Origin: a virus
DNA: 40,640 nucleotides
Direction: 5' to 3' (one strand)
IMG/VR virus record: IMGVR_UViG_3300021961_010363
Location: 1-40,640 of that record
In this document: in pieces, positions 1 to 40,640 of the stretch
How the letters are laid out: each line of letters begins with the position of its first letter
How positions within the stretch are numbered: position 1 is the first letter of the stretch
Position numbers and translations under genes: made by a program
Notes under the pieces: model-generated
What the model was told of the DNA's origin: nothing
Seen by the model: only the letters and a program-made list of their open reading frames with translations
Databases searched by the model: none

Positions 1-641
1 GCATAAGGCACGTCTTGTAGATGTTCGAACCACGGGCCACCTTCTGTGTAATGAAGCATTTTGGGTGATCCATCTTCGGGCGATTCATACCAATCTGTCA
101 GCCAGTTCCATTCATGTGATATTTCGCCTATTTCATGATCGGCGAGCCACACAAATCTATGATGCCATAATCCATCGTTGGTGTTGAGTGCGTTTAGATC
201 CAACAGTTTGTTTGATGGATGTTCGCAGTTCCACAGCATACAAGAAGACCAATTTTTCCTTGGATACACAGTTTGTGCTTTGCCATCCATTTTGGTTGTG
301 CTCTTTGGTGTGTAATCATGCTTGGCAACCATCACTGCATAATTGTCATTGGCTTGATTGAACAATTCTTTGATGTCTGTAAGACATAAAAAATCACAAT
401 CGATGAATAGTGCCCACCCTTTGTAACCTGTCAGCATGGGCACAAAGAAACGCGAAAACGTAAACTCCGTGGATGCTTTGGCGTCTACATCTCGAGTGTA
501 TATGCCTAATTCTTTCAGTGTGGGTAATTTTATAGGATAAACCTGTGCGTTGGGATTGTGTTTTTGTATGGAATGTTTGGCAACCTGAAAGGCGATGTCC
601 TCTCGTGAATCCCAGCCAACAAATACTCTCATCTCTGTCAT
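1..641 (-). CDS. Glycosyltransferase, GT8-like (3' end beyond window)
   Basis: The reverse strand reads open from an ATG at 641 to the window edge, so the C-terminus is missing. The product starts MTEMRVFVGWDSRED and carries FIDCDFLCL about 80 residues in, a DxD-type motif that binds nucleotide-sugar and metal in GT-A fold glycosyltransferases. The opening VGWDSRED and the spacing to DxD resemble GT8-like enzymes found in marine phages and bacteria. It would move a sugar onto an unknown acceptor, perhaps a host surface glycan or a modified base. Its ATG overlaps the TGA of the upstream HAD gene (ATGA at 638-641), so the two are translationally coupled. A second ATG at 632 is a possible start. 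Family level is fairly sure; substrate is unknown. Confidence 0.75.
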   Translation of the reverse strand, partial: MTEMRVFVGWDSREDIAFQVAKHSIQKHNPNAQVYPIKLPTLKELGIYTRDVDAKASTEFTFSRFFVPMLTGYKGWALFIDCDFLCLTDIKELFNQANDNYAVMVAKHDYTPKSTTKMDGKAQTVYPRKNWSSCMLWNCEHPSNKLLDLNALNTNDGLWHHRFVWLADHEIGEISHEWNWLTDWYESPEDGSPKMLHYTEGGPWFEHLQDVPY

Positions 642-1192
642 TGCTTGTTTATATAGTAGTGAATTTGTTGCCAATTGTCAACCTTGACAATCCTGTCGTC
701 GTCACACTGTGAATTGTATGATTGTTTCATTAAAAAAGTTTTTAAACCCATTTGTGCACCAATTTGTGCATTAGAAATCTTGTCTTCGATCCATACACAA
801 TTTGTTCCTCGGTATTTCTCTAACCATTTTTCTTTGCTTTCCCCGAATCCCACTGTGTCCATTCTATTGAACACTCCCGGAAAGTGTGCTTCCAAATTCA
901 TTTTACGCAGGGCAATTGCATAGGGATCAAACCCCATTGCCGTGCAGGCATGGACTTCCCATCCTTCCTTTTTCAAGGTCAAGAGAACTTCTTTGGCATC
1001 CTTCCATGGTTCCAAGAATCCCATCCATGCTGAGTTATTGTGTGCCTGCATTATCGACTCGAAATTCTTGTATGAATCATATTCGGTCGGATCGTCAATG
1101 TTCACACCGGGATGATAGTGTTCAACATACCTGTGAAACTGTTTAGACCAGTTGAGGCAAACGCCGTCTATATCTGTTAAAATTATTTTCAT
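638..1192 (-). CDS. HAD-superfamily phosphatase or 5'-nucleotidase-like protein
   Basis: The 184-residue product starts MKIILTDIDGVCLNW. The DxDG box with two aspartates right after the first beta strand is HAD motif I. Further on, CTAMGFDPYA fits motif II (S/T) and WIEDKISNAQIGAQMG fits motif IV acidic residues followed by the usual helix. HAD proteins of this size are often nucleotidases or sugar/polyol phosphatases. I chose the ATG at 1192, preceded by AAAGAGAAC, because the open frame upstream runs through tRNA-Leu and a structured RNA and is not coding. It sits between tRNA-Leu and a glycosyltransferase, overlapping the latter by 4 bases. The substrate cannot be told; sugar phosphate or nucleotide are both plausible. 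Confidence 0.75.
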   Translation of the reverse strand: MKIILTDIDGVCLNWSKQFHRYVEHYHPGVNIDDPTEYDSYKNFESIMQAHNNSAWMGFLEPWKDAKEVLLTLKKEGWEVHACTAMGFDPYAIALRKMNLEAHFPGVFNRMDTVGFGESKEKWLEKYRGTNCVWIEDKISNAQIGAQMGLKTFLMKQSYNSQCDDDRIVKVDNWQQIHYYINKQ

Positions 1193-1207
1193 GTTCTCTT
1201 TCTTTGC

Positions 1208-1255
1208 GAGGGCGGGGACCTGGTAAGAGGTCCCGTACTTACCTACAACGCCCTC
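1208..1255 (-). ncRNA. Candidate structured RNA: stem plus hairpin with loop pseudoknot
   Basis: On the minus strand this 48-nt stretch has an outer 7-bp stem GAGGGCG (1249-1255) with CGCCCTC (1208-1214). Inside it is a perfect 7-bp hairpin GGGACCT / AGGTCCC with six-base loop CTTACC. The loop is fully complementary to GGTAAG at 1238-1243 in the 14-nt linker, giving a possible 6-bp loop-linker pseudoknot. The two stems abut without a spacer on the 3' side and could stack. It begins 2 nt after the CCA end of tRNA-Leu and ends 15 nt before the HAD start codon. I recognise no known riboswitch or ribozyme. There is no U-run, so it is not an ordinary terminator. It may regulate the HAD gene or guide tRNA processing. 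Confidence 0.5.
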
Positions 1256-1257
1256 AA

Positions 1258-1342
1258 TGGTACGGTCTGTAGGATTCGAACCTACAAGTCTTGTGGACAA
1301 TAAGTTTTTACCTTATCGCGTCTACCATTCCGCCAAGACCGC
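1258..1342 (-). tRNA. tRNA-Leu body with anticodon AAA by position
   Basis: The cloverleaf is complete: acceptor GCGGTCT/AGACCGT (G1-U72 wobble), D arm GCG/CGC with the Leu-type loop, anticodon stem ATAAG/CTTAT, a long variable arm (GTC/GAC), T arm GTAGG/CCTAC with loop TTCGAAT, A73 and an encoded CCA. The D arm and variable arm match bacterial tRNA-Leu. The 7-base anticodon loop is GTAAAAA, which puts AAA at positions 34-36 instead of the expected UAA or CAA. By pairing it would read UUU (Phe). G at position 32 is also unusual. It may be a deviant phage tRNA-Leu, or the loop may carry a sequence error. Confidence 0.85.
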
Positions 1343-1365
1343 ATCGTTATTATAACATCTTTTCT

Positions 1366-1440
1366 TGGCATCTCCTACGGGAATCGAACCCGTGTCTTCA
1401 CCGTGAAAGGGTGATGTCCTAACCGCTAGACGAAGGAGAC
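1366..1440 (-). tRNA. tRNA-Glu (TTC)
   Basis: This is a complete 75-nt tRNA with acceptor GTCTCCT/AGGAGAT, anticodon loop CTTTCAC giving anticodon TTC, T loop TTCGATT, G73 and an encoded CCA. It is close to bacterial tRNA-Glu throughout. It lies 2 bases after the stop codon of the 88-residue gene and 23 bases before tRNA-Leu, so the two tRNAs are probably cut from the operon transcript that starts near 4513. Confidence 0.95.
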
Positions 1441-1442
1441 AT

Positions 1443-1709
1443 CTATCTGAGTTTGACAACCTGGTAGTTTTGTTCACCTTGCCAACTCAACTTAAAGTGT
1501 ACAACATCTTTGTCTTTTGTCAAATACAGCATATTGTAGAATGATTCTCCACGTATATCGTTCTCTGTTAGCCATACATCAAACTGAGATTTAATTTTAA
1601 ATGCCTTGCTCATGCCTTTGGGCCATCCTCCTGGTGCAGGAATGTAGATTTTCCATTTGTATTTCAGTTCGGCGTCTTTGTAAGTTTGTGGAGGTTGGTT
1701 AGGATTCAT
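1443..1709 (-). CDS. Small hypothetical protein, 88 residues
   Basis: The product starts MNPNQPPQTYKDAELKYKW and contains the Pro/Gly-rich segment IPAPGGWPKGMSKAF followed by a mixed beta-like stretch ending in QNYQVVKLR. There is no membrane segment, signal peptide or metal motif. I do not recognise the family. The ATG at 1709 overlaps the end of the upstream oxygenase gene by 11 bases, which supports this start over an ATG at 1757. It is in the operon of the TonB receptor and an oxygenase, just before tRNA-Glu. The function is unknown; the conserved-looking Trp, Gly and Pro residues suggest a small folded domain. Confidence 0.6.
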   Translation of the reverse strand: MNPNQPPQTYKDAELKYKWKIYIPAPGGWPKGMSKAFKIKSQFDVWLTENDIRGESFYNMLYLTKDKDVVHFKLSWQGEQNYQVVKLR

Positions 1710-2289
1710 CGTCGACGATGGAACAAACCAAATGTATTCTATCAATTTGGCTGGCATTCAAAGCTGTGTGCAAAGGTATTGTGTCGGTGTGCCACCATGT
1801 GTTGGCAGGCATGTGTTTGACTTCATCGCCTATTATCATCAAACAACCTTCGGCTGTTATCATGGGATAGTGTAGACGTGTGTTGTCATCGTTGTGCCAA
1901 CTCAGACAAGTCTTTGGTTTCATCTTCATCAATCTTATCCTGCCCAGTTTATCTGCATACTTGCTCTTGAGTGCTTGGTAGACTTCTTCGAACAAAGTAC
2001 CTTTCAACTGTTCACACAGCACTGTAAAATCTTTTTCCTTTTTAGGATTGGACAATTCAGGAACTATCCTCTCCATGGTGCCATCTTCATTCTTGATCCT
2101 GTAAGAGTTTTTCCAATCATACGTCAGACTGCCTGTGCCGAATTCGTAATCAGTGGGATTTTCTGGAGTGGTGTTGATGCAGATGCTGTTGTTTTCGTTC
2201 CAGTGTAGGATTTTTTCATCGATGAGTCTGTTCAACTCGGAGTTCAAATCTAAAACTGGTAGATCGTTAACAGGTGTAAAGTGAGTCAT
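1699..2289 (-). CDS. 2OG/Fe(II) oxygenase, aspartyl/asparaginyl beta-hydroxylase-like
   Basis: The 196-residue product has the facial-triad pattern of Fe(II)/2-oxoglutarate enzymes: H132-x-D134 in LSWHNDDNTR, distal H174 in IPLHTALNAS, and R184 in QIDRIHLV, the expected 2OG carboxylate ligand. The spacing is like Asp/Asn beta-hydroxylases and their small phage relatives. It would hydroxylate an unknown substrate using O2 and 2OG. It is the only oxygenase in the leftward operon, between the TonB receptor and the 88-residue gene. The start ATG at 2289 is 12 bases after the receptor stop. Fold assignment is good; the substrate is open. Confidence 0.75.
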   Translation of the reverse strand: MTHFTPVNDLPVLDLNSELNRLIDEKILHWNENNSICINTTPENPTDYEFGTGSLTYDWKNSYRIKNEDGTMERIVPELSNPKKEKDFTVLCEQLKGTLFEEVYQALKSKYADKLGRIRLMKMKPKTCLSWHNDDNTRLHYPMITAEGCLMIIGDEVKHMPANTWWHTDTIPLHTALNASQIDRIHLVCSIVDDES

Positions 2290-2301
2290 TGTCCATACTT
2301 A

Positions 2302-4110
2302 TCAGAAAAAATATTTGAGGGACACAGAAATTGTTCTTCCTGGTTGACTGTATCCATATGGCCTTTGGAAATTCAAATCTGTAACATTTTCTATTGCAGT
2401 CTTAATGATTAAATCATCTTTGATCAAATAGTTTGCTCCTATGTTAGTGAAGTGCTGATGGTTCCTATCTACTATGGCGTAACTTGTTGGGTGAATATCT
2501 CTGTGTTCTCCATAATACTGCCAGTCATACCACAAATTTAGTTTATCGTTTACTTGATGATCCACTCCTATGTTTGCCTGCCACCATGGGCGTCTTGTCA
2601 TTTGTGTGTCTGTGGAATCTTGTGCAGAGACATACATCAATCCTATTTTCAATGATGAATCGTCCACTTGTGTCCTGCTTGAAAAATCCCATCCATTTAT
2701 TTTGGTCTTGCCATCAGTGTCATTGGTGTATGTTGAATTGGCGTAGTTGATTTGATCTGTGATTTCGGTAGAGAAGAACATGCTTTTGCTTTCAAAAGTG
2801 TACCATTTATCCTGTGTGTATGTTTTGATACCTATCTCGTATGTTACTGATTTTTCTTCTTTAAGATTGGGATTTCCTGTGTATCCAAAATTGTCCGCAC
2901 CATACATCTCGTACAGCGTCGGTGCTTTGAATCCTGTGCTGGTTCCTGCAACAAGAGTCATCACATCGTTTAACTTATATCCGGATCCGAGCCTATATGT
3001 GGTCACAGGATTGTGCAGGCTGTTCCAGTCCTTCCTCACTCCGCCATTGATAATAAATTTGTTCTTTTCCCAATCAGCATTAATGAAAGTCGCATAATTT
3101 TCCGCATCTTTGTCAACAGACGAATTGTATGATCCTCTGTTTTGGAACTGTGCAGAGTAAAACTGTAAGTCCGTGCCGATGGTGTAATCCACTGTCCCCA
3201 CTTTGTCTGTGTAACTGATCACAGAGTGTTTGTTCTGGCTGTCGTAGTCATCAATTTCGGAACCGTTGATGTATTGACGATCATGCGAGTTGTAATCGAT
3301 CACAGCATTCCAGTTGTTGCCTTCGTATCTCAATTGATAAAAATAAAACTTTGCGTCTCCGGTGTAGTCAGAGTCGTCCACGCCACTACCGTCCAGTTCG
3401 GTCTCCGAATTCCTGTACACTATGGTCGACTTCAGCAAACCGCTGTTCAACCAATGTTCGGAGTCAAAGTTGATCGTTTGATAAGAATACCCATCATCGT
3501 CACCGTCCTTGACAACAGAGTAACCGTCGGATTGATCTTGTGTGGCCTTGATCGAATAGTTGCCCGACCCGTTGGCAAAACCTTTGTGAACATCTACCGC
3601 GCGGGTGTTGTTGGAACCATAGGTGACTGTTGCTTGGTCCACGAATGTAGGACTTGTGTTGATGTTGACTGCACCTCCTATGGCGCCCGATCCGAAAAAT
3701 GTGCTCTGTGATCCTTTGTAAATGTCAATGCCTGTCGAATATTCTACGGGATCATTGCCCGCATCGAACAATCCGTTGGTGGTGGAATGATCGGTTATGG
3801 GTGATCCGTTTATCATGAAAAGCGTGTGATTAGAATCGGTACCTCTGGTGAACACCGATGTCTGTTGTCCCTTACCACCCGAGCGTATGGATGTGATGGA
3901 TGAATTAGTGTTTAATAGATCACCTATCACAACCGAGTTGTTATTGTTTTTGGGGAAAACTGTGTCCACGTTCACAGTGTAGGTGCTGAGTCCTGTCGGA
4001 TACAGGAAATAGATCGGTATGGTTATTTCAAGCTCGGCTTTGGCCGAAAAAGGAAATATAACCGCCAGCCAGATGATTAAGATTTTTATAATTAGGTGTT
4101 TGTATAGCAT
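2302..4110 (-). CDS. TonB-dependent outer-membrane receptor, BtuB-like
   Basis: The 602-residue product starts with a signal peptide (IIKILIIWLAVIFPFSAKA). A TonB-box-like VDTVFP follows near residue 48. The plug domain comes next (residues about 58-155), with GDLLNTNSSI, IRSGGKGQQTSVFTRGT, LFMINGSPITD and GAIGGAVNI, all characteristic of TonB-dependent receptors. The rest is beta-barrel, rich in aromatic and Asp/Asn turns, and ends in the outer-membrane signature SLKYFF. The length and plug sequence are closest to BtuB-type cobalamin receptors, though siderophore or other ligands cannot be excluded. It overlaps the DUF6580-like gene by 83 bases. A full-length receptor in a T4-like phage is rare and suggests it is made to feed the infected cell or to alter surface recognition. 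Confidence 0.88.
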   Translation of the reverse strand: MLYKHLIIKILIIWLAVIFPFSAKAELEITIPIYFLYPTGLSTYTVNVDTVFPKNNNNSVVIGDLLNTNSSITSIRSGGKGQQTSVFTRGTDSNHTLFMINGSPITDHSTTNGLFDAGNDPVEYSTGIDIYKGSQSTFFGSGAIGGAVNINTSPTFVDQATVTYGSNNTRAVDVHKGFANGSGNYSIKATQDQSDGYSVVKDGDDDGYSYQTINFDSEHWLNSGLLKSTIVYRNSETELDGSGVDDSDYTGDAKFYFYQLRYEGNNWNAVIDYNSHDRQYINGSEIDDYDSQNKHSVISYTDKVGTVDYTIGTDLQFYSAQFQNRGSYNSSVDKDAENYATFINADWEKNKFIINGGVRKDWNSLHNPVTTYRLGSGYKLNDVMTLVAGTSTGFKAPTLYEMYGADNFGYTGNPNLKEEKSVTYEIGIKTYTQDKWYTFESKSMFFSTEITDQINYANSTYTNDTDGKTKINGWDFSSRTQVDDSSLKIGLMYVSAQDSTDTQMTRRPWWQANIGVDHQVNDKLNLWYDWQYYGEHRDIHPTSYAIVDRNHQHFTNIGANYLIKDDLIIKTAIENVTDLNFQRPYGYSQPGRTISVSLKYFF

Positions 4111-4513
4111 GTTTTAATATTATATAGAATAATATCGTGCTTGTCAATGTGTTGGTAAAAAACGGAATAGCCATGACATAACAGTTGATGAGTCCTTGCA
4201 GATCATAACCATACCAACCACTGGTCCATACACCAAAGTTAGTAATCAAGAAAAATATCACGCTGGAAACAATCGGTCCACGTCCGAAGTAGGCAATTAA
4301 AAATAGAGAACCATACACCCAAGCCATGAAACTGTGCCAACCTAATATCATGTCTGTGAACATGTACACCAATAACGCCGGCAACAGAGTATAGTGTCCC
4401 CCCAAACTGAAGATGGCCAACACAGGAGTGAAATTAGGAGGATGTGGTAAAAATCGTGACACCAAGATGAGGAATAAAAGGAAAATCTGTATGTGATTGA
4501 TTTTGTTCAGCAT
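4028..4513 (-). CDS. DUF6580-like integral membrane protein, possible vitamin/ECF-type transporter subunit
   Basis: The 161-residue product has about five hydrophobic segments. It carries RFLPHPPNFTPVLAIFSLGG near the N-terminus, the hallmark of the DUF6580 family as I remember it. DUF6580 proteins are small membrane proteins suspected of being transporter subunits; the function is not established. It is the first gene of the leftward operon and overlaps the TonB receptor, so the pair could form an outer plus inner membrane uptake route, for example for cobalamin or a related compound. The start codon lies 6 bases after a TACAAT -10 box, so the message may be leaderless. Family call is good; the transport role is inference. 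Confidence 0.7.
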   Translation of the reverse strand: MLNKINHIQIFLLFLILVSRFLPHPPNFTPVLAIFSLGGHYTLLPALLVYMFTDMILGWHSFMAWVYGSLFLIAYFGRGPIVSSVIFFLITNFGVWTSGWYGYDLQGLINCYVMAIPFFTNTLTSTILFYIILKHAIQTPNYKNLNHLAGGYISFFGQSRA

Positions 4514-4519
4514 TGTCTA

Positions 4520-4548
4520 ATTGTATTAGGTATATGTCCTGTTGTCAA
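4520..4548 (-). promoter_or_regulatory. Sigma70-type promoter for the leftward receptor operon
   Basis: The minus strand reads TTGACA (4543-4548), a 17-base spacer, then TACAAT (4520-4525). The start codon of the DUF6580-like gene begins 7 bases downstream of the -10 box, at about the expected transcription start. This predicts a leaderless transcript. No Shine-Dalgarno sequence is present. Confidence 0.75.
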
Positions 4549-4553
4549 TAATC

Positions 4554-4582
4554 TTGACAGACGACTCCTAAAATTGTATATT
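4554..4582 (+). promoter_or_regulatory. Sigma70-type promoter for the oxygenase operon
   Basis: The plus strand reads TTGACA (4554-4559), a 17-base spacer, then TATATT (4577-4582). The first start codon is at 4596, leaving a leader of about 6 bases and no room for a normal ribosome binding site. The -35 boxes of this and the divergent promoter are only 5 bases apart, so the two arms may be co-regulated or compete for polymerase. Confidence 0.75.
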
Positions 4583-4595
4583 ATAAGTACCGATT

Positions 4596-5210
4596 ATGTA
4601 CAGCGATCTTTTATCTTTTGGCGACGTCATCAAACTCGATTACTACGTCGAATGCCATAAGCTATTAGAGGAAATAGAACCGTTCGAATGGCTGAGATAC
4701 AACCCAAGGAAACCCATTCCAAGGCATGGACTGAGCGTTACCAGTCTCAATGGAACCAGAGATGGCATAGATTTAGATTCGTTGTATGAGTACAACAAGG
4801 AAAACAACACGAATTACACAGAGCTCGATTTCAAGACCAAAACCGATGTCTATCATGCGAGCGAGGAAACAAGAAAGGCAGTAGAACCGTTCGACGCCGA
4901 AATTTCACGCACCCATTTTTTGAAATTGGATGCTGGTGGATATTTTCCCGCCCACCGCGATTGGAGACATTTGGAACAGCAGACAAGTTTCCGAGTTTTA
5001 GTTCCTATAAAGAACTGCAATCCCCAAGACATGTACTTCATATATGATGGAAAAATACTAAATTTCCAGCACGGTTTTCCTTATTTTGTGAACACAAACA
5101 AGGAACACTGTCTGTTTTCGCTCTCAGGAAATAGTATTATGTTGGTACTTAATGTAGAGTGCAATTCAAAAACGTTAAATACAGTTATAGGAAGGATGGC
5201 ATCAAGATGA
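4596..5210 (+). CDS. 2OG/Fe(II) oxygenase, Asp/Asn beta-hydroxylase-like (operon gene 1)
   Basis: The 204-residue product has H120-x-D122 in GGYFPAHRDWR and distal H171 in NTNKEHCLFSL, followed by a strand IMLVLNV as in aspartyl/asparaginyl beta-hydroxylases. R133 (SFRVLVP) lies on the next strand. It is predicted to be a soluble non-haem iron oxygenase. It is the first gene of the rightward operon, starting 13 bases after the -10 box. Its TGA overlaps the ATG of the desaturase (ATGA at 5207-5210). The substrate could be a free amino acid, a peptide or a lipid head group; nothing in the sequence decides this. Confidence 0.75.
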   Translation: MYSDLLSFGDVIKLDYYVECHKLLEEIEPFEWLRYNPRKPIPRHGLSVTSLNGTRDGIDLDSLYEYNKENNTNYTELDFKTKTDVYHASEETRKAVEPFDAEISRTHFLKLDAGGYFPAHRDWRHLEQQTSFRVLVPIKNCNPQDMYFIYDGKILNFQHGFPYFVNTNKEHCLFSLSGNSIMLVLNVECNSKTLNTVIGRMASR

Positions 5211-5881
5211 CAACATGGTTTATAGTAATATTATGTGGAATAGTATGGTCTCAGATAATTTCTCACTGGGGAGCATCTATCCTACTTCACAGACATTACT
5301 GTCACAAGCAATTTAGAGTACCCGGATGGTTTGAAACCATTGGGTTGGCCATGCTGATGATCGCTTGTATCAGAACACCGATAGGTTGGATAGCATCACA
5401 CAGGATGCATCATGTCCATTCGGATACAGAACATGATCCCCATTCTCCTAAGTTTGTAGGCTTTTGGAAAGTGCTTTCAACGACATGGGAAATTCCAAAC
5501 ATACCTCCAAGATACGCAAGAGACTTGTACAAGAATCCTAAGCTTGTTTTTTGTCATAATCACTGGGGTAAAATTTTAATCGGAGCCAATGTTATCAGCT
5601 TTCTAATACATCCATACTTTTGGGTGGCATTTTGTGTTGTTCCTTTCATATTTGCAAAAATAGGTTTTGGACTTTTGAACACAGTGGGCCATTCCAAAGG
5701 ACCAAGCAATGTGCCTTGGCTCAATCTGTTTATCGCTGGTGAAGGATATCATAAAAATCATCACGAGAATTTCAGAAGAGTAAGATTACACAAATGGGAC
5801 ACGGGTGGATGGATAGCAGAAAAATTTTTCAAAAACTATGGACAAAAAAGAGACACTTCTAAGTCAGTCGTTAGCAGTTAG
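5207..5881 (+). CDS. Membrane fatty-acid (acyl-CoA/acyl-lipid) desaturase
   Basis: The 224-residue product has the three histidine boxes of the membrane desaturase family: HRHYCH (about residue 28), HRMHH (about 67) and HKNHH (about 183), which bind a di-iron centre. Two long hydrophobic hairpins flank the boxes. The pattern is that of delta-9 type acyl-CoA or acyl-lipid desaturases. It is shorter than bacterial DesC/Ole1-type enzymes (about 260-300) because the C-terminal tail is cut short. It would introduce a double bond into an acyl chain in the inner membrane. The ATG at 5207, preceded by AGGAAGG, is chosen over an earlier one inside the oxygenase gene. It overlaps the next gene by 44 bases. 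Confidence 0.88.
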   Translation: MTTWFIVILCGIVWSQIISHWGASILLHRHYCHKQFRVPGWFETIGLAMLMIACIRTPIGWIASHRMHHVHSDTEHDPHSPKFVGFWKVLSTTWEIPNIPPRYARDLYKNPKLVFCHNHWGKILIGANVISFLIHPYFWVAFCVVPFIFAKIGFGLLNTVGHSKGPSNVPWLNLFIAGEGYHKNHHENFRRVRLHKWDTGGWIAEKFFKNYGQKRDTSKSVVSS

Positions 5882-6623
5882 AACTTTTCCACTCAACGAA
5901 GTCAAACAGCTGTGTGATAATTTTTCTATCGAACATCATCATGAAGTTGCAAAACCAAAATCTAATATAGTCGATTGGCTCGCGCCGATGGTGGACCTTT
6001 CAGAATTTAAACATTTCTATCCGGCCAACGGAGTCACGGAAGGTTTGAACTATTGGATGATGCAGGAATCGAGATCGATTCAAGTCAAGGACGGAGAGTA
6101 TGCCTGGGTGGAGGGCAAGCAAGAAGGTGATGTTCATTACATCAGTTGTCCCAGTTCAGTTGACGGAAATTTTTGCGAAATCCCCACAGACAAACCAGTG
6201 GTTTTAGATTTGGCATATATTGGCTCCACTAAGATCGGCAAGTTAGATATACCAAAGAACGTAGAAAAAGTTTTCTTTTCATTGAGCAAAAGTTTCGGAT
6301 TAAGAAACTATAGGATAGGTTATTACTGGTCAAGAAGAGCCGATCCTATGTTGGAAAAATTGATCTACTCTGCAAAGTATTACAACTATTATTCATTCGC
6401 ATTGGGTGAAAAAATAATAGACCAATTCCCCATTGATTTCGTGCATGGCAAATTAGGCCATATTCAGCGAGACCTTTGCAAAGAATTGGACCTAAATCCC
6501 AGCGATTCATTATGGTTGGCAACCACTACAGATCAAGCATATAATAAGTTTAAGCGAGGAGACACGAATCGTGTTTGTTTAAGCGGTTTGATAGAAAAAG
6601 CATATTATGATAAATCCATTTAG
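5838..6623 (+). CDS. Short PLP-dependent aminotransferase-like protein (fold type I)
   Basis: The 261-residue product has key features of class I/II aminotransferases in order: NGVTEG at 64-69 (phosphate-binding turn), VVLDLAYIGS at 121-130 (D124 for the pyridine nitrogen, Y127), and SLSKSFGLRNYRIGYY with K151 as the likely Schiff-base lysine and R159 nearby. Normal members have 350-400 residues. The C-terminal small domain with the substrate carboxylate arginine appears much reduced. It may transaminate, racemise or decarboxylate an amino compound, or be a binding protein. It overlaps the desaturase by 44 bases and the TauD-like gene by 17, showing tight coupling. The family call is firm; activity is unproven. 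Confidence 0.8.
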   Translation: MDKKETLLSQSLAVRTFPLNEVKQLCDNFSIEHHHEVAKPKSNIVDWLAPMVDLSEFKHFYPANGVTEGLNYWMMQESRSIQVKDGEYAWVEGKQEGDVHYISCPSSVDGNFCEIPTDKPVVLDLAYIGSTKIGKLDIPKNVEKVFFSLSKSFGLRNYRIGYYWSRRADPMLEKLIYSAKYYNYYSFALGEKIIDQFPIDFVHGKLGHIQRDLCKELDLNPSDSLWLATTTDQAYNKFKRGDTNRVCLSGLIEKAYYDKSI

Positions 6624-7431
6624 ATCGATTGAGTCTATAGTAGGACTTTCTGATACACAGTTATTAGATTTGGCCAATACAATACACAAAGAAGGCGTAG
6701 CGGTTTTTTATGATCAAAATTTAACTATGTCCGACCTTGTAGAAGTTTGTAAAAAATTCGGCGAGTGCGAAACCCCCAATCTTTTCATGAATCCCAAGGA
6801 GCATCCAGAAATTTCTTTGGTGACAGGAAAACGCAAGGATGACGGTCAAAAAATAGGAATGTTTGGAGACACGGAATTGGGCTGGCATTCGAACGGAAAC
6901 TCGAGGCACTTGATTGATAAAATTCTCATAAGTTTGTATTGCGTTGAGGAAGACATCAACACCACCCTGAGCGTGTGTCACACTTCCAAACCTTTTTATG
7001 ACATGAGCCAAGATGAACAGGAGTATTGGAAGTCCATCAAAATAAGGTTAAAATTTGTTAACAACACAGTGTACAGTCTTGAAGAAGGTGACCCTGAACT
7101 GGAATTCATGAGCAAGCACAAAGGAAGCATCAGGAAGTTGGTCGATCAACACCCGCACACTGGAGATTTTTATTTCTATTTTCCATATCACTTCATAATC
7201 GGAGCCTGGGAAGGATCTAAAAAAATTGATCATACAGAATTAGTAAACAAATTGATGCCCAAAATATTCCAATCCAGATATCAGTATCATCATATATTCA
7301 AAAAAGGAGATCTGTTGTTGATGGATCAGTTTACAAGTTTACACAGACGCACTCCGGTAATGGACAAGGAAAGATTGTTATGGAGAGTGGCCAGCGATTT
7401 CAAAAGGATACATGATGAACAAAAATCTTGA
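6607..7431 (+). CDS. TauD/TfdA-like 2OG/Fe(II) dioxygenase with HxN in place of HxD
   Basis: The 274-residue product has the TauD/TfdA length and layout: N-terminal region GVAVFYDQNLT, metal motif LGWHSNGNSR (H94-S-N96), distal H246 in SLHRRTPV and R260 in LLWRVASDF for 2OG. The usual acidic ligand (HxD or HxE) is an asparagine here. In iron halogenases the same position is Gly or Ala, so a changed metal sphere can mean a new reaction, but Asn might also still bind iron. Neighbouring oxygenases keep HxD, so this is specific to this gene. It overlaps the PLP gene and the prolyl-hydroxylase-like gene. Small-molecule substrates are usual for the family. Confidence 0.8.
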   Translation: MINPFRSIESIVGLSDTQLLDLANTIHKEGVAVFYDQNLTMSDLVEVCKKFGECETPNLFMNPKEHPEISLVTGKRKDDGQKIGMFGDTELGWHSNGNSRHLIDKILISLYCVEEDINTTLSVCHTSKPFYDMSQDEQEYWKSIKIRLKFVNNTVYSLEEGDPELEFMSKHKGSIRKLVDQHPHTGDFYFYFPYHFIIGAWEGSKKIDHTELVNKLMPKIFQSRYQYHHIFKKGDLLLMDQFTSLHRRTPVMDKERLLWRVASDFKRIHDEQKS

Positions 7432-7993
7432 AAGATATCTGTACAGAGCTCAGTTCATAACACCCCAGAAGGCGGACGAGGTCAGGAATGTTTTAGACAC
7501 AGAAACAACTTGGGTGAACTTTGACTACAAAGGACCTGAGAATATCTGTGTGCAGGATAATCCTCAGATTCCATACCATGTCACCGAATTGGGTCTTGAA
7601 CATCAGATGACAAAATATTTAGAAACTCAAATTGACCGTGTTGTGGATGATTACATACACAACTATCTACAAGATATCACTTGGTTCACTTATTGGAATG
7701 GCAAGACACGATTCTATTATATTAGATATCCAACCGGGTCTGATGGAATGGGAACCCATGCGGATCACGTGAGGAACATATTCGACGGAACCAGGAGGGG
7801 AATTCCAACTCTGACTGTGCTTGGATCATTGAGTGACGAGTACGAAGGAGGAGATATTGTGTTTTGGCAAGACACACCCAAAAGATTGAAAAAAGGTGAA
7901 GTTTTTATCTTTCCTTCTATTTTCCTTTATCCGCATGAAGTAACTCCTATCACCCAGGGCACACGATACTCATTCGCTGTTTGGATATGGTAG
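7412..7993 (+). CDS. Prolyl 4-hydroxylase-like 2OG/Fe(II) oxygenase
   Basis: The 193-residue product has the P4H alpha-subunit pattern: YYIRYPTGSDGMGTHADHV with H116-x-D118, the strand LTVLGSLSDEYEGGDIVFW, then FPSIFLYPHEVTPITQGTRYSFAVWIW with distal H175 and R185. This is the standard small PKHD-type 2OG/Fe(II) oxygenase known in many T4-like marine phages. It would hydroxylate a protein side chain or a small molecule. ATG at 7412 or 7415 both fit. It overlaps the TauD-like gene by 20 bases and the methyltransferase by 7. It is the clearest oxygenase in the cluster. Confidence 0.88.
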   Translation: MMNKNLERYLYRAQFITPQKADEVRNVLDTETTWVNFDYKGPENICVQDNPQIPYHVTELGLEHQMTKYLETQIDRVVDDYIHNYLQDITWFTYWNGKTRFYYIRYPTGSDGMGTHADHVRNIFDGTRRGIPTLTVLGSLSDEYEGGDIVFWQDTPKRLKKGEVFIFPSIFLYPHEVTPITQGTRYSFAVWIW

Positions 7994-8631
7994 ACAAGAA
8001 CATTCCATGGCCCACGATAAATGACCAAACCTCTGAGTTTGTGAATGTGCCTCTTATAGAAAATTACAAATTCAAGGACATGTGGTACCTTGACACAGAG
8101 CAAGCCAAACCTTTGTTCGAAAAACAAGCAGACATCATCATACAAAAACAGTGCAAGGGAATAGTAGATGTGGGGTGCAGACACGGCCCCGTAAATGCTA
8201 TACTGCACGAAAAGGGTTACACAGATTACAGATACATGGGATTTGACACATCAGTCGAGCCCATAGAGTTGGCCAAACAACAATGGATACAGTTTCCAAA
8301 CATAGAATATAGGAATGTGTCATGGAATGACAAATCTAAAATCACAGTGGACTTTGATGTTGATCAAGTCATATGGAGTGGTGTTTTGATATACCAGCCG
8401 GACGAGCACCATCAAGTTTTCCATGATATCACTGTTGATTTATATAAAAGTAAAAATGCAATCATAGCTGAAGTATATCATGATCAGAAATACAAGGAAG
8501 ACAGGCTCCTATTAAATACCATTACACACGAAATGGATCAATACTCGCAGAGATACTCACAGGTTGATCAAACTCTTTTGGATTGTGAAATATTTTCCGG
8601 AAGGAGACTTGTCCTTGACATTACGATATAG
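7987..8631 (+). CDS. Class I SAM-dependent methyltransferase
   Basis: The 214-residue product has motif I GIVDVGCRHGPVNAIL near residue 60, with the expected glycine-rich SAM loop (VGCRHG, slightly changed from GxGxG). Motif II acidic end follows as YMGFDTSVEPIELAKQQW, and motif IV as VDQVIWSGVLIYQPDEH. It is a soluble Rossmann methyltransferase. The C-terminal part shows no target-recognition domain, so a small-molecule substrate is more likely than DNA. The ATG at 7987 is chosen over a TTG at 7981. It overlaps the upstream stop by 7 bases. It probably modifies the same product as the neighbouring oxygenases; this is inference. Confidence 0.75.
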   Translation: MVDKNIPWPTINDQTSEFVNVPLIENYKFKDMWYLDTEQAKPLFEKQADIIIQKQCKGIVDVGCRHGPVNAILHEKGYTDYRYMGFDTSVEPIELAKQQWIQFPNIEYRNVSWNDKSKITVDFDVDQVIWSGVLIYQPDEHHQVFHDITVDLYKSKNAIIAEVYHDQKYKEDRLLLNTITHEMDQYSQRYSQVDQTLLDCEIFSGRRLVLDITI

Positions 8632-8677
8632 AATAGAAAAAAGAAAAGTTGACGTCAGCAAGCGGAAGTATGTCAAC

Positions 8678-9394
8678 ATGGACCCTCACAACGATCGACC
8701 AGATTACGATCATCTCCAAATCCATGATCAATATGTTGGTTACAAAGACGCATTCTACACTCCGATCGATATGCCTAAGATTGATGTCGATCTCGATCAT
8801 ATAGAATCACTTTGGTCAGACCCAAGCATGGAAAAAGGAACAACTGCCGGCACCATCGCTGTGGGCAAAGTTTTGTTTTTAAAAATGAACATGTTCACAT
8901 ATGTGGATGGCAACCCGCCTTGGTATGCATGGGCAAAAAGTGAAATACCGCACATATGTGATTTCATCGACCAACTGCCTTTCAAATCTATAAGACAGTG
9001 TGCGTTTGTGCAACCACCCGACGTTACACCGCCACACTATGATGAGCCATTGACTATGACTCCACATCTCAGAGATAGTGCTCCGTCACAATACAGGATA
9101 AGGTGGAGCAAAGTTACAGACAAAGATAATGAGATATTTTACATGAGCAAGGATTCCGGAGCAACCAAAATTTACCCTGTGCTACCAGATGAAACCAACA
9201 CATACGTTTATGATGGTTCTGTGTGGGAACATGGCACTGATCGTGGATTTAAAATGAGCGAAAGAGCATTAATTGTCATGTCGGGGATACTGGATATCCC
9301 AAGGCATCATGCTCTGTTAGAAAAATCTATGGACAAATACAAGGATTATGTTTTGTATGACAAAGAATTCGAACATACCATATCTCAAAGTTAA
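8678..9394 (+). CDS. 2OG/Fe(II) oxygenase-like protein
   Basis: The 238-residue product (from ATG at 8678) has H120-x-D122 in VTPPHYDEPLTM, distal H185 in SVWEHGTDRGF and R196 in SERALIVMSG. This spacing fits double-stranded beta-helix oxygenases of the Asp/Asn hydroxylase type. The PPHYDEP motif resembles the PxHxD entry of that family. An open frame continues upstream to 8564 inside the methyltransferase gene, but the added residues look like shadow sequence. GGAAG lies about 10 bases before the ATG at 8678, so the shorter form is preferred. This is the only place with a gap inside the first half of the operon (46 bases). Confidence 0.7.
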   Translation: MDPHNDRPDYDHLQIHDQYVGYKDAFYTPIDMPKIDVDLDHIESLWSDPSMEKGTTAGTIAVGKVLFLKMNMFTYVDGNPPWYAWAKSEIPHICDFIDQLPFKSIRQCAFVQPPDVTPPHYDEPLTMTPHLRDSAPSQYRIRWSKVTDKDNEIFYMSKDSGATKIYPVLPDETNTYVYDGSVWEHGTDRGFKMSERALIVMSGILDIPRHHALLEKSMDKYKDYVLYDKEFEHTISQS

Positions 9395-10073
9395 TCTCAC
9401 AGTTCCGGTTTTAGATATTTGCGATGAAGCAAGTCATTTGCTTGAAAACAGAATGTATGAGCCTCATAGATCGGATGATGGTCGTGGTTGGAACGTGTTT
9501 ACTCTTTATGGTGAGGGAGAGTACATAACGATTGGCGGCAATTGGGGAGATCCTGCAAAATATCATTGGACTGACCTTGCAAAAAAGCACTGTCCAAAAA
9601 CTATCGAGTGGTTACAAAGTTTGCCATACACAGAAATTTATAGAGCAAGATTTATGTTTTTGGAGCCGGATGGACACATCAAGATACATCACGACAAAGA
9701 ACCCAACGAGATTTTAGGACACACAGTCGTCGACGATGCCATGAACATAGCAATCAAACATCCGCAAGGCTGTTACATGAGGCAGGTGTACAAGGATCAT
9801 TACAATGAAGTACCTTTTGAAAATGGCGCCGCATTTTTCTTCAACAATAGATACTTCCATTATGTACACAATAACAGCAATGAAACAAGGATCCATATGA
9901 TCATCCATGCAAAATGGTTGCCCTTAAACACTGAATACACTAAAATCAAATTGTTAGAAAAGAATTATTTAGATCACGACGAATTCGCATATTCGAACAA
10001 CCCATGGAACAACAAGGAAGCATTAGATGAAAAAATCTCAGCATATACACCAGACCTGTCTTATTGTTGTTGA
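9348..10073 (+). CDS. 2OG/Fe(II) oxygenase, Asp/Asn beta-hydroxylase-like
   Basis: The product is up to 241 residues. It shows RARFMFLEPDGHIKIHHDKEP with H114-x-D116 (or adjacent H115), then distal H171/H174 in YFHYVHNNSNETRIHMIIHAKW and R181. The FLEPDGHIKxHxD pattern is typical of Asp/Asn beta-hydroxylase relatives. A segment WGDPAKYHWTDLAKKHCPKT lies before the core. Starts at 9348 or 9357 are both possible; AAGGA at the end of the previous gene is 11 bases from the second. It overlaps both neighbours by 46-47 bases. The residues after the core (about 195-241) have no counterpart in the other oxygenases. Confidence 0.78.
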   Translation: MFCMTKNSNIPYLKVNLTVPVLDICDEASHLLENRMYEPHRSDDGRGWNVFTLYGEGEYITIGGNWGDPAKYHWTDLAKKHCPKTIEWLQSLPYTEIYRARFMFLEPDGHIKIHHDKEPNEILGHTVVDDAMNIAIKHPQGCYMRQVYKDHYNEVPFENGAAFFFNNRYFHYVHNNSNETRIHMIIHAKWLPLNTEYTKIKLLEKNYLDHDEFAYSNNPWNNKEALDEKISAYTPDLSYCC

Positions 10074-11265
10074 AAACTTAAACCAACAAGGAGACCATTT
10101 CGAAATCGGTGCTTGCCAAAATTATACCAGCAGTATGATTTATGAACTCCAAACCAAAGTTCCGGAGATGGCCATATACACTGTTGCTTCATATGATGAG
10201 GCCATGACCCATTTTGATAAGCACAAATATGTTTTCGTTTCTTCGATCGGAAATTACATAGAGTGGTACAACTTCAGTTACATCATTGACAGGATGGCCC
10301 AAGAAAATCTTGCATTGGTTGGACACATATTACACAAGCGTGGATATTATGAAATACATGATCAAGTTTTTGTGATTGATTCAGAAAAATGGAAGCAGGC
10401 CGGCAGTCCGCACATTAGAAAATCCGTCAAAGACAAAGCATGTGCTATTGAGAGAGATCCCGGAAACATTCACCACGATTACACACCAAAGTGGATCAAG
10501 GCGGATCAGAATTCACTTGCACAACCTTACAATATTCCTGTGGATGGCATGTTCCTTGGTTCTCAATTGATATCGGAGTTCGCCCATCAAAAACTGAACA
10601 TGTCTGCATTCAACAGCCTTGAAAGAAAACACAAGTATTATCTATATGGAGGGACAGAATGGTTTTATCCGGCTCTGTTCATGACAGAAAGTTATGCATT
10701 TTGTAACGAACCTTTAGAGAAGATGGCGGATGAAATGCCCACTGATGTTGAACAGTACTTTGGCATAGCCAGTCCCTACTATATATTGGCACTGTCATAC
10801 AAAAATCCCCAATGCAAGGATTGGCAAATCTTTGACAACAGCCACATACAATTATTATATTGCAAATGGGTATTAGAAAAATTGCCAACATTCGGATATG
10901 ATGTCAAACACACACTTTCCGCATTTCTGAGAGAATATCCTTGGATCAAATCTAAAGATTTTGAAGCCATCGACACAAACCCATATTTGGAAAAAATTAT
11001 CAATTACATTCAACGCATGGTCAAACCCTACGACTTGGGTAGCGTGAATTATATAGAACAAAATATATGGGTGGATCAAGAAATTAATATTTTAAACAAG
11101 CCGACCTTGGCCTACACGTCAAACGTTTTTAGATACCAGCCCGCTAGCAAATGGATGCCACTGTCAAAACAAAAACAAGCAGAAATAAAATTTTTAAATA
11201 TTTTAAAAAGCAATCCCAATGTTCATACCATTGTGAATGATATGAAAACAGAAAGGATCAAATGA
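10027..11265 (+). CDS. Large unknown protein, 412 residues, possibly glycosyltransferase-like
   Basis: I do not recognise this family with confidence. The product starts QTCLIVVENLNQQGDHFEIG and looks like an alpha/beta N-terminal domain (IYTVASYDEAMTHF, KYVFVSSIGNYIEWYNF). The segment LVGHILHKRGYYEIHDQVFVID resembles patterns in some glycosyltransferase-like proteins, as does LYGGTEWFYPALF later. No DxD motif is clear. There is no signal peptide or membrane segment. It is the largest gene of the operon, with ATG preceded by GGAAG, overlapping the oxygenase upstream by 47 bases and the SGNH gene downstream through ATGA. Its central place suggests it builds or carries the scaffold that the others modify, but this is a guess. 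Confidence 0.6.
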   Translation: MKKSQHIHQTCLIVVENLNQQGDHFEIGACQNYTSSMIYELQTKVPEMAIYTVASYDEAMTHFDKHKYVFVSSIGNYIEWYNFSYIIDRMAQENLALVGHILHKRGYYEIHDQVFVIDSEKWKQAGSPHIRKSVKDKACAIERDPGNIHHDYTPKWIKADQNSLAQPYNIPVDGMFLGSQLISEFAHQKLNMSAFNSLERKHKYYLYGGTEWFYPALFMTESYAFCNEPLEKMADEMPTDVEQYFGIASPYYILALSYKNPQCKDWQIFDNSHIQLLYCKWVLEKLPTFGYDVKHTLSAFLREYPWIKSKDFEAIDTNPYLEKIINYIQRMVKPYDLGSVNYIEQNIWVDQEINILNKPTLAYTSNVFRYQPASKWMPLSKQKQAEIKFLNILKSNPNVHTIVNDMKTERIK

Positions 11266-12080
11266 TGCAAATACACTGTTTTGGAGATTCTAATGTATGG
11301 GGAGATGAGCAACCAAACTGCACTATAGGTGTAGATTCACAACCCAGCAAGACTACTTTTCCTTATTACCTTGCAAAAAAGTTCAACATCGAGACTGTGA
11401 ACAATCATGCTGTGTCGGGAGGATCTTTGCAGTTGGTTTGTGACAGTGTGCTTTTTAATTTTTTACCTAAGAAATTTCCGTTGGATGACATCATCATTGT
11501 CTATCTACCCAACTGCTCTAAATATTCGTTTGTGACAAATGATAGAAAAGAATATAATAAAATCCGGGATATCATAAGATATCGATTAAGATCATGTGTG
11601 TATGATAATGATCTTAAGAAGGACACGGTCGAATGGATGATGCGACACATGTGGCATGAACAAGCATTGTATTACAACGTCATCAAGCATGTTACAACCA
11701 TCGATGTGTTCCTTAAAGACTATAAAAATGTTTTCTATTTTTGGAACACAAGACATCATCACAGTAATTTTAGAAAAGGCCAAGACGGGTTGGATTCTGA
11801 ATTAAATTTTAGGAATGCTTGGTTCCCCACTGACGATCTTGCAGAACCGTTCATAGGAAATAGCGTTTTTGACAGCGATATTATAGAACATCATGATCCA
11901 TTATTCGAAAACATAGCCAAACGCACAGTTGATTGGGATATTTTATCAGTATTCGATAGGATAAGCGACCAATTAAATGTACATAAATACAAACAGAAGC
12001 ATCATGCACCACAGGTTCATGAGCATTATGTTGATACATTTTTGTATGAACATATTAAGGAGAAAATGAATGTCGATTGA
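11262..12080 (+). CDS. SGNH/GDSL-like hydrolase
   Basis: The 272-residue product starts MMQIHCFGDSNVWGDE, where FGDSNVWG is block I of SGNH hydrolases with S10 as nucleophile. NNHAVSGGSLQ fits block II (Gly) and IIIVYLPNCSKY fits block III (Asn). A late His in HAPQVHEHYVDTF fits block V. Such enzymes act as esterases or O-acetyl hydrolases/transferases on glycans and lipids. There is no signal peptide, so it acts in the cytoplasm. It is coupled to the unknown 412-residue gene by ATGA and overlaps the next oxygenase by 11 bases. It might remove or add an acyl group on the pathway product. Confidence 0.68.
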   Translation: MMQIHCFGDSNVWGDEQPNCTIGVDSQPSKTTFPYYLAKKFNIETVNNHAVSGGSLQLVCDSVLFNFLPKKFPLDDIIIVYLPNCSKYSFVTNDRKEYNKIRDIIRYRLRSCVYDNDLKKDTVEWMMRHMWHEQALYYNVIKHVTTIDVFLKDYKNVFYFWNTRHHHSNFRKGQDGLDSELNFRNAWFPTDDLAEPFIGNSVFDSDIIEHHDPLFENIAKRTVDWDILSVFDRISDQLNVHKYKQKHHAPQVHEHYVDTFLYEHIKEKMNVD

Positions 12081-12666
12081 AAGTCCTATTGTTAACGATT
12101 ATGTGATCGAGTTACCACAACTTATAGATTTATTGCCGACTCCGGCAGAAGTACTCGCAATGAAATCTGCCAAGGTTGATGTGGTTGATCCGGAATACAC
12201 TTCTGCATGGGATGGCCAAAGATGGTATTTGATCACCGACAACTCAAAAAGCGAAACGGTCATCAGCAAGTTTAATTCTGCACACATGACAGCTTATCCT
12301 GAAGTATGGTTAGTAGAAAAGGAAGCAGACAAATGGGTACGCCCACACATCGACACAGACAGATTGGTTGTTTTAATTTACCCAATTGTTCCTTCATCTT
12401 ACGATATCCAATTCACCGATAAATGGGAAGGCGACAACAATTTCTTTTTCAGATCATATGAGAACACAACTCCATATGAGTATAATGTTTTGCACACCCA
12501 TACCTACACGTGTCCTACTCTTTTGAACAGTAAAATTCCACATTGTCTACCATCCACGGCTGCCAAAACAACTTTCCAAATTTCCTTGTATTTTGGTTAC
12601 GATGATTGTTCTGACTGGGCAGGGATAGTCAACACTTACAACAGCGGTGGGTTGATCACACTTTAA
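12070..12666 (+). CDS. 2OG/Fe(II) oxygenase-like, tandem paralogue A
   Basis: The 198-residue product has H93-x-D95 in KWVRPHIDTDRLVVLIYP and distal H158 in NSKIPHCLPSTAAKTTFQISLYF. It pairs with the next gene: both begin YVIELPQL/FVIELPQL and share the order PHxD, THTYTCPT or EHTYVCPT, then PHC or LHC and FQIS. They arose by tandem duplication. The usual 2OG-binding Arg after the distal His is a Lys in this copy, whereas the next copy has Arg. AAGGAG is about 7 bases before the ATG. The protein is a soluble cytoplasmic oxygenase of unknown substrate. Confidence 0.72.
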   Translation: MSIESPIVNDYVIELPQLIDLLPTPAEVLAMKSAKVDVVDPEYTSAWDGQRWYLITDNSKSETVISKFNSAHMTAYPEVWLVEKEADKWVRPHIDTDRLVVLIYPIVPSSYDIQFTDKWEGDNNFFFRSYENTTPYEYNVLHTHTYTCPTLLNSKIPHCLPSTAAKTTFQISLYFGYDDCSDWAGIVNTYNSGGLITL

Positions 12667-12673
12667 TTTTTCT

Positions 12674-13192
12674 ATGTACAATGATTTTGTCATAGAACTG
12701 CCCCAACTTTCAAATTTATATGACGAACAAAAGCTTTGGCAAGCCTGTCAGTCCAACCCCAGCCATGACAACAAAAATTATGGAGTGAAATGTTGGGAAG
12801 TGCCTTGCGATCAACCAGAAGTCAAACACATCTTTGATTTGATCAATCAGGACATCATGACTCAACCATTGATTGGTTGGTTGATGTACAAGTACAAAGA
12901 TGAGTGGCTGAAACCCCACGTCGATGTTGGCAGAGATGCGATATTGATGTTCCCCATACAGCCGAAAAATTACACCATATCTTTTTTAGACAACAAAGAA
13001 GACATGAATACGATATACGAACACACATATGTCTGTCCTACCATCGTGAATTCCAATGTTTTGCACTGTGTGTACGACAAGGGAATAGAAAGAAAATTCT
13101 TTCAGATAAGTTTCTCTTTTGACAATTGCACCTGGGATGATGTTATAAAATATGTTTACGATGGAAAATTATTACATAAAACTCTACAGTGA
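12674..13192 (+). CDS. 2OG/Fe(II) oxygenase-like, tandem paralogue B
   Basis: The 172-residue product has H82-x-D84 in WLKPHVDVGRDAILMFP, distal H131 in NSNVLHCVYDKGIERKFFQISFSF and R140 as the likely 2OG ligand. It is shorter than its upstream paralogue, mainly around the strand before EHTYVCPT. It starts 8 bases after the paralogue's stop. No good ribosome binding site is visible, so translation may depend on re-initiation. It overlaps the GNAT gene at its 3' end. Confidence 0.72.
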   Translation: MYNDFVIELPQLSNLYDEQKLWQACQSNPSHDNKNYGVKCWEVPCDQPEVKHIFDLINQDIMTQPLIGWLMYKYKDEWLKPHVDVGRDAILMFPIQPKNYTISFLDNKEDMNTIYEHTYVCPTIVNSNVLHCVYDKGIERKFFQISFSFDNCTWDDVIKYVYDGKLLHKTLQ

Positions 13193-13754
13193 TAACCCAG
13201 AAGCACATCGCTCCCTGATTGAAGACTTCAGACAAAAAACATTTGATGAAGGAAGCACCAGCCTATCTCATAAGAAATACAACTGTGATGACCCCAACAT
13301 AGAAACATGGATGTTCTTTGTGGACGATAAACTGGCATCCATCAGTGCCGCGGAAAAGTCACACTACACAAATGATCCTGATATTGCTGTTAGGGTTTGC
13401 AGATATCACATCCTAAAACCATATAGATTCTCTCATGCTGGTTTGATCATGGGCGAGAAACAAGTGCAGTGGGCAAGACAAAAAGGATTCCAAATACTTT
13501 ACATCACTCATGACATAACCAATAGGGCAATAAATCGTCTGTACCAAAGGAAGCGTAAAATGACCGTGCCGACATTTCATCGACACACAAACAGTGAATG
13601 GTACACTTCGTTAGAGGTTGAAAAGGATTTTCTGTTCAAGACGGGTGATCTTTTGCAGTACGTTTACAGCATAAGACTTCAGGACAGTGGTTTCGAGTGG
13701 CGTCCAGAGTCATCATACATACTTTACCAAAAACACGACGGTGAAATTTATTAG
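13152..13754 (+). CDS. GNAT-family acetyltransferase-like protein
   Basis: The product is about 200 residues. The segment GLIMGEKQVQWARQKGFQILYITHDITNRAINRLYQRKRKM fits GNAT motifs A and B: an acetyl-CoA-binding turn followed by a helix, the fourth strand, and the late Asn-x-x-A-x-x-L-Y region. The N-terminal half (ETWMFFVDDKLASISAAEKS) fits the early strands. The strict QxxGxG/A loop is degenerate, so acetyl-CoA binding is likely but not certain. A start at 13161 (MENYYIKL) is equally possible. It is the last gene of the operon and ends at the tRNA-Arg inverted repeat. It probably acylates an amine. Confidence 0.65.
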   Translation: MFTMENYYIKLYSDNPEAHRSLIEDFRQKTFDEGSTSLSHKKYNCDDPNIETWMFFVDDKLASISAAEKSHYTNDPDIAVRVCRYHILKPYRFSHAGLIMGEKQVQWARQKGFQILYITHDITNRAINRLYQRKRKMTVPTFHRHTNSEWYTSLEVEKDFLFKTGDLLQYVYSIRLQDSGFEWRPESSYILYQKHDGEIY

Positions 13755-13845
13755 TGATTGGTGGGCCTTAAAGGATTCGAACCTTTGGCCTTATCTTCCG
13801 CAAAGATACGCTCTGTCCAACTGAGCTAAAGGCCCACCAATCACT
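13753..13845. repeat. 17-bp perfect inverted repeat enclosing tRNA-Arg
   Basis: The 17-mer agtgattggtgggcctt at 13753-13769 is repeated as its exact reverse complement at 13829-13845. The inner 7 bp are the tRNA acceptor stem. The outer 10 bp extend it past the 3' CCA on one side and into the 5' leader on the other. In the precursor the leader would pair with A73, CCA and trailer. It lies at the convergent end of the oxygenase operon, overlapping the GNAT stop codon. Confidence 0.8.
13759..13835 (-). tRNA. tRNA-Arg (GCG)
   Basis: This is a complete 77-nt tRNA: acceptor GGGCCTT/AAGGCCC, D stem GCTC/GAGC, anticodon stem TATCT/AGATA with loop TTGCGGA giving GCG, T arm AAAGG/CCTTT, A73 and encoded CCA. 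A20 in the D loop and C35 agree with Arg identity. Bacteria normally read CGN with ACG (inosine), so a GCG anticodon is uncommon. Confidence 0.92.
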
Positions 13846-13852
13846 GGAACGC

Positions 13853-13942
13853 TGGCGGAAGGACTGGGATTCGAACCCAGGAAGGAGTTGCCCCCTTGTC
13901 GGTTTTCAAGACCGGTGCTTTCAACCACTCAGCCATCCTTCC
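13853..13942 (-). tRNA. tRNA-Ser (TGA)
   Basis: This is a complete 90-nt class II tRNA with acceptor GGAAGGA/TCCTTCC, loop CTTGAAA giving anticodon TGA, a long variable arm, T loop TTCGAAT, G73 and an encoded CCA. It lies 17 bases upstream of tRNA-Arg and is probably cotranscribed with it. Confidence 0.95.
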
Positions 13943-14032
13943 GAATAGATCAAGCACTTTTTTGCTGGGTGCAAACACCAAGCCCGGTCTCTAAAAACAC
14001 AGTGTGAGACCTCTATGTGCTTATTTTTTAGT

Positions 14033-14062
14033 ATTATAACACAAAAAGTTGATACAAAGCAA
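14033..14062 (-). promoter_or_regulatory. Possible promoter for tRNA-Ser/tRNA-Arg
   Basis: The minus strand reads TTGCTT (14057-14062), 18 bases, then a perfect TATAAT (14033-14038), overlapping the stop codon of the 92-residue gene. The 90 bases between it and tRNA-Ser carry a 6-bp GGTCTC/GAGACC hairpin and no gene. The -35 match is weak. Confidence 0.4.
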
Positions 14063-14312
14063 TTATATTCATTGTCGAGAACCATCCCGTCAGTACAACT
14101 ATCCAAGCCGCTTTTCTCATCACAGCCGCTACTAAACTTGTGACACTGCCTAAAAAATAGAATGGCACGAATATGTCGGGCCTTGGTGCCAAAACAGTGT
14201 AAGTCAATATTGCGGATCCTGTCATCACGCATATGGCGGAAAACATTTCAATCCAAAATGCTGTGGGATTGGATGTGTAAGATTCCTTCCAGAATTTTAT
14301 AATTTTATTCAA
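14034..14312 (-). CDS. Small membrane protein, 92 residues
   Basis: The product starts MNKIIKFWKESYTSNPTAFWIEMF and has three hydrophobic segments (about residues 19-40, 48-65 and 68-90). The sequence KESYTSNPTAFWIEM followed by RKAAWIVVLTGWFSTMN resembles a short membrane protein that recurs in marine T4-like phages. The function is not known. It overlaps the 70-residue gene by 8 bases and is in the tRNA cluster transcribed from the promoter at 14759. It is probably in the inner membrane. Confidence 0.7.
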   Translation of the reverse strand: MNKIIKFWKESYTSNPTAFWIEMFSAICVMTGSAILTYTVLAPRPDIFVPFYFLGSVTSLVAAVMRKAAWIVVLTGWFSTMNIIALYQLFVL

Positions 14313-14517
14313 AGTATTTTTTTATTATTTCAAGTTGATCATCATATTCTGCTATGACTTTGAGTTCTTTTTCGATTGCCTCTAACACGTCAGGATGTTC
14401 TCCAACTCCTGCCGAGTTTTTTAGATACACTTCAACATTCATTGCATGTTTGGCTATGTGTCCTTTGGCGTGTTCTTTGAGAGCCTGTATCATATTTTCT
14501 CTGTTATACATTTTCAT
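14305..14517 (-). CDS. Conserved small phage protein, 70 residues
   Basis: The helical, charged product contains ALKEHAKGHIAKHAMNVEVYLKNSAGVGEHPDVLEAIEKEL, a pattern I recall from small proteins of marine T4-like phages. It has several His residues (HAKGHIAKH) but no clear metal site. AAAGGAA lies just before the ATG at 14517, supporting the longer start over the internal Met at 14511. It overlaps the membrane-protein gene, so the two may act together. The function is unknown. Confidence 0.7.
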   Translation of the reverse strand: MKMYNRENMIQALKEHAKGHIAKHAMNVEVYLKNSAGVGEHPDVLEAIEKELKVIAEYDDQLEIIKKYFE

Positions 14518-14532
14518 TTTATTTCCTTTTGT

Positions 14533-14608
14533 TGGTGGAGGATAGCGGGATCGAACCGCTGACCTCCTGAATGCAAATCAGGCGCTCTCCCAGCTGAGCT
14601 AATCCCCC
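14533..14608 (-). tRNA. tRNA-Ala (TGC)
   Basis: This is a complete 76-nt tRNA: acceptor GGGGGAT/ATCCTCC with the Ala-type G3-U70 pair, anticodon stem CCTGA/TCAGG with loop TTTGCAT giving TGC, A73 and an encoded CCA. It is 5 bases downstream of tRNA-Thr. Confidence 0.95.
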
Positions 14609-14613
14609 AACGT

Positions 14614-14689
<76 letters not shown>

Positions 14690-14690
14690 A

Positions 14691-14750
14691 TTAATCACAG
14701 TAACCGTCGTCTTCGATGACAATGATTTCTGGTTTTTTTACTGTGTTCAT
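14691..14750 (-). CDS. Possible 19-residue peptide upstream of tRNA-Thr
   Basis: An ATG at 14750 opens MNTVKKPEIIVIEDDGYCD, ending in TAA 2 bases before the 5' end of tRNA-Thr. It begins 9 bases after the TATAAT box at 14759-14764, so it would be near-leaderless like other genes here. It is the first open frame of the tRNA transcript. There is no ribosome binding site and the frame is short, so it may be a leader peptide or chance. Confidence 0.4.
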   Translation of the reverse strand: MNTVKKPEIIVIEDDGYCD

Positions 14751-14758
14751 GTTATGAT

Positions 14759-14787
14759 ATTATATATGAGAATTGTGGGGGTGTCAA
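14759..14787 (-). promoter_or_regulatory. Consensus sigma70-type promoter of the tRNA-Thr/Ala cluster
   Basis: The minus strand reads TTGACA (14782-14787), 17 bases, TATAAT (14759-14764), a perfect match to the sigma70 consensus. It would drive the 19-residue frame, tRNA-Thr, tRNA-Ala and the 70- and 92-residue genes. Confidence 0.85.
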
Positions 14788-14796
14788 CGCACCCCC
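14777..14796 (-). terminator. GC hairpin after the YhhQ gene, overlapping the next promoter
   Basis: The minus strand has GGGGGTG / CACCCCC (7 bp) with loop CGTTGA. It follows the YhhQ stop codon by 10 bases, so it probably ends or slows that transcript, though it has no T-run. The -35 TTGACA of the next promoter lies across the loop and the 3' arm. Confidence 0.5.
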
Positions 14797-14806
14797 TGAT
14801 TGATTG

Positions 14807-15418
14807 TTATTTTAGTTTTTTTGCGATTGCTTTAAGCAACACACCATATGCTGGTAGGAACACAATTAATCCCACCACAATCTTTGTGAGCGTATTGTTG
14901 AACGCCACTGGTCCCACCCATGGTTGCGGATAAAACGCTGTGTAAAAGAAAGTGTAGGTGTCAATGATGTTGGCCACGATGGTTGATAGTGCTGGTGCAG
15001 CCCACCATGCTTCTGTCCATCGTTCTCTGATGTGCTGGAACACATACACGTCAAGCATTGTGCCCACTGCGTAAGCAGTACCTGATGCGATACCCACTCT
15101 GTATGCGTGTTCGTCACCGAGTGCTAACAGCACTAACACTGAAGCCACGATGGCTGGAATGATGGCAAGTGCCACGACAGCTCTGCCGGCCTGCTTGCCA
15201 ACCAATCTAACTGTCAAGTCGGTCGCTACTACGACAATCGGAAATGTGAACGCCGCCGCAGCTAATGGAAATTCTCCGAACAACGGAAGATCCGCTCCTG
15301 GAAACAGATTAAATCTGATCGTAACAAGATAATTCGACACCGCAATAACCAGCGTGTGTAAAATTACTAAGTTTCTCACAAGTGTCTTATCAACACCTGA
15401 TAACAATTTACTAAACAT
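14807..15418 (-). CDS. yhhQ: Queuosine-precursor transporter, YhhQ/VUT family
   Basis: The 203-residue product has about six hydrophobic segments and the family hallmark SNYLVTIRFNLFP...FGEFPLAAAAFTFPIVVVATDLTVRLVG, where the FP-x8-D-x4-R region is conserved in VUT (former DUF165) proteins. NIIDTYTFFYTAF is the second conserved block. These inner-membrane proteins import preQ0/preQ1, precursors of queuosine in tRNA or of 7-deazaguanine bases in DNA. In phages the genes often go with base-modified genomes, but no DNA transglycosylase or preQ0 synthesis gene is in this window. AGAGGAG precedes the ATG. It has its own weak promoter upstream and a GC hairpin downstream. Confidence 0.85.
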   Translation of the reverse strand: MFSKLLSGVDKTLVRNLVILHTLVIAVSNYLVTIRFNLFPGADLPLFGEFPLAAAAFTFPIVVVATDLTVRLVGKQAGRAVVALAIIPAIVASVLVLLALGDEHAYRVGIASGTAYAVGTMLDVYVFQHIRERWTEAWWAAPALSTIVANIIDTYTFFYTAFYPQPWVGPVAFNNTLTKIVVGLIVFLPAYGVLLKAIAKKLK

Positions 15419-15447
15419 TAATGTTCTCCTCTATTTTGGATACAAGT

Positions 15448-15476
15448 ATTTTAACAAATTATTTGATAAAAGTCTA
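15448..15476 (-). promoter_or_regulatory. Possible promoter for the YhhQ gene
   Basis: The minus strand reads TAGACT (15471-15476), 17 bases, TAAAAT (15448-15453), about 30 bases before the YhhQ ATG. Both boxes deviate from consensus. The 83 bases between YhhQ and the small-protein chain hold nothing else I can see. Confidence 0.4.
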
Positions 15477-15501
15477 CAAATTGAATTAAAAAAATTGTGG
15501 A

Positions 15502-15681
15502 TTAATAGTGGTGATATGGAGTAAAACGAGATGCGTCTAATACTTTGTGATCAAGTCTGTAAGCACCTATATGGTAGGATTCTTGGCGTGTTTTTTGTTG
15601 TTTTTTACGGCGTAGAGCACGAAGATAGAGTCTTGACACTCTAAACATCGTTGCCCATTCTTTCACGTCGTATAGCATCAT
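15502..15681 (-). CDS. Small basic protein, 59 residues (small-protein chain, gene 5)
   Basis: The product MMLYDVKEWATMFRVSRLYL continues with RALRRKKQQKTRQESYHIG and ends RFTPYHHY. It is strongly basic and probably helical in its first half, which suggests nucleic-acid or membrane-surface binding. The ATG at 15681 directly follows the TAA of the 46-residue gene (TAAATG). I do not recognise the family. The tight chaining with four other tiny frames supports it being translated. Confidence 0.6.
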   Translation of the reverse strand: MMLYDVKEWATMFRVSRLYLRALRRKKQQKTRQESYHIGAYRLDHKVLDASRFTPYHHY

Positions 15682-15822
15682 TTAGTAGATGCCTTTTCTT
15701 GCGAGTTCACGCTGTCTTGCTTCTAAATCGTAGATGTCTACTGACTGAGCAAGATATGATTCCACCCAATCACGTTTGGATTGTGGAGTGAACCATTCGA
15801 GTATTGCTCTGAGAGTTTTCAT
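15682..15822 (-). CDS. DUF3563-like small protein, 46 residues (chain, gene 4)
   Basis: The product starts MKTLRAILEWFTPQSKRDW and has VESYLAQSVDIYDLEARQRE, which fits the pattern of DUF3563-type small proteins (E-x-Y-L-A-x-S-x-D-x-x-D-L-E-x-R). The function of that family is unknown. The ATG shares its A with the upstream TAA (TAATG), a classical coupled arrangement. Confidence 0.65.
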   Translation of the reverse strand: MKTLRAILEWFTPQSKRDWVESYLAQSVDIYDLEARQRELARKGIY

Positions 15823-16022
15823 TATGCTACTTCTTTCATTGAGTCAAGGTGATTGGGGAATCTGCCTTGTTTTTGATATGTTGAATACGCCCACTGCCAA
15901 TCAGTTCCGTATTCTGTCCTGCAAAAATTGATAATGTTTTCGTTGTTATCACTAAAAAAACTATTGATAAAACGAGTAAACTGACCAAGACTTCTTGCAG
16001 TATGTTCAAATGCTTTGTACAT
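15822..16022 (-). CDS. Small protein, 66 residues (chain, gene 3)
   Basis: The product starts MYKAFEHTARSLGQFTRFIN and contains NFCRTEYGTDWQWAYSTYQK, an aromatic-rich stretch with a conserved-looking look. There is no membrane segment. AAGGACA precedes its ATG. Another frame over the same stretch (15836-16042) lacks such a pattern. Function unknown; possibly a host-takeover protein expressed early. Confidence 0.65.
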   Translation of the reverse strand: MYKAFEHTARSLGQFTRFINSFFSDNNENIINFCRTEYGTDWQWAYSTYQKQGRFPNHLDSMKEVA

Positions 16023-16079
16023 TTATTGTCCTTTCTTTCCATTAATAAAATCTAATTCGTCTGTTGTGTAAATCCACAT
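16023..16079 (-). CDS. Very small frame, 18 residues (chain, gene 2)
   Basis: The frame reads MWIYTTDELDFINGKKGQ and its TAA touches the ATG of the 66-residue gene. Its last codons contain the AAAGGA used as ribosome binding site for that gene. It starts right after the 31-residue gene's stop (TAATATG). It could be a coupling leader rather than a functional protein. Confidence 0.4.
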   Translation of the reverse strand: MWIYTTDELDFINGKKGQ

Positions 16080-16080
16080 A

Positions 16081-16176
16081 TTAGTAAACGTATTTGAACG
16101 CCTTGTCTGTGTTTTTTTCAGCACCAATTCTGTGTAACTTTTGAATTGATGTTAGTAATTTGAATAATAATTTCAT
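16081..16176 (-). CDS. Very small protein, 31 residues (chain, gene 1)
   Basis: The frame starts MKLLFKLLTSIQKLHRIG and ends TDKAFKYVY. The first 18 residues would form an amphipathic helix with Leu/Phe on one face and Lys on the other. AAAAAAGGACAG lies just before the ATG, the same ribosome binding site type as the 66-residue gene. It heads the chain of five small genes. Confidence 0.5.
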   Translation of the reverse strand: MKLLFKLLTSIQKLHRIGAEKNTDKAFKYVY

Positions 16177-16311
16177 TGTCTGTCCTTTTTTATTGTGTTT
16201 AAGTCAATACTAATTTATGACAGAAAAATCATAAAATACAGTGTTAATACAATGGGTCAGTTGTGCAAAAAAAACACTGTTGGTTGTGCATGACGGATAA
16301 TTATTTTGCAC
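16177..16311. other. Divergent intergenic region, AT-rich
   Basis: The region separates the small-protein chain (minus) from the sulfotransferase (plus). It must hold both promoters but I see no clear pair of -35/-10 boxes on either strand. An octamer gttgtgca occurs twice (near 16259 and 16283). No tRNA, hairpin terminator or gene is visible. Confidence 0.5.
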
Positions 16312-16938
16312 ATGGCATATAGAATCAAGGACAAACTCACATTCATCCATCTTCCAAAGAACGCTGGCACATCAATCAGCCGATGGATAGAACAAAATAC
16401 CAATTATCAATATGATGGTCAGAGGCACCAACACATTTCTGCTTTACCATTGGATTGGCAAGACAATGTTTTTTGTGTGGTAAGGAACCCTTATCAACGA
16501 GCGGTATCTTGGTATTACTTTGTCCAACAGATGCTGGATAAAAAAACCAAAAGAAAAACTAATTTGTCTTTTATAGAACCACAGTTAGAAATTTTATCAG
16601 AAGGTTTTGAACAGTTTGTATCGGTTTACTTTAACTATGTGTTCAGCAAAAGCAAATTCAGGAACGCTTCTCATGTCATGACCCTTAAAAGTATTGCCCA
16701 ATCAAATTTTGTTGGCGATGACTTCAAAGGTATTGCAATTAGATATGAAAACATACACAAGGATTGGAAAATTATCCAGGAGATTGTTGGTTGTCATGTG
16801 CCTTTACCTGTGACTAACATCACAAATTATGGCAACACATTTAGATGGAAAAAACTGTACAATGAAAATTCATACAGGGCAGTGTCGAGATTGTTTGAGA
16901 AAGATATCAAACAATTTGGCTATTCCTTTACAGATTAG
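16312..16938 (+). CDS. Sulfotransferase-family protein
   Basis: The 208-residue product starts MAYRIKDKLTFIHLPKNAGTSISRW. LPKNAGTS at 14-21 is the PAPS 5'-phosphosulfate loop and FCVVRNPYQRAVSWYYF (about 53-69) is the 3'-phosphate-binding RNP...S motif of the sulfotransferase family 2. It would transfer sulfate from PAPS to a carbohydrate-like or small acceptor. The ATG at 16312 is used instead of a TTG two codons upstream. It is the only plus-strand gene between 13754 and 34310 and is convergent with uvsY, overlapping it by 11 bases. It may modify the host envelope. Confidence 0.82.
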   Translation: MAYRIKDKLTFIHLPKNAGTSISRWIEQNTNYQYDGQRHQHISALPLDWQDNVFCVVRNPYQRAVSWYYFVQQMLDKKTKRKTNLSFIEPQLEILSEGFEQFVSVYFNYVFSKSKFRNASHVMTLKSIAQSNFVGDDFKGIAIRYENIHKDWKIIQEIVGCHVPLPVTNITNYGNTFRWKKLYNENSYRAVSRLFEKDIKQFGYSFTD

Positions 16939-17383
16939 CGTCTTCCATGCCAGCAACTCTTAGCTTGACTATGTTGGTGATGTGCCACTGTTTTTGATCC
17001 AGTGCTTTGATCACACCCAACCACTTGTTGCGTAGCAGTGCCCATTCGTTGACGATTGATTCGTAATCGCACACCTCATCTTCGCCTTCTGCGTATTTTT
17101 CAGCATCGCGTGACGTCAGTGCTCGTTGATAGTTTTCCAAATACTTTTTGTAGTGTTTGGTCTTGAGTTTGCGTAATTGTATTTCGAGATGTTTGAGGAT
17201 TCCCTCTATCTCTTGCAGTTGACGGAATCTTGATTCCACCACGCCCGGCATTGCCGCTGATTGTTTTTCCAGATTACCGTGAAGTTTTACTTCTGCAGAG
17301 GCTTTGTCAAGTTCTGCTTCATAATAAGCAATCGCATCTGGTATTTTAGAAATGTCCTGGGTTACTTGTGAGAACCAGTTCAT
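16928..17383 (-). CDS. uvsY: UvsY-like recombination mediator
   Basis: The 151-residue product resembles T4 UvsY at the C-terminus: NEWALLRNKWLGVIKALDQKQWHITNIVKLRVAGMED matches T4's pattern of a Trp-rich helix, then ALD/IK, then IKHIQDMR. The N-terminus is charged and helical, with EGILKHLEIQLRKLKTKHYKKYLE. UvsY loads UvsX on gp32-covered single strands. The ATG at 17383 overlaps the upstream stop (ATGA). It lies in the order gp32, uvsX, small acidic gene, uvsY, which supports the call. Confidence 0.82.
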   Translation of the reverse strand: MNWFSQVTQDISKIPDAIAYYEAELDKASAEVKLHGNLEKQSAAMPGVVESRFRQLQEIEGILKHLEIQLRKLKTKHYKKYLENYQRALTSRDAEKYAEGEDEVCDYESIVNEWALLRNKWLGVIKALDQKQWHITNIVKLRVAGMEDANL

Positions 17384-17601
17384 GCATCCTCGTAGTCTTC
17401 TTGATCTTCTTCGATGTCAAGGTTGTAGCGTATTGCTTCATCCAAATCATCATCGTGGCCTAAAAGTTCCTTCAGTTCCTCATCGTCGACACCATTGTCC
17501 ATGGCAATGTCCACGAATTTTTCCGCCACTACAGATTTATCTTTGGCTGGAACGTAGGCTTTTATCAACCCCCAAACATCAATCAACATCTGTGTCTCCA
17601 T
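17380..17601 (-). CDS. Small acidic phage protein between uvsX and uvsY, 73 residues
   Basis: The product starts METQMLIDVWGLIKAYVPAK, continues with DKSVVAEKFVDIAMDNGVDD and ends with a very acidic tail (LDIEEDQEDYEDA). I recall near-identical proteins at this position in marine T4-like phages; no function is assigned. The ATG at 17601 overlaps the uvsX end by 23 bases. The acidic tail might mimic DNA or contact gp32 or UvsX. Confidence 0.75.
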   Translation of the reverse strand: METQMLIDVWGLIKAYVPAKDKSVVAEKFVDIAMDNGVDDEELKELLGHDDDLDEAIRYNLDIEEDQEDYEDA

Positions 17602-18664
17602 CGTCAGTATCAACAGCAGTTTGTTCTGCTTGCTCCTTTGTAATCGAATTACTTACCTCAGACATGACAATTTCTAAGTTGTCCTTGCCCCAGTTTTTTC
17701 TGTAATCCAATATTTCCTTTCCGTCTGCTGTTATATATTTCAATCTGTTGCCTGACTGTGAAATAAGGCCTTTTTTCTCGAATAGATCTAATAGTCCTGA
17801 ATATGGATCCATGCCTGTTTCATAAGGAATTTTTAACTGCACTCCTTCAAATGGTTTTGCAAAACGAGTCTTCATGACCTTGCAGGCTGAACGAATACCT
17901 CTCACGTCAGTGACTTTGTTGCCGTCTTCATCTTCTTTGAGTTTTAATTTTTTCATTGCTACCACAATTGATGATGCATAAATGAATCCTTGCCCGCCTG
18001 ATATCTTGTCATCTGGGTCAAACATGTCCTGTGATGCATATGTATGATTAGTTGCCACCATGCCCACATTGTAGGAACCAAACATGTTCACACAGTTACG
18101 AACTAGTGCTGTGAGTGCCTTGGGTTTTCTACCCAGATCGCCCTTCATGTCACCTTTTTCAAACTGATCAACGTCCGTTGGGGTCAGCATCATGCCCAGT
18201 GAATCTAAAACAAATAATACTTTGGGTCTTTCCTGTGGATCTTTATCACCATAATCTGCCTTGTACTCTTTCATGAAGTTTGATATGGTCTTTGCCACAT
18301 CATCGATCATGCTCATGCCTAATCTCAACAGTTTGTCTTCGGATGTGTCCACGCCTATCGCTTGTAGCCATGCTTCGTCCAGTGCATTTTCTGAATCAAT
18401 CAGGATCACAAAAATATCATTCTTTTGTGCTTCTCTGATGATGTTACCGGAACAAATATATGATTTGCCAGAACCAGATTCGCCGGCAAACACAGTTACT
18501 TTGCCCAAGGGAATGCCCTTGTTGAAATCACCTGATATCAAGTAGTTCAGTGCATAATTGCCTGTTGAAATCCAATCTGTTGGATCGTTGAATCCTATTC
18601 CAAGTCCATCGATCGATTTTGTGATAGACTTTCTAAATTTTGTTACATCAAACGGTTTGACCAT
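17579..18664 (-). CDS. uvsX: UvsX RecA-like recombinase
   Basis: The 361-residue product has Walker A GESGSGKS at 61-68, Walker B VLFVLDSLG near 150, and the RecA-family segment VGMVATNHTYASQDMFDPDDKISGG, which includes the Q/N-H switch and DNA-binding loop region. The length fits phage UvsX (about 350-390). It forms filaments on single-stranded DNA for recombination-dependent replication. The C-terminus is acidic (TAVDTDDGDTDVD). It has its own sigma70-type promoter just upstream and AAAGGA before the ATG. Confidence 0.95.
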   Translation of the reverse strand: MVKPFDVTKFRKSITKSIDGLGIGFNDPTDWISTGNYALNYLISGDFNKGIPLGKVTVFAGESGSGKSYICSGNIIREAQKNDIFVILIDSENALDEAWLQAIGVDTSEDKLLRLGMSMIDDVAKTISNFMKEYKADYGDKDPQERPKVLFVLDSLGMMLTPTDVDQFEKGDMKGDLGRKPKALTALVRNCVNMFGSYNVGMVATNHTYASQDMFDPDDKISGGQGFIYASSIVVAMKKLKLKEDEDGNKVTDVRGIRSACKVMKTRFAKPFEGVQLKIPYETGMDPYSGLLDLFEKKGLISQSGNRLKYITADGKEILDYRKNWGKDNLEIVMSEVSNSITKEQAEQTAVDTDDGDTDVD

Positions 18665-18683
18665 GTGTTAATTCCTTTTGCTT

Positions 18684-18712
18684 ATTATATGTGATTATCA
18701 TAAATGTGTCAA
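18684..18712 (-). promoter_or_regulatory. Consensus sigma70-type promoter of uvsX
   Basis: The minus strand reads TTGACA (18707-18712), 17 bases, TATAAT (18684-18689), a perfect consensus pair. The leader is about 13 bases and holds AAAGGA. It drives uvsX, the acidic gene and uvsY. Confidence 0.87.
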
Positions 18713-18713
18713 T

Positions 18714-18731
18714 GGGGGCATTTCTGCCCCC
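18714..18731 (-). terminator. GC hairpin after gp32, abutting the uvsX promoter
   Basis: The minus strand has GGGGGCA / TGCCCCC (7 bp) with the four-base loop GAAA, 7 bases after the gp32 stop. It has no T-run. Its 3' edge is 1 base from the -35 box of uvsX, the same layout as at 14777-14796. Confidence 0.55.
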
Positions 18732-18738
18732 TATGGTA

Positions 18739-19719
18739 TTATGACTTTTGTTGTCTTGCTCTGATCATCGCAAGGATGTCTTCTGCTTTGGAATTACCAC
18801 CACCGGTTGGTGCTGGTGCAGTTTCTTGCTGTGGAGCAGGCTCGGGTGTCGCAGTCACAGTTGGTTGTGCAGTTTGAGTTTTCACTGCTTCTCCTTGTGG
18901 AAGTGCTGTGGTTCCACTGCCTGTGGCAGGTGCTTTTAATCCTGCTGGTCTAAAGTATTGTGAATACTTTTCTGCGTCATAGGGCTCACCATCCACTGAT
19001 GCCCTGAACATCTCTTCCATGACCTTGATTTCAACTTCTGTTGGTTTCTTGGGTAGGAAGTCGGATAGATCATACAATCCGTGTGTGCCGATAGCACCAT
19101 TCTGTTCTTCGGTCAGTGGAGACGTTTTTCTTGACCATTTGGATGTTGAGTAATCCGCATAACCACCTTTTGTGGTCTTGTTGATTCTGAAGTCAACTCC
19201 TCTGGTGTAGTCAGTCGGTAGATCCTCCATCTCAGGATCCATCAGTGCAGATTTTATTATATTGAAAATCTGTGGACCAATGATGAAACGTCTGATTGGA
19301 TTTTCTGGAGTAGCATCTTCCTGCAGTGGAGATGATACCACGAAACCTTGGAATATGTACGAACGCTTCTTCCAATACTTTCTGCCCAAGTCTTCCAATG
19401 ATTTGTCTTTGAACCATTGTCTCACTTCTGCGAGAATTGGACATGCATCACCATACATTTCCATACAAGGCACTTGTACCTGTACGGGACCTGATGAAGC
19501 ATCACCCTTCACAGAGTTGAATGGTAATTTGATCATTGCTCGCTCTGTCCAAAAGAATGTGTTGTTCTTATCACCGTCTGGTAAAAAACGAATCACTGCT
19601 TCTGAATTTTCTGGGATGTTCCAGTGTGGATATATTGCGTTGTCTCCAATTTGCCCTTCACCTGATGGTTTAGAGTTTTGAGCTTGGAGTTTTGCTCTTA
19701 TTTCTGCCAGTGTTGCCAT
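18739..19719 (-). CDS. 32: gp32 single-stranded DNA-binding protein
   Basis: The 326-residue product matches T4 gp32 in its core: NIPENSEAVIRFLPDGDKNNTFFWTERAMIKLPF, CPILAEVRQWF and KYWKKRSYIFQGFV, with the Cys residues of the zinc subdomain partly changed. It begins with a basic helix (ATLAEIRAKLQAQ). The C-terminus is a Pro/Ala/Gln linker followed by KAEDILAMIRARQQKS, not the acidic tail of T4 gp32. gp32 coats single strands during replication and recombination. AAGGAGG lies before the ATG, and a strong promoter is upstream. Confidence 0.92.
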   Translation of the reverse strand: MATLAEIRAKLQAQNSKPSGEGQIGDNAIYPHWNIPENSEAVIRFLPDGDKNNTFFWTERAMIKLPFNSVKGDASSGPVQVQVPCMEMYGDACPILAEVRQWFKDKSLEDLGRKYWKKRSYIFQGFVVSSPLQEDATPENPIRRFIIGPQIFNIIKSALMDPEMEDLPTDYTRGVDFRINKTTKGGYADYSTSKWSRKTSPLTEEQNGAIGTHGLYDLSDFLPKKPTEVEIKVMEEMFRASVDGEPYDAEKYSQYFRPAGLKAPATGSGTTALPQGEAVKTQTAQPTVTATPEPAPQQETAPAPTGGGNSKAEDILAMIRARQQKS

Positions 19720-19770
19720 AATGTTAGCCTCCTTTGTTGTTGCCTATAGTTGTGTATCACTGTAATGCAT

Positions 19771-19800
19771 ATTATATACGCATCACCATTCTTTTGTCAA
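19771..19800 (-). promoter_or_regulatory. Sigma70-type promoter of gp32
   Basis: The minus strand reads TTGACA (19795-19800), 18 bases, TATAAT (19771-19776). The leader is about 45 bases and contains AAAGGAGG before the ATG, a much longer leader than at the other promoters. A gp32 autoregulatory site could lie here, but I see no clear pseudoknot. Confidence 0.82.
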
Positions 19801-19803
19801 GAA

Positions 19804-21867
19804 TTATTTTAAGCCTGATAATCTTAGGATATCGTTGATGGATTCTTGGTATGGATCCTTGGCTTCTGCGCCACATTTCACACACTTGTTACCATAATGG
19901 AATCCACTGTCTTCACCTTGGGATAATGTATCTGTCAGTGCGGCAGACCCTGTTTCACCGTCTGCTACCAGATCTTCATTGTCTGCTTCCCATTCGTCAA
20001 TGTATTCTTGTGCGTCTTTACGACTCATTGAAAATTCATTTTCTGTGCCACATTTTTTACAGTTCCAGGTGTATCCATAGATTTCGCCTGTGCCTGGGTA
20101 AACGGCATCTACATCATCTTCTTTGATGCCTTTGGGTCCATCATAGTATCTTAACACGTCAGCAATTTCTTCTACTTCGTCCCCATGTGGAATGTAGCCA
20201 AAGATTTTTTCAAGATCTTTAAGGAAAGCATTTGTGATAGGAAATTCATCTGGGTTATCATGCACCTGTTCCATACTTAAATCACCTAACGCATCATCTC
20301 CATATTTGTCAGCATATTTTTTTACTTCACCTGCTTCGATTGAGTCAGTTGGCACCCCAGTATTCAAATGATTCTCTAAGAAACCTGCTGGCAGTGGGTC
20401 GCCATTGTCGGCTTCGTATTTTTTATACTTGTTGGCCCAGGCTTTGATTTGTGCTTCTTTGTCTGCACCCAGTTCTTCTTTGAAATGACTTTCTCCCTCA
20501 GAAGGATTAGATTTGGCAAACTTCTTGAGTGCCTTGACAGCATCACCAAATGTGCATTTGTCGTCAACTCCGCACATAGGCCATACAGTTTTGGAGCCAT
20601 ATACCAAATCAGCATCATCAAAGTAGACATAAGCACTTTCAGGAAATCCTGCCGCTTTTCTAAGTGCTTGAGTTATATGTGGTTGATAATAATTTCTCAT
20701 GAGCGATGGCATTGGGGTATCCTTAACATCACTTATTCTAAAATTCCAACCGTTGTCAATTTCTTTGGGTGATTTTTTGCTGACTGGGAGTTCATCATAC
20801 ATATCTGACAGTTCATCTTGAAGTGCTGTGTCTATGCCATATTTCATTTCGCCTTTGACTTGCCTTATCATAGAAAAAAGATCTCTCAAACGTTCTTGAT
20901 ACATCTTTTTGTCATCTAAATCCTTGGCATTAGTCCACATTGATTTGTAACCTTCATATTCTTTCTCCAGTTTAGCTAAAACCTGTTTGTCTGCGTTATC
21001 TAATTGGTATGCTTCTTTGACGCCTTTGATTTTTGCTGTGGCGGCCTTGAATTGTTGGTAGAGTGTTTTGATCTGTGGTGCAATGTTCTTGTCCACTCGA
21101 AGTTCACTACCTTGTCCACCAAATCCACCTGCTGAGTTAATAGCATCTGTGACCAAGTCCCAAAACTTGCTGTAATGATCAGGCATGTCTGCTTGTTCTA
21201 AATATTGCACAAGGTCTCCATATGAGAACATGTCATCTTCTGACAGAGCTTCACCAGCCATTATGGTTTGATAAATGTCTTTCATGTTCCACAGTGCGGC
21301 ATTTGCCAATGCTGTTTGATCTTCACCTTCATTGTGATCATAGGGGTTGTCATCAATGCCTGTGGCTCTTCTGGTCTTGCCTTTTTTGCCCACTTGCACA
21401 ACACCTGTGCTCATGTCATCTTCTGTGGTAGATTCTTCCAATTTGAAAGCACCTTTGTCAATCAACTGTGCCACTGCATCGTCTTCAATGTCAAAGTGCA
21501 TGTATTCTTCATCCTGCATGCCCTGTTCTGAAAAGTCAATGTCTTTGTTTGCAATGCCCAGATAATCAGCAATCTGCACACGAGTCACATCATCTGTATA
21601 CATCTTCCATGTGCCTGCATTGTGGTAAACTAACAGTCCACCGTTGCCATAACTGTAAGGATCTTCATCATCTTGTTCGTCATAGATGGCTATCTTCATC
21701 TTGGTGACATTAAATTTTTTGGGCAGTTCGCCTGCATCTGCCCACAGTGTCTTGTCCTGTGTGGGCATCACTTCAAGTGCGCCAGGTGTGTGAGTGTAGT
21801 GGCCGTCTGGAAATCGTTTGGGTGCTTCTGTGACTTCTAATTGGCCGAAAAATTCAAATAATTTCAT
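19804..21867 (-). CDS. Unknown 687-residue phage protein with a C-terminal zinc-ribbon-like pair
   Basis: I do not recognise the family. The product begins MKLFEFFGQLEVTEAPKR, similar to capsid-targeting peptides of T4 internal proteins (MKTYQEF...). The middle is acidic and helical (for example KQVLAKLEKEYEGYKSMW, ERLRDLFSMIRQVKGEMKYG). Near the C-terminus two CxxC knuckles, CKKCGTENEF and CVKCGAEA, are about 55 residues apart and could bind one zinc. It is very acidic overall. It sits between gp32 and a 519-residue protein of the late block and follows that gene by 2 bases, so it is probably late and may be a virion or injected protein. Confidence 0.6.
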   Translation of the reverse strand: MKLFEFFGQLEVTEAPKRFPDGHYTHTPGALEVMPTQDKTLWADAGELPKKFNVTKMKIAIYDEQDDEDPYSYGNGGLLVYHNAGTWKMYTDDVTRVQIADYLGIANKDIDFSEQGMQDEEYMHFDIEDDAVAQLIDKGAFKLEESTTEDDMSTGVVQVGKKGKTRRATGIDDNPYDHNEGEDQTALANAALWNMKDIYQTIMAGEALSEDDMFSYGDLVQYLEQADMPDHYSKFWDLVTDAINSAGGFGGQGSELRVDKNIAPQIKTLYQQFKAATAKIKGVKEAYQLDNADKQVLAKLEKEYEGYKSMWTNAKDLDDKKMYQERLRDLFSMIRQVKGEMKYGIDTALQDELSDMYDELPVSKKSPKEIDNGWNFRISDVKDTPMPSLMRNYYQPHITQALRKAAGFPESAYVYFDDADLVYGSKTVWPMCGVDDKCTFGDAVKALKKFAKSNPSEGESHFKEELGADKEAQIKAWANKYKKYEADNGDPLPAGFLENHLNTGVPTDSIEAGEVKKYADKYGDDALGDLSMEQVHDNPDEFPITNAFLKDLEKIFGYIPHGDEVEEIADVLRYYDGPKGIKEDDVDAVYPGTGEIYGYTWNCKKCGTENEFSMSRKDAQEYIDEWEADNEDLVADGETGSAALTDTLSQGEDSGFHYGNKCVKCGAEAKDPYQESINDILRLSGLK

Positions 21868-21869
21868 CT

Positions 21870-23429
21870 TTATTTTTCTCCTCCGAACGCATCTTGATAA
21901 TCTGAACGTTCAATCTGTTCGTCTTCTAATAAAAAGTCTAAAGCCGTTGTGTGGGCATTGATCCATGCCTCAAACTGCTCTGATTCATCTTTGTATTTTC
22001 TTTTGTATGCCTTGGCCAATTTGCCTTTGGCAATGTCTTGGCCTTTTATGTTTTTGAATGCTTTGATGTCTTCCGGAGATTTTCTAACTTCACTCTTGTG
22101 TGTGTCATCTATTTTAATTCTTTTCATGTCCTGCAAATACTTGTTTGCTAATTTGATCGCAGTGCCTTTGAGTTGTTTCAATTCAGGATTTGGTTTGTTG
22201 AAAAGTTCTCCTGCGTTTGAAATTTCTTGATCCATGTCTGAAGCAAAGTTGACAATCGCATCATCTTCCGGGTTGGCAGAAAGAAATCTTGTTGCTATGT
22301 CACGCATGATGGCTGACAATTTTTGATCAGTGTCTTTCATCTGTGCTCTTTGATTGTTGATGAATTCGTCGTATGAATCATCCTTCTTGAGGATCAATTT
22401 AGAATCTGGATTGTTGACCCATGCATCGACATACGATTTGTATCTTGTGGATGCCTGTGGCAGTTTCATCACATCTGGTTCGTCCATCTGTGCTGTGGCG
22501 TCATCTGGCTTCAATTCGGAAATTGGTAAATGCTTGAACGCATCCATGATGGAATCGTCAAATGTTTCTTTGGTGAATTTTTGTTTCAGTTCGTTGATTT
22601 GTTCTTCGGACAAGTCTGTCACTGCAGAATTAAGGTCTTCCAGCGTTGACTCGTATGTGTGAGATTTTGAAAGCTGTGCAAGAATTCTTTTGTTTTCGCC
22701 AATTTTATTTTTGGCCGCTTCTATGTAAGGAGCAGTGGTCTCATCCAACAGTCCTTGCCTGATGGTGTATTGGCTTAAATTTCTTAATGCTTTGATCTCG
22801 TCAACTTTTGCGACTATGGACTCGCCCACTTCGTCGTATGGGTTTCCGCCCTTGGCCACGTGCATCATCATTGCTCTGGCGCCTTGCAAATAGTTGTATG
22901 GGAAACGGAATCTCTCACCCTGTGCATTTTCTATGAATATGCATTCGATGTTTCTCGATCTCGCTCCCGGTATGGTCTCATCCACCTGCTTGGTGTGGCG
23001 GATAATCATCTTGGTTTTGTCTAATTTGTCGTATGATGTCTTGGGTGTTCCGTGCATTTTGCTTTCCTGTACTGTATTTACTTGAGAAAGGAACTCAAAG
23101 TCCCCTTGTTCTAAGTCGACTTTCTCTATGTCTTGGGGTTTAAATCCTATGTTGTGTTTGATTGCAAATTCACGCATGAAACGAGCAAAGTCATACCATT
23201 CCTGCTGTTGTGCTTGTTCTATAGAGTCTGTGAGTGATTTGTTGTAGATTAGGCGTAAATTTTCTTCATCTATGCTGATCGAAACAGCATTGTCGTTCCA
23301 ATCAAACTTGAAAAATCTTGCTGATTGTGGGTCTGTCGTGGTTTGAGCCTTGTTATCGCCCAGTGTCAGGTTAGAAAATCTGCTTTTTAGTTCGTCGAAA
23401 AGGTCCTGTGCAACTACATTAAGATCCAT
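21870..23429 (-). CDS. Unknown 519-residue protein of the packaging block
   Basis: The product is unfamiliar. It starts MDLNVVAQDLFDELKSRFS and contains RNIECIFIENAQGERFRFPYNYLQGARAMMMHVAKGGNP, a compact beta-rich region, followed by long charged helices. There is no signal or membrane segment. Marine T4-like phages often carry large unknown proteins next to the terminase. The TAAATA motif 5 bases before the ATG marks it as late, so it is likely a structural or internal virion protein. It is followed after 2 bases by the 687-residue gene, with which it probably works. Confidence 0.6.
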   Translation of the reverse strand: MDLNVVAQDLFDELKSRFSNLTLGDNKAQTTTDPQSARFFKFDWNDNAVSISIDEENLRLIYNKSLTDSIEQAQQQEWYDFARFMREFAIKHNIGFKPQDIEKVDLEQGDFEFLSQVNTVQESKMHGTPKTSYDKLDKTKMIIRHTKQVDETIPGARSRNIECIFIENAQGERFRFPYNYLQGARAMMMHVAKGGNPYDEVGESIVAKVDEIKALRNLSQYTIRQGLLDETTAPYIEAAKNKIGENKRILAQLSKSHTYESTLEDLNSAVTDLSEEQINELKQKFTKETFDDSIMDAFKHLPISELKPDDATAQMDEPDVMKLPQASTRYKSYVDAWVNNPDSKLILKKDDSYDEFINNQRAQMKDTDQKLSAIMRDIATRFLSANPEDDAIVNFASDMDQEISNAGELFNKPNPELKQLKGTAIKLANKYLQDMKRIKIDDTHKSEVRKSPEDIKAFKNIKGQDIAKGKLAKAYKRKYKDESEQFEAWINAHTTALDFLLEDEQIERSDYQDAFGGEK

Positions 23430-23434
23430 AACAC

Positions 23435-23440
23435 TATTTA
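23435..23440 (-). promoter_or_regulatory. Late promoter (TAAATA) of the 519-residue gene
   Basis: TAAATA on the minus strand ends 5 bases before the ATG at 23429 (TAAATA GTGTT ATG), lying just inside the 3' flank of the terminase gene. It matches the core of the T4 late promoter TATAAATA. Confidence 0.65.
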
Positions 23441-23441
23441 C

Positions 23442-25028
23442 CTACAAACCGCTTATCAATATAGGCATTGGCATTGTGATTTCCTCCGCTGAATCACGCA
23501 ATCTTTCGAACAATTTTTGATCCCAACTGCTTATAGTTGTGGCCATACGCACTGCTAACAGCGTAGACATCACTAAATCGTCGTGCTCTCCTGGTTTGGC
23601 TGAGAAAGAATTGCCACTGGCCACGAAATTCTTGAGTTCGCTGACGAGATTCTTAGACTTTATGGTCATGGAATCGTTTTCCACCATCTGTTTGAGTTTG
23701 GCACATGCACTGACCTTGCTGATGTGCGTGGTGTTGTAGCCTTTACGGAACCTTCTCACGTGTCCTTTTTTGATGGTCTCTGACAGGAACTGTCCGGGTA
23801 TGTTTTCTTCACCCATGTCTGATATGGCCACCAATCCCGCTTCACCTATAGAATTGTTTTCTATAGAATAATAGATTTCCGGTTGTACTATTCCTTTGCT
23901 TCTAAGATCATCTGCTATGTGTTCTATTATTTGACGCAGTATCCTTACCTGTCCTTGGATGGGAGTGGCGTTGTGTTGCCATTCTGCTATCTGTTTCATC
24001 TCGGGCAACTGAAACACTTCTATGGCGGCATTGTCGCCACCAGTCCCCATTGCAGGATCCAATGACACGATGTATGCTTTGCCCTTTGCCACCTTGTCAT
24101 ACCATCTCACGTGTCCATGTCTCTCCAAAGGCTCTATGCCTTCCAGTTCTGCGAGTTTGATCGGCTTTATGAGTGTTTCATCGTATATCAAAAATTCACA
24201 ATCGTGTTCTCGTCTAAATCTTTCTTCGCCTATCCTTGCTCGCTCTTCCTTGGCCCATTGTTCTGTACGTTCAGGGTGCTCACGCCAAGAAGCCTTGAAC
24301 GCCGCGAATCCGTTTTTGCCCACAGGTTGCTCGTTGCCATATTCATCCAATCTCTTGTTGGCTTCCTTCCATATCAGTGCGAATTGATCTTCGTCTGAGT
24401 TGGGGGTGGATGTGATGATACACTTACCACCAGTCGACAGTGTGGGTGCCAATGAAGTCCAAAACTCCCTGGCTTTGGTTGGTGGATTAACGAATGCGAA
24501 CTCGTCACAGTATATCACAGACAGTGACATACCTCTACCTGTATTTTCTGTTGTGGTGGTCGCTTTGATCCTTGATCCGTTGTCAAACTCTAAGGTGTTC
24601 CTATTGTATGAATAAGCACCTGCTCGCAAAAAGTCTGGCAGTGCTTCATAGGTGTATCTAACTCTGTTCATGATGTCTTGGGCACCTGTGAACTTGTGAG
24701 CGGCGATCAGTATCTGTGAGTCAGGCACGAACATGGCGTACCACACAAGATATGCGGCCGCACAGGTTGTCTTGCCTGTTTGTCTGGGCAACATGGCGAT
24801 GGCGAATCTGTTGTCATGATATGTCTTTATGAGACCTTCTTGATATTCGAACATGTCAAATTTCATCGACCCTTTGGTGGGGTGTTGTATCATGCAATAA
24901 TTTTTACAGAAGTAGAGGGGACCATTCTTTGGATCCATGCACTTGTTGAGTTCAAGGATTTCTTTCTCAGTAAATTTTACACGCTGGTGTGCTTTTTTGG
25001 TGAGATTGCCTTGTAAACTTTGCGCCAT
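23442..25028 (-). CDS. 17: Terminase large subunit gp17
   Basis: The 528-residue product has Walker A LPRQTGKTT at 80-88, Walker B SVIYCDEFAFV near 170, and the coupling motif (TSTPNSDEDQF). The C-terminal RNase H-like nuclease has the first catalytic Asp in YIVSLDPAMGTGGDNAAIEVF and later acidic residues in SIENNSIGEAG and EHDDLVMSTL. It cuts and pumps DNA into the prohead. The length is slightly less than T4 gp17 (610). The ATG is 5 bases after a late TAAATA box, with no ribosome binding site. Confidence 0.95.
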   Translation of the reverse strand: MAQSLQGNLTKKAHQRVKFTEKEILELNKCMDPKNGPLYFCKNYCMIQHPTKGSMKFDMFEYQEGLIKTYHDNRFAIAMLPRQTGKTTCAAAYLVWYAMFVPDSQILIAAHKFTGAQDIMNRVRYTYEALPDFLRAGAYSYNRNTLEFDNGSRIKATTTTENTGRGMSLSVIYCDEFAFVNPPTKAREFWTSLAPTLSTGGKCIITSTPNSDEDQFALIWKEANKRLDEYGNEQPVGKNGFAAFKASWREHPERTEQWAKEERARIGEERFRREHDCEFLIYDETLIKPIKLAELEGIEPLERHGHVRWYDKVAKGKAYIVSLDPAMGTGGDNAAIEVFQLPEMKQIAEWQHNATPIQGQVRILRQIIEHIADDLRSKGIVQPEIYYSIENNSIGEAGLVAISDMGEENIPGQFLSETIKKGHVRRFRKGYNTTHISKVSACAKLKQMVENDSMTIKSKNLVSELKNFVASGNSFSAKPGEHDDLVMSTLLAVRMATTISSWDQKLFERLRDSAEEITMPMPILISGL

Positions 25029-25033
25029 ACTAA

Positions 25034-25042
25034 TATTTACTT
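25034..25042 (-). promoter_or_regulatory. Late promoter (AAGTAAATA) of the terminase gene
   Basis: The minus strand reads AAGTAAATA TTAGT ATG. The last A of TAAATA is 5 bases from the start codon, predicting a leaderless or near-leaderless late message. Confidence 0.7.
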
Positions 25043-25052
25043 GATAAAACTA

Positions 25053-25616
25053 TTAGGACTTTTTGTTTGAAGCAACAGGAGAAGCAGTTTCTTCTTTGCC
25101 CATTTCAACGATTTTACCGTCACCTTGGACATCTTCTCTGCCTGAGTCTTTTCTACTTTTTACCAATTCTTTGAACAGACTCATGTTGTATTCATCACCA
25201 TACAGAGGTTTACCGATCGCTGTGTCATCTTTGTACTCTGGATCTGTTGACAGTTTGGTCACATATTCTCCATCATCCGATGACTCAGTTTCTGTAGGGT
25301 CTGCAGGATGTTTCACTCTGATATGATCTTGCGGAATGCCAAATGTATCTGATATCAATTGTTCCAGCATCTGATGTGAAATAGGGTAAGCCGCTTCGAT
25401 GTCGAATATGCTGACTTCCTGATTTTTCAAACGCGGAAACTCGTGTGGGTGTTCTTGCACTGGTGTTGTAGTTAACTTTTTGAAACTAACAGTTTCATAC
25501 TTTTTCATCATTTCCTTGAGTTTGTTCTCAAACTTTTCTGGTAATTCGCCAGCAATTTTGACTCTGGCCATGTACGTTTTAGTTGATTCTGCAAGGAATT
25601 CTTTGAATGTTTTCAT
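25053..25616 (-). CDS. Unknown 187-residue protein with capsid-targeting-like N-terminus
   Basis: The product begins MKTFKEFLAESTKTYMARVK, very close to the T4 internal-protein targeting peptide consensus MKTYQEFIAEA, with a possible prohead-protease site LAE/S at 8-11. The next part (residues 20-110) looks like a mixed alpha/beta domain (IAGELPEKFENKLKEMMKKYETVSFKKL, DTFGIPQDHIRVKHP). The C-terminus is disordered. It may be packaged in the head and injected, or be a core protein. It lies between gp16 and gp17 and has its own TAAATA box 8 bases before the ATG. Targeting is inference from the N-terminus. Confidence 0.6.
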   Translation of the reverse strand: MKTFKEFLAESTKTYMARVKIAGELPEKFENKLKEMMKKYETVSFKKLTTTPVQEHPHEFPRLKNQEVSIFDIEAAYPISHQMLEQLISDTFGIPQDHIRVKHPADPTETESSDDGEYVTKLSTDPEYKDDTAIGKPLYGDEYNMSLFKELVKSRKDSGREDVQGDGKIVEMGKEETASPVASNKKS

Positions 25617-25623
25617 TGTAACT

Positions 25624-26118
25624 TTATTTATCGTCTTTGTTAGCTGCGAGTATCTGTTTTATAAGCTCGTTGCGATCCGCTATTACACTGCCTGTGCCAG
25701 TAACCACTTCTTCGTCCGGTTTTCCTTGATCTAACTTCATTTTTTTGAGTTGCAGTTCGATCATTTTGAGTTTTTTGTCCACTTTGATGTTTTTGGCATT
25801 GATGGCATTGCTCATCATTGAAGATGCAACTTCCATTATTCTGCCCGCTAAACGTGGCTCTATGTTCATGCCCAGATCCATTAGATCCTTGTATGACTGA
25901 TATGATTCTTCCGCGTACTTGTCTATCTCTGAATCTTCTGCCAAACCGTCTACTTGTGGTAGGGCGGCATCTATCTTGTCAAGACTTAACTTTTCCTTGA
26001 TGAGAGCATTTGCTTCGCTGTCATTTTTTTGTTCCTGTTCCTGTTCCAACTTTTCCCTGAAACTCTCAGTATCATCAGTTGTTTCAAGATCAAATATTTC
26101 TTCTAACTTCTTTGTCAT
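25624..26118 (-). CDS. 16: Terminase small subunit gp16
   Basis: The 164-residue product has the central gp16 pattern: YAEESYQSYKDLMDLGMNIEPRLAGRIMEVASSMMSNAINAK, followed by KVDKKLKMIELQLKKMKLDQ, a coiled-coil that forms the oligomeric ring, and a C-terminal VIADRNELIKQIL peptide. These match small terminases of T4-like marine phages. gp16 controls initiation of packaging and stimulates the gp17 ATPase. It is upstream of gp17, separated by the 187-residue gene. A weaker TAAGTAATAG box lies before its ATG. Confidence 0.88.
   Translation of the reverse strand: MTKKLEEIFDLETTDDTESFREKLEQEQEQKNDSEANALIKEKLSLDKIDAALPQVDGLAEDSEIDKYAEESYQSYKDLMDLGMNIEPRLAGRIMEVASSMMSNAINAKNIKVDKKLKMIELQLKKMKLDQGKPDEEVVTGTGSVIADRNELIKQILAANKDDK
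25625..25630 (-). promoter_or_regulatory. Late promoter (ATAAATA) of the 187-residue gene
   Basis: The minus strand reads GATAAATA AAGTTACA ATG, inside the end of gp16. It is close to T4 late consensus TATAAATA. The spacing to the ATG is 8 bases. Confidence 0.65.
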
Positions 26119-26122
26119 ACTA

Positions 26123-26989
26123 TTACTTAACCTTTTTAAAAAAACACATCAGCAATCCCATTTTGATCTTCCATGGTTTATTTTCAATTCCTTGGTTGGT
26201 TGCGTGTAGTTGGAAGCAATCGAACACCATGGGACATCTTGGTTTCCATTCTACCGTCGATTCTTCGGTGAGACCTGTGAGCCTTTGGTATGGAGTGTAG
26301 TTAAGATACTTACTCCAGTGGCCGGGGTCGTAAGGTTTTAAATTCTGCTCAGCAGTTTGTTTGCCTTGCAGTGTTTCGAAATTTATTTTCGAATAATCCG
26401 TGATGATTGGATAATCTGCATCGCCAACATTTTCTGCTCCATGATTGTAAACACTGAACCAACTGATATGCCTCTGTTTGAAAAACACCACATGGTTGTC
26501 CACCACAGGAGAAATCATCAACGGAATCACTATGTTGCGCCATGGCACCCATTTCCTGTCTTCATGGTCGTAGGGGAATTTTTCGAATGTGGAAGTCCAA
26601 TCTTTTTTCCTTATGCTGTCATTGTGCAGTCCGTACTGCTCGGGTGTGATGAAATAATTGCCCTTAACCACAGGACTGTCTCCACTGCCCGGCAAAATTT
26701 TTTCGAACTTGTCTGCAAACTTTTCGTAGACTCCCCGCAAGTTTCCGCTCACAAAAAATGTGCCATTGGGATTTATCCTCAATTTCCTGCACTTGGAAAA
26801 AGCAAATCCTTGCATCCATTGGATTTCTTGTTCATCGAACATCTCATCATGACATTGTGCTGGAGCAAAGTTTTGTCTAATCTGCTCTGTCACATCTTCA
26901 CGCTCTATGTCGGTGAGATAGCGACCATGATTTTGTGTGTAATTGATGTGTTGTTCTAAATCTTGCTGTGTGTTCAGTTCTATGTTCAT
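26123..26989 (-). CDS. 2OG/Fe(II) oxygenase-like protein, late-block paralogue 1
   Basis: The 288-residue product (from MNIELNTQQD) has H122-x-D124 in PEQYGLHNDSIRKKDW and distal H262 in VFDCFQLHATNQG, with the strand KMGLLMCFF after it. These fit the facial triad of double-stranded beta-helix oxygenases. It is a tandem paralogue of the next gene upstream: same length, same motifs, shared NGxFxxxGN, HxxFFKQRHIxW and CEWKPRCP-like segments. The ATG shares its A with the TAA of that gene (TAATG). The position between gp4 and gp16 is odd for a metabolic enzyme and hints at a role in virion assembly or DNA packaging. Confidence 0.68.
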   Translation of the reverse strand: MNIELNTQQDLEQHINYTQNHGRYLTDIEREDVTEQIRQNFAPAQCHDEMFDEQEIQWMQGFAFSKCRKLRINPNGTFFVSGNLRGVYEKFADKFEKILPGSGDSPVVKGNYFITPEQYGLHNDSIRKKDWTSTFEKFPYDHEDRKWVPWRNIVIPLMISPVVDNHVVFFKQRHISWFSVYNHGAENVGDADYPIITDYSKINFETLQGKQTAEQNLKPYDPGHWSKYLNYTPYQRLTGLTEESTVEWKPRCPMVFDCFQLHATNQGIENKPWKIKMGLLMCFFKKVK

Positions 26990-27855
26990 TATATTTTTCT
27001 GAGGAAACACAACAACAGTCCCATCTTTAGAGTCCATTGTTGATCTTTGAATCCCTTGTTGGTTGCGTGTAGCTGGAATGCGTCGAACACTATGGGGCAT
27101 CGTGGCTTCCATTCACATGTGAGTTCAGGTTCCAATCCGGCCAATCTTTCATATGGAGTGTAGTACAAATAATCATCATAATGTGCCTTGTCATATGGTT
27201 TAAGATTGTCCTGTCCCGATTGCTTGCCTTCGGGCGTGTAAAAGTCTATTGTTGAATGGTCGTCGACGATCTTGTATGTCGTTGCAGACGTCATTCTGTT
27301 GCCATGATTGTAGACGTGTGACCAATCTATGTGCCGTTGTTTGAAAAACACAGCATGGCTTGTGATGTTTGGTCTGGTGACAAATATAGGTATTATCACA
27401 TTGCGCCATGCCACATATGATCTCTGTGGATCATCTATGGGCAACCATCCCAGGCCTTCTTCCCAGTCTTTTTGCCTCATGCTGTCGTTGTGCAATCCAT
27501 ATTGGTCTGGAGTTATAAAAAAATTACCTCCCACAATTGGTGATTTGTCTGCACCCGGCAGTATCTCATCTATTTTTTGTTTGTATTTTTTGTAGATGCC
27601 CTCCATGTTACCAAATATGAAAATCGTTCCGTTTGGGTTGTGCCTTACGTGTGAGCATCTTGAAAACGCAAACCCATACATCCATTCTATTTCCTCTTGC
27701 GTGAACATCTCGTCGAATGCTTGTGCTGGTTGGATGTTTTCCGCCACATTTGATATGACTTCAGGGCGCCTAATATCTGTTAAAAATTCTGTGATATCTT
27801 TGCGATAATTTCTGTGTGATTTGAGGTCTTCTTGCGAATTTATTTTTACAAACAT
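26989..27855 (-). CDS. 2OG/Fe(II) oxygenase-like protein, late-block paralogue 2
   Basis: The 288-residue product (from MFVKINSQED) has H122-x-D124 in DQYGLHNDSMRQKDW and a distal His in FDAFQLHATNKGF, as in its paralogue. NGTIFIFGNMEGIYKKY and HAVFFKQRHIDWSHVYNHG are shared with it. The ATG at 27855 follows AAGTAATTAATAAT, a loose version of the late box, 8 bases after the gp4-side stop codon. An open frame upstream of 27855 overlaps gp4 and looks non-coding. Two copies kept at identical length suggest selection, perhaps a heterodimer or two substrates. Confidence 0.68.
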   Translation of the reverse strand: MFVKINSQEDLKSHRNYRKDITEFLTDIRRPEVISNVAENIQPAQAFDEMFTQEEIEWMYGFAFSRCSHVRHNPNGTIFIFGNMEGIYKKYKQKIDEILPGADKSPIVGGNFFITPDQYGLHNDSMRQKDWEEGLGWLPIDDPQRSYVAWRNVIIPIFVTRPNITSHAVFFKQRHIDWSHVYNHGNRMTSATTYKIVDDHSTIDFYTPEGKQSGQDNLKPYDKAHYDDYLYYTPYERLAGLEPELTCEWKPRCPIVFDAFQLHATNKGFKDQQWTLKMGLLLCFLRKI

Positions 27856-27863
27856 ATTATTAA

Positions 27864-28286
27864 TTACTTGAACATGTCTGACTCTGTAATAACTCTGAAA
27901 CGTATTCCTTTGCCCTTGGCCCACTTGTTGGCGGCCTCCCATTTGGCTCTGTTCACGATGTAAGCCGCTTGGTTTTGTGAATTCTTGCCTATGGATTCCA
28001 TTTTTGCTTGGTTGTTGGGCTTTACTTCGATGAGTTCGGCAACTTGTTGTTGTTTTTTGTTGTTGTACACTATGAAGAAATCAGGAACATAGATGGTGTT
28101 CTTGCCGGTCAATGGATTGCGATATGGAATCTGTATGGATTCAGATGCCCACTGTGTGATGGAAGGATTGTTGTCACAGAATCTCATGAATGCCCATTCC
28201 CAGGACGATCTGTATCTCGGAGTTCTCTTGCCGACGTATTTGTCGGGATTACTCATCTCGAACAAGCCATTCGCCCAACGTCTCAT
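27864..28286 (-). CDS. 4: Head completion protein gp4
   Basis: The 140-residue product has YRSSWEWAFMRFCDNNPSITQWASESIQIPYRNPLTGKN, the signature of T4 gp4, then YVPDFFIVY and VAELIEVKP, a PD-(D/E)xK nuclease-like core (D, E-x-K). gp4 joins heads after packaging and before tail attachment. The length is near that of T4 gp4 (150). It starts 1 base after the stop of the 134-residue gene. Confidence 0.88.
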   Translation of the reverse strand: MRRWANGLFEMSNPDKYVGKRTPRYRSSWEWAFMRFCDNNPSITQWASESIQIPYRNPLTGKNTIYVPDFFIVYNNKKQQQVAELIEVKPNNQAKMESIGKNSQNQAAYIVNRAKWEAANKWAKGKGIRFRVITESDMFK

Positions 28287-28287
28287 G

Positions 28288-28692
28288 TTACACCTTTATG
28301 TTGCGTTGTACTTGGCTCAGTGATTCTCTGGCTGATTTGAATCCTAACACTGACGTTTTGAATCTGTTAAGGTTTAAGATTTCCGCTATGATCTCGTTCA
28401 ACTCCAAGGTAGTGGTTTTTGCAAGTTGATCGATGATCTGGAACACTGGAACATTGTCCACCCTTGCTTGTCTAAGGATGATGTACGCTATGCTTTCTGC
28501 ACTAACTTGTGCGAAACCCTTGTTTACGAAAAAACCTTTGACTGCATCATACTCTCCCGCCGCGAAAGAAAACCTATCACCGTTGAAACCTGATATGTAA
28601 TCTATCAATGATTGTGGATCATTTTTTTGCACACCGAGATTTGTGGGTTTGAGCGAGTTGGTCGATGCCTGTGAGTTTTTGTATATGGCCAT
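28288..28692 (-). CDS. Unknown 134-residue late protein
   Basis: The product starts MAIYKNSQASTNSLKPTNLG and has a helical second half (SAESIAYIILRQARVDNVPVFQIIDQLAK). It has no recognisable motif. The place between a tail-tube-like gene and gp4 suggests a minor virion or assembly protein. Its ATG overlaps the stop of the upstream gene (TAATG). Confidence 0.6.
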   Translation of the reverse strand: MAIYKNSQASTNSLKPTNLGVQKNDPQSLIDYISGFNGDRFSFAAGEYDAVKGFFVNKGFAQVSAESIAYIILRQARVDNVPVFQIIDQLAKTTTLELNEIIAEILNLNRFKTSVLGFKSARESLSQVQRNIKV

Positions 28693-30053
28693 TATGATAT
28701 TACCTGTGTTGATATGATTTGATCATACAGTTCTTGGTCTACGTTGTATGAAATTATTCCGTTCTCTGCCAACTTGACTGCATCTGCGATTGCCTGATTT
28801 TCGTACACACTTTTCTGTGCGTTGGTTAGTTTGCTCCACTCGGTGTCCACTTGATCCAAGTCCAAGTTGTTCTGTGATCTGAATGAATAAAATTTTGTAA
28901 ACTTGTCCTTGGCCTGTGTGTCTAAATTGAGATACTGACTGATCTGTTGTGGAGTCAGTTTGATCTGTGATTCTTTCACTGCCAACTGTGTGCCCAGTGT
29001 TTCCACTGCTTTGACTTTTTGTTGTTTGTTGGATCCCAATGGTAAACCCTGTGTGGTGCTGTTGAGCTGTGCTTCGGCTGATTTGCTTCTCTCGTTTTGA
29101 GGGAAACGGATGCCCGGCTTGGATGTTGCTCCCAGATTGGATCCTGTTTTTTTAATTGATTCTTTTGCGATGCCGATGATCTCTTCTTTGGCTCCCTTGA
29201 TTGCTCTGCCCGATTTTAATTTTTGGTATACGTTACCAGCTGCCAATGCGGCGCCTAAAATATTTCCTTCTTTCAACAATCCCAAAGCCGAACCCGCACT
29301 GCCTAACAATCCAAATATAGAATTTGCACCTCCCTTGTTGGGTGATGGTGATCGATCGTAATGGAATGTTGCGAATCCTTGAGGATTATCTCTGCTGACT
29401 GCCCCCGCTTCCACTTTGACTCCGCTGTATGATATAGAAAATGTGTGTTCTGACAATCCCGCCCCATCTGATTGATCCATGGTGCCATTGTTGTAATCTG
29501 TGATGATGGGATTCATCATTTTGTACTGCGTGAATCTTTGTCGGTTCATTTGGTATATGGAAATAGAATTGAAGAATGGTTTATCATTTGCTATAGCTCG
29601 ACCCCAGGTGTTGTTGCTGGAATAATTTTCACTGAAGGAACCATTTTGTCCTTTGTAAATGTTGTCCGCTATGTTTGTGTCAGCATAATAGTGTCCATAA
29701 TAGTTTTTGAAGAAAGCAACAGCAACATCTCCCATGTCGTCATGTAGGGTGATGTTCACTGGTTGATAACTAACTCCCGTGGTTACATAATTTTTGTAGT
29801 TGTAGGAATTCCTCATTTCAACATTGAACGAATACTGTGGTAGATCACACCTTTTCACAATCATGCCTAATTCATTTTTTTGTGAACCGCTCAACGAGTT
29901 GCCTGCTGAAAATTCAAACACAACATGGTAAAGGAATTTAGACTTGGGTGCTAATCGGAAAAGATCATCCGTGTACAGCCTCGCCGCGTGTTGGTAATCC
30001 TTGAGGGTGTCACCGCCCAAGAGGTTCTGAAGGAAATTATTACGCCAGTTCAT
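28692..30053 (-). CDS. Tail-tube-fold protein, probable baseplate or tube-initiator (gp54/gp48-like)
   Basis: In the 453-residue product, the N-terminal 220 residues resemble gp19-type tube proteins: FRLAPKSKFLYHVVFEFSAG, CDLPQYSFNVEMRNSYNYKNYVTTGVSYQPVNITLHDDMGDVAVAFFKNYYGHYYAD. The C-terminal part (about 240-453) is Gly/Ala-rich and then helical, with no gp19 match. T4 gp54 and gp48, which start the tube on the baseplate, have the same fold. It lies next to gp19 with its own late box. It is clearly a tube-fold protein; which of the baseplate proteins it equals is not certain. Confidence 0.65.
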   Translation of the reverse strand: MNWRNNFLQNLLGGDTLKDYQHAARLYTDDLFRLAPKSKFLYHVVFEFSAGNSLSGSQKNELGMIVKRCDLPQYSFNVEMRNSYNYKNYVTTGVSYQPVNITLHDDMGDVAVAFFKNYYGHYYADTNIADNIYKGQNGSFSENYSSNNTWGRAIANDKPFFNSISIYQMNRQRFTQYKMMNPIITDYNNGTMDQSDGAGLSEHTFSISYSGVKVEAGAVSRDNPQGFATFHYDRSPSPNKGGANSIFGLLGSAGSALGLLKEGNILGAALAAGNVYQKLKSGRAIKGAKEEIIGIAKESIKKTGSNLGATSKPGIRFPQNERSKSAEAQLNSTTQGLPLGSNKQQKVKAVETLGTQLAVKESQIKLTPQQISQYLNLDTQAKDKFTKFYSFRSQNNLDLDQVDTEWSKLTNAQKSVYENQAIADAVKLAENGIISYNVDQELYDQIISTQVIS

Positions 30054-30060
30054 ACTGTTG

Positions 30061-30066
30061 TATTTA
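30061..30066 (-). promoter_or_regulatory. Late promoter (AATAAATA) of the tube-fold gene
   Basis: The minus strand reads CCAATAAATA CAACAGT ATG, 7 bases between box and start codon, in the 34-base gap after gp19. Confidence 0.65.
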
Positions 30067-30087
30067 TTGGACTAAAAAGAGAGGGTA

Positions 30088-30708
30088 TTAAGAACCTGTA
30101 GCCGCTGTTCCGATAGCTCTTGCTACTGCTGAACCAATACCTGTGCCTCTTGGAGTTTGGATCGCATTGTCATACTTGATCGACATTGTGATCTGCACTG
30201 GTTCTGAAGTTGCGTAAGCCAAAGTACCATACTGTACATTTTCAAGATAACAACCATACAGTTCAAAAGTTTCTAATATGTTTGGAGTGTTGGCACCGTT
30301 GCCACCATCCAACACTTCAACTCTTGAAGTGAATTTGTAATCTCCTGCCGCTGCCGCACTTGACTGTTCGAAGAAATCGAACTGTTTCTGTAACTGCTCG
30401 CCAGTAAGTTTTGATACTTCGTTGTTTACATCGTCTCTCACGTTGAGTGTGATAGGCTCCCATGTGTGTTTGCCCGCCATGTAAACTCTCGAATTGTAAG
30501 CATCGATAGTGATAGGATCAAAAGATATGTTTGGTCTTGTGATGTCAACCACTTGCTTTGTTAACTCAGATCTAGGAGTTGAAACACCAAAGTTTTCAAG
30601 AACCACTCTGAATCTATATTGAAGTTTTGGCATTAGCAAGCCTTGTGAACTTGCTGATTGATCACTTGCTAGTGGTACTGTAAATTTTGATAGTGTTGAT
30701 ACTGCCAT
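30088..30708 (-). CDS. 19: Tail tube protein gp19
   Basis: The 206-residue product has the gp19 layout: YRFRVVLENFG near the N-terminus, KQVVDITRPNISFDPITIDAYNSRVYMAGKHTWEPITLNVRDDVNNEVSK in the middle, and FELYGCYLENVQYGTLAYATSEPVQITMSIKYDNA at the end. It forms the inner tube of the contractile tail. The length is slightly above T4 gp19 (163), with an extended C-terminus. CTAGGAGA precedes the ATG and a late box is 22 bases upstream, as for the sheath gene. Confidence 0.93.
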   Translation of the reverse strand: MAVSTLSKFTVPLASDQSASSQGLLMPKLQYRFRVVLENFGVSTPRSELTKQVVDITRPNISFDPITIDAYNSRVYMAGKHTWEPITLNVRDDVNNEVSKLTGEQLQKQFDFFEQSSAAAAGDYKFTSRVEVLDGGNGANTPNILETFELYGCYLENVQYGTLAYATSEPVQITMSIKYDNAIQTPRGTGIGSAVARAIGTAATGS

Positions 30709-30730
30709 TTTGTTTTTCTCCTAGTACGAA

Positions 30731-30738
30731 TATTTACT
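30731..30738 (-). promoter_or_regulatory. Late promoter (AGTAAATA) of gp19
   Basis: The minus strand reads AGTAAATA, then a 22-base leader holding TAGGAG before the ATG. Unlike most late genes here the leader is long enough for a normal ribosome binding site, as expected for a major protein. Confidence 0.7.
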
Positions 30739-30768
30739 ATTCATTATTTCCTTTTTTAACTTATACCT

Positions 30769-33700
30769 TTAAAGGCCTAACTCCGCTATCTCGCCTGTGT
30801 TCTTCAATCTAACTGGTATGTAGATGAATTCAACTGCTTTTACAGGTTCAATCGCAACATCAATATACAGTTCGTTTCTGTCAATTCTTGATGGTGTGTT
30901 GTTTGTTTCATCACACACCACAGCAAAGTCGTATAAAGCTCTCTGTGCTGTGAGTTCTAAGAAGAACGATTCGATAGCTTGCTTGACTTCGTTTCTTGTC
31001 AGTGCGTCATTTGGTTCAAATATGAACGGACGAGTTATTTTGTCCAACTGCAATCTAACAAACGCAACCAATCTTGCTACATTGATTCTATCCAATGCTG
31101 AAGCAGTCAGTTGTCTTGTCTTTTGACCAAAGTTTAACAAACCTGCGCCTGTCACGAATGAAATCGGATTGATATGCACAGAGTACAATGAGTCTCTTAA
31201 GCCTTCTGACACTGCTGTTGTTGTGAATTCGCCTTCCGCATCGATGTAACCCACTGATGAAGCGTTGTCGATCACACCACGTCTTACACCTGCTGGTGCA
31301 AACCATGGAAATGCCACTTGATCATTCAGTGCGATTGTTCTCAACATCATGTGTGATGGTGGAACAGCAACTGATTCTCCTGTGAGATCTGTTGTGAACC
31401 CTGATGGATAAAACACACCTGTGAATGAGTTGGTTGTCAATAAACCATCTTCACCGTTGTCTGCCGCACCCGCTGAGTTATTTGCCCAGTTTGTTACCGC
31501 AGTCGAGTTTGGTGCTAATCTGAATGGTGAGTCACCTACCACGAACGCAGTTTCTTTTCTGTCTGCGTTTAGCGTTTCAAGGTTTGAAATCAGTTCTGGA
31601 TAACCAGGAGCTGCAAGTAGATTGAATTCTCTTTGCTCTTCTCTCAACTCTGTGGTTGATTCCACAGTCGATTTCATCGCCTGCACGATCATATTTCTCT
31701 GTGCTTTTCTGCCCATGTATGGTGAACCATCGTTCTTCAAACCTGATGCAGTGATCCATGCATCCTTTTCACTTGGTAGTGTTGGGTATGTGGTTGTGTC
31801 TGCAAAGTTAGTTCTTGTGAACCAATTTTTGACGAATTTCTTGACATTGTAACCTGATCTTCTTAGGTTGAATCCAAGCATGCCTTTTGGATATAATGCT
31901 GGATCTGGCTTGTCTATGTCAACATATGTTGAAGTCAACAAGTCTGTGATCAATGATTCTTTTTGCACAACATCGAGCGTGCCGTTCACATGATAACGGA
32001 AATCAGCGAAAAGTATGCCATCCTGAGATGTTTGATCTGAATTATCAATCAACACCCATTCTTGTCCATTCAACTGTGATGAATCGTATCTGTAAATCTT
32101 TGGATAGTTTTCCAAATCTGCAGTGTCTAACCATAAATCACCATCAACAAGTGCTGTACCGTCTGACTGCAGAGTTGGCTCTGTGGCAGAAATGATTGGA
32201 CCTTTTGGATCTGTGTTCGATAGGTCAAATCCCCTCGCATCTGATGATACGTTTTGATAACCAGTCCATGCACTTCCATTGTGGATCAAGATGTCCACTT
32301 CGTCAACTGTGGTGTTGTACCATGATTGACCGCTTGCTGGATCTTTGGTTGGTTCTGTTGTGGATTGGATTGCTGTGAATGTTGTTCCAGAGTCTGGTCT
32401 GTTTTCAACAGGTGCCCAGTTTGATGCAACGAATGAGTATGAACCGCCCAGTATGGTTGAGAAATCATCCTTGTCTCCAGCTGGAGCTGTGTAAAGATTT
32501 GCGATCTTCTCTTGGGATAGATCTGAATTACCACCATATGAGTTAGCATATGTGGAATTAAATCCTAAGTCGCTCATCACTGTGTCGTTGTCTGTGAAAT
32601 AGATGTTACCACCCTTGGCATGTTTCAGTGTGATTCTCTTTGTGTTTGAATCATATGAAGCAGTGATGTGTTGGAATCCCGCAGCTGATACAGCCGCTAC
32701 GAAATCGTCCGCATCTGTGGCTGAACTGCCTATGGAAACAGTTTTTTCGTTTAATTTGTTCGATGCTGTGTTTGAAGTTGCAGAACTATCGATCGTTGTT
32801 TCAGCCATTTTGATTGTGACAGTGCCACCATTTGTAAATGCAGATGACTTTGTAGCAATCTTATTGGATACTATCTGAGTTGATGAACCAACACCAACCG
32901 ATCTTTTCCATAACACATAATCAATTAACTCGCCCGAATCTGCTGTTGAATCATCCCATTCTGACTCACCTGAGTTGACTTGAACGAAGTGGCTGTTTGT
33001 TGTTAGATTAGAACCACCGCCGATTTTGTCCAACTGTTGTAGTGCTTGCTCTTGTGTCTTGTACACAGGAGCTGAGTATGATTCGAACACGCCTGTGGTC
33101 GAGTTGTATTTTTTGAGTGAAATAGATGCGCCCGAATTAGGCTCTGTTGTTTGGATCCAAATCGAACCGGTTGGTCTTGATCTTGAATCGCTTGATCTAA
33201 ATCCATGATCTTCTGTGTGCTGACCGATGAACACTTTCGGGATGTAGTATCTGCCCGATGTGATACCAAGCAGTGAACATCCGTCCACTGTTGAGTCACC
33301 AACGCTTGTGATTATGATCGAACGAGCCACAGCGGCTGTCGAAGAGTCATCACCTGTTGCGAGTGGTATCGCGTAAATTTCTAATTTGCCATCTACCGCC
33401 GCAGCTGCCACGCCTGAAATTCCCGCAGAGTTGATCGCTGATGCGGCTGTGGTTACTGTTTGGCCTAACACAACATTAGCACCGTTGATGTTGATGGTAG
33501 CATCTGACAGTGAAGGATTTGTTGCTGTGCCTTTGATGGTTGGGTGTGCTGATGACCATGATGCATCTTTTGTTGCAGATGAAGCTGATCCAACCTGCAC
33601 CCATGTGTTCGAACGAGTTTTGTAATACAATCTGTTGTATGGATTTGTTGCCACCACGGCATAATCACCGATAGCACCTTTGGTTGTCTTTGGTGCGTTT

Positions 33701-34215
33701 CCTGTCACATCATCTGTTGAAGTGATGTAGATAGGAGTCTTGACAGTGAATGACTGTGTTGAAGAATTCCATTCTTTGATGCCCCATGATGAAGAAGCAA
33801 GATCTAACCAATAGAATCCATCATTTGGTGTGCCACCAGGTGCACCAGCTGAACCCTGTAGGTCTGCTAGATCAATGTTTGCTCTGATCACGTAAGCACG
33901 ATTGGCTATTCCAAGAAAGGAGTAAGCGGCTTGGAGTCCATATTCGTTGAGTTCGTAACCTTGAATAGGTGTGCCCGAAGCATCTGTGTAGAAAGTTGGT
34001 GTACCGAATGTTTGGGTCAACTCTCTCTGTGATGATACGAGGTAAATTTCGTTTGCGTTTGTTGACAGCGTGCCTGCCGCTGTTCCTGTTCCTGTGCCTG
34101 ATGTTTTGTTTTGAGCAGTCGCTACTACTACGAGAGGTACCGCTCCAGGAATTCCGGGCACATAGAATGATTCATCTATTACGGAAACCTGTACTCCTGG
34201 TGATGTTAAAGCCAT
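30769..34215 (-). CDS. 18: Tail sheath protein gp18, unusually long
   Basis: The 1148-residue product begins SPGVQVSVIDESFYVPGIPGAVPLVVVATAQNKTSG, the gp18 N-terminus with its tail-sheath signature. It ends with the sheath core: ARLVAFVRLQLDKITRPFIFEPNDALTRNEVKQAIESFFLEL and YIDVAIEPVKAVEFIYIPVRLKN. The middle (roughly residues 120-700) is Ser/Thr/Gly/Asp-rich and holds repeated short motifs such as GDLWLDT/GSIWIQTTEP/GQSWYN, which look like surface-exposed repeat domains. T4 gp18 has 659 residues. The additional 500 residues would protrude from the tail. It has TAGGAGT before the ATG and a late promoter. Confidence 0.93.
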   Translation of the reverse strand: MALTSPGVQVSVIDESFYVPGIPGAVPLVVVATAQNKTSGTGTGTAAGTLSTNANEIYLVSSQRELTQTFGTPTFYTDASGTPIQGYELNEYGLQAAYSFLGIANRAYVIRANIDLADLQGSAGAPGGTPNDGFYWLDLASSSWGIKEWNSSTQSFTVKTPIYITSTDDVTGNAPKTTKGAIGDYAVVATNPYNRLYYKTRSNTWVQVGSASSATKDASWSSAHPTIKGTATNPSLSDATININGANVVLGQTVTTAASAINSAGISGVAAAAVDGKLEIYAIPLATGDDSSTAAVARSIIITSVGDSTVDGCSLLGITSGRYYIPKVFIGQHTEDHGFRSSDSRSRPTGSIWIQTTEPNSGASISLKKYNSTTGVFESYSAPVYKTQEQALQQLDKIGGGSNLTTNSHFVQVNSGESEWDDSTADSGELIDYVLWKRSVGVGSSTQIVSNKIATKSSAFTNGGTVTIKMAETTIDSSATSNTASNKLNEKTVSIGSSATDADDFVAAVSAAGFQHITASYDSNTKRITLKHAKGGNIYFTDNDTVMSDLGFNSTYANSYGGNSDLSQEKIANLYTAPAGDKDDFSTILGGSYSFVASNWAPVENRPDSGTTFTAIQSTTEPTKDPASGQSWYNTTVDEVDILIHNGSAWTGYQNVSSDARGFDLSNTDPKGPIISATEPTLQSDGTALVDGDLWLDTADLENYPKIYRYDSSQLNGQEWVLIDNSDQTSQDGILFADFRYHVNGTLDVVQKESLITDLLTSTYVDIDKPDPALYPKGMLGFNLRRSGYNVKKFVKNWFTRTNFADTTTYPTLPSEKDAWITASGLKNDGSPYMGRKAQRNMIVQAMKSTVESTTELREEQREFNLLAAPGYPELISNLETLNADRKETAFVVGDSPFRLAPNSTAVTNWANNSAGAADNGEDGLLTTNSFTGVFYPSGFTTDLTGESVAVPPSHMMLRTIALNDQVAFPWFAPAGVRRGVIDNASSVGYIDAEGEFTTTAVSEGLRDSLYSVHINPISFVTGAGLLNFGQKTRQLTASALDRINVARLVAFVRLQLDKITRPFIFEPNDALTRNEVKQAIESFFLELTAQRALYDFAVVCDETNNTPSRIDRNELYIDVAIEPVKAVEFIYIPVRLKNTGEIAELGL

Positions 34216-34239
34216 TTTTGTTTACTCCTAAGTTATGAA

Positions 34240-34248
34240 TATTTATTA
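34240..34248 (-). promoter_or_regulatory. Late promoter (TAATAAATA) of the tail sheath gene
   Basis: The minus strand reads TAATAAATA then a 24-base leader with TTAGGAGT before the ATG at 34215. Confidence 0.7.
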
Positions 34249-34296
34249 CCATTGGGCTGATTATTAGACATTTTTAAAGAGCGATGAAAAGGTTAG

Positions 34297-34304
34297 CATA
34301 AATA
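34297..34304 (+). promoter_or_regulatory. Late promoter (CATAAATA) of the HNH-like gene
   Basis: The plus strand reads CATAAATA, one base from the T4 late consensus TATAAATA. It ends 5 bases before the GTG start at 34310. Confidence 0.6.
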
Positions 34305-34309
34305 TATGC

Positions 34310-34678
34310 GTGTTTAATGGCAACGGAAATCGAAGACCACTCTGTAAAGAATGCAACAGCAAGCCCGCGGCCTACAATTATAGGCGTGGTGACAAAATCT
34401 ATTACAGGAAAAAATGTGATGCCTGCATAAGGCAGTCATCCAAGTCCACCATCACAACTCCGGCTTGGCAGAGGGCGGGTTACTCCAAAAAGAAATCGTG
34501 TGAGATGTGCGGCTTCAATGCCCAACATCCATACCAATTGGATGTGTACTATGTTGATTCCAACATGAACAACAACAATACCAATAATCTAAAGACTGTG
34601 TGTGCTAACTGCAACAGATTGATGCATGCTAAAAAGTCCGGGTGGCGCCAAGGTGATTTGACTGTAGATCATCAATAG
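34310..34678 (+). CDS. HNH-like zinc protein with degenerate catalytic motif
   Basis: The 122-residue product starts at GTG (VFNGNGNRRPLCKECNSK). It has two pairs of CxxC knuckles: CKEC with CDAC, and CEMC with CANC. The second half has the HNH framework LDVYYVDSNMNNNNTNNLKTVCANCNRLMH, but the usual HH pair (LDVHHID) is YY. I recall related proteins with the NGNRRPxC opening in marine T4-like phages. It may bind DNA without cutting it. It is convergent with the dNMP kinase gene, overlapping it by 50 bases. The GTG start lies right at the predicted late transcription start. Confidence 0.72.
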   Translation: MFNGNGNRRPLCKECNSKPAAYNYRRGDKIYYRKKCDACIRQSSKSTITTPAWQRAGYSKKKSCEMCGFNAQHPYQLDVYYVDSNMNNNNTNNLKTVCANCNRLMHAKKSGWRQGDLTVDHQ

Positions 34679-35261
34679 CACGATGCACTTTTCTTTTTAA
34701 TTTTTCCACATCATCGTTGTTTAATATTTTGAAGTTGAAATTGGTGTGAGCCCATGCCCATTCCGACGGGTGTATGCCTGTGGGAGGTATGCCTTGATCC
34801 TTGTACAGATCAAACCATTCAGGGTTTTCACCACGCTTGATGCGCCACACTGTGCCGCCTATGGATTTTATCATGTTGACTTCGTTGGGGAAGCGTGTGT
34901 CGGGAACCACCCAATTGGTCACAGGGTTGTGTATGAGTGTTTTTTTGACCAAACTCACCCATATGCCATCATAGAAACCATGACGCATGCATTCTGTGCC
35001 GAACACCTGTAGCACATGCCTTGGAGTGATGTCCTTGTTCATCTCTTTGGACCAAAATGTGTCGGGTGTTTCTCGCCATGCTCTGCCTTCTTTGGTGTCA
35101 CCTTCCAGCAGATGTCTGGGCCAGTCGAACATCTCCGCCACAGCGTCCTTGAGCTTGTCTGCGAATGATATTTTTTTGAATCCGTACTCTTGGACTAATA
35201 TGTCGGCCACGGTGCCTTTGCCCGAGCCTATTAAACCGCAGATGCCTATGACTTTACCCAT
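34629..35261 (-). CDS. 1: Deoxynucleoside monophosphate kinase, T4 gp1-like
   Basis: The 210-residue product has the P-loop GLIGSGKGT at 9-17, the NMP-binding ISFADKLKDAVAEMF (about 32-46), PRHVLQVFGTECMRHGFYDGIWV and VPDTRFPNEVNMIKSIGG near 120, all as in T4 gp1. It phosphorylates dNMPs (including modified ones in T4) to dNDPs. The length is a little under T4 gp1 (241). It follows gp13 by 21 bases. Confidence 0.9.
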   Translation of the reverse strand: MGKVIGICGLIGSGKGTVADILVQEYGFKKISFADKLKDAVAEMFDWPRHLLEGDTKEGRAWRETPDTFWSKEMNKDITPRHVLQVFGTECMRHGFYDGIWVSLVKKTLIHNPVTNWVVPDTRFPNEVNMIKSIGGTVWRIKRGENPEWFDLYKDQGIPPTGIHPSEWAWAHTNFNFKILNNDDVEKLKRKVHRAIDDLQSNHLGATRTF

Positions 35262-35282
35262 AGCACAATTATACGATCTTTT

Positions 35283-36068
35283 TTAGCCGATTACAAATGA
35301 TAATGGAGTGCCGCCCTCGGAATAATTGCCTATTTCCGATTCCAGTTTTTCCATTTCGTTGAGTCCTTCGTTTTTGAGAGTGTCACCATTCAGTTGACCG
35401 CCACCCTGTGGACCTGCAATGGTTGAAAATTTAGAACGGGCCTCGCCCAGTGTGAACTTGCTCACAGCCAGTGTGTATTCTCTGATCCATGGTTTTGCAT
35501 AGATGTCTTGTAGCAGTATGAAGTCTGGTCTGTAGTTGGATTGTGATAACAGCACAGTTTCTCGAGATCTCTGTCTTCTGTGTATGGTTAATCTTCTTGT
35601 GGGTTGATCGAAGTGAAAATTGATGAATCCACCAAACATCCTCATCACCAATTCCTGATAACCAGCAAACATGTCATAAGTTGCCAATCCGCCAATTCTA
35701 CCTGTTTGTAATAGATATATGTTGGTGTAGGCCAATTCAAAAGGATCAAAGGAAGTACCGCCTTCTGACGAAGAAGCACCGCCCACTGTTCTGCGATAGA
35801 TTTGGTTGACACGGATCACTTCCGACGGCAGTGTGTACACAGACTGATCTGGTTGTAGTTCAAGAAAACCATATGATTCTTCTATAGAATTAGATGATCT
35901 CTGACGGAACTTGTCCACAGCGGAGGTGAATGCCATCTCCAAGTGTTTGACGTCGAGTTCCACTTCTATCATGCCATCGCCCAAACGAGTCTTGACATAG
36001 TCAAAAATCTCTTGTTTTGCTTTAATGGTGTCTTGATCCGTGATCGTGTTGTTGACTGTGTCTACCAT
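35283..36068 (-). CDS. 13: Neck protein gp13-like
   Basis: The 261-residue product has SVYTLPSEVIRVNQIYRR, GYQELVMRMFGGFINFHFDQPTRRLTIHRRQ and the C-terminal pattern YTLAVSKFTLGEARSKFSTIAG with LNGDTLKNEGLNEMEKLESEI, which I associate with gp13 neck proteins of marine T4-like phages. gp13 and gp14 form the neck ring that seals the filled head. It is divergent from the gp14-like gene, with both start codons 6 bases from a late box. The call rests on pattern and context. Confidence 0.7.
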   Translation of the reverse strand: MVDTVNNTITDQDTIKAKQEIFDYVKTRLGDGMIEVELDVKHLEMAFTSAVDKFRQRSSNSIEESYGFLELQPDQSVYTLPSEVIRVNQIYRRTVGGASSSEGGTSFDPFELAYTNIYLLQTGRIGGLATYDMFAGYQELVMRMFGGFINFHFDQPTRRLTIHRRQRSRETVLLSQSNYRPDFILLQDIYAKPWIREYTLAVSKFTLGEARSKFSTIAGPQGGGQLNGDTLKNEGLNEMEKLESEIGNYSEGGTPLSFVIG

Positions 36069-36074
36069 ACTATG

Positions 36075-36080
36075 TATTTA
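36075..36080 (-). promoter_or_regulatory. Late promoter (TAAATA) of gp13
   Basis: The minus strand reads TTAAATA CATAGT ATG with 6 bases between box and start. It forms an inverted repeat with the plus-strand late box at 36087-36092. Confidence 0.68.
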
Positions 36081-36086
36081 ATCCAA

Positions 36087-36092
36087 TAAATA
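36087..36092 (+). promoter_or_regulatory. Late promoter (AATAAATA) of gp14
   Basis: The plus strand reads CCAATAAATA GTTAAA ATG with 6 bases between box and start. The two boxes form TATTTA-N6-TAAATA, so two late initiation complexes would start back to back. Confidence 0.7.
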
Positions 36093-36098
36093 GTTAAA

Positions 36099-37247
36099 AT
36101 GCCAAGATTATCACTTTACAAACCCGAGAAGGGAAATGACTACAATTTCATGGATCGTGTGATTGCAGAACGCTTCCAAGTGGGTGGCACAGATGCTTAT
36201 ATTCACAAGTACATTTCACCTGTAGATCAGGGCGAACTAAACGATGCCACACAGCCACAGAGATCGGGAGATTCTCTCAATGAATTGGCCATCCAGGATC
36301 TGTTGTTTTTGGAAAACAGAGATCGCAAGTATGATCCAGATGTCTACAAGGGCAGGGTTATCTACAATGTGCAGGACATAGATTTTGATCTGTCACAGTT
36401 TGGACTGTTTTTACAGAACGATCAACTGTTCATGCTGTTCCATTTGAACGACACCGTGGACATGTTGGGAAGGAAGTTGATGGCGGGAGATGTCATCGAA
36501 CTGCCACACCTCAAGGACGATTTTTCACTGGACGAGACCGACACCGAAACACTCAAAAGATATTACGTGGTGGAAGATGTTTCCAGGGCATCGGAAGGTT
36601 TTTCACAAACTTGGTATCCACACCTGTTGAGAGCTCGTGTCAAGGGCATCAAGGACGCACAGGAATTCAGAGACATACTTGGCGACAAGGATGAGAACAC
36701 CCATCAAAAAACTCGTGACACAGATTTGGCCATCAACCAAGCCATCATCGATCAGGCAGAGTCAGACGCACCCAAGTCTGGATACAACACCAAACCATTA
36801 CATGTCATGCCAACCGACGAAGAGGGCAAGGTGGCGTTGGTCACTGTGGACGATGACATGCTCACAGACACAGGTCACATCAATGTGGACAAAGTTTACC
36901 AAACACCCCAGGCCAACGGATACTTGGAGGGATACCTCACAGGAGATTCTATACCGGCCAACGGTGAAACCTACACAGCTGCCACTTCATTCCCTGCCAA
37001 TCCCACAGAAGGCATGTTTGTGTTGAGAACGGACTATTCACCAAACAGATTGTTTAGATTCGACGGAAGAAGATTCGTGAAAATAGAGGACAATGTGAGA
37101 CAGACCATGACACAAAACAACACACGCAACACTCAGAAGACTGGATTCATCAACAACACCAACACAACCACCCTCAAGGATGGTTCATCAACAACACCAG
37201 AGAGAGTGGCGCTCAGCAAACTGTTGAAACCTAAGGCGGACAACTAA
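36099..37247 (+). CDS. 14: Neck protein gp14-like
   Basis: The 382-residue product starts MPRLSLYKPEKGNDYNFMDRVIAERFQVGGTDAYIHKY, an opening I recall from gp14-type neck proteins of marine T4-like phages. Like T4 gp14 it shows the order AERFQxGGT, VDQG, FDLSQFGLFLQ, LMAGDVIELPHLKDDF and YYVVEDVSRASEGFSQTWYP. It is longer than T4 gp14 (256), with a C-terminal region of disordered Asn/Thr-rich sequence. It ends in the ATG of gp15 (TAATG). Confidence 0.8.
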   Translation: MPRLSLYKPEKGNDYNFMDRVIAERFQVGGTDAYIHKYISPVDQGELNDATQPQRSGDSLNELAIQDLLFLENRDRKYDPDVYKGRVIYNVQDIDFDLSQFGLFLQNDQLFMLFHLNDTVDMLGRKLMAGDVIELPHLKDDFSLDETDTETLKRYYVVEDVSRASEGFSQTWYPHLLRARVKGIKDAQEFRDILGDKDENTHQKTRDTDLAINQAIIDQAESDAPKSGYNTKPLHVMPTDEEGKVALVTVDDDMLTDTGHINVDKVYQTPQANGYLEGYLTGDSIPANGETYTAATSFPANPTEGMFVLRTDYSPNRLFRFDGRRFVKIEDNVRQTMTQNNTRNTQKTGFINNTNTTTLKDGSSTTPERVALSKLLKPKADN

Positions 37248-38728
37248 TGCAACATTTCTATGACGCCCAGATAAGAAGATACATCCTGCAGTTCATCCGC
37301 ATGATGTCGAATTTTTCTTATGTGACAGGTAAAAATTCCAAGGGTGCTTCGGAGACACTGCAGGTTCCGGTCAAGTACGGAGACATGAGCCGACAGGTGG
37401 CGCAGATCATCAAGAAGGGATCCGAGAACACACTGATAGCGGCTCCCCAGATTTCATGCTACATCACTGGATTGACGTATGACAGACCAAGGATGCAGAA
37501 TCCCTATCATGTGGATAAGAAACACATCCGTGAAAGAGAATATGATGCCACCACAGACACCTACACTGGTGCTCCCGGTGAATCCCACACCATTGAAAGA
37601 ATCATGCCCACACCATTTGAAATAACTTTCAATGCAGACATATTCACCACCAACACAGATCAAAAATTGCAGATACTTGAGCAAATACTTGTGTTATTCA
37701 ATCCCGCACTGGAACTGCAAACCACAGACAATTTTTTGGATTGGACTTCACTGTCATTTGTTGAACTAACCAATGTGAACTTTACTTCACGTGCAATTCC
37801 ACAAGGCATAGCAGATGAAATTGATGTGGCCACACTGACATTCAGGACGCCCATATGGTTGTCACCACCTGCCAAACTCAAAAAACTGGGAGTGATAGAA
37901 AAGATCATCGCCAGCATATACGACGAGGACGCAGGAGTCGTCGACGTGCAGGGCATCCTGGGAGAATCGCTGTTGTCCAAACAGTACGTCACCCCGGGTC
38001 AGTATGCTGTGCTGTTGATAGGCAACAGGATGACACTGTTGGGCACCAATCAGAAATCCGGAGGCCATGCCACCAACACACTCAACAAGGCATTCGAATC
38101 CCAATCACAGTATGGCAACAAAACCAATTGGCTCAAATTAGAATCATTGTATTCCAAAACCATCACCGGCGGGCTCACCCAGGTCAAACTGCAACAGAGC
38201 GCGACCGCTGTGAATGGTGATGACATCATCGTGGAGGTAACCGGCACCTGCGCCATAGATCCACAGGACGAGTACACCCTGTTGTTCACCGTGGACCAGG
38301 ACACAGTGCCCACCAACACCATAAATGCTGTGGATGCCGTGATAAATCCACTCACATTCAACCCAACAGGAGTTGCCAATGGCACCAGATACCTGTTGAC
38401 AGAATCCATCGGTAGCGCCAAGGATGATTCCACACAGAACACGGGACCATCTGCTTGGGGCAATCTTATTGCAAGTGCCAACGACATTGTAGAAAAGGTT
38501 GGGGGTGTATGGGTGGTGGACTTCAACACTGATTTCGACGATGGATCCACGCAGTTGCGTAGGGGAGGATTGGATTCTTCTTCTGTGGGGGACAGCACAT
38601 TCAGGACAGTACACTATGTCACCAACGTGACCACAGGTGTGCAGTACAAATGGTTACCAGATGCCGGCTATTGGGTTAAATCCTTCGAAGGTTTTTACCA
38701 GCCAGGAACTTGGTCCATCCAGTTCTAA
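37247..38728 (+). CDS. 15: Tail completion and sheath stabiliser protein gp15-like, extended
   Basis: The N-terminal 230 residues of the 493-residue product match T4 gp15 (272 residues): HFYDAQIRRYILQFIRMMSNFSYVTGK, LQVPVKYGDMSRQVAQI, ISCYITGLTYDRPRMQNP, MPTPFEITFNADIFTTNTDQKLQILEQILVLFNPAL and ATLTFRTPIWLSPP. The 220-residue C-terminal half is an added region ending WVVDFNTDFDDGSTQL and VQYKWLPDAGYWVKSFEGFYQPGTW. gp15 caps the tail and binds the neck. It is coupled to gp14. Confidence 0.85.
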   Translation: MQHFYDAQIRRYILQFIRMMSNFSYVTGKNSKGASETLQVPVKYGDMSRQVAQIIKKGSENTLIAAPQISCYITGLTYDRPRMQNPYHVDKKHIREREYDATTDTYTGAPGESHTIERIMPTPFEITFNADIFTTNTDQKLQILEQILVLFNPALELQTTDNFLDWTSLSFVELTNVNFTSRAIPQGIADEIDVATLTFRTPIWLSPPAKLKKLGVIEKIIASIYDEDAGVVDVQGILGESLLSKQYVTPGQYAVLLIGNRMTLLGTNQKSGGHATNTLNKAFESQSQYGNKTNWLKLESLYSKTITGGLTQVKLQQSATAVNGDDIIVEVTGTCAIDPQDEYTLLFTVDQDTVPTNTINAVDAVINPLTFNPTGVANGTRYLLTESIGSAKDDSTQNTGPSAWGNLIASANDIVEKVGGVWVVDFNTDFDDGSTQLRRGGLDSSSVGDSTFRTVHYVTNVTTGVQYKWLPDAGYWVKSFEGFYQPGTWSIQF

Positions 38729-38743
38729 TCGATAAAATATAGT

Positions 38744-39166
38744 ATGAGTGAAATCACAGCCACAGGTTGTTTGTTCTACGCCAAAACCACCAAAAGATTC
38801 CTGTTCCTAAATCGCCTGCTCAAACAGAAGGGCACCTGGGGCATGGTGGGTGGCAAATCAGTGGCCACCGAAACACCTTGGCAGGGATTACAGCGAGAGA
38901 TAGTGGAAGAAGTTGGACATCAACCCAACATACAAAAGACCATTCCGCTGGAACTGTTCATCAGCAAGGACACTCGCTTCAAGTTCCACACCTTCGTGTG
39001 TGTGGTTGACCAAGAATTCATCCCCAGATTGAACGGGGAACACTCGGGTTACGCTTGGGTGTCCATCAATTGTTGGCCACAACCTCTGCATGATGGTGTG
39101 AGGAAAACTCTCCAAAACAAGAGCATAAAAACAAAACTTCAAACTATATTGGATCTGATCGTTTAG
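38744..39166 (+). CDS. NUDIX hydrolase
   Basis: The 140-residue product has a perfect NUDIX box: G37-x5-E43-x7-R51-E52-x-x-E55-E56-x-G58. The catalytic helix is the second element. These enzymes cleave nucleoside diphosphate derivatives (NTP, ADP-ribose, capped RNA, NADH). The start at 38744 is preceded by TAAAATA, a late-box variant, 15 bases after gp15. NUDIX genes near the neck block are known in marine T4-like phages. The substrate is undetermined. Convergent with the 72-residue gene, 4-base overlap. Confidence 0.88.
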   Translation: MSEITATGCLFYAKTTKRFLFLNRLLKQKGTWGMVGGKSVATETPWQGLQREIVEEVGHQPNIQKTIPLELFISKDTRFKFHTFVCVVDQEFIPRLNGEHSGYAWVSINCWPQPLHDGVRKTLQNKSIKTKLQTILDLIV

Positions 39167-39381
39167 GGTCTAAGAACAACTGGTGCTTGTTTGGGTCCTT
39201 GACCGGGTGCTTTGTAGTCAGCGATGGTGCCACCGTCTGTGACCCATTCTGCAACGATGGAATCGTCTGAGGCGACCACTGTTCTTTTCAATCTGCCCGA
39301 GTCCTGATATGCTACTTTTACTGAGGAAGCATCTGATTCATACTGTACGCCAAGTATCTGTGTTTTTGATGTGAGTGACAT
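39163..39381 (-). CDS. Small unknown late protein, 72 residues
   Basis: The product starts MSLTSKTQILGVQYESDASS and is beta-rich with a Pro/Gly C-terminus (APGQGPKQAPVVLRP). It looks like a small virion decoration or fibre-associated protein. It sits just downstream of the tail-fibre gene and has its own late box. Confidence 0.6.
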   Translation of the reverse strand: MSLTSKTQILGVQYESDASSVKVAYQDSGRLKRTVVASDDSIVAEWVTDGGTIADYKAPGQGPKQAPVVLRP

Positions 39382-39386
39382 ACTAC

Positions 39387-39392
39387 TATTTA
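39387..39392 (-). promoter_or_regulatory. Late promoter (TTAATAAATA) of the 72-residue gene
   Basis: The minus strand reads TTAATAAATA GTAGT ATG. It lies directly after the stop codon of the tail-fibre gene, 5 bases before the start codon. Confidence 0.65.
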
Positions 39393-40640
39393 TTAATCTT
39401 CGATCAGTGTTCTCAACAATTTAATGTCTGAACCTGTGGCCTGAGCAGATCCTCGCAATCGCACATTGCCTGCATCGATGTCCACAGAAAATGTGATCAG
39501 ATCGTTGTTGCCTGTCTTCAACAGTGAATACTCTGCAATTTGCACATTAGTGCCATCGTGTAGCACCATGATCTCACCGGATTGATATTCGGATGTTGAA
39601 GTATTTTTAATTCTGTAAACATATTTGGCGGCCCTGTATGTAGTTGCGGACCAAGTGTCTATGTCCTCCACAGCAGAATCCACTTGTGTGTTGTTGATCT
39701 CTGACAGTTGAACATTGTTGATTGACACTGTGCCATTCACTGTGAGTCCATCTGTTTCGATGGAATCATTGATCCTCACAGAAGCAGAATCACCCGAAGC
39801 GATGGTGTTGACCAACAGTGTGCCATTGGGGATGGAAATACCACCCGACACAGTGGTGATCAATCCCGGACTGACCAGGCCACCGTGATACAGTTCTGTG
39901 GCGCCACCGTGACCCGCTGTGACAAATGTCTGAGTGCCGTCATCGTTTTGTAGCGAAATGTTTCTGCCTCGCACATACACTTCTCCGGATGTGCCTGCCT
40001 TGGTCAAGTACACATCTGTGCCATCGTGTGTGAGAGTTAGGTCTGCTGTGGAATCTCCTGATCCAATGGTGATGGTGCCATTGCTGGTGAGGTCGATGTT
40101 GCCACTCAGTTGGATGTCGTCTGCTTGGATATCTGTGGCCTGTAAGGGTGCTGTGATTGACACTGCTGATGAATCATTGGAGCCAATTTGATTCACAGTG
40201 ATATCACCGAAAATTGATGTTCCAGAAGATTCAATGTTAGCAACCAGTGTTGCCACAGATGAATCGGTGATAGATGTTGCTGTGCCTACTGATGTTGTTA
40301 AAACTGCTTTGAATTTGTCATCACCCTCATTCCAATACAGTGCGGCGTTGTTGCCTGCAGAACCACGTTCGATCATGATACCCGAATCCACATCAGCACC
40401 ACCTGAATTTGTTTCGGACAAAATTAATAATGGATCCGAAACAGTGATGTTGGTCGAATTGACAGAAGTTGTTGTGCCCGAAACGGTCAAGTTGTCAACT
40501 TGTATGTTGCCCGCTGTGATTGTGCCCGATGTGGTTAAGTTTTCATTGTCGAATGATATAGTTCCAGATGAATCTGTGATGGATCCGTTGCTTATTGTTA
40601 GATTTACAACTGATAGTGTACCAGCCACTTGCAGAGTTGA
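39393..40640 (-). CDS. Tail-fibre-like virion protein (5' end beyond window)
   Basis: The frame is open to the right edge, so the true start is outside. The part in view (about 415 residues) is a run of short beta repeats rich in Gly, Thr, Ser and Asp: SGTISFDNENLTTSGTITAGNIQVDNLTVSGTTTSVNST, LLILSETNSGGADVDSGIMIERGSAGNNAALYWNEGDDKF and TITIGSGDSTADLTLTHDGTDVYLTKAGTSGEVYVRG. These recur in fibres of marine T4-like phages. It likely forms a trimeric fibre that binds the host. A GTG at 40628 is probably internal. Confidence 0.78.
   Translation of the reverse strand, partial: STLQVAGTLSVVNLTISNGSITDSSGTISFDNENLTTSGTITAGNIQVDNLTVSGTTTSVNSTNITVSDPLLILSETNSGGADVDSGIMIERGSAGNNAALYWNEGDDKFKAVLTTSVGTATSITDSSVATLVANIESSGTSIFGDITVNQIGSNDSSAVSITAPLQATDIQADDIQLSGNIDLTSNGTITIGSGDSTADLTLTHDGTDVYLTKAGTSGEVYVRGRNISLQNDDGTQTFVTAGHGGATELYHGGLVSPGLITTVSGGISIPNGTLLVNTIASGDSASVRINDSIETDGLTVNGTVSINNVQLSEINNTQVDSAVEDIDTWSATTYRAAKYVYRIKNTSTSEYQSGEIMVLHDGTNVQIAEYSLLKTGNNDLITFSVDIDAGNVRLRGSAQATGSDIKLLRTLIED

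Follow-up and report, generated by a model that had tools for sequence, protein, structure and literature searches.

Among known systems, BtuM is a solitary S-component-like protein that supports vitamin B12 uptake in Escherichia coli, has an essential invariant cysteine and is encoded by a gene found near btuB (PMC6072759). CbrT belongs to the B12-specific ECF-CbrT complex (6FNP; PMC5997447), in which it works with an ECF module. In phages, the nearest precedents for the gene pair described here are glutamine riboswitches, such as that of phage Melnitz (PMC9004378), and preQ0 transporters, such as those of phages Vid5 and PSTCR7; they too are a phage-borne regulatory RNA or small-molecule transporter, but their ligands are different and they do not pair a receptor in the outer membrane with a matching transporter in the inner one. 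No such module was found described in the literature on B12 uptake, btuB or cobalamin riboswitches in phages, and no publication naming DUF6580 was found, in a search that covered few subscription papers and preprints.

The stretch of DNA analysed here, called the window, is the whole of IMG/VR record IMGVR_UViG_3300021961_010363 (40,640 bases). The window is phage DNA, because UvsX, a gp32-like SSB, the large terminase, and tail sheath and tail tube proteins are recognised in the same record; judged by this gene content, the record is a fragment of a T4-like myovirus; the virus is marine and infects bacteria. Its terminase is closest to that of the large Pseudomonas phage PA5oct group (55%). 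Six tRNA genes were identified (1258-1440 and 13759-14689, minus strand), one of which has the unusual phenylalanine anticodon AAA. A second micronutrient transporter, for a queuosine precursor, is encoded at 14807-15418 on the minus strand (PF02592, 75 bits; TIGR00697, 92 bits against a cut-off of 51) and has relatives in deposited phages, including Vid5 and PSTCR7. The minus strand of the window carries two intact orfs, DUF6580 first and then a TonB-dependent receptor, which are best explained as an operon for corrinoid (vitamin B12) import that the phage carries, with an outer- and an inner-membrane half, at a probability of roughly 0.84; its transport activity and ligand are those that we infer from the comparisons below.

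The gene for the outer-membrane half of the cassette (2302..4110, minus strand) starts with ATG, has no internal stop codon and encodes a BtuB-like TonB-dependent receptor of 602 amino acids. A plug domain at residues 59-147 (3670..3936, minus strand; PF07715, 45.3 bits, above the cut-off) is followed by a full beta-barrel that runs through a terminal phenylalanine (2305..3504, minus strand; PF00593, 92.4 bits, above the cut-off, matching residues 203-568 of 602), which is the arrangement of plug, barrel and C-terminal aromatic residue that characterizes TonB-dependent receptors. The initial annotation of a complete receptor with plug and terminal phenylalanine is confirmed by the orf and by Pfam, and the signal peptide that it mentioned was recognised by eye as a signal-peptide-like N-terminus ending ...FSAKA-ELE. 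Just past the predicted signal peptide is a TonB-box-like segment, ELEITIPI (residues 26-33; 4012..4035, minus strand), identified by eye, as were its invariant or conservative alignment in near relatives and the equivalent segments of other viral and bacterial receptors.

Among solved structures in the PDB, those of E. coli BtuB match the receptor best, over its residues 59-602 (5.5e-25). Among NCBIfam models, BtuB (TIGR01779) ranks first with 177.3 bits, ahead of heme receptors (85 bits) and siderophore receptors (lower still), but no receptor model reaches its own cut-off with this protein. Since TIGR01779 requires 599.7 bits, the receptor is annotated as BtuB-like rather than BtuB; it shares with BtuB the plug and barrel, the best-scoring named family and a full-length match to the E. 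coli protein, whereas its identity to enterobacterial BtuB is only about 25%. Matches to the receptor in deposited phages were confined to bacterial contigs or bacterial-type btuB.

The DUF6580 gene (4028..4513, minus strand) encodes a membrane protein of 161 amino acids, predicted from PF20221, AlphaFold2 and VIA-align to be an S-component-like inner-membrane transporter. With 87.4 bits against a PF20221 cut-off of 27, it is a full member of the family and not merely "DUF6580-like" as originally annotated. The overlap of the receptor with a small transporter-like gene was also correctly reported, with exact coordinates: the two reading frames share 83 nucleotides (4028..4110, minus strand) and are likely to be translationally coupled.

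An AlphaFold2 model of DUF6580 was built from 32 viral sequences (mean pLDDT 84). Its VIA-align scores were Z 11.9 for BioY, 11.4 for BtuM with cyanocobalamin, 9-11 for FolT, 9.2 for PanT and 7.8 for ThiT; every match with Z of 8 or more is an S-component, and apart from MreD (7.8) the values drop to 4.6 after the twelve S-component entries (7.4-11.9). Chance alone can give helical bundles Z values as high as 13, and these scores are to be read accordingly. By VIA-align the model has the six-helix fold of ECF S-components, which are also the top matches in Foldseek, with weak E values (best 0.75). The sole match in a PDB profile search was CbrT (6fnp chain A, profile positions 8-82), at a marginal E value of 0.0037, and BtuM gave no sequence match in the same search. 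DUF6580 resembles CbrT in this weak sequence similarity, but no ECF module is encoded beside DUF6580 in the loci examined. It resembles BtuM in fold, in small size and in the location of its gene near a B12 receptor, although the BtuM gene is usually near btuR. DUF6580 also has an invariant cysteine, a candidate counterpart of that of BtuM: Cys111 (codon 4181..4183, minus strand) is invariant in the 32-sequence viral alignment, and the cysteine is also found in 79 of 80 bacterial homologues. Five diverse DUF6580 query sequences found no match in deposited phage genomes.

A profile scan of IMG/VR gave 78 viral DUF6580 loci, and their orfs were searched with profiles for the receptor. Besides the window, 36 viral contigs have the receptor adjoining DUF6580 on the same strand (DUF6580 first in 24, receptor first in 12), with the two genes overlapping or at most 152 nucleotides apart, and with flanking genes that encode terminase, gp32 and UvsX, gp23 capsid, neck protein and nucleotide kinase, helicase and primase, or ClpP. 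The cassette is thus found at many different positions in T4-like genomes. Single-sequence scans found intact pairs in L003, L004 and L009, the last in a gene neighbourhood unlike that of the window, whereas the genes directly flanking the window's cassette are kept in its relatives. Full-length relatives retain gene order and overlap at identities of 82, 77 and 60% for the receptor and 70, 77 and 57-58% for DUF6580, and where dN/dS was computable the receptor gave values of 0.055-0.076 and DUF6580 values of 0.066-0.10, the synonymous sites being nearly saturated. Because order and overlap are kept while dN/dS is about 0.05-0.10, the pair is not a product of chance or decay; as gauged from these substitution ratios, the cassette is under purifying selection. 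Premature stops were looked for in relatives and none was found, so the receptor is not a decayed fragment. DUF6580 is absent from all 50 control records chosen by terminase similarity, many of which are short fragments, and is therefore considered a patchy accessory gene.

In a quick tree of 86 receptors with SH-aLRT support and without bootstraps, all 33 viral receptors form one clade (95) that is sister to 14 SAR11 receptors (99), which favours an old viral lineage over repeated recent capture. The E. coli receptors lie outside this clade on long branches, so that the phylogeny called for in the initial annotation yielded a bacterial sister group but no union with E. coli BtuB. Host DNA misassembled onto a phage, or a host gene picked up accidentally and now in decay, is an exceedingly improbable source of the cassette: some IMG/VR contigs are wrongly assembled, and SAR11 and SAR116 own the same operon, but the pair is kept within phage genes on independent contigs from different samples, a Gp23 capsid gene is present in 19 of 50 viral DUF6580 records, and both the separate clade of viral receptors and the purifying selection argue against such an origin.

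Another 41 viral contigs have DUF6580 without the receptor. Two of these, L055 and L062, have flanks that match those of L021 and L028, but the receptor is gone and DUF6580 is retained, as in a natural deletion. In L069 and L076, the slot that holds the receptor in L035, L037, L038 and L040 is occupied by an unrelated secreted protein of 115-120 amino acids with a C-terminal tryptophan, which is encoded directly upstream of DUF6580 in L020 (565-924), L024, L026, L027, L029, L031 and L033 as well. This protein belongs to no Pfam family and has no similarity to the receptor, and a structure model of its 120-residue version was unusable (pLDDT 36). The order secreted protein, DUF6580, primase recurs in L119, a contig binned with a Marinimicrobia genome; because this gene order is of the phage type, L119 is probably phage DNA inside the bin. 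In a further viral group (L041, L042, L052-L054), the receptor is absent and DUF6580 directly follows genes for GroEL and NAD synthetase.

TonB-dependent receptors, BtuB included, are well known as receptors for phages, and the viral receptor, being intact and kept, might serve in superinfection exclusion, as the initial annotation suggested, or in receptor masking: as a replacement in the outer membrane it would block or divert competing phages that bind the host's BtuB-like protein. This is quite unlikely to be the main role of the cassette, because it leaves unexplained the co-conserved inner-membrane S-component, the B12 riboswitches described below and the kept TonB-box-like segment, and because the retention of DUF6580 after receptor loss in L055 and L062 is the opposite of what exclusion predicts; exclusion may be a side effect.

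L013, L014 and L015 each have an AdoCbl-II riboswitch at the cassette, recognised with Rfam (72-81 bits, cut-off 36.5). Among 50 whole records, they occur in 13 of the 35 that carry the receptor versus none of the 15 with DUF6580 alone, a contrast of about 0.004 by a hand calculation that ignores kinship among records. Every positive record has a single match, and all 13 are at the cassette, 11 of them 76-98 nucleotides before DUF6580 and two between DUF6580 and the receptor; in L039, a sub-threshold Cobalamin match (29.2 versus 31.5 bits) lies just before the receptor. A search to E 10 found no B12 riboswitch at the window's own cassette, including the divergent intergenic region of 82 nucleotides before it (4514..4595), and none is at the cassettes of L003, L004 and L009. 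The B12 assignment of the window's cassette therefore rests on its relatives; those closest to its receptor in the tree that bear the riboswitch are L013 and L014, and the window's lineage is proposed to have lost or replaced the riboswitch.

A scan of bacterial genomes found 80 DUF6580 loci, mainly in SAR11 and SAR116 but also in SAR86, Marinimicrobia and Bacteroidota. Most of the SAR11 and SAR116 loci have the receptor just upstream, and when receptor-DUF6580 pairs were searched for nearby B12 riboswitches, as had been proposed, 26 of 27 bacterial loci were positive, with a Cobalamin or AdoCbl-II riboswitch (Rfam) just upstream of the receptor. The possibility that DUF6580 has no link to receptors elsewhere did not materialize, the linkage being strong in viruses and bacteria. 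The SAR11/SAR116 operon is like the phage cassettes in the adjacency of both families, in its riboswitch classes and in the sister relationship of its 14 SAR11 receptors, but its order is receptor then DUF6580, whereas phages use either order, and the phage cassettes sit among phage core genes, many without a riboswitch.

Beyond SAR11 and SAR116, DUF6580 is frequently found without a receptor, and since this is also the case in the 41 viral contigs, B12 may not be its sole substrate. The cargo could be cobinamide or another corrinoid, the lower-ligand base of B12, cobalt or else a different vitamin, B12 status then being only a regulatory signal: proteins with S-component folds handle biotin, folate, thiamin and B12, so that the fold cannot show the substrate, and DUF6580 occurs widely at loci that lack a B12 signal. 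Such a cargo is unlikely, however, as the BtuB-like receptor, the B12 riboswitch and the similarity to CbrT all indicate corrinoids.

Near the window's cassette (1699-13192), genes for five iron enzymes are supported by Pfam, namely two Asp/Arg hydroxylases, TauD, 2OG-FeII_Oxy_3 and a fatty acid desaturase; the ten originally counted were not reached, though others may be too diverged. Uptake of iron or another chelated metal to supply these iron-dependent oxygenases was among the functions first considered, and iron chelates are common cargo of TonB-dependent receptors, with several 2OG-Fe(II) oxygenase genes nearby. This function is very unlikely: the link to the iron enzymes is one of proximity only, and in L009, L013-L016 and other records the pair sits in quite different neighbourhoods; the controlling RNAs are B12 riboswitches; DUF6580 resembles S-components for B12 and other vitamins, not iron ABC or Feo transporters; and no siderophore or heme receptor model scores as high as that of BtuB. 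The other cargo named at the outset, cobalamin, is favoured by the riboswitches of sister phages and of the bacterial operon, by the S-component fold and by BtuB as the nearest named receptor.

Possible consumers of B12 were sought among phage and bacterial enzymes. The B12-dependent ribonucleotide reductase NrdJ was not found above the cut-off in 50 DUF6580-bearing viral records. An NrdA-like gene of 765-811 amino acids, accompanied nearby by one for a class I small subunit, is present in six records, of which five carry the receptor and one has only DUF6580. The phage's own reductase therefore looks B12-independent, and a phage-coded B12-dependent reductase was rejected as the consumer. NrdJ is above the cut-off in SAR116 owners of the operon, while full-length MetH is not in any of 23 genomes of bacterial operon owners. 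B12-binding domains are present in 10 of the 50 viral records versus 1 of 28 terminase-related controls, the contigs compared being fragments of unequal length that are not independent; this is suggestive of B12-binding radical-SAM enzymes as B12 consumers in these phages. One protein with B12-binding and radical-SAM domains is encoded near the cassette of L014 (3-1889, minus strand). No B12-binding domain was found in the window.

According to the proposed corrinoid import mechanism, the BtuB-like receptor would be made in the infected cell and powered by host TonB to move B12 across the outer membrane, and DUF6580, as a solitary S-component-like inner-membrane protein, would then take the vitamin through to the cytoplasm in the manner of BtuM. 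Many relatives have a phage-borne AdoCbl-II riboswitch that would switch the operon, with expression expected during a B12 shortage in the infected cell. The imported B12 would serve host or phage enzymes during replication, to the presumed benefit of the phage. A more elaborate version is put forward tentatively, as somewhat less than an even chance. In it, complete B12 importers of an ancient, virus-specific lineage, with a new solitary S-component family and phage-borne riboswitches, would seize scarce B12 for the marine phages' own B12-dependent radical-SAM enzymes or for the host's B12-dependent nucleotide reduction, and B12 would be a limiting resource of infection.

The ocean holds little vitamin B12, and many abundant bacteria are unable to synthesise it. 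Because dozens of related uncultured viruses carry the pair, some with a B12 riboswitch, the vitamin supply of infected cells is probably under viral control. A phage with both membrane halves of B12 import and, in relatives, its own B12-sensing RNA would make vitamin supply part of its infection strategy, and its cassette would move B12 uptake genes between marine bacteria. DUF6580, a widespread family without an assigned function, gains a suggested one.

Follow-up and report, generated by a model that had tools for sequence, protein, structure and literature searches.

A thirteen-gene operon of a marine bacterial virus (IMG/VR record IMGVR_UViG_3300021961_010363; the whole 40,640-nt stretch analysed is called the window) holds a core of enzyme genes that, when the gene set was sought in other viral contigs, was found to recur as a unit in dozens of viruses. 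The conserved core is B, C, D and F (a desaturase-like protein, an aminotransferase, a TauD-family enzyme and a methyltransferase) together with a GNAT gene and an AspH-like gene. We propose that this core forms a biosynthetic (tailoring) cassette that is mobile and carried by phages, and give the proposal, mechanism and product taken as a whole, a probability of about 0.5.

Gene layout and linkage of the core

The original prediction described thirteen overlapping genes on one strand. All 13 open reading frames were located on the plus strand between 4596 and 13754, in the places assigned to them. Overlap occurs in 11 of 12 adjacent pairs, the exception being K and L, which are separated by 7 nt. 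For gene B the most likely start is ATG 5207, in an ATGA overlap with A, its reading frame having been listed from GTG 5159. Reading of the sequence with aligned relatives corrected the start of F to ATG 7987 and gave TTG 8615, preceded by AAGGAG at 8601, as the likely start of G. The features are as follows:

4554..4582, plus: operon promoter, TTGACA-17-TATATT, 11/12 consensus matches
4596..5210, plus: A, AspH-type Fe(II)/2OG oxygenase, 204 aa; H120/D122/H171, Asp_Arg_Hydrox in relatives
5207..5881, plus: B (core), membrane acyl-lipid/acyl-CoA desaturase-like, 224 aa; FA_desaturase 1.3e-9
5838..6623, plus: C (core), mini fold-type-I PLP aminotransferase, 261 aa; AF2, Foldseek, invariant residues
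6607..7431, plus: D (core), TauD/TfdA-family oxygenase, H94-S-N96...H246; TauD 5.7e-22
7412..7993, plus: E, 2OG-FeII_Oxy_3 oxygenase, H116/D118/H175/R185; Pfam 9.2e-11
7987..8631, plus: F (core), class I SAM methyltransferase, 214 aa
8615..9394, plus: G, probable 2OG oxygenase, HYD...H; invariant motif, partial hhalign to H
9348..10073, plus: H, Asp_Arg_Hydrox (AspH-type) oxygenase, H114/D116/H171; Pfam 1.8e-16
10027..11265, plus: I, conserved protein without family match, 412 aa
11262..12080, plus: J, SGNH/GDSL-hydrolase-like, FGDSN; sub-threshold Pfam, motif
12070..12666, plus: K, putative 2OG oxygenase, PHID...H; motif only
12674..13192, plus: L, putative 2OG oxygenase, K paralogue, PHVD...H; motif only
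13152..13754, plus: M (core), GNAT acetyl/acyltransferase; Acetyltransf_1 in relatives
1699..2289, minus: eighth oxygenase, AspH-type, divergent and outside the operon; Asp_Arg_Hydrox 7.6e-11

The eighth oxygenase is kept in the two closest relatives. The sigma70-type promoter seen in the original prediction is near consensus and was found at the same place in two close relatives. The window holds 8 promoter sites with at least 11/12 matches, compared with 1.4 (sd 1.1) in dinucleotide shuffles, and several of these lie directly 5' of genes, uvsX and the ssDNA-binding gene among them. The transcript leader would be only about 7 nt long, leaving no space for a Shine-Dalgarno sequence. Early expression of the operon is plausible from this arrangement.

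Scattered or single genes in related phages, which would speak against joint function, were looked for, and the core was found linked instead. With D as the only bait and at least 4 kb on each side, 22/22 viral contigs carried B, C, F and an AspH-like gene within 8 kb; GNAT or the relatives' family f12 was present in 21/22 of the same contigs, G in 14 and FMN reductase in 8. With B as bait, D was found in 27/29, C in 23 and F in 21. The idea that all 13 genes form one unit was not upheld, as A, E, G, H, I, J, K and L vary among relatives. The recurrent order is A-B-C-(FMN reductase-peroxiredoxin-f8)-D-F-M-AspH, and many versions add FMN reductase, peroxiredoxin or further oxygenases. The core occurs in several phage backgrounds, including the cultured pelagiphage Mosig EXVC030M, and many copies lie next to tail or other structural genes, with twitch-type radical SAM enzymes near some. 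Glycan genes lie beside some copies, not every one; in the close relatives G563 and G564 the same genome region encodes a DegT aminotransferase, GDP-mannose dehydratase, FkbM and a DAHP/KDO-type synthase.

Against close relatives, most operon genes had dN/dS of about 0.01–0.07 with dS near saturation; the value for G (5 codons aligned) was ignored as an artefact, and the comparison of M with relative L003 covered 42 codons only. These ratios support purifying selection on the operon genes, in agreement with joint function. Gene exchange has also taken place inside the cassette, with D of the close relative L002 falling in another clade.

A search among bacteria, also called for by the original prediction, recovered parts of the core in the chromosomes of rare Bdellovibrionota, a predator group, but no whole core in the stretches read. 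One locus (L099) has three TauD, PLP, GNAT, two desaturase and radical SAM genes; a second (L098) has TauD, methyltransferase, flavoprotein and several AspH-like genes; a third (L100) has two TauD genes and a desaturase. The genome scan used two short peptides as query and barely sampled phyla beyond Bdellovibrionota, so a restriction to this phylum is not concluded. Another candidate carrier, in a Paceibacter bin (L097), is probably a misbinned phage contig and was set aside.

Enzymes of the operon

Seven 2OG oxygenases with HxD/HxN...H triads had been predicted. Four are firm (A, D, E and H, with a family match in the protein or its relatives), G is likely, and K and L have the motif only; the motifs are invariant among relatives, that of D being HxN, not HxD. 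D, E and H lie above Pfam cut-offs, and A matches Asp_Arg_Hydrox in 7/12 relatives (best 4.9e-8). The triad of A is invariant in 12 sequences, the four residues of E in 14, and the motif of H among its aligned relatives, so that A, E and H combine a family match with the conserved HxD...H and Arg of Fe(II)/2OG oxygenases. In G, H-x-D...H...R is invariant in 15 sequences, and a partial hhalign match to H was obtained (E 2.5e-6, 67 columns); no Pfam match, no useful PDB match and no significant hhalign to A was found. K and L also have H-x-D...H invariant among relatives, and profile searches, PDB and hhalign against A and H detected no relatives outside their own family. As hhalign was not significant for K and L, these are called putative 2OG oxygenases from the motif, while G is called likely from its motif and one partial match.

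D has the overall profile of the TauD family, and its H94-S-N96 is invariant in 34 aligned relatives, with H246 as the distal His. HxN is found in 105/107 members of the D family, in place of the 2-His-1-carboxylate triad (HxD/E...H), and for this reason D is named TauD-like and not claimed as a classical dioxygenase. The Asn could impair iron binding.

The predicted di-iron desaturase was borne out by B, which matches FA_desaturase with a complete ligand set. Nine His and Asn158 are invariant in 29 sequences and presumably correspond to the di-iron ligands of SCD1, whose structures (4zyo/4ymk) are its PDB matches. At least eight His plus Asn ligands and the FA_desaturase profile are the marks of membrane acyl desaturases, and B has them. 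For the predicted PLP protein, C, the AF2 model (pLDDT 92.6) best matches fold-type-I aminotransferases, in agreement with the prediction; the Foldseek matches are TAA1, HisC and alliinase, at E about 1e-8. Residues K151, D124, N111, R159 and R245 are invariant, and the model provides the expected Schiff-base Lys, Asp to the pyridine N, carboxylate Arg and fold; the C-terminal R245 should bind a carboxylate. F is a class I SAM methyltransferase, as predicted. Characterised enzymes match D, F and C at E of 1e-4 to 1e-10 and identity below 20%, a remote resemblance and so a weak basis for naming substrates.

The GNAT assignment of M also held: Acetyltransf_1 was matched in 15/19 relatives (E up to 0.1, best 9.7e-5), the window protein itself giving E of only 0.022, and M is conserved in phages and in bacterial locus L099. 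The family f12 has no Pfam match, and its hhalign to M was not significant; it may replace the GNAT, an equivalence suggested by a local motif and by its substitution for M. J is a putative SGNH hydrolase: it has the GDSN motif, and this and further conserved blocks are invariant in three sequences, but its Pfam match (0.052) is below the cut-off. J is present only in the two closest relatives. For I, searches of Pfam, PHROG and NCBIfam gave no family above threshold, the PDB held no match, and its structure model (AF2, 5 sequences; pLDDT 47.8) was too poor to use.

A proposed pathway and its alternatives

One joint product is likely, because the core is linked in 22/22 contigs, has complete catalytic residues and low dN/dS, and has partial versions in bacterial chromosomes. 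In the proposed pathway, C would place an amino group onto (or take it off) a carboxylate-bearing precursor. B would act at the membrane, dehydrogenating or hydroxylating an acyl or alkyl chain with electrons possibly from the FMN reductase. D would carry out the signature oxidation, the AspH-like enzymes would add hydroxyls, F would methylate and M would acylate an amine. Together these steps would yield, in the infected cell, a single amino-acid- or acyl-derived compound that is highly oxidised, methylated and N-acylated. Against the proposal, the window has no carrier protein, ligase or synthetase to build the scaffold. We suggest an acyl/amino-acid (lipid-like) product tentatively, because B is SCD/DesA-like, C keeps R245 and the profiles closest to D are those of PtlD and ScoE. 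Such a compound would most likely be placed on or in the cell envelope or surface glycan, release being less likely, and could there serve superinfection exclusion or infected-cell fitness. Envelope use, proposed because of the glycan genes in the G563/G564 region and beside the Mosig cassette, is doubtful.

A rather unlikely alternative is synthesis of a sugar or sugar-amine that decorates host LPS/O-antigen or a phage glycan and whose acyl groups the desaturase and oxygenases would modify, much as LpxO and OlsC hydroxylate lipids. This is favoured by the same glycan genes, near the cassette in close relatives and beside it in Mosig, and by the argument that pelagimyophage glycosyltransferases change the host O-chain (PMC7029224). 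However, other copies have no nearby glycan genes, and C is TAA1/HisC-like, not of the DegT sugar-aminotransferase kind.

It is unlikely that the enzymes instead modify tail fibres or other virion proteins post-translationally, by hydroxylation, methylation and acetylation. Tail fibre/structural genes directly adjoin the cassette in Mosig and its kin, some members of the AspH family hydroxylate Asp/Asn in proteins, GNAT enzymes and methyltransferases can act on proteins, and the radical SAM enzymes near some copies fit this role. Yet a membrane lipid-type desaturase and an aminotransferase of the free-amino-acid type have no ready protein role, the cassette in the window is not beside fibre genes, and bacterial chromosomes hold versions without a phage particle. 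That there is no joint pathway, and unrelated auxiliary genes have gathered in a hypervariable region, is very unlikely: the coming and going of the variable members (A, E, G–L) and the exchange of D agree with it, but it is contradicted for the core by linkage in every D-anchored contig over different phage backgrounds and by the recurrence of core parts in bacteria. Nucleotide or DNA hypermodification shielding the phage genome, for which phages are known to employ PLP, radical SAM and 2OG enzymes, is most improbable, as none of the operon's products was recognised as a TET/JBP-type oxygenase, a thymidylate-kinase-like enzyme or a glycosyl-DNA enzyme, and a membrane desaturase does not fit.

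Many virus-borne metabolic genes supply single steps of host pathways, whereas the biosynthetic cassette proposed here is a multi-enzyme set without a recognised host counterpart that is kept together. Its presence in a cultured SAR11 phage makes the pathway directly testable, and the HxN family offers a clean test case for how a TauD enzyme acts without a carboxylate ligand. The pathway would also give a role to some of the many 2OG oxygenases in marine phages. More speculatively, and improbably in this full form, aquatic phage lineages and rare Bdellovibrionota might share a natural-product pathway built around a natively-Asn TauD enzyme with a reaction new to the fold, and its product would be a virus-made metabolite or membrane lipid of a new class.

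Comparison with known systems

ScoE, whose substrates are 3-[(carboxymethyl)amino] fatty acids, aligns with D over its length, and the two share the distal His and the C-terminal Arg residues. The D family differs in having HxN for HxD, identity is remote, and the partners of the isonitrile lipopeptide pathway are absent. D was rejected as a ScoE isonitrile synthase, with an NCBIfam score of 25.9 bits against a cut-off of 400 and no ScoA-D-like acyl carrier/ligase genes recognised in the operon. B shares the di-iron ligand set of SCD1 with the acyl-CoA/acyl-lipid Delta-9 desaturases (SCD1/DesA), but has only 224 aa and is set within an oxygenase/aminotransferase cassette. Lipid desaturases of cyanophages have reportedly been described by Roitman et al. 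2018 (cited in PMC11480375). C has the PLP residues and fold of HisC/TAA1, but is 261 aa long compared with about 335–425 in the matched chains, at 9–17% identity.

The cassette of Mosig EXVC030M, a cultured SAR11 phage (MT647606, Mosig_00072-00081), carries the core with its genes in matching relative order: AspH, desaturase (79%), aminotransferase (56%), TauD (73%), methylase, GNAT, AspH. It lacks E, G, H, I, J, K and L, but has an FMN reductase and peroxiredoxin; sugar and carbamoyl genes adjoin it. Its genes are annotated one by one as putative enzymes. In the open literature searched (pelagiphage and cyanophage desaturases; phage 2OG/desaturase/aminotransferase sets), no description of the cassette as a pathway was found; for freshwater pelagimyophages, a stearoyl-CoA desaturase and a 2OGFeDO protein are mentioned without being linked (PMC7029224). 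PADLOC and known anti-phage defence models gave no match.

Ornithine-lipid and lipid A tailoring uses OlsC and LpxO of the AspH family, the GNAT OlsB and the methyltransferase OlsG. The cassette may be likened to this system in that it combines a similar set of enzymes: AspH oxygenase, GNAT, methyltransferase and a membrane oxidase. The likeness is one of enzyme mix, and the phage set adds an aminotransferase and the HxN TauD enzyme.

Operon layout and enzyme identities

The 40.6-kb window is a myovirus piece carrying uvsX, ssDNA-binding protein, terminase, tail tube and sheath genes, and its terminase matches that of Pseudomonas jumbo phage PA5oct at 55%. The thirteen operon genes (A to M, 4596 to 13754, + strand) overlap their neighbours throughout, K/L (7 nt) being the sole exception. 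By comparison with relatives, gene starts were shifted to ATG 5207 for B (giving an ATGA overlap), ATG 7987 for F and TTG 8615, preceded by AAGGAG, for G. A TTGACA-17-TATATT site ends 13 nt upstream of the first ATG, a position kept in two relatives; 8 sites of this strength were observed in the window, against 1.4 expected.

The original prediction counted seven 2OG oxygenases. This was borne out for D, E and H, which exceed Pfam cut-offs for 2OG families, and for A, of whose 12 relatives 7 match Asp_Arg_Hydrox. G is a probable 2OG enzyme; K and L are mutual paralogues with an invariant PHxD...H motif that matched nothing outside their own family. The 2OG domain of E (7412-7993) is also matched by PHROG 3531 / 2297, labelled ferrochelatase and DNA endonuclease, suggesting that these families are mislabelled.

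B matched FA_desaturase (Pfam), and residues corresponding to the di-iron ligands of SCD1 (nine His and one Asn) were kept in 29/29 sequences. C is a fold-type-I aminotransferase of 261 residues, whose predicted model (pLDDT 92.6) had tryptophan aminotransferase TAA1, HisC and alliinase as top structural matches; N111, D124, K151, R159 and R245 are invariant. Profile comparison identified F as a class I methyltransferase, M is GNAT in 15 of 19 relatives, and J resembles SGNH weakly.

D, a TauD-like oxygenase, is among the most conserved cassette proteins, with a mean column identity of 73% (34 sequences; B, 72%). Its first motif is W-H-S-N-G in all 34, and the wider family has HxN in 105 of 107 members and HxD in two. 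More distant bacterial copies mostly keep HxN, with H-S-A in one (locus L111). Characterised TauD enzymes are not known to have Asn in place of the carboxylate ligand, and the change could reflect either a new chemistry or a hydroxylase that has been tuned.

Linkage of the core in viral contigs

Linkage was counted within 8 kb in contigs found through D only that extend 4 kb or more to either side of it (n = 22). B, C, F and an AspH-like gene were present in 22/22, which supports the predicted joint pathway over scattered single genes. GNAT, or the family f12 that may replace it, was found in 21/22, G in 14/22 and FMN reductase in 8/22. With B as bait, D was found in 27/29, C in 23/29 and F in 21/29. 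The recurrent order is A-B-C-[FMN reductase, peroxiredoxin, f8]-D-F-M-AspH, f8 being a cassette protein family, and Pelagibacter phage Mosig EXVC030M has its own cassette in this layout.

Carriers differ in structural-gene background: PA5oct-like (the window and L062-L065, terminase up to 58% identical), Mosig-like, and further groups with other neighbours. Purifying selection acts on the majority of operon genes. In the close relative L002, D falls in a different clade from the window D, which argues that single genes were exchanged while the set was kept.

Flanking genes and bacterial copies

Directly upstream of the operon, the opposite strand encodes a DUF6580 protein, a further AspH-type oxygenase and a BtuB-like receptor that falls short of the equivalog cut-off; all three are conserved in the two closest relatives. 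Features around the operon are:

2302-4513, -, BtuB-like TonB-dependent receptor (TIGR01779, 4.9e-52) and DUF6580 membrane protein
14807-15418, -, phage-encoded queuosine-precursor (7-deazaguanine) transporter (TIGR00697, exceeding cut-off)
16306-16938, +, phage-encoded sulfotransferase-like protein (Sulfotransfer_2)
1258-1440; 13759-13942; 14533-14689, -, three pairs of tRNA genes, six in all (Phe, Glu, Arg, Ser, Ala, Thr)

The receptor and DUF6580 protein may serve cobalamin uptake or superinfection exclusion. Some relatives of the cassette have B12-type radical SAM genes with them, which makes a cobalamin link a lead rather than a result.

A search for D across 84,980 species genomes turned up three loci of Bdellovibrionota type, plus one contig that is probably from a phage. 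The latter (L097, JABAAK010000084.1), binned as Candidatus Paceibacter, carries a phage-type cassette and looks misbinned. The other three are chromosomal, because they adjoin aroA/aroB/aroC (L098), tuf (L099) and nrdA/nrdB with trpS (L100), as read from sequence. They hold several TauD copies, desaturases and AspH-like genes, and L099 adds aminotransferase, GNAT and radical SAM genes; the full core was seen in no single bacterial copy within the stretches read. D-like genes occur in 5 of 369 Bdellovibrionota genomes, and this rare, scattered distribution indicates that they were probably acquired. L099 and L109 belong to one Bdellovibrionota-type contig, where oxygenases, desaturases, TauD copies, GNATs and several radical SAM genes extend over ~37 kb; the radical SAM genes include a KedN5-like B12 type and a twitch type that shares 61-66% identity with phage proteins.

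Proposed product and known systems

We read the operon as a cassette for biosynthesis or tailoring that yields a single product. B suggests a membrane-located substrate with an acyl or alkyl chain, and C an amino acid or keto acid that bears a carboxylate; GNAT would N-acylate, F would methylate, and D with the AspH-like enzymes would oxidise, the order of these steps being inferred.

The envelope is an attractive target because glycan genes lie near the cassettes of close relatives and beside that of Mosig, but there are other cassette copies without glycan genes nearby. The cluster seen in close relatives is large and lies beyond the BtuB gene (L115 1-19848, L116 1-12000); it comprises DegT aminotransferase, GDP-mannose dehydratase, FkbM, DAHP/KDO-type synthase and glycosyltransferase-like genes. 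Modification of virion proteins or of DNA is a less probable reading.

No description of the linked core was found in the open-access literature searched. Single phage 2OG oxygenases and single phage desaturases are already known, and we rate the operon as a virus-borne metabolic cassette.
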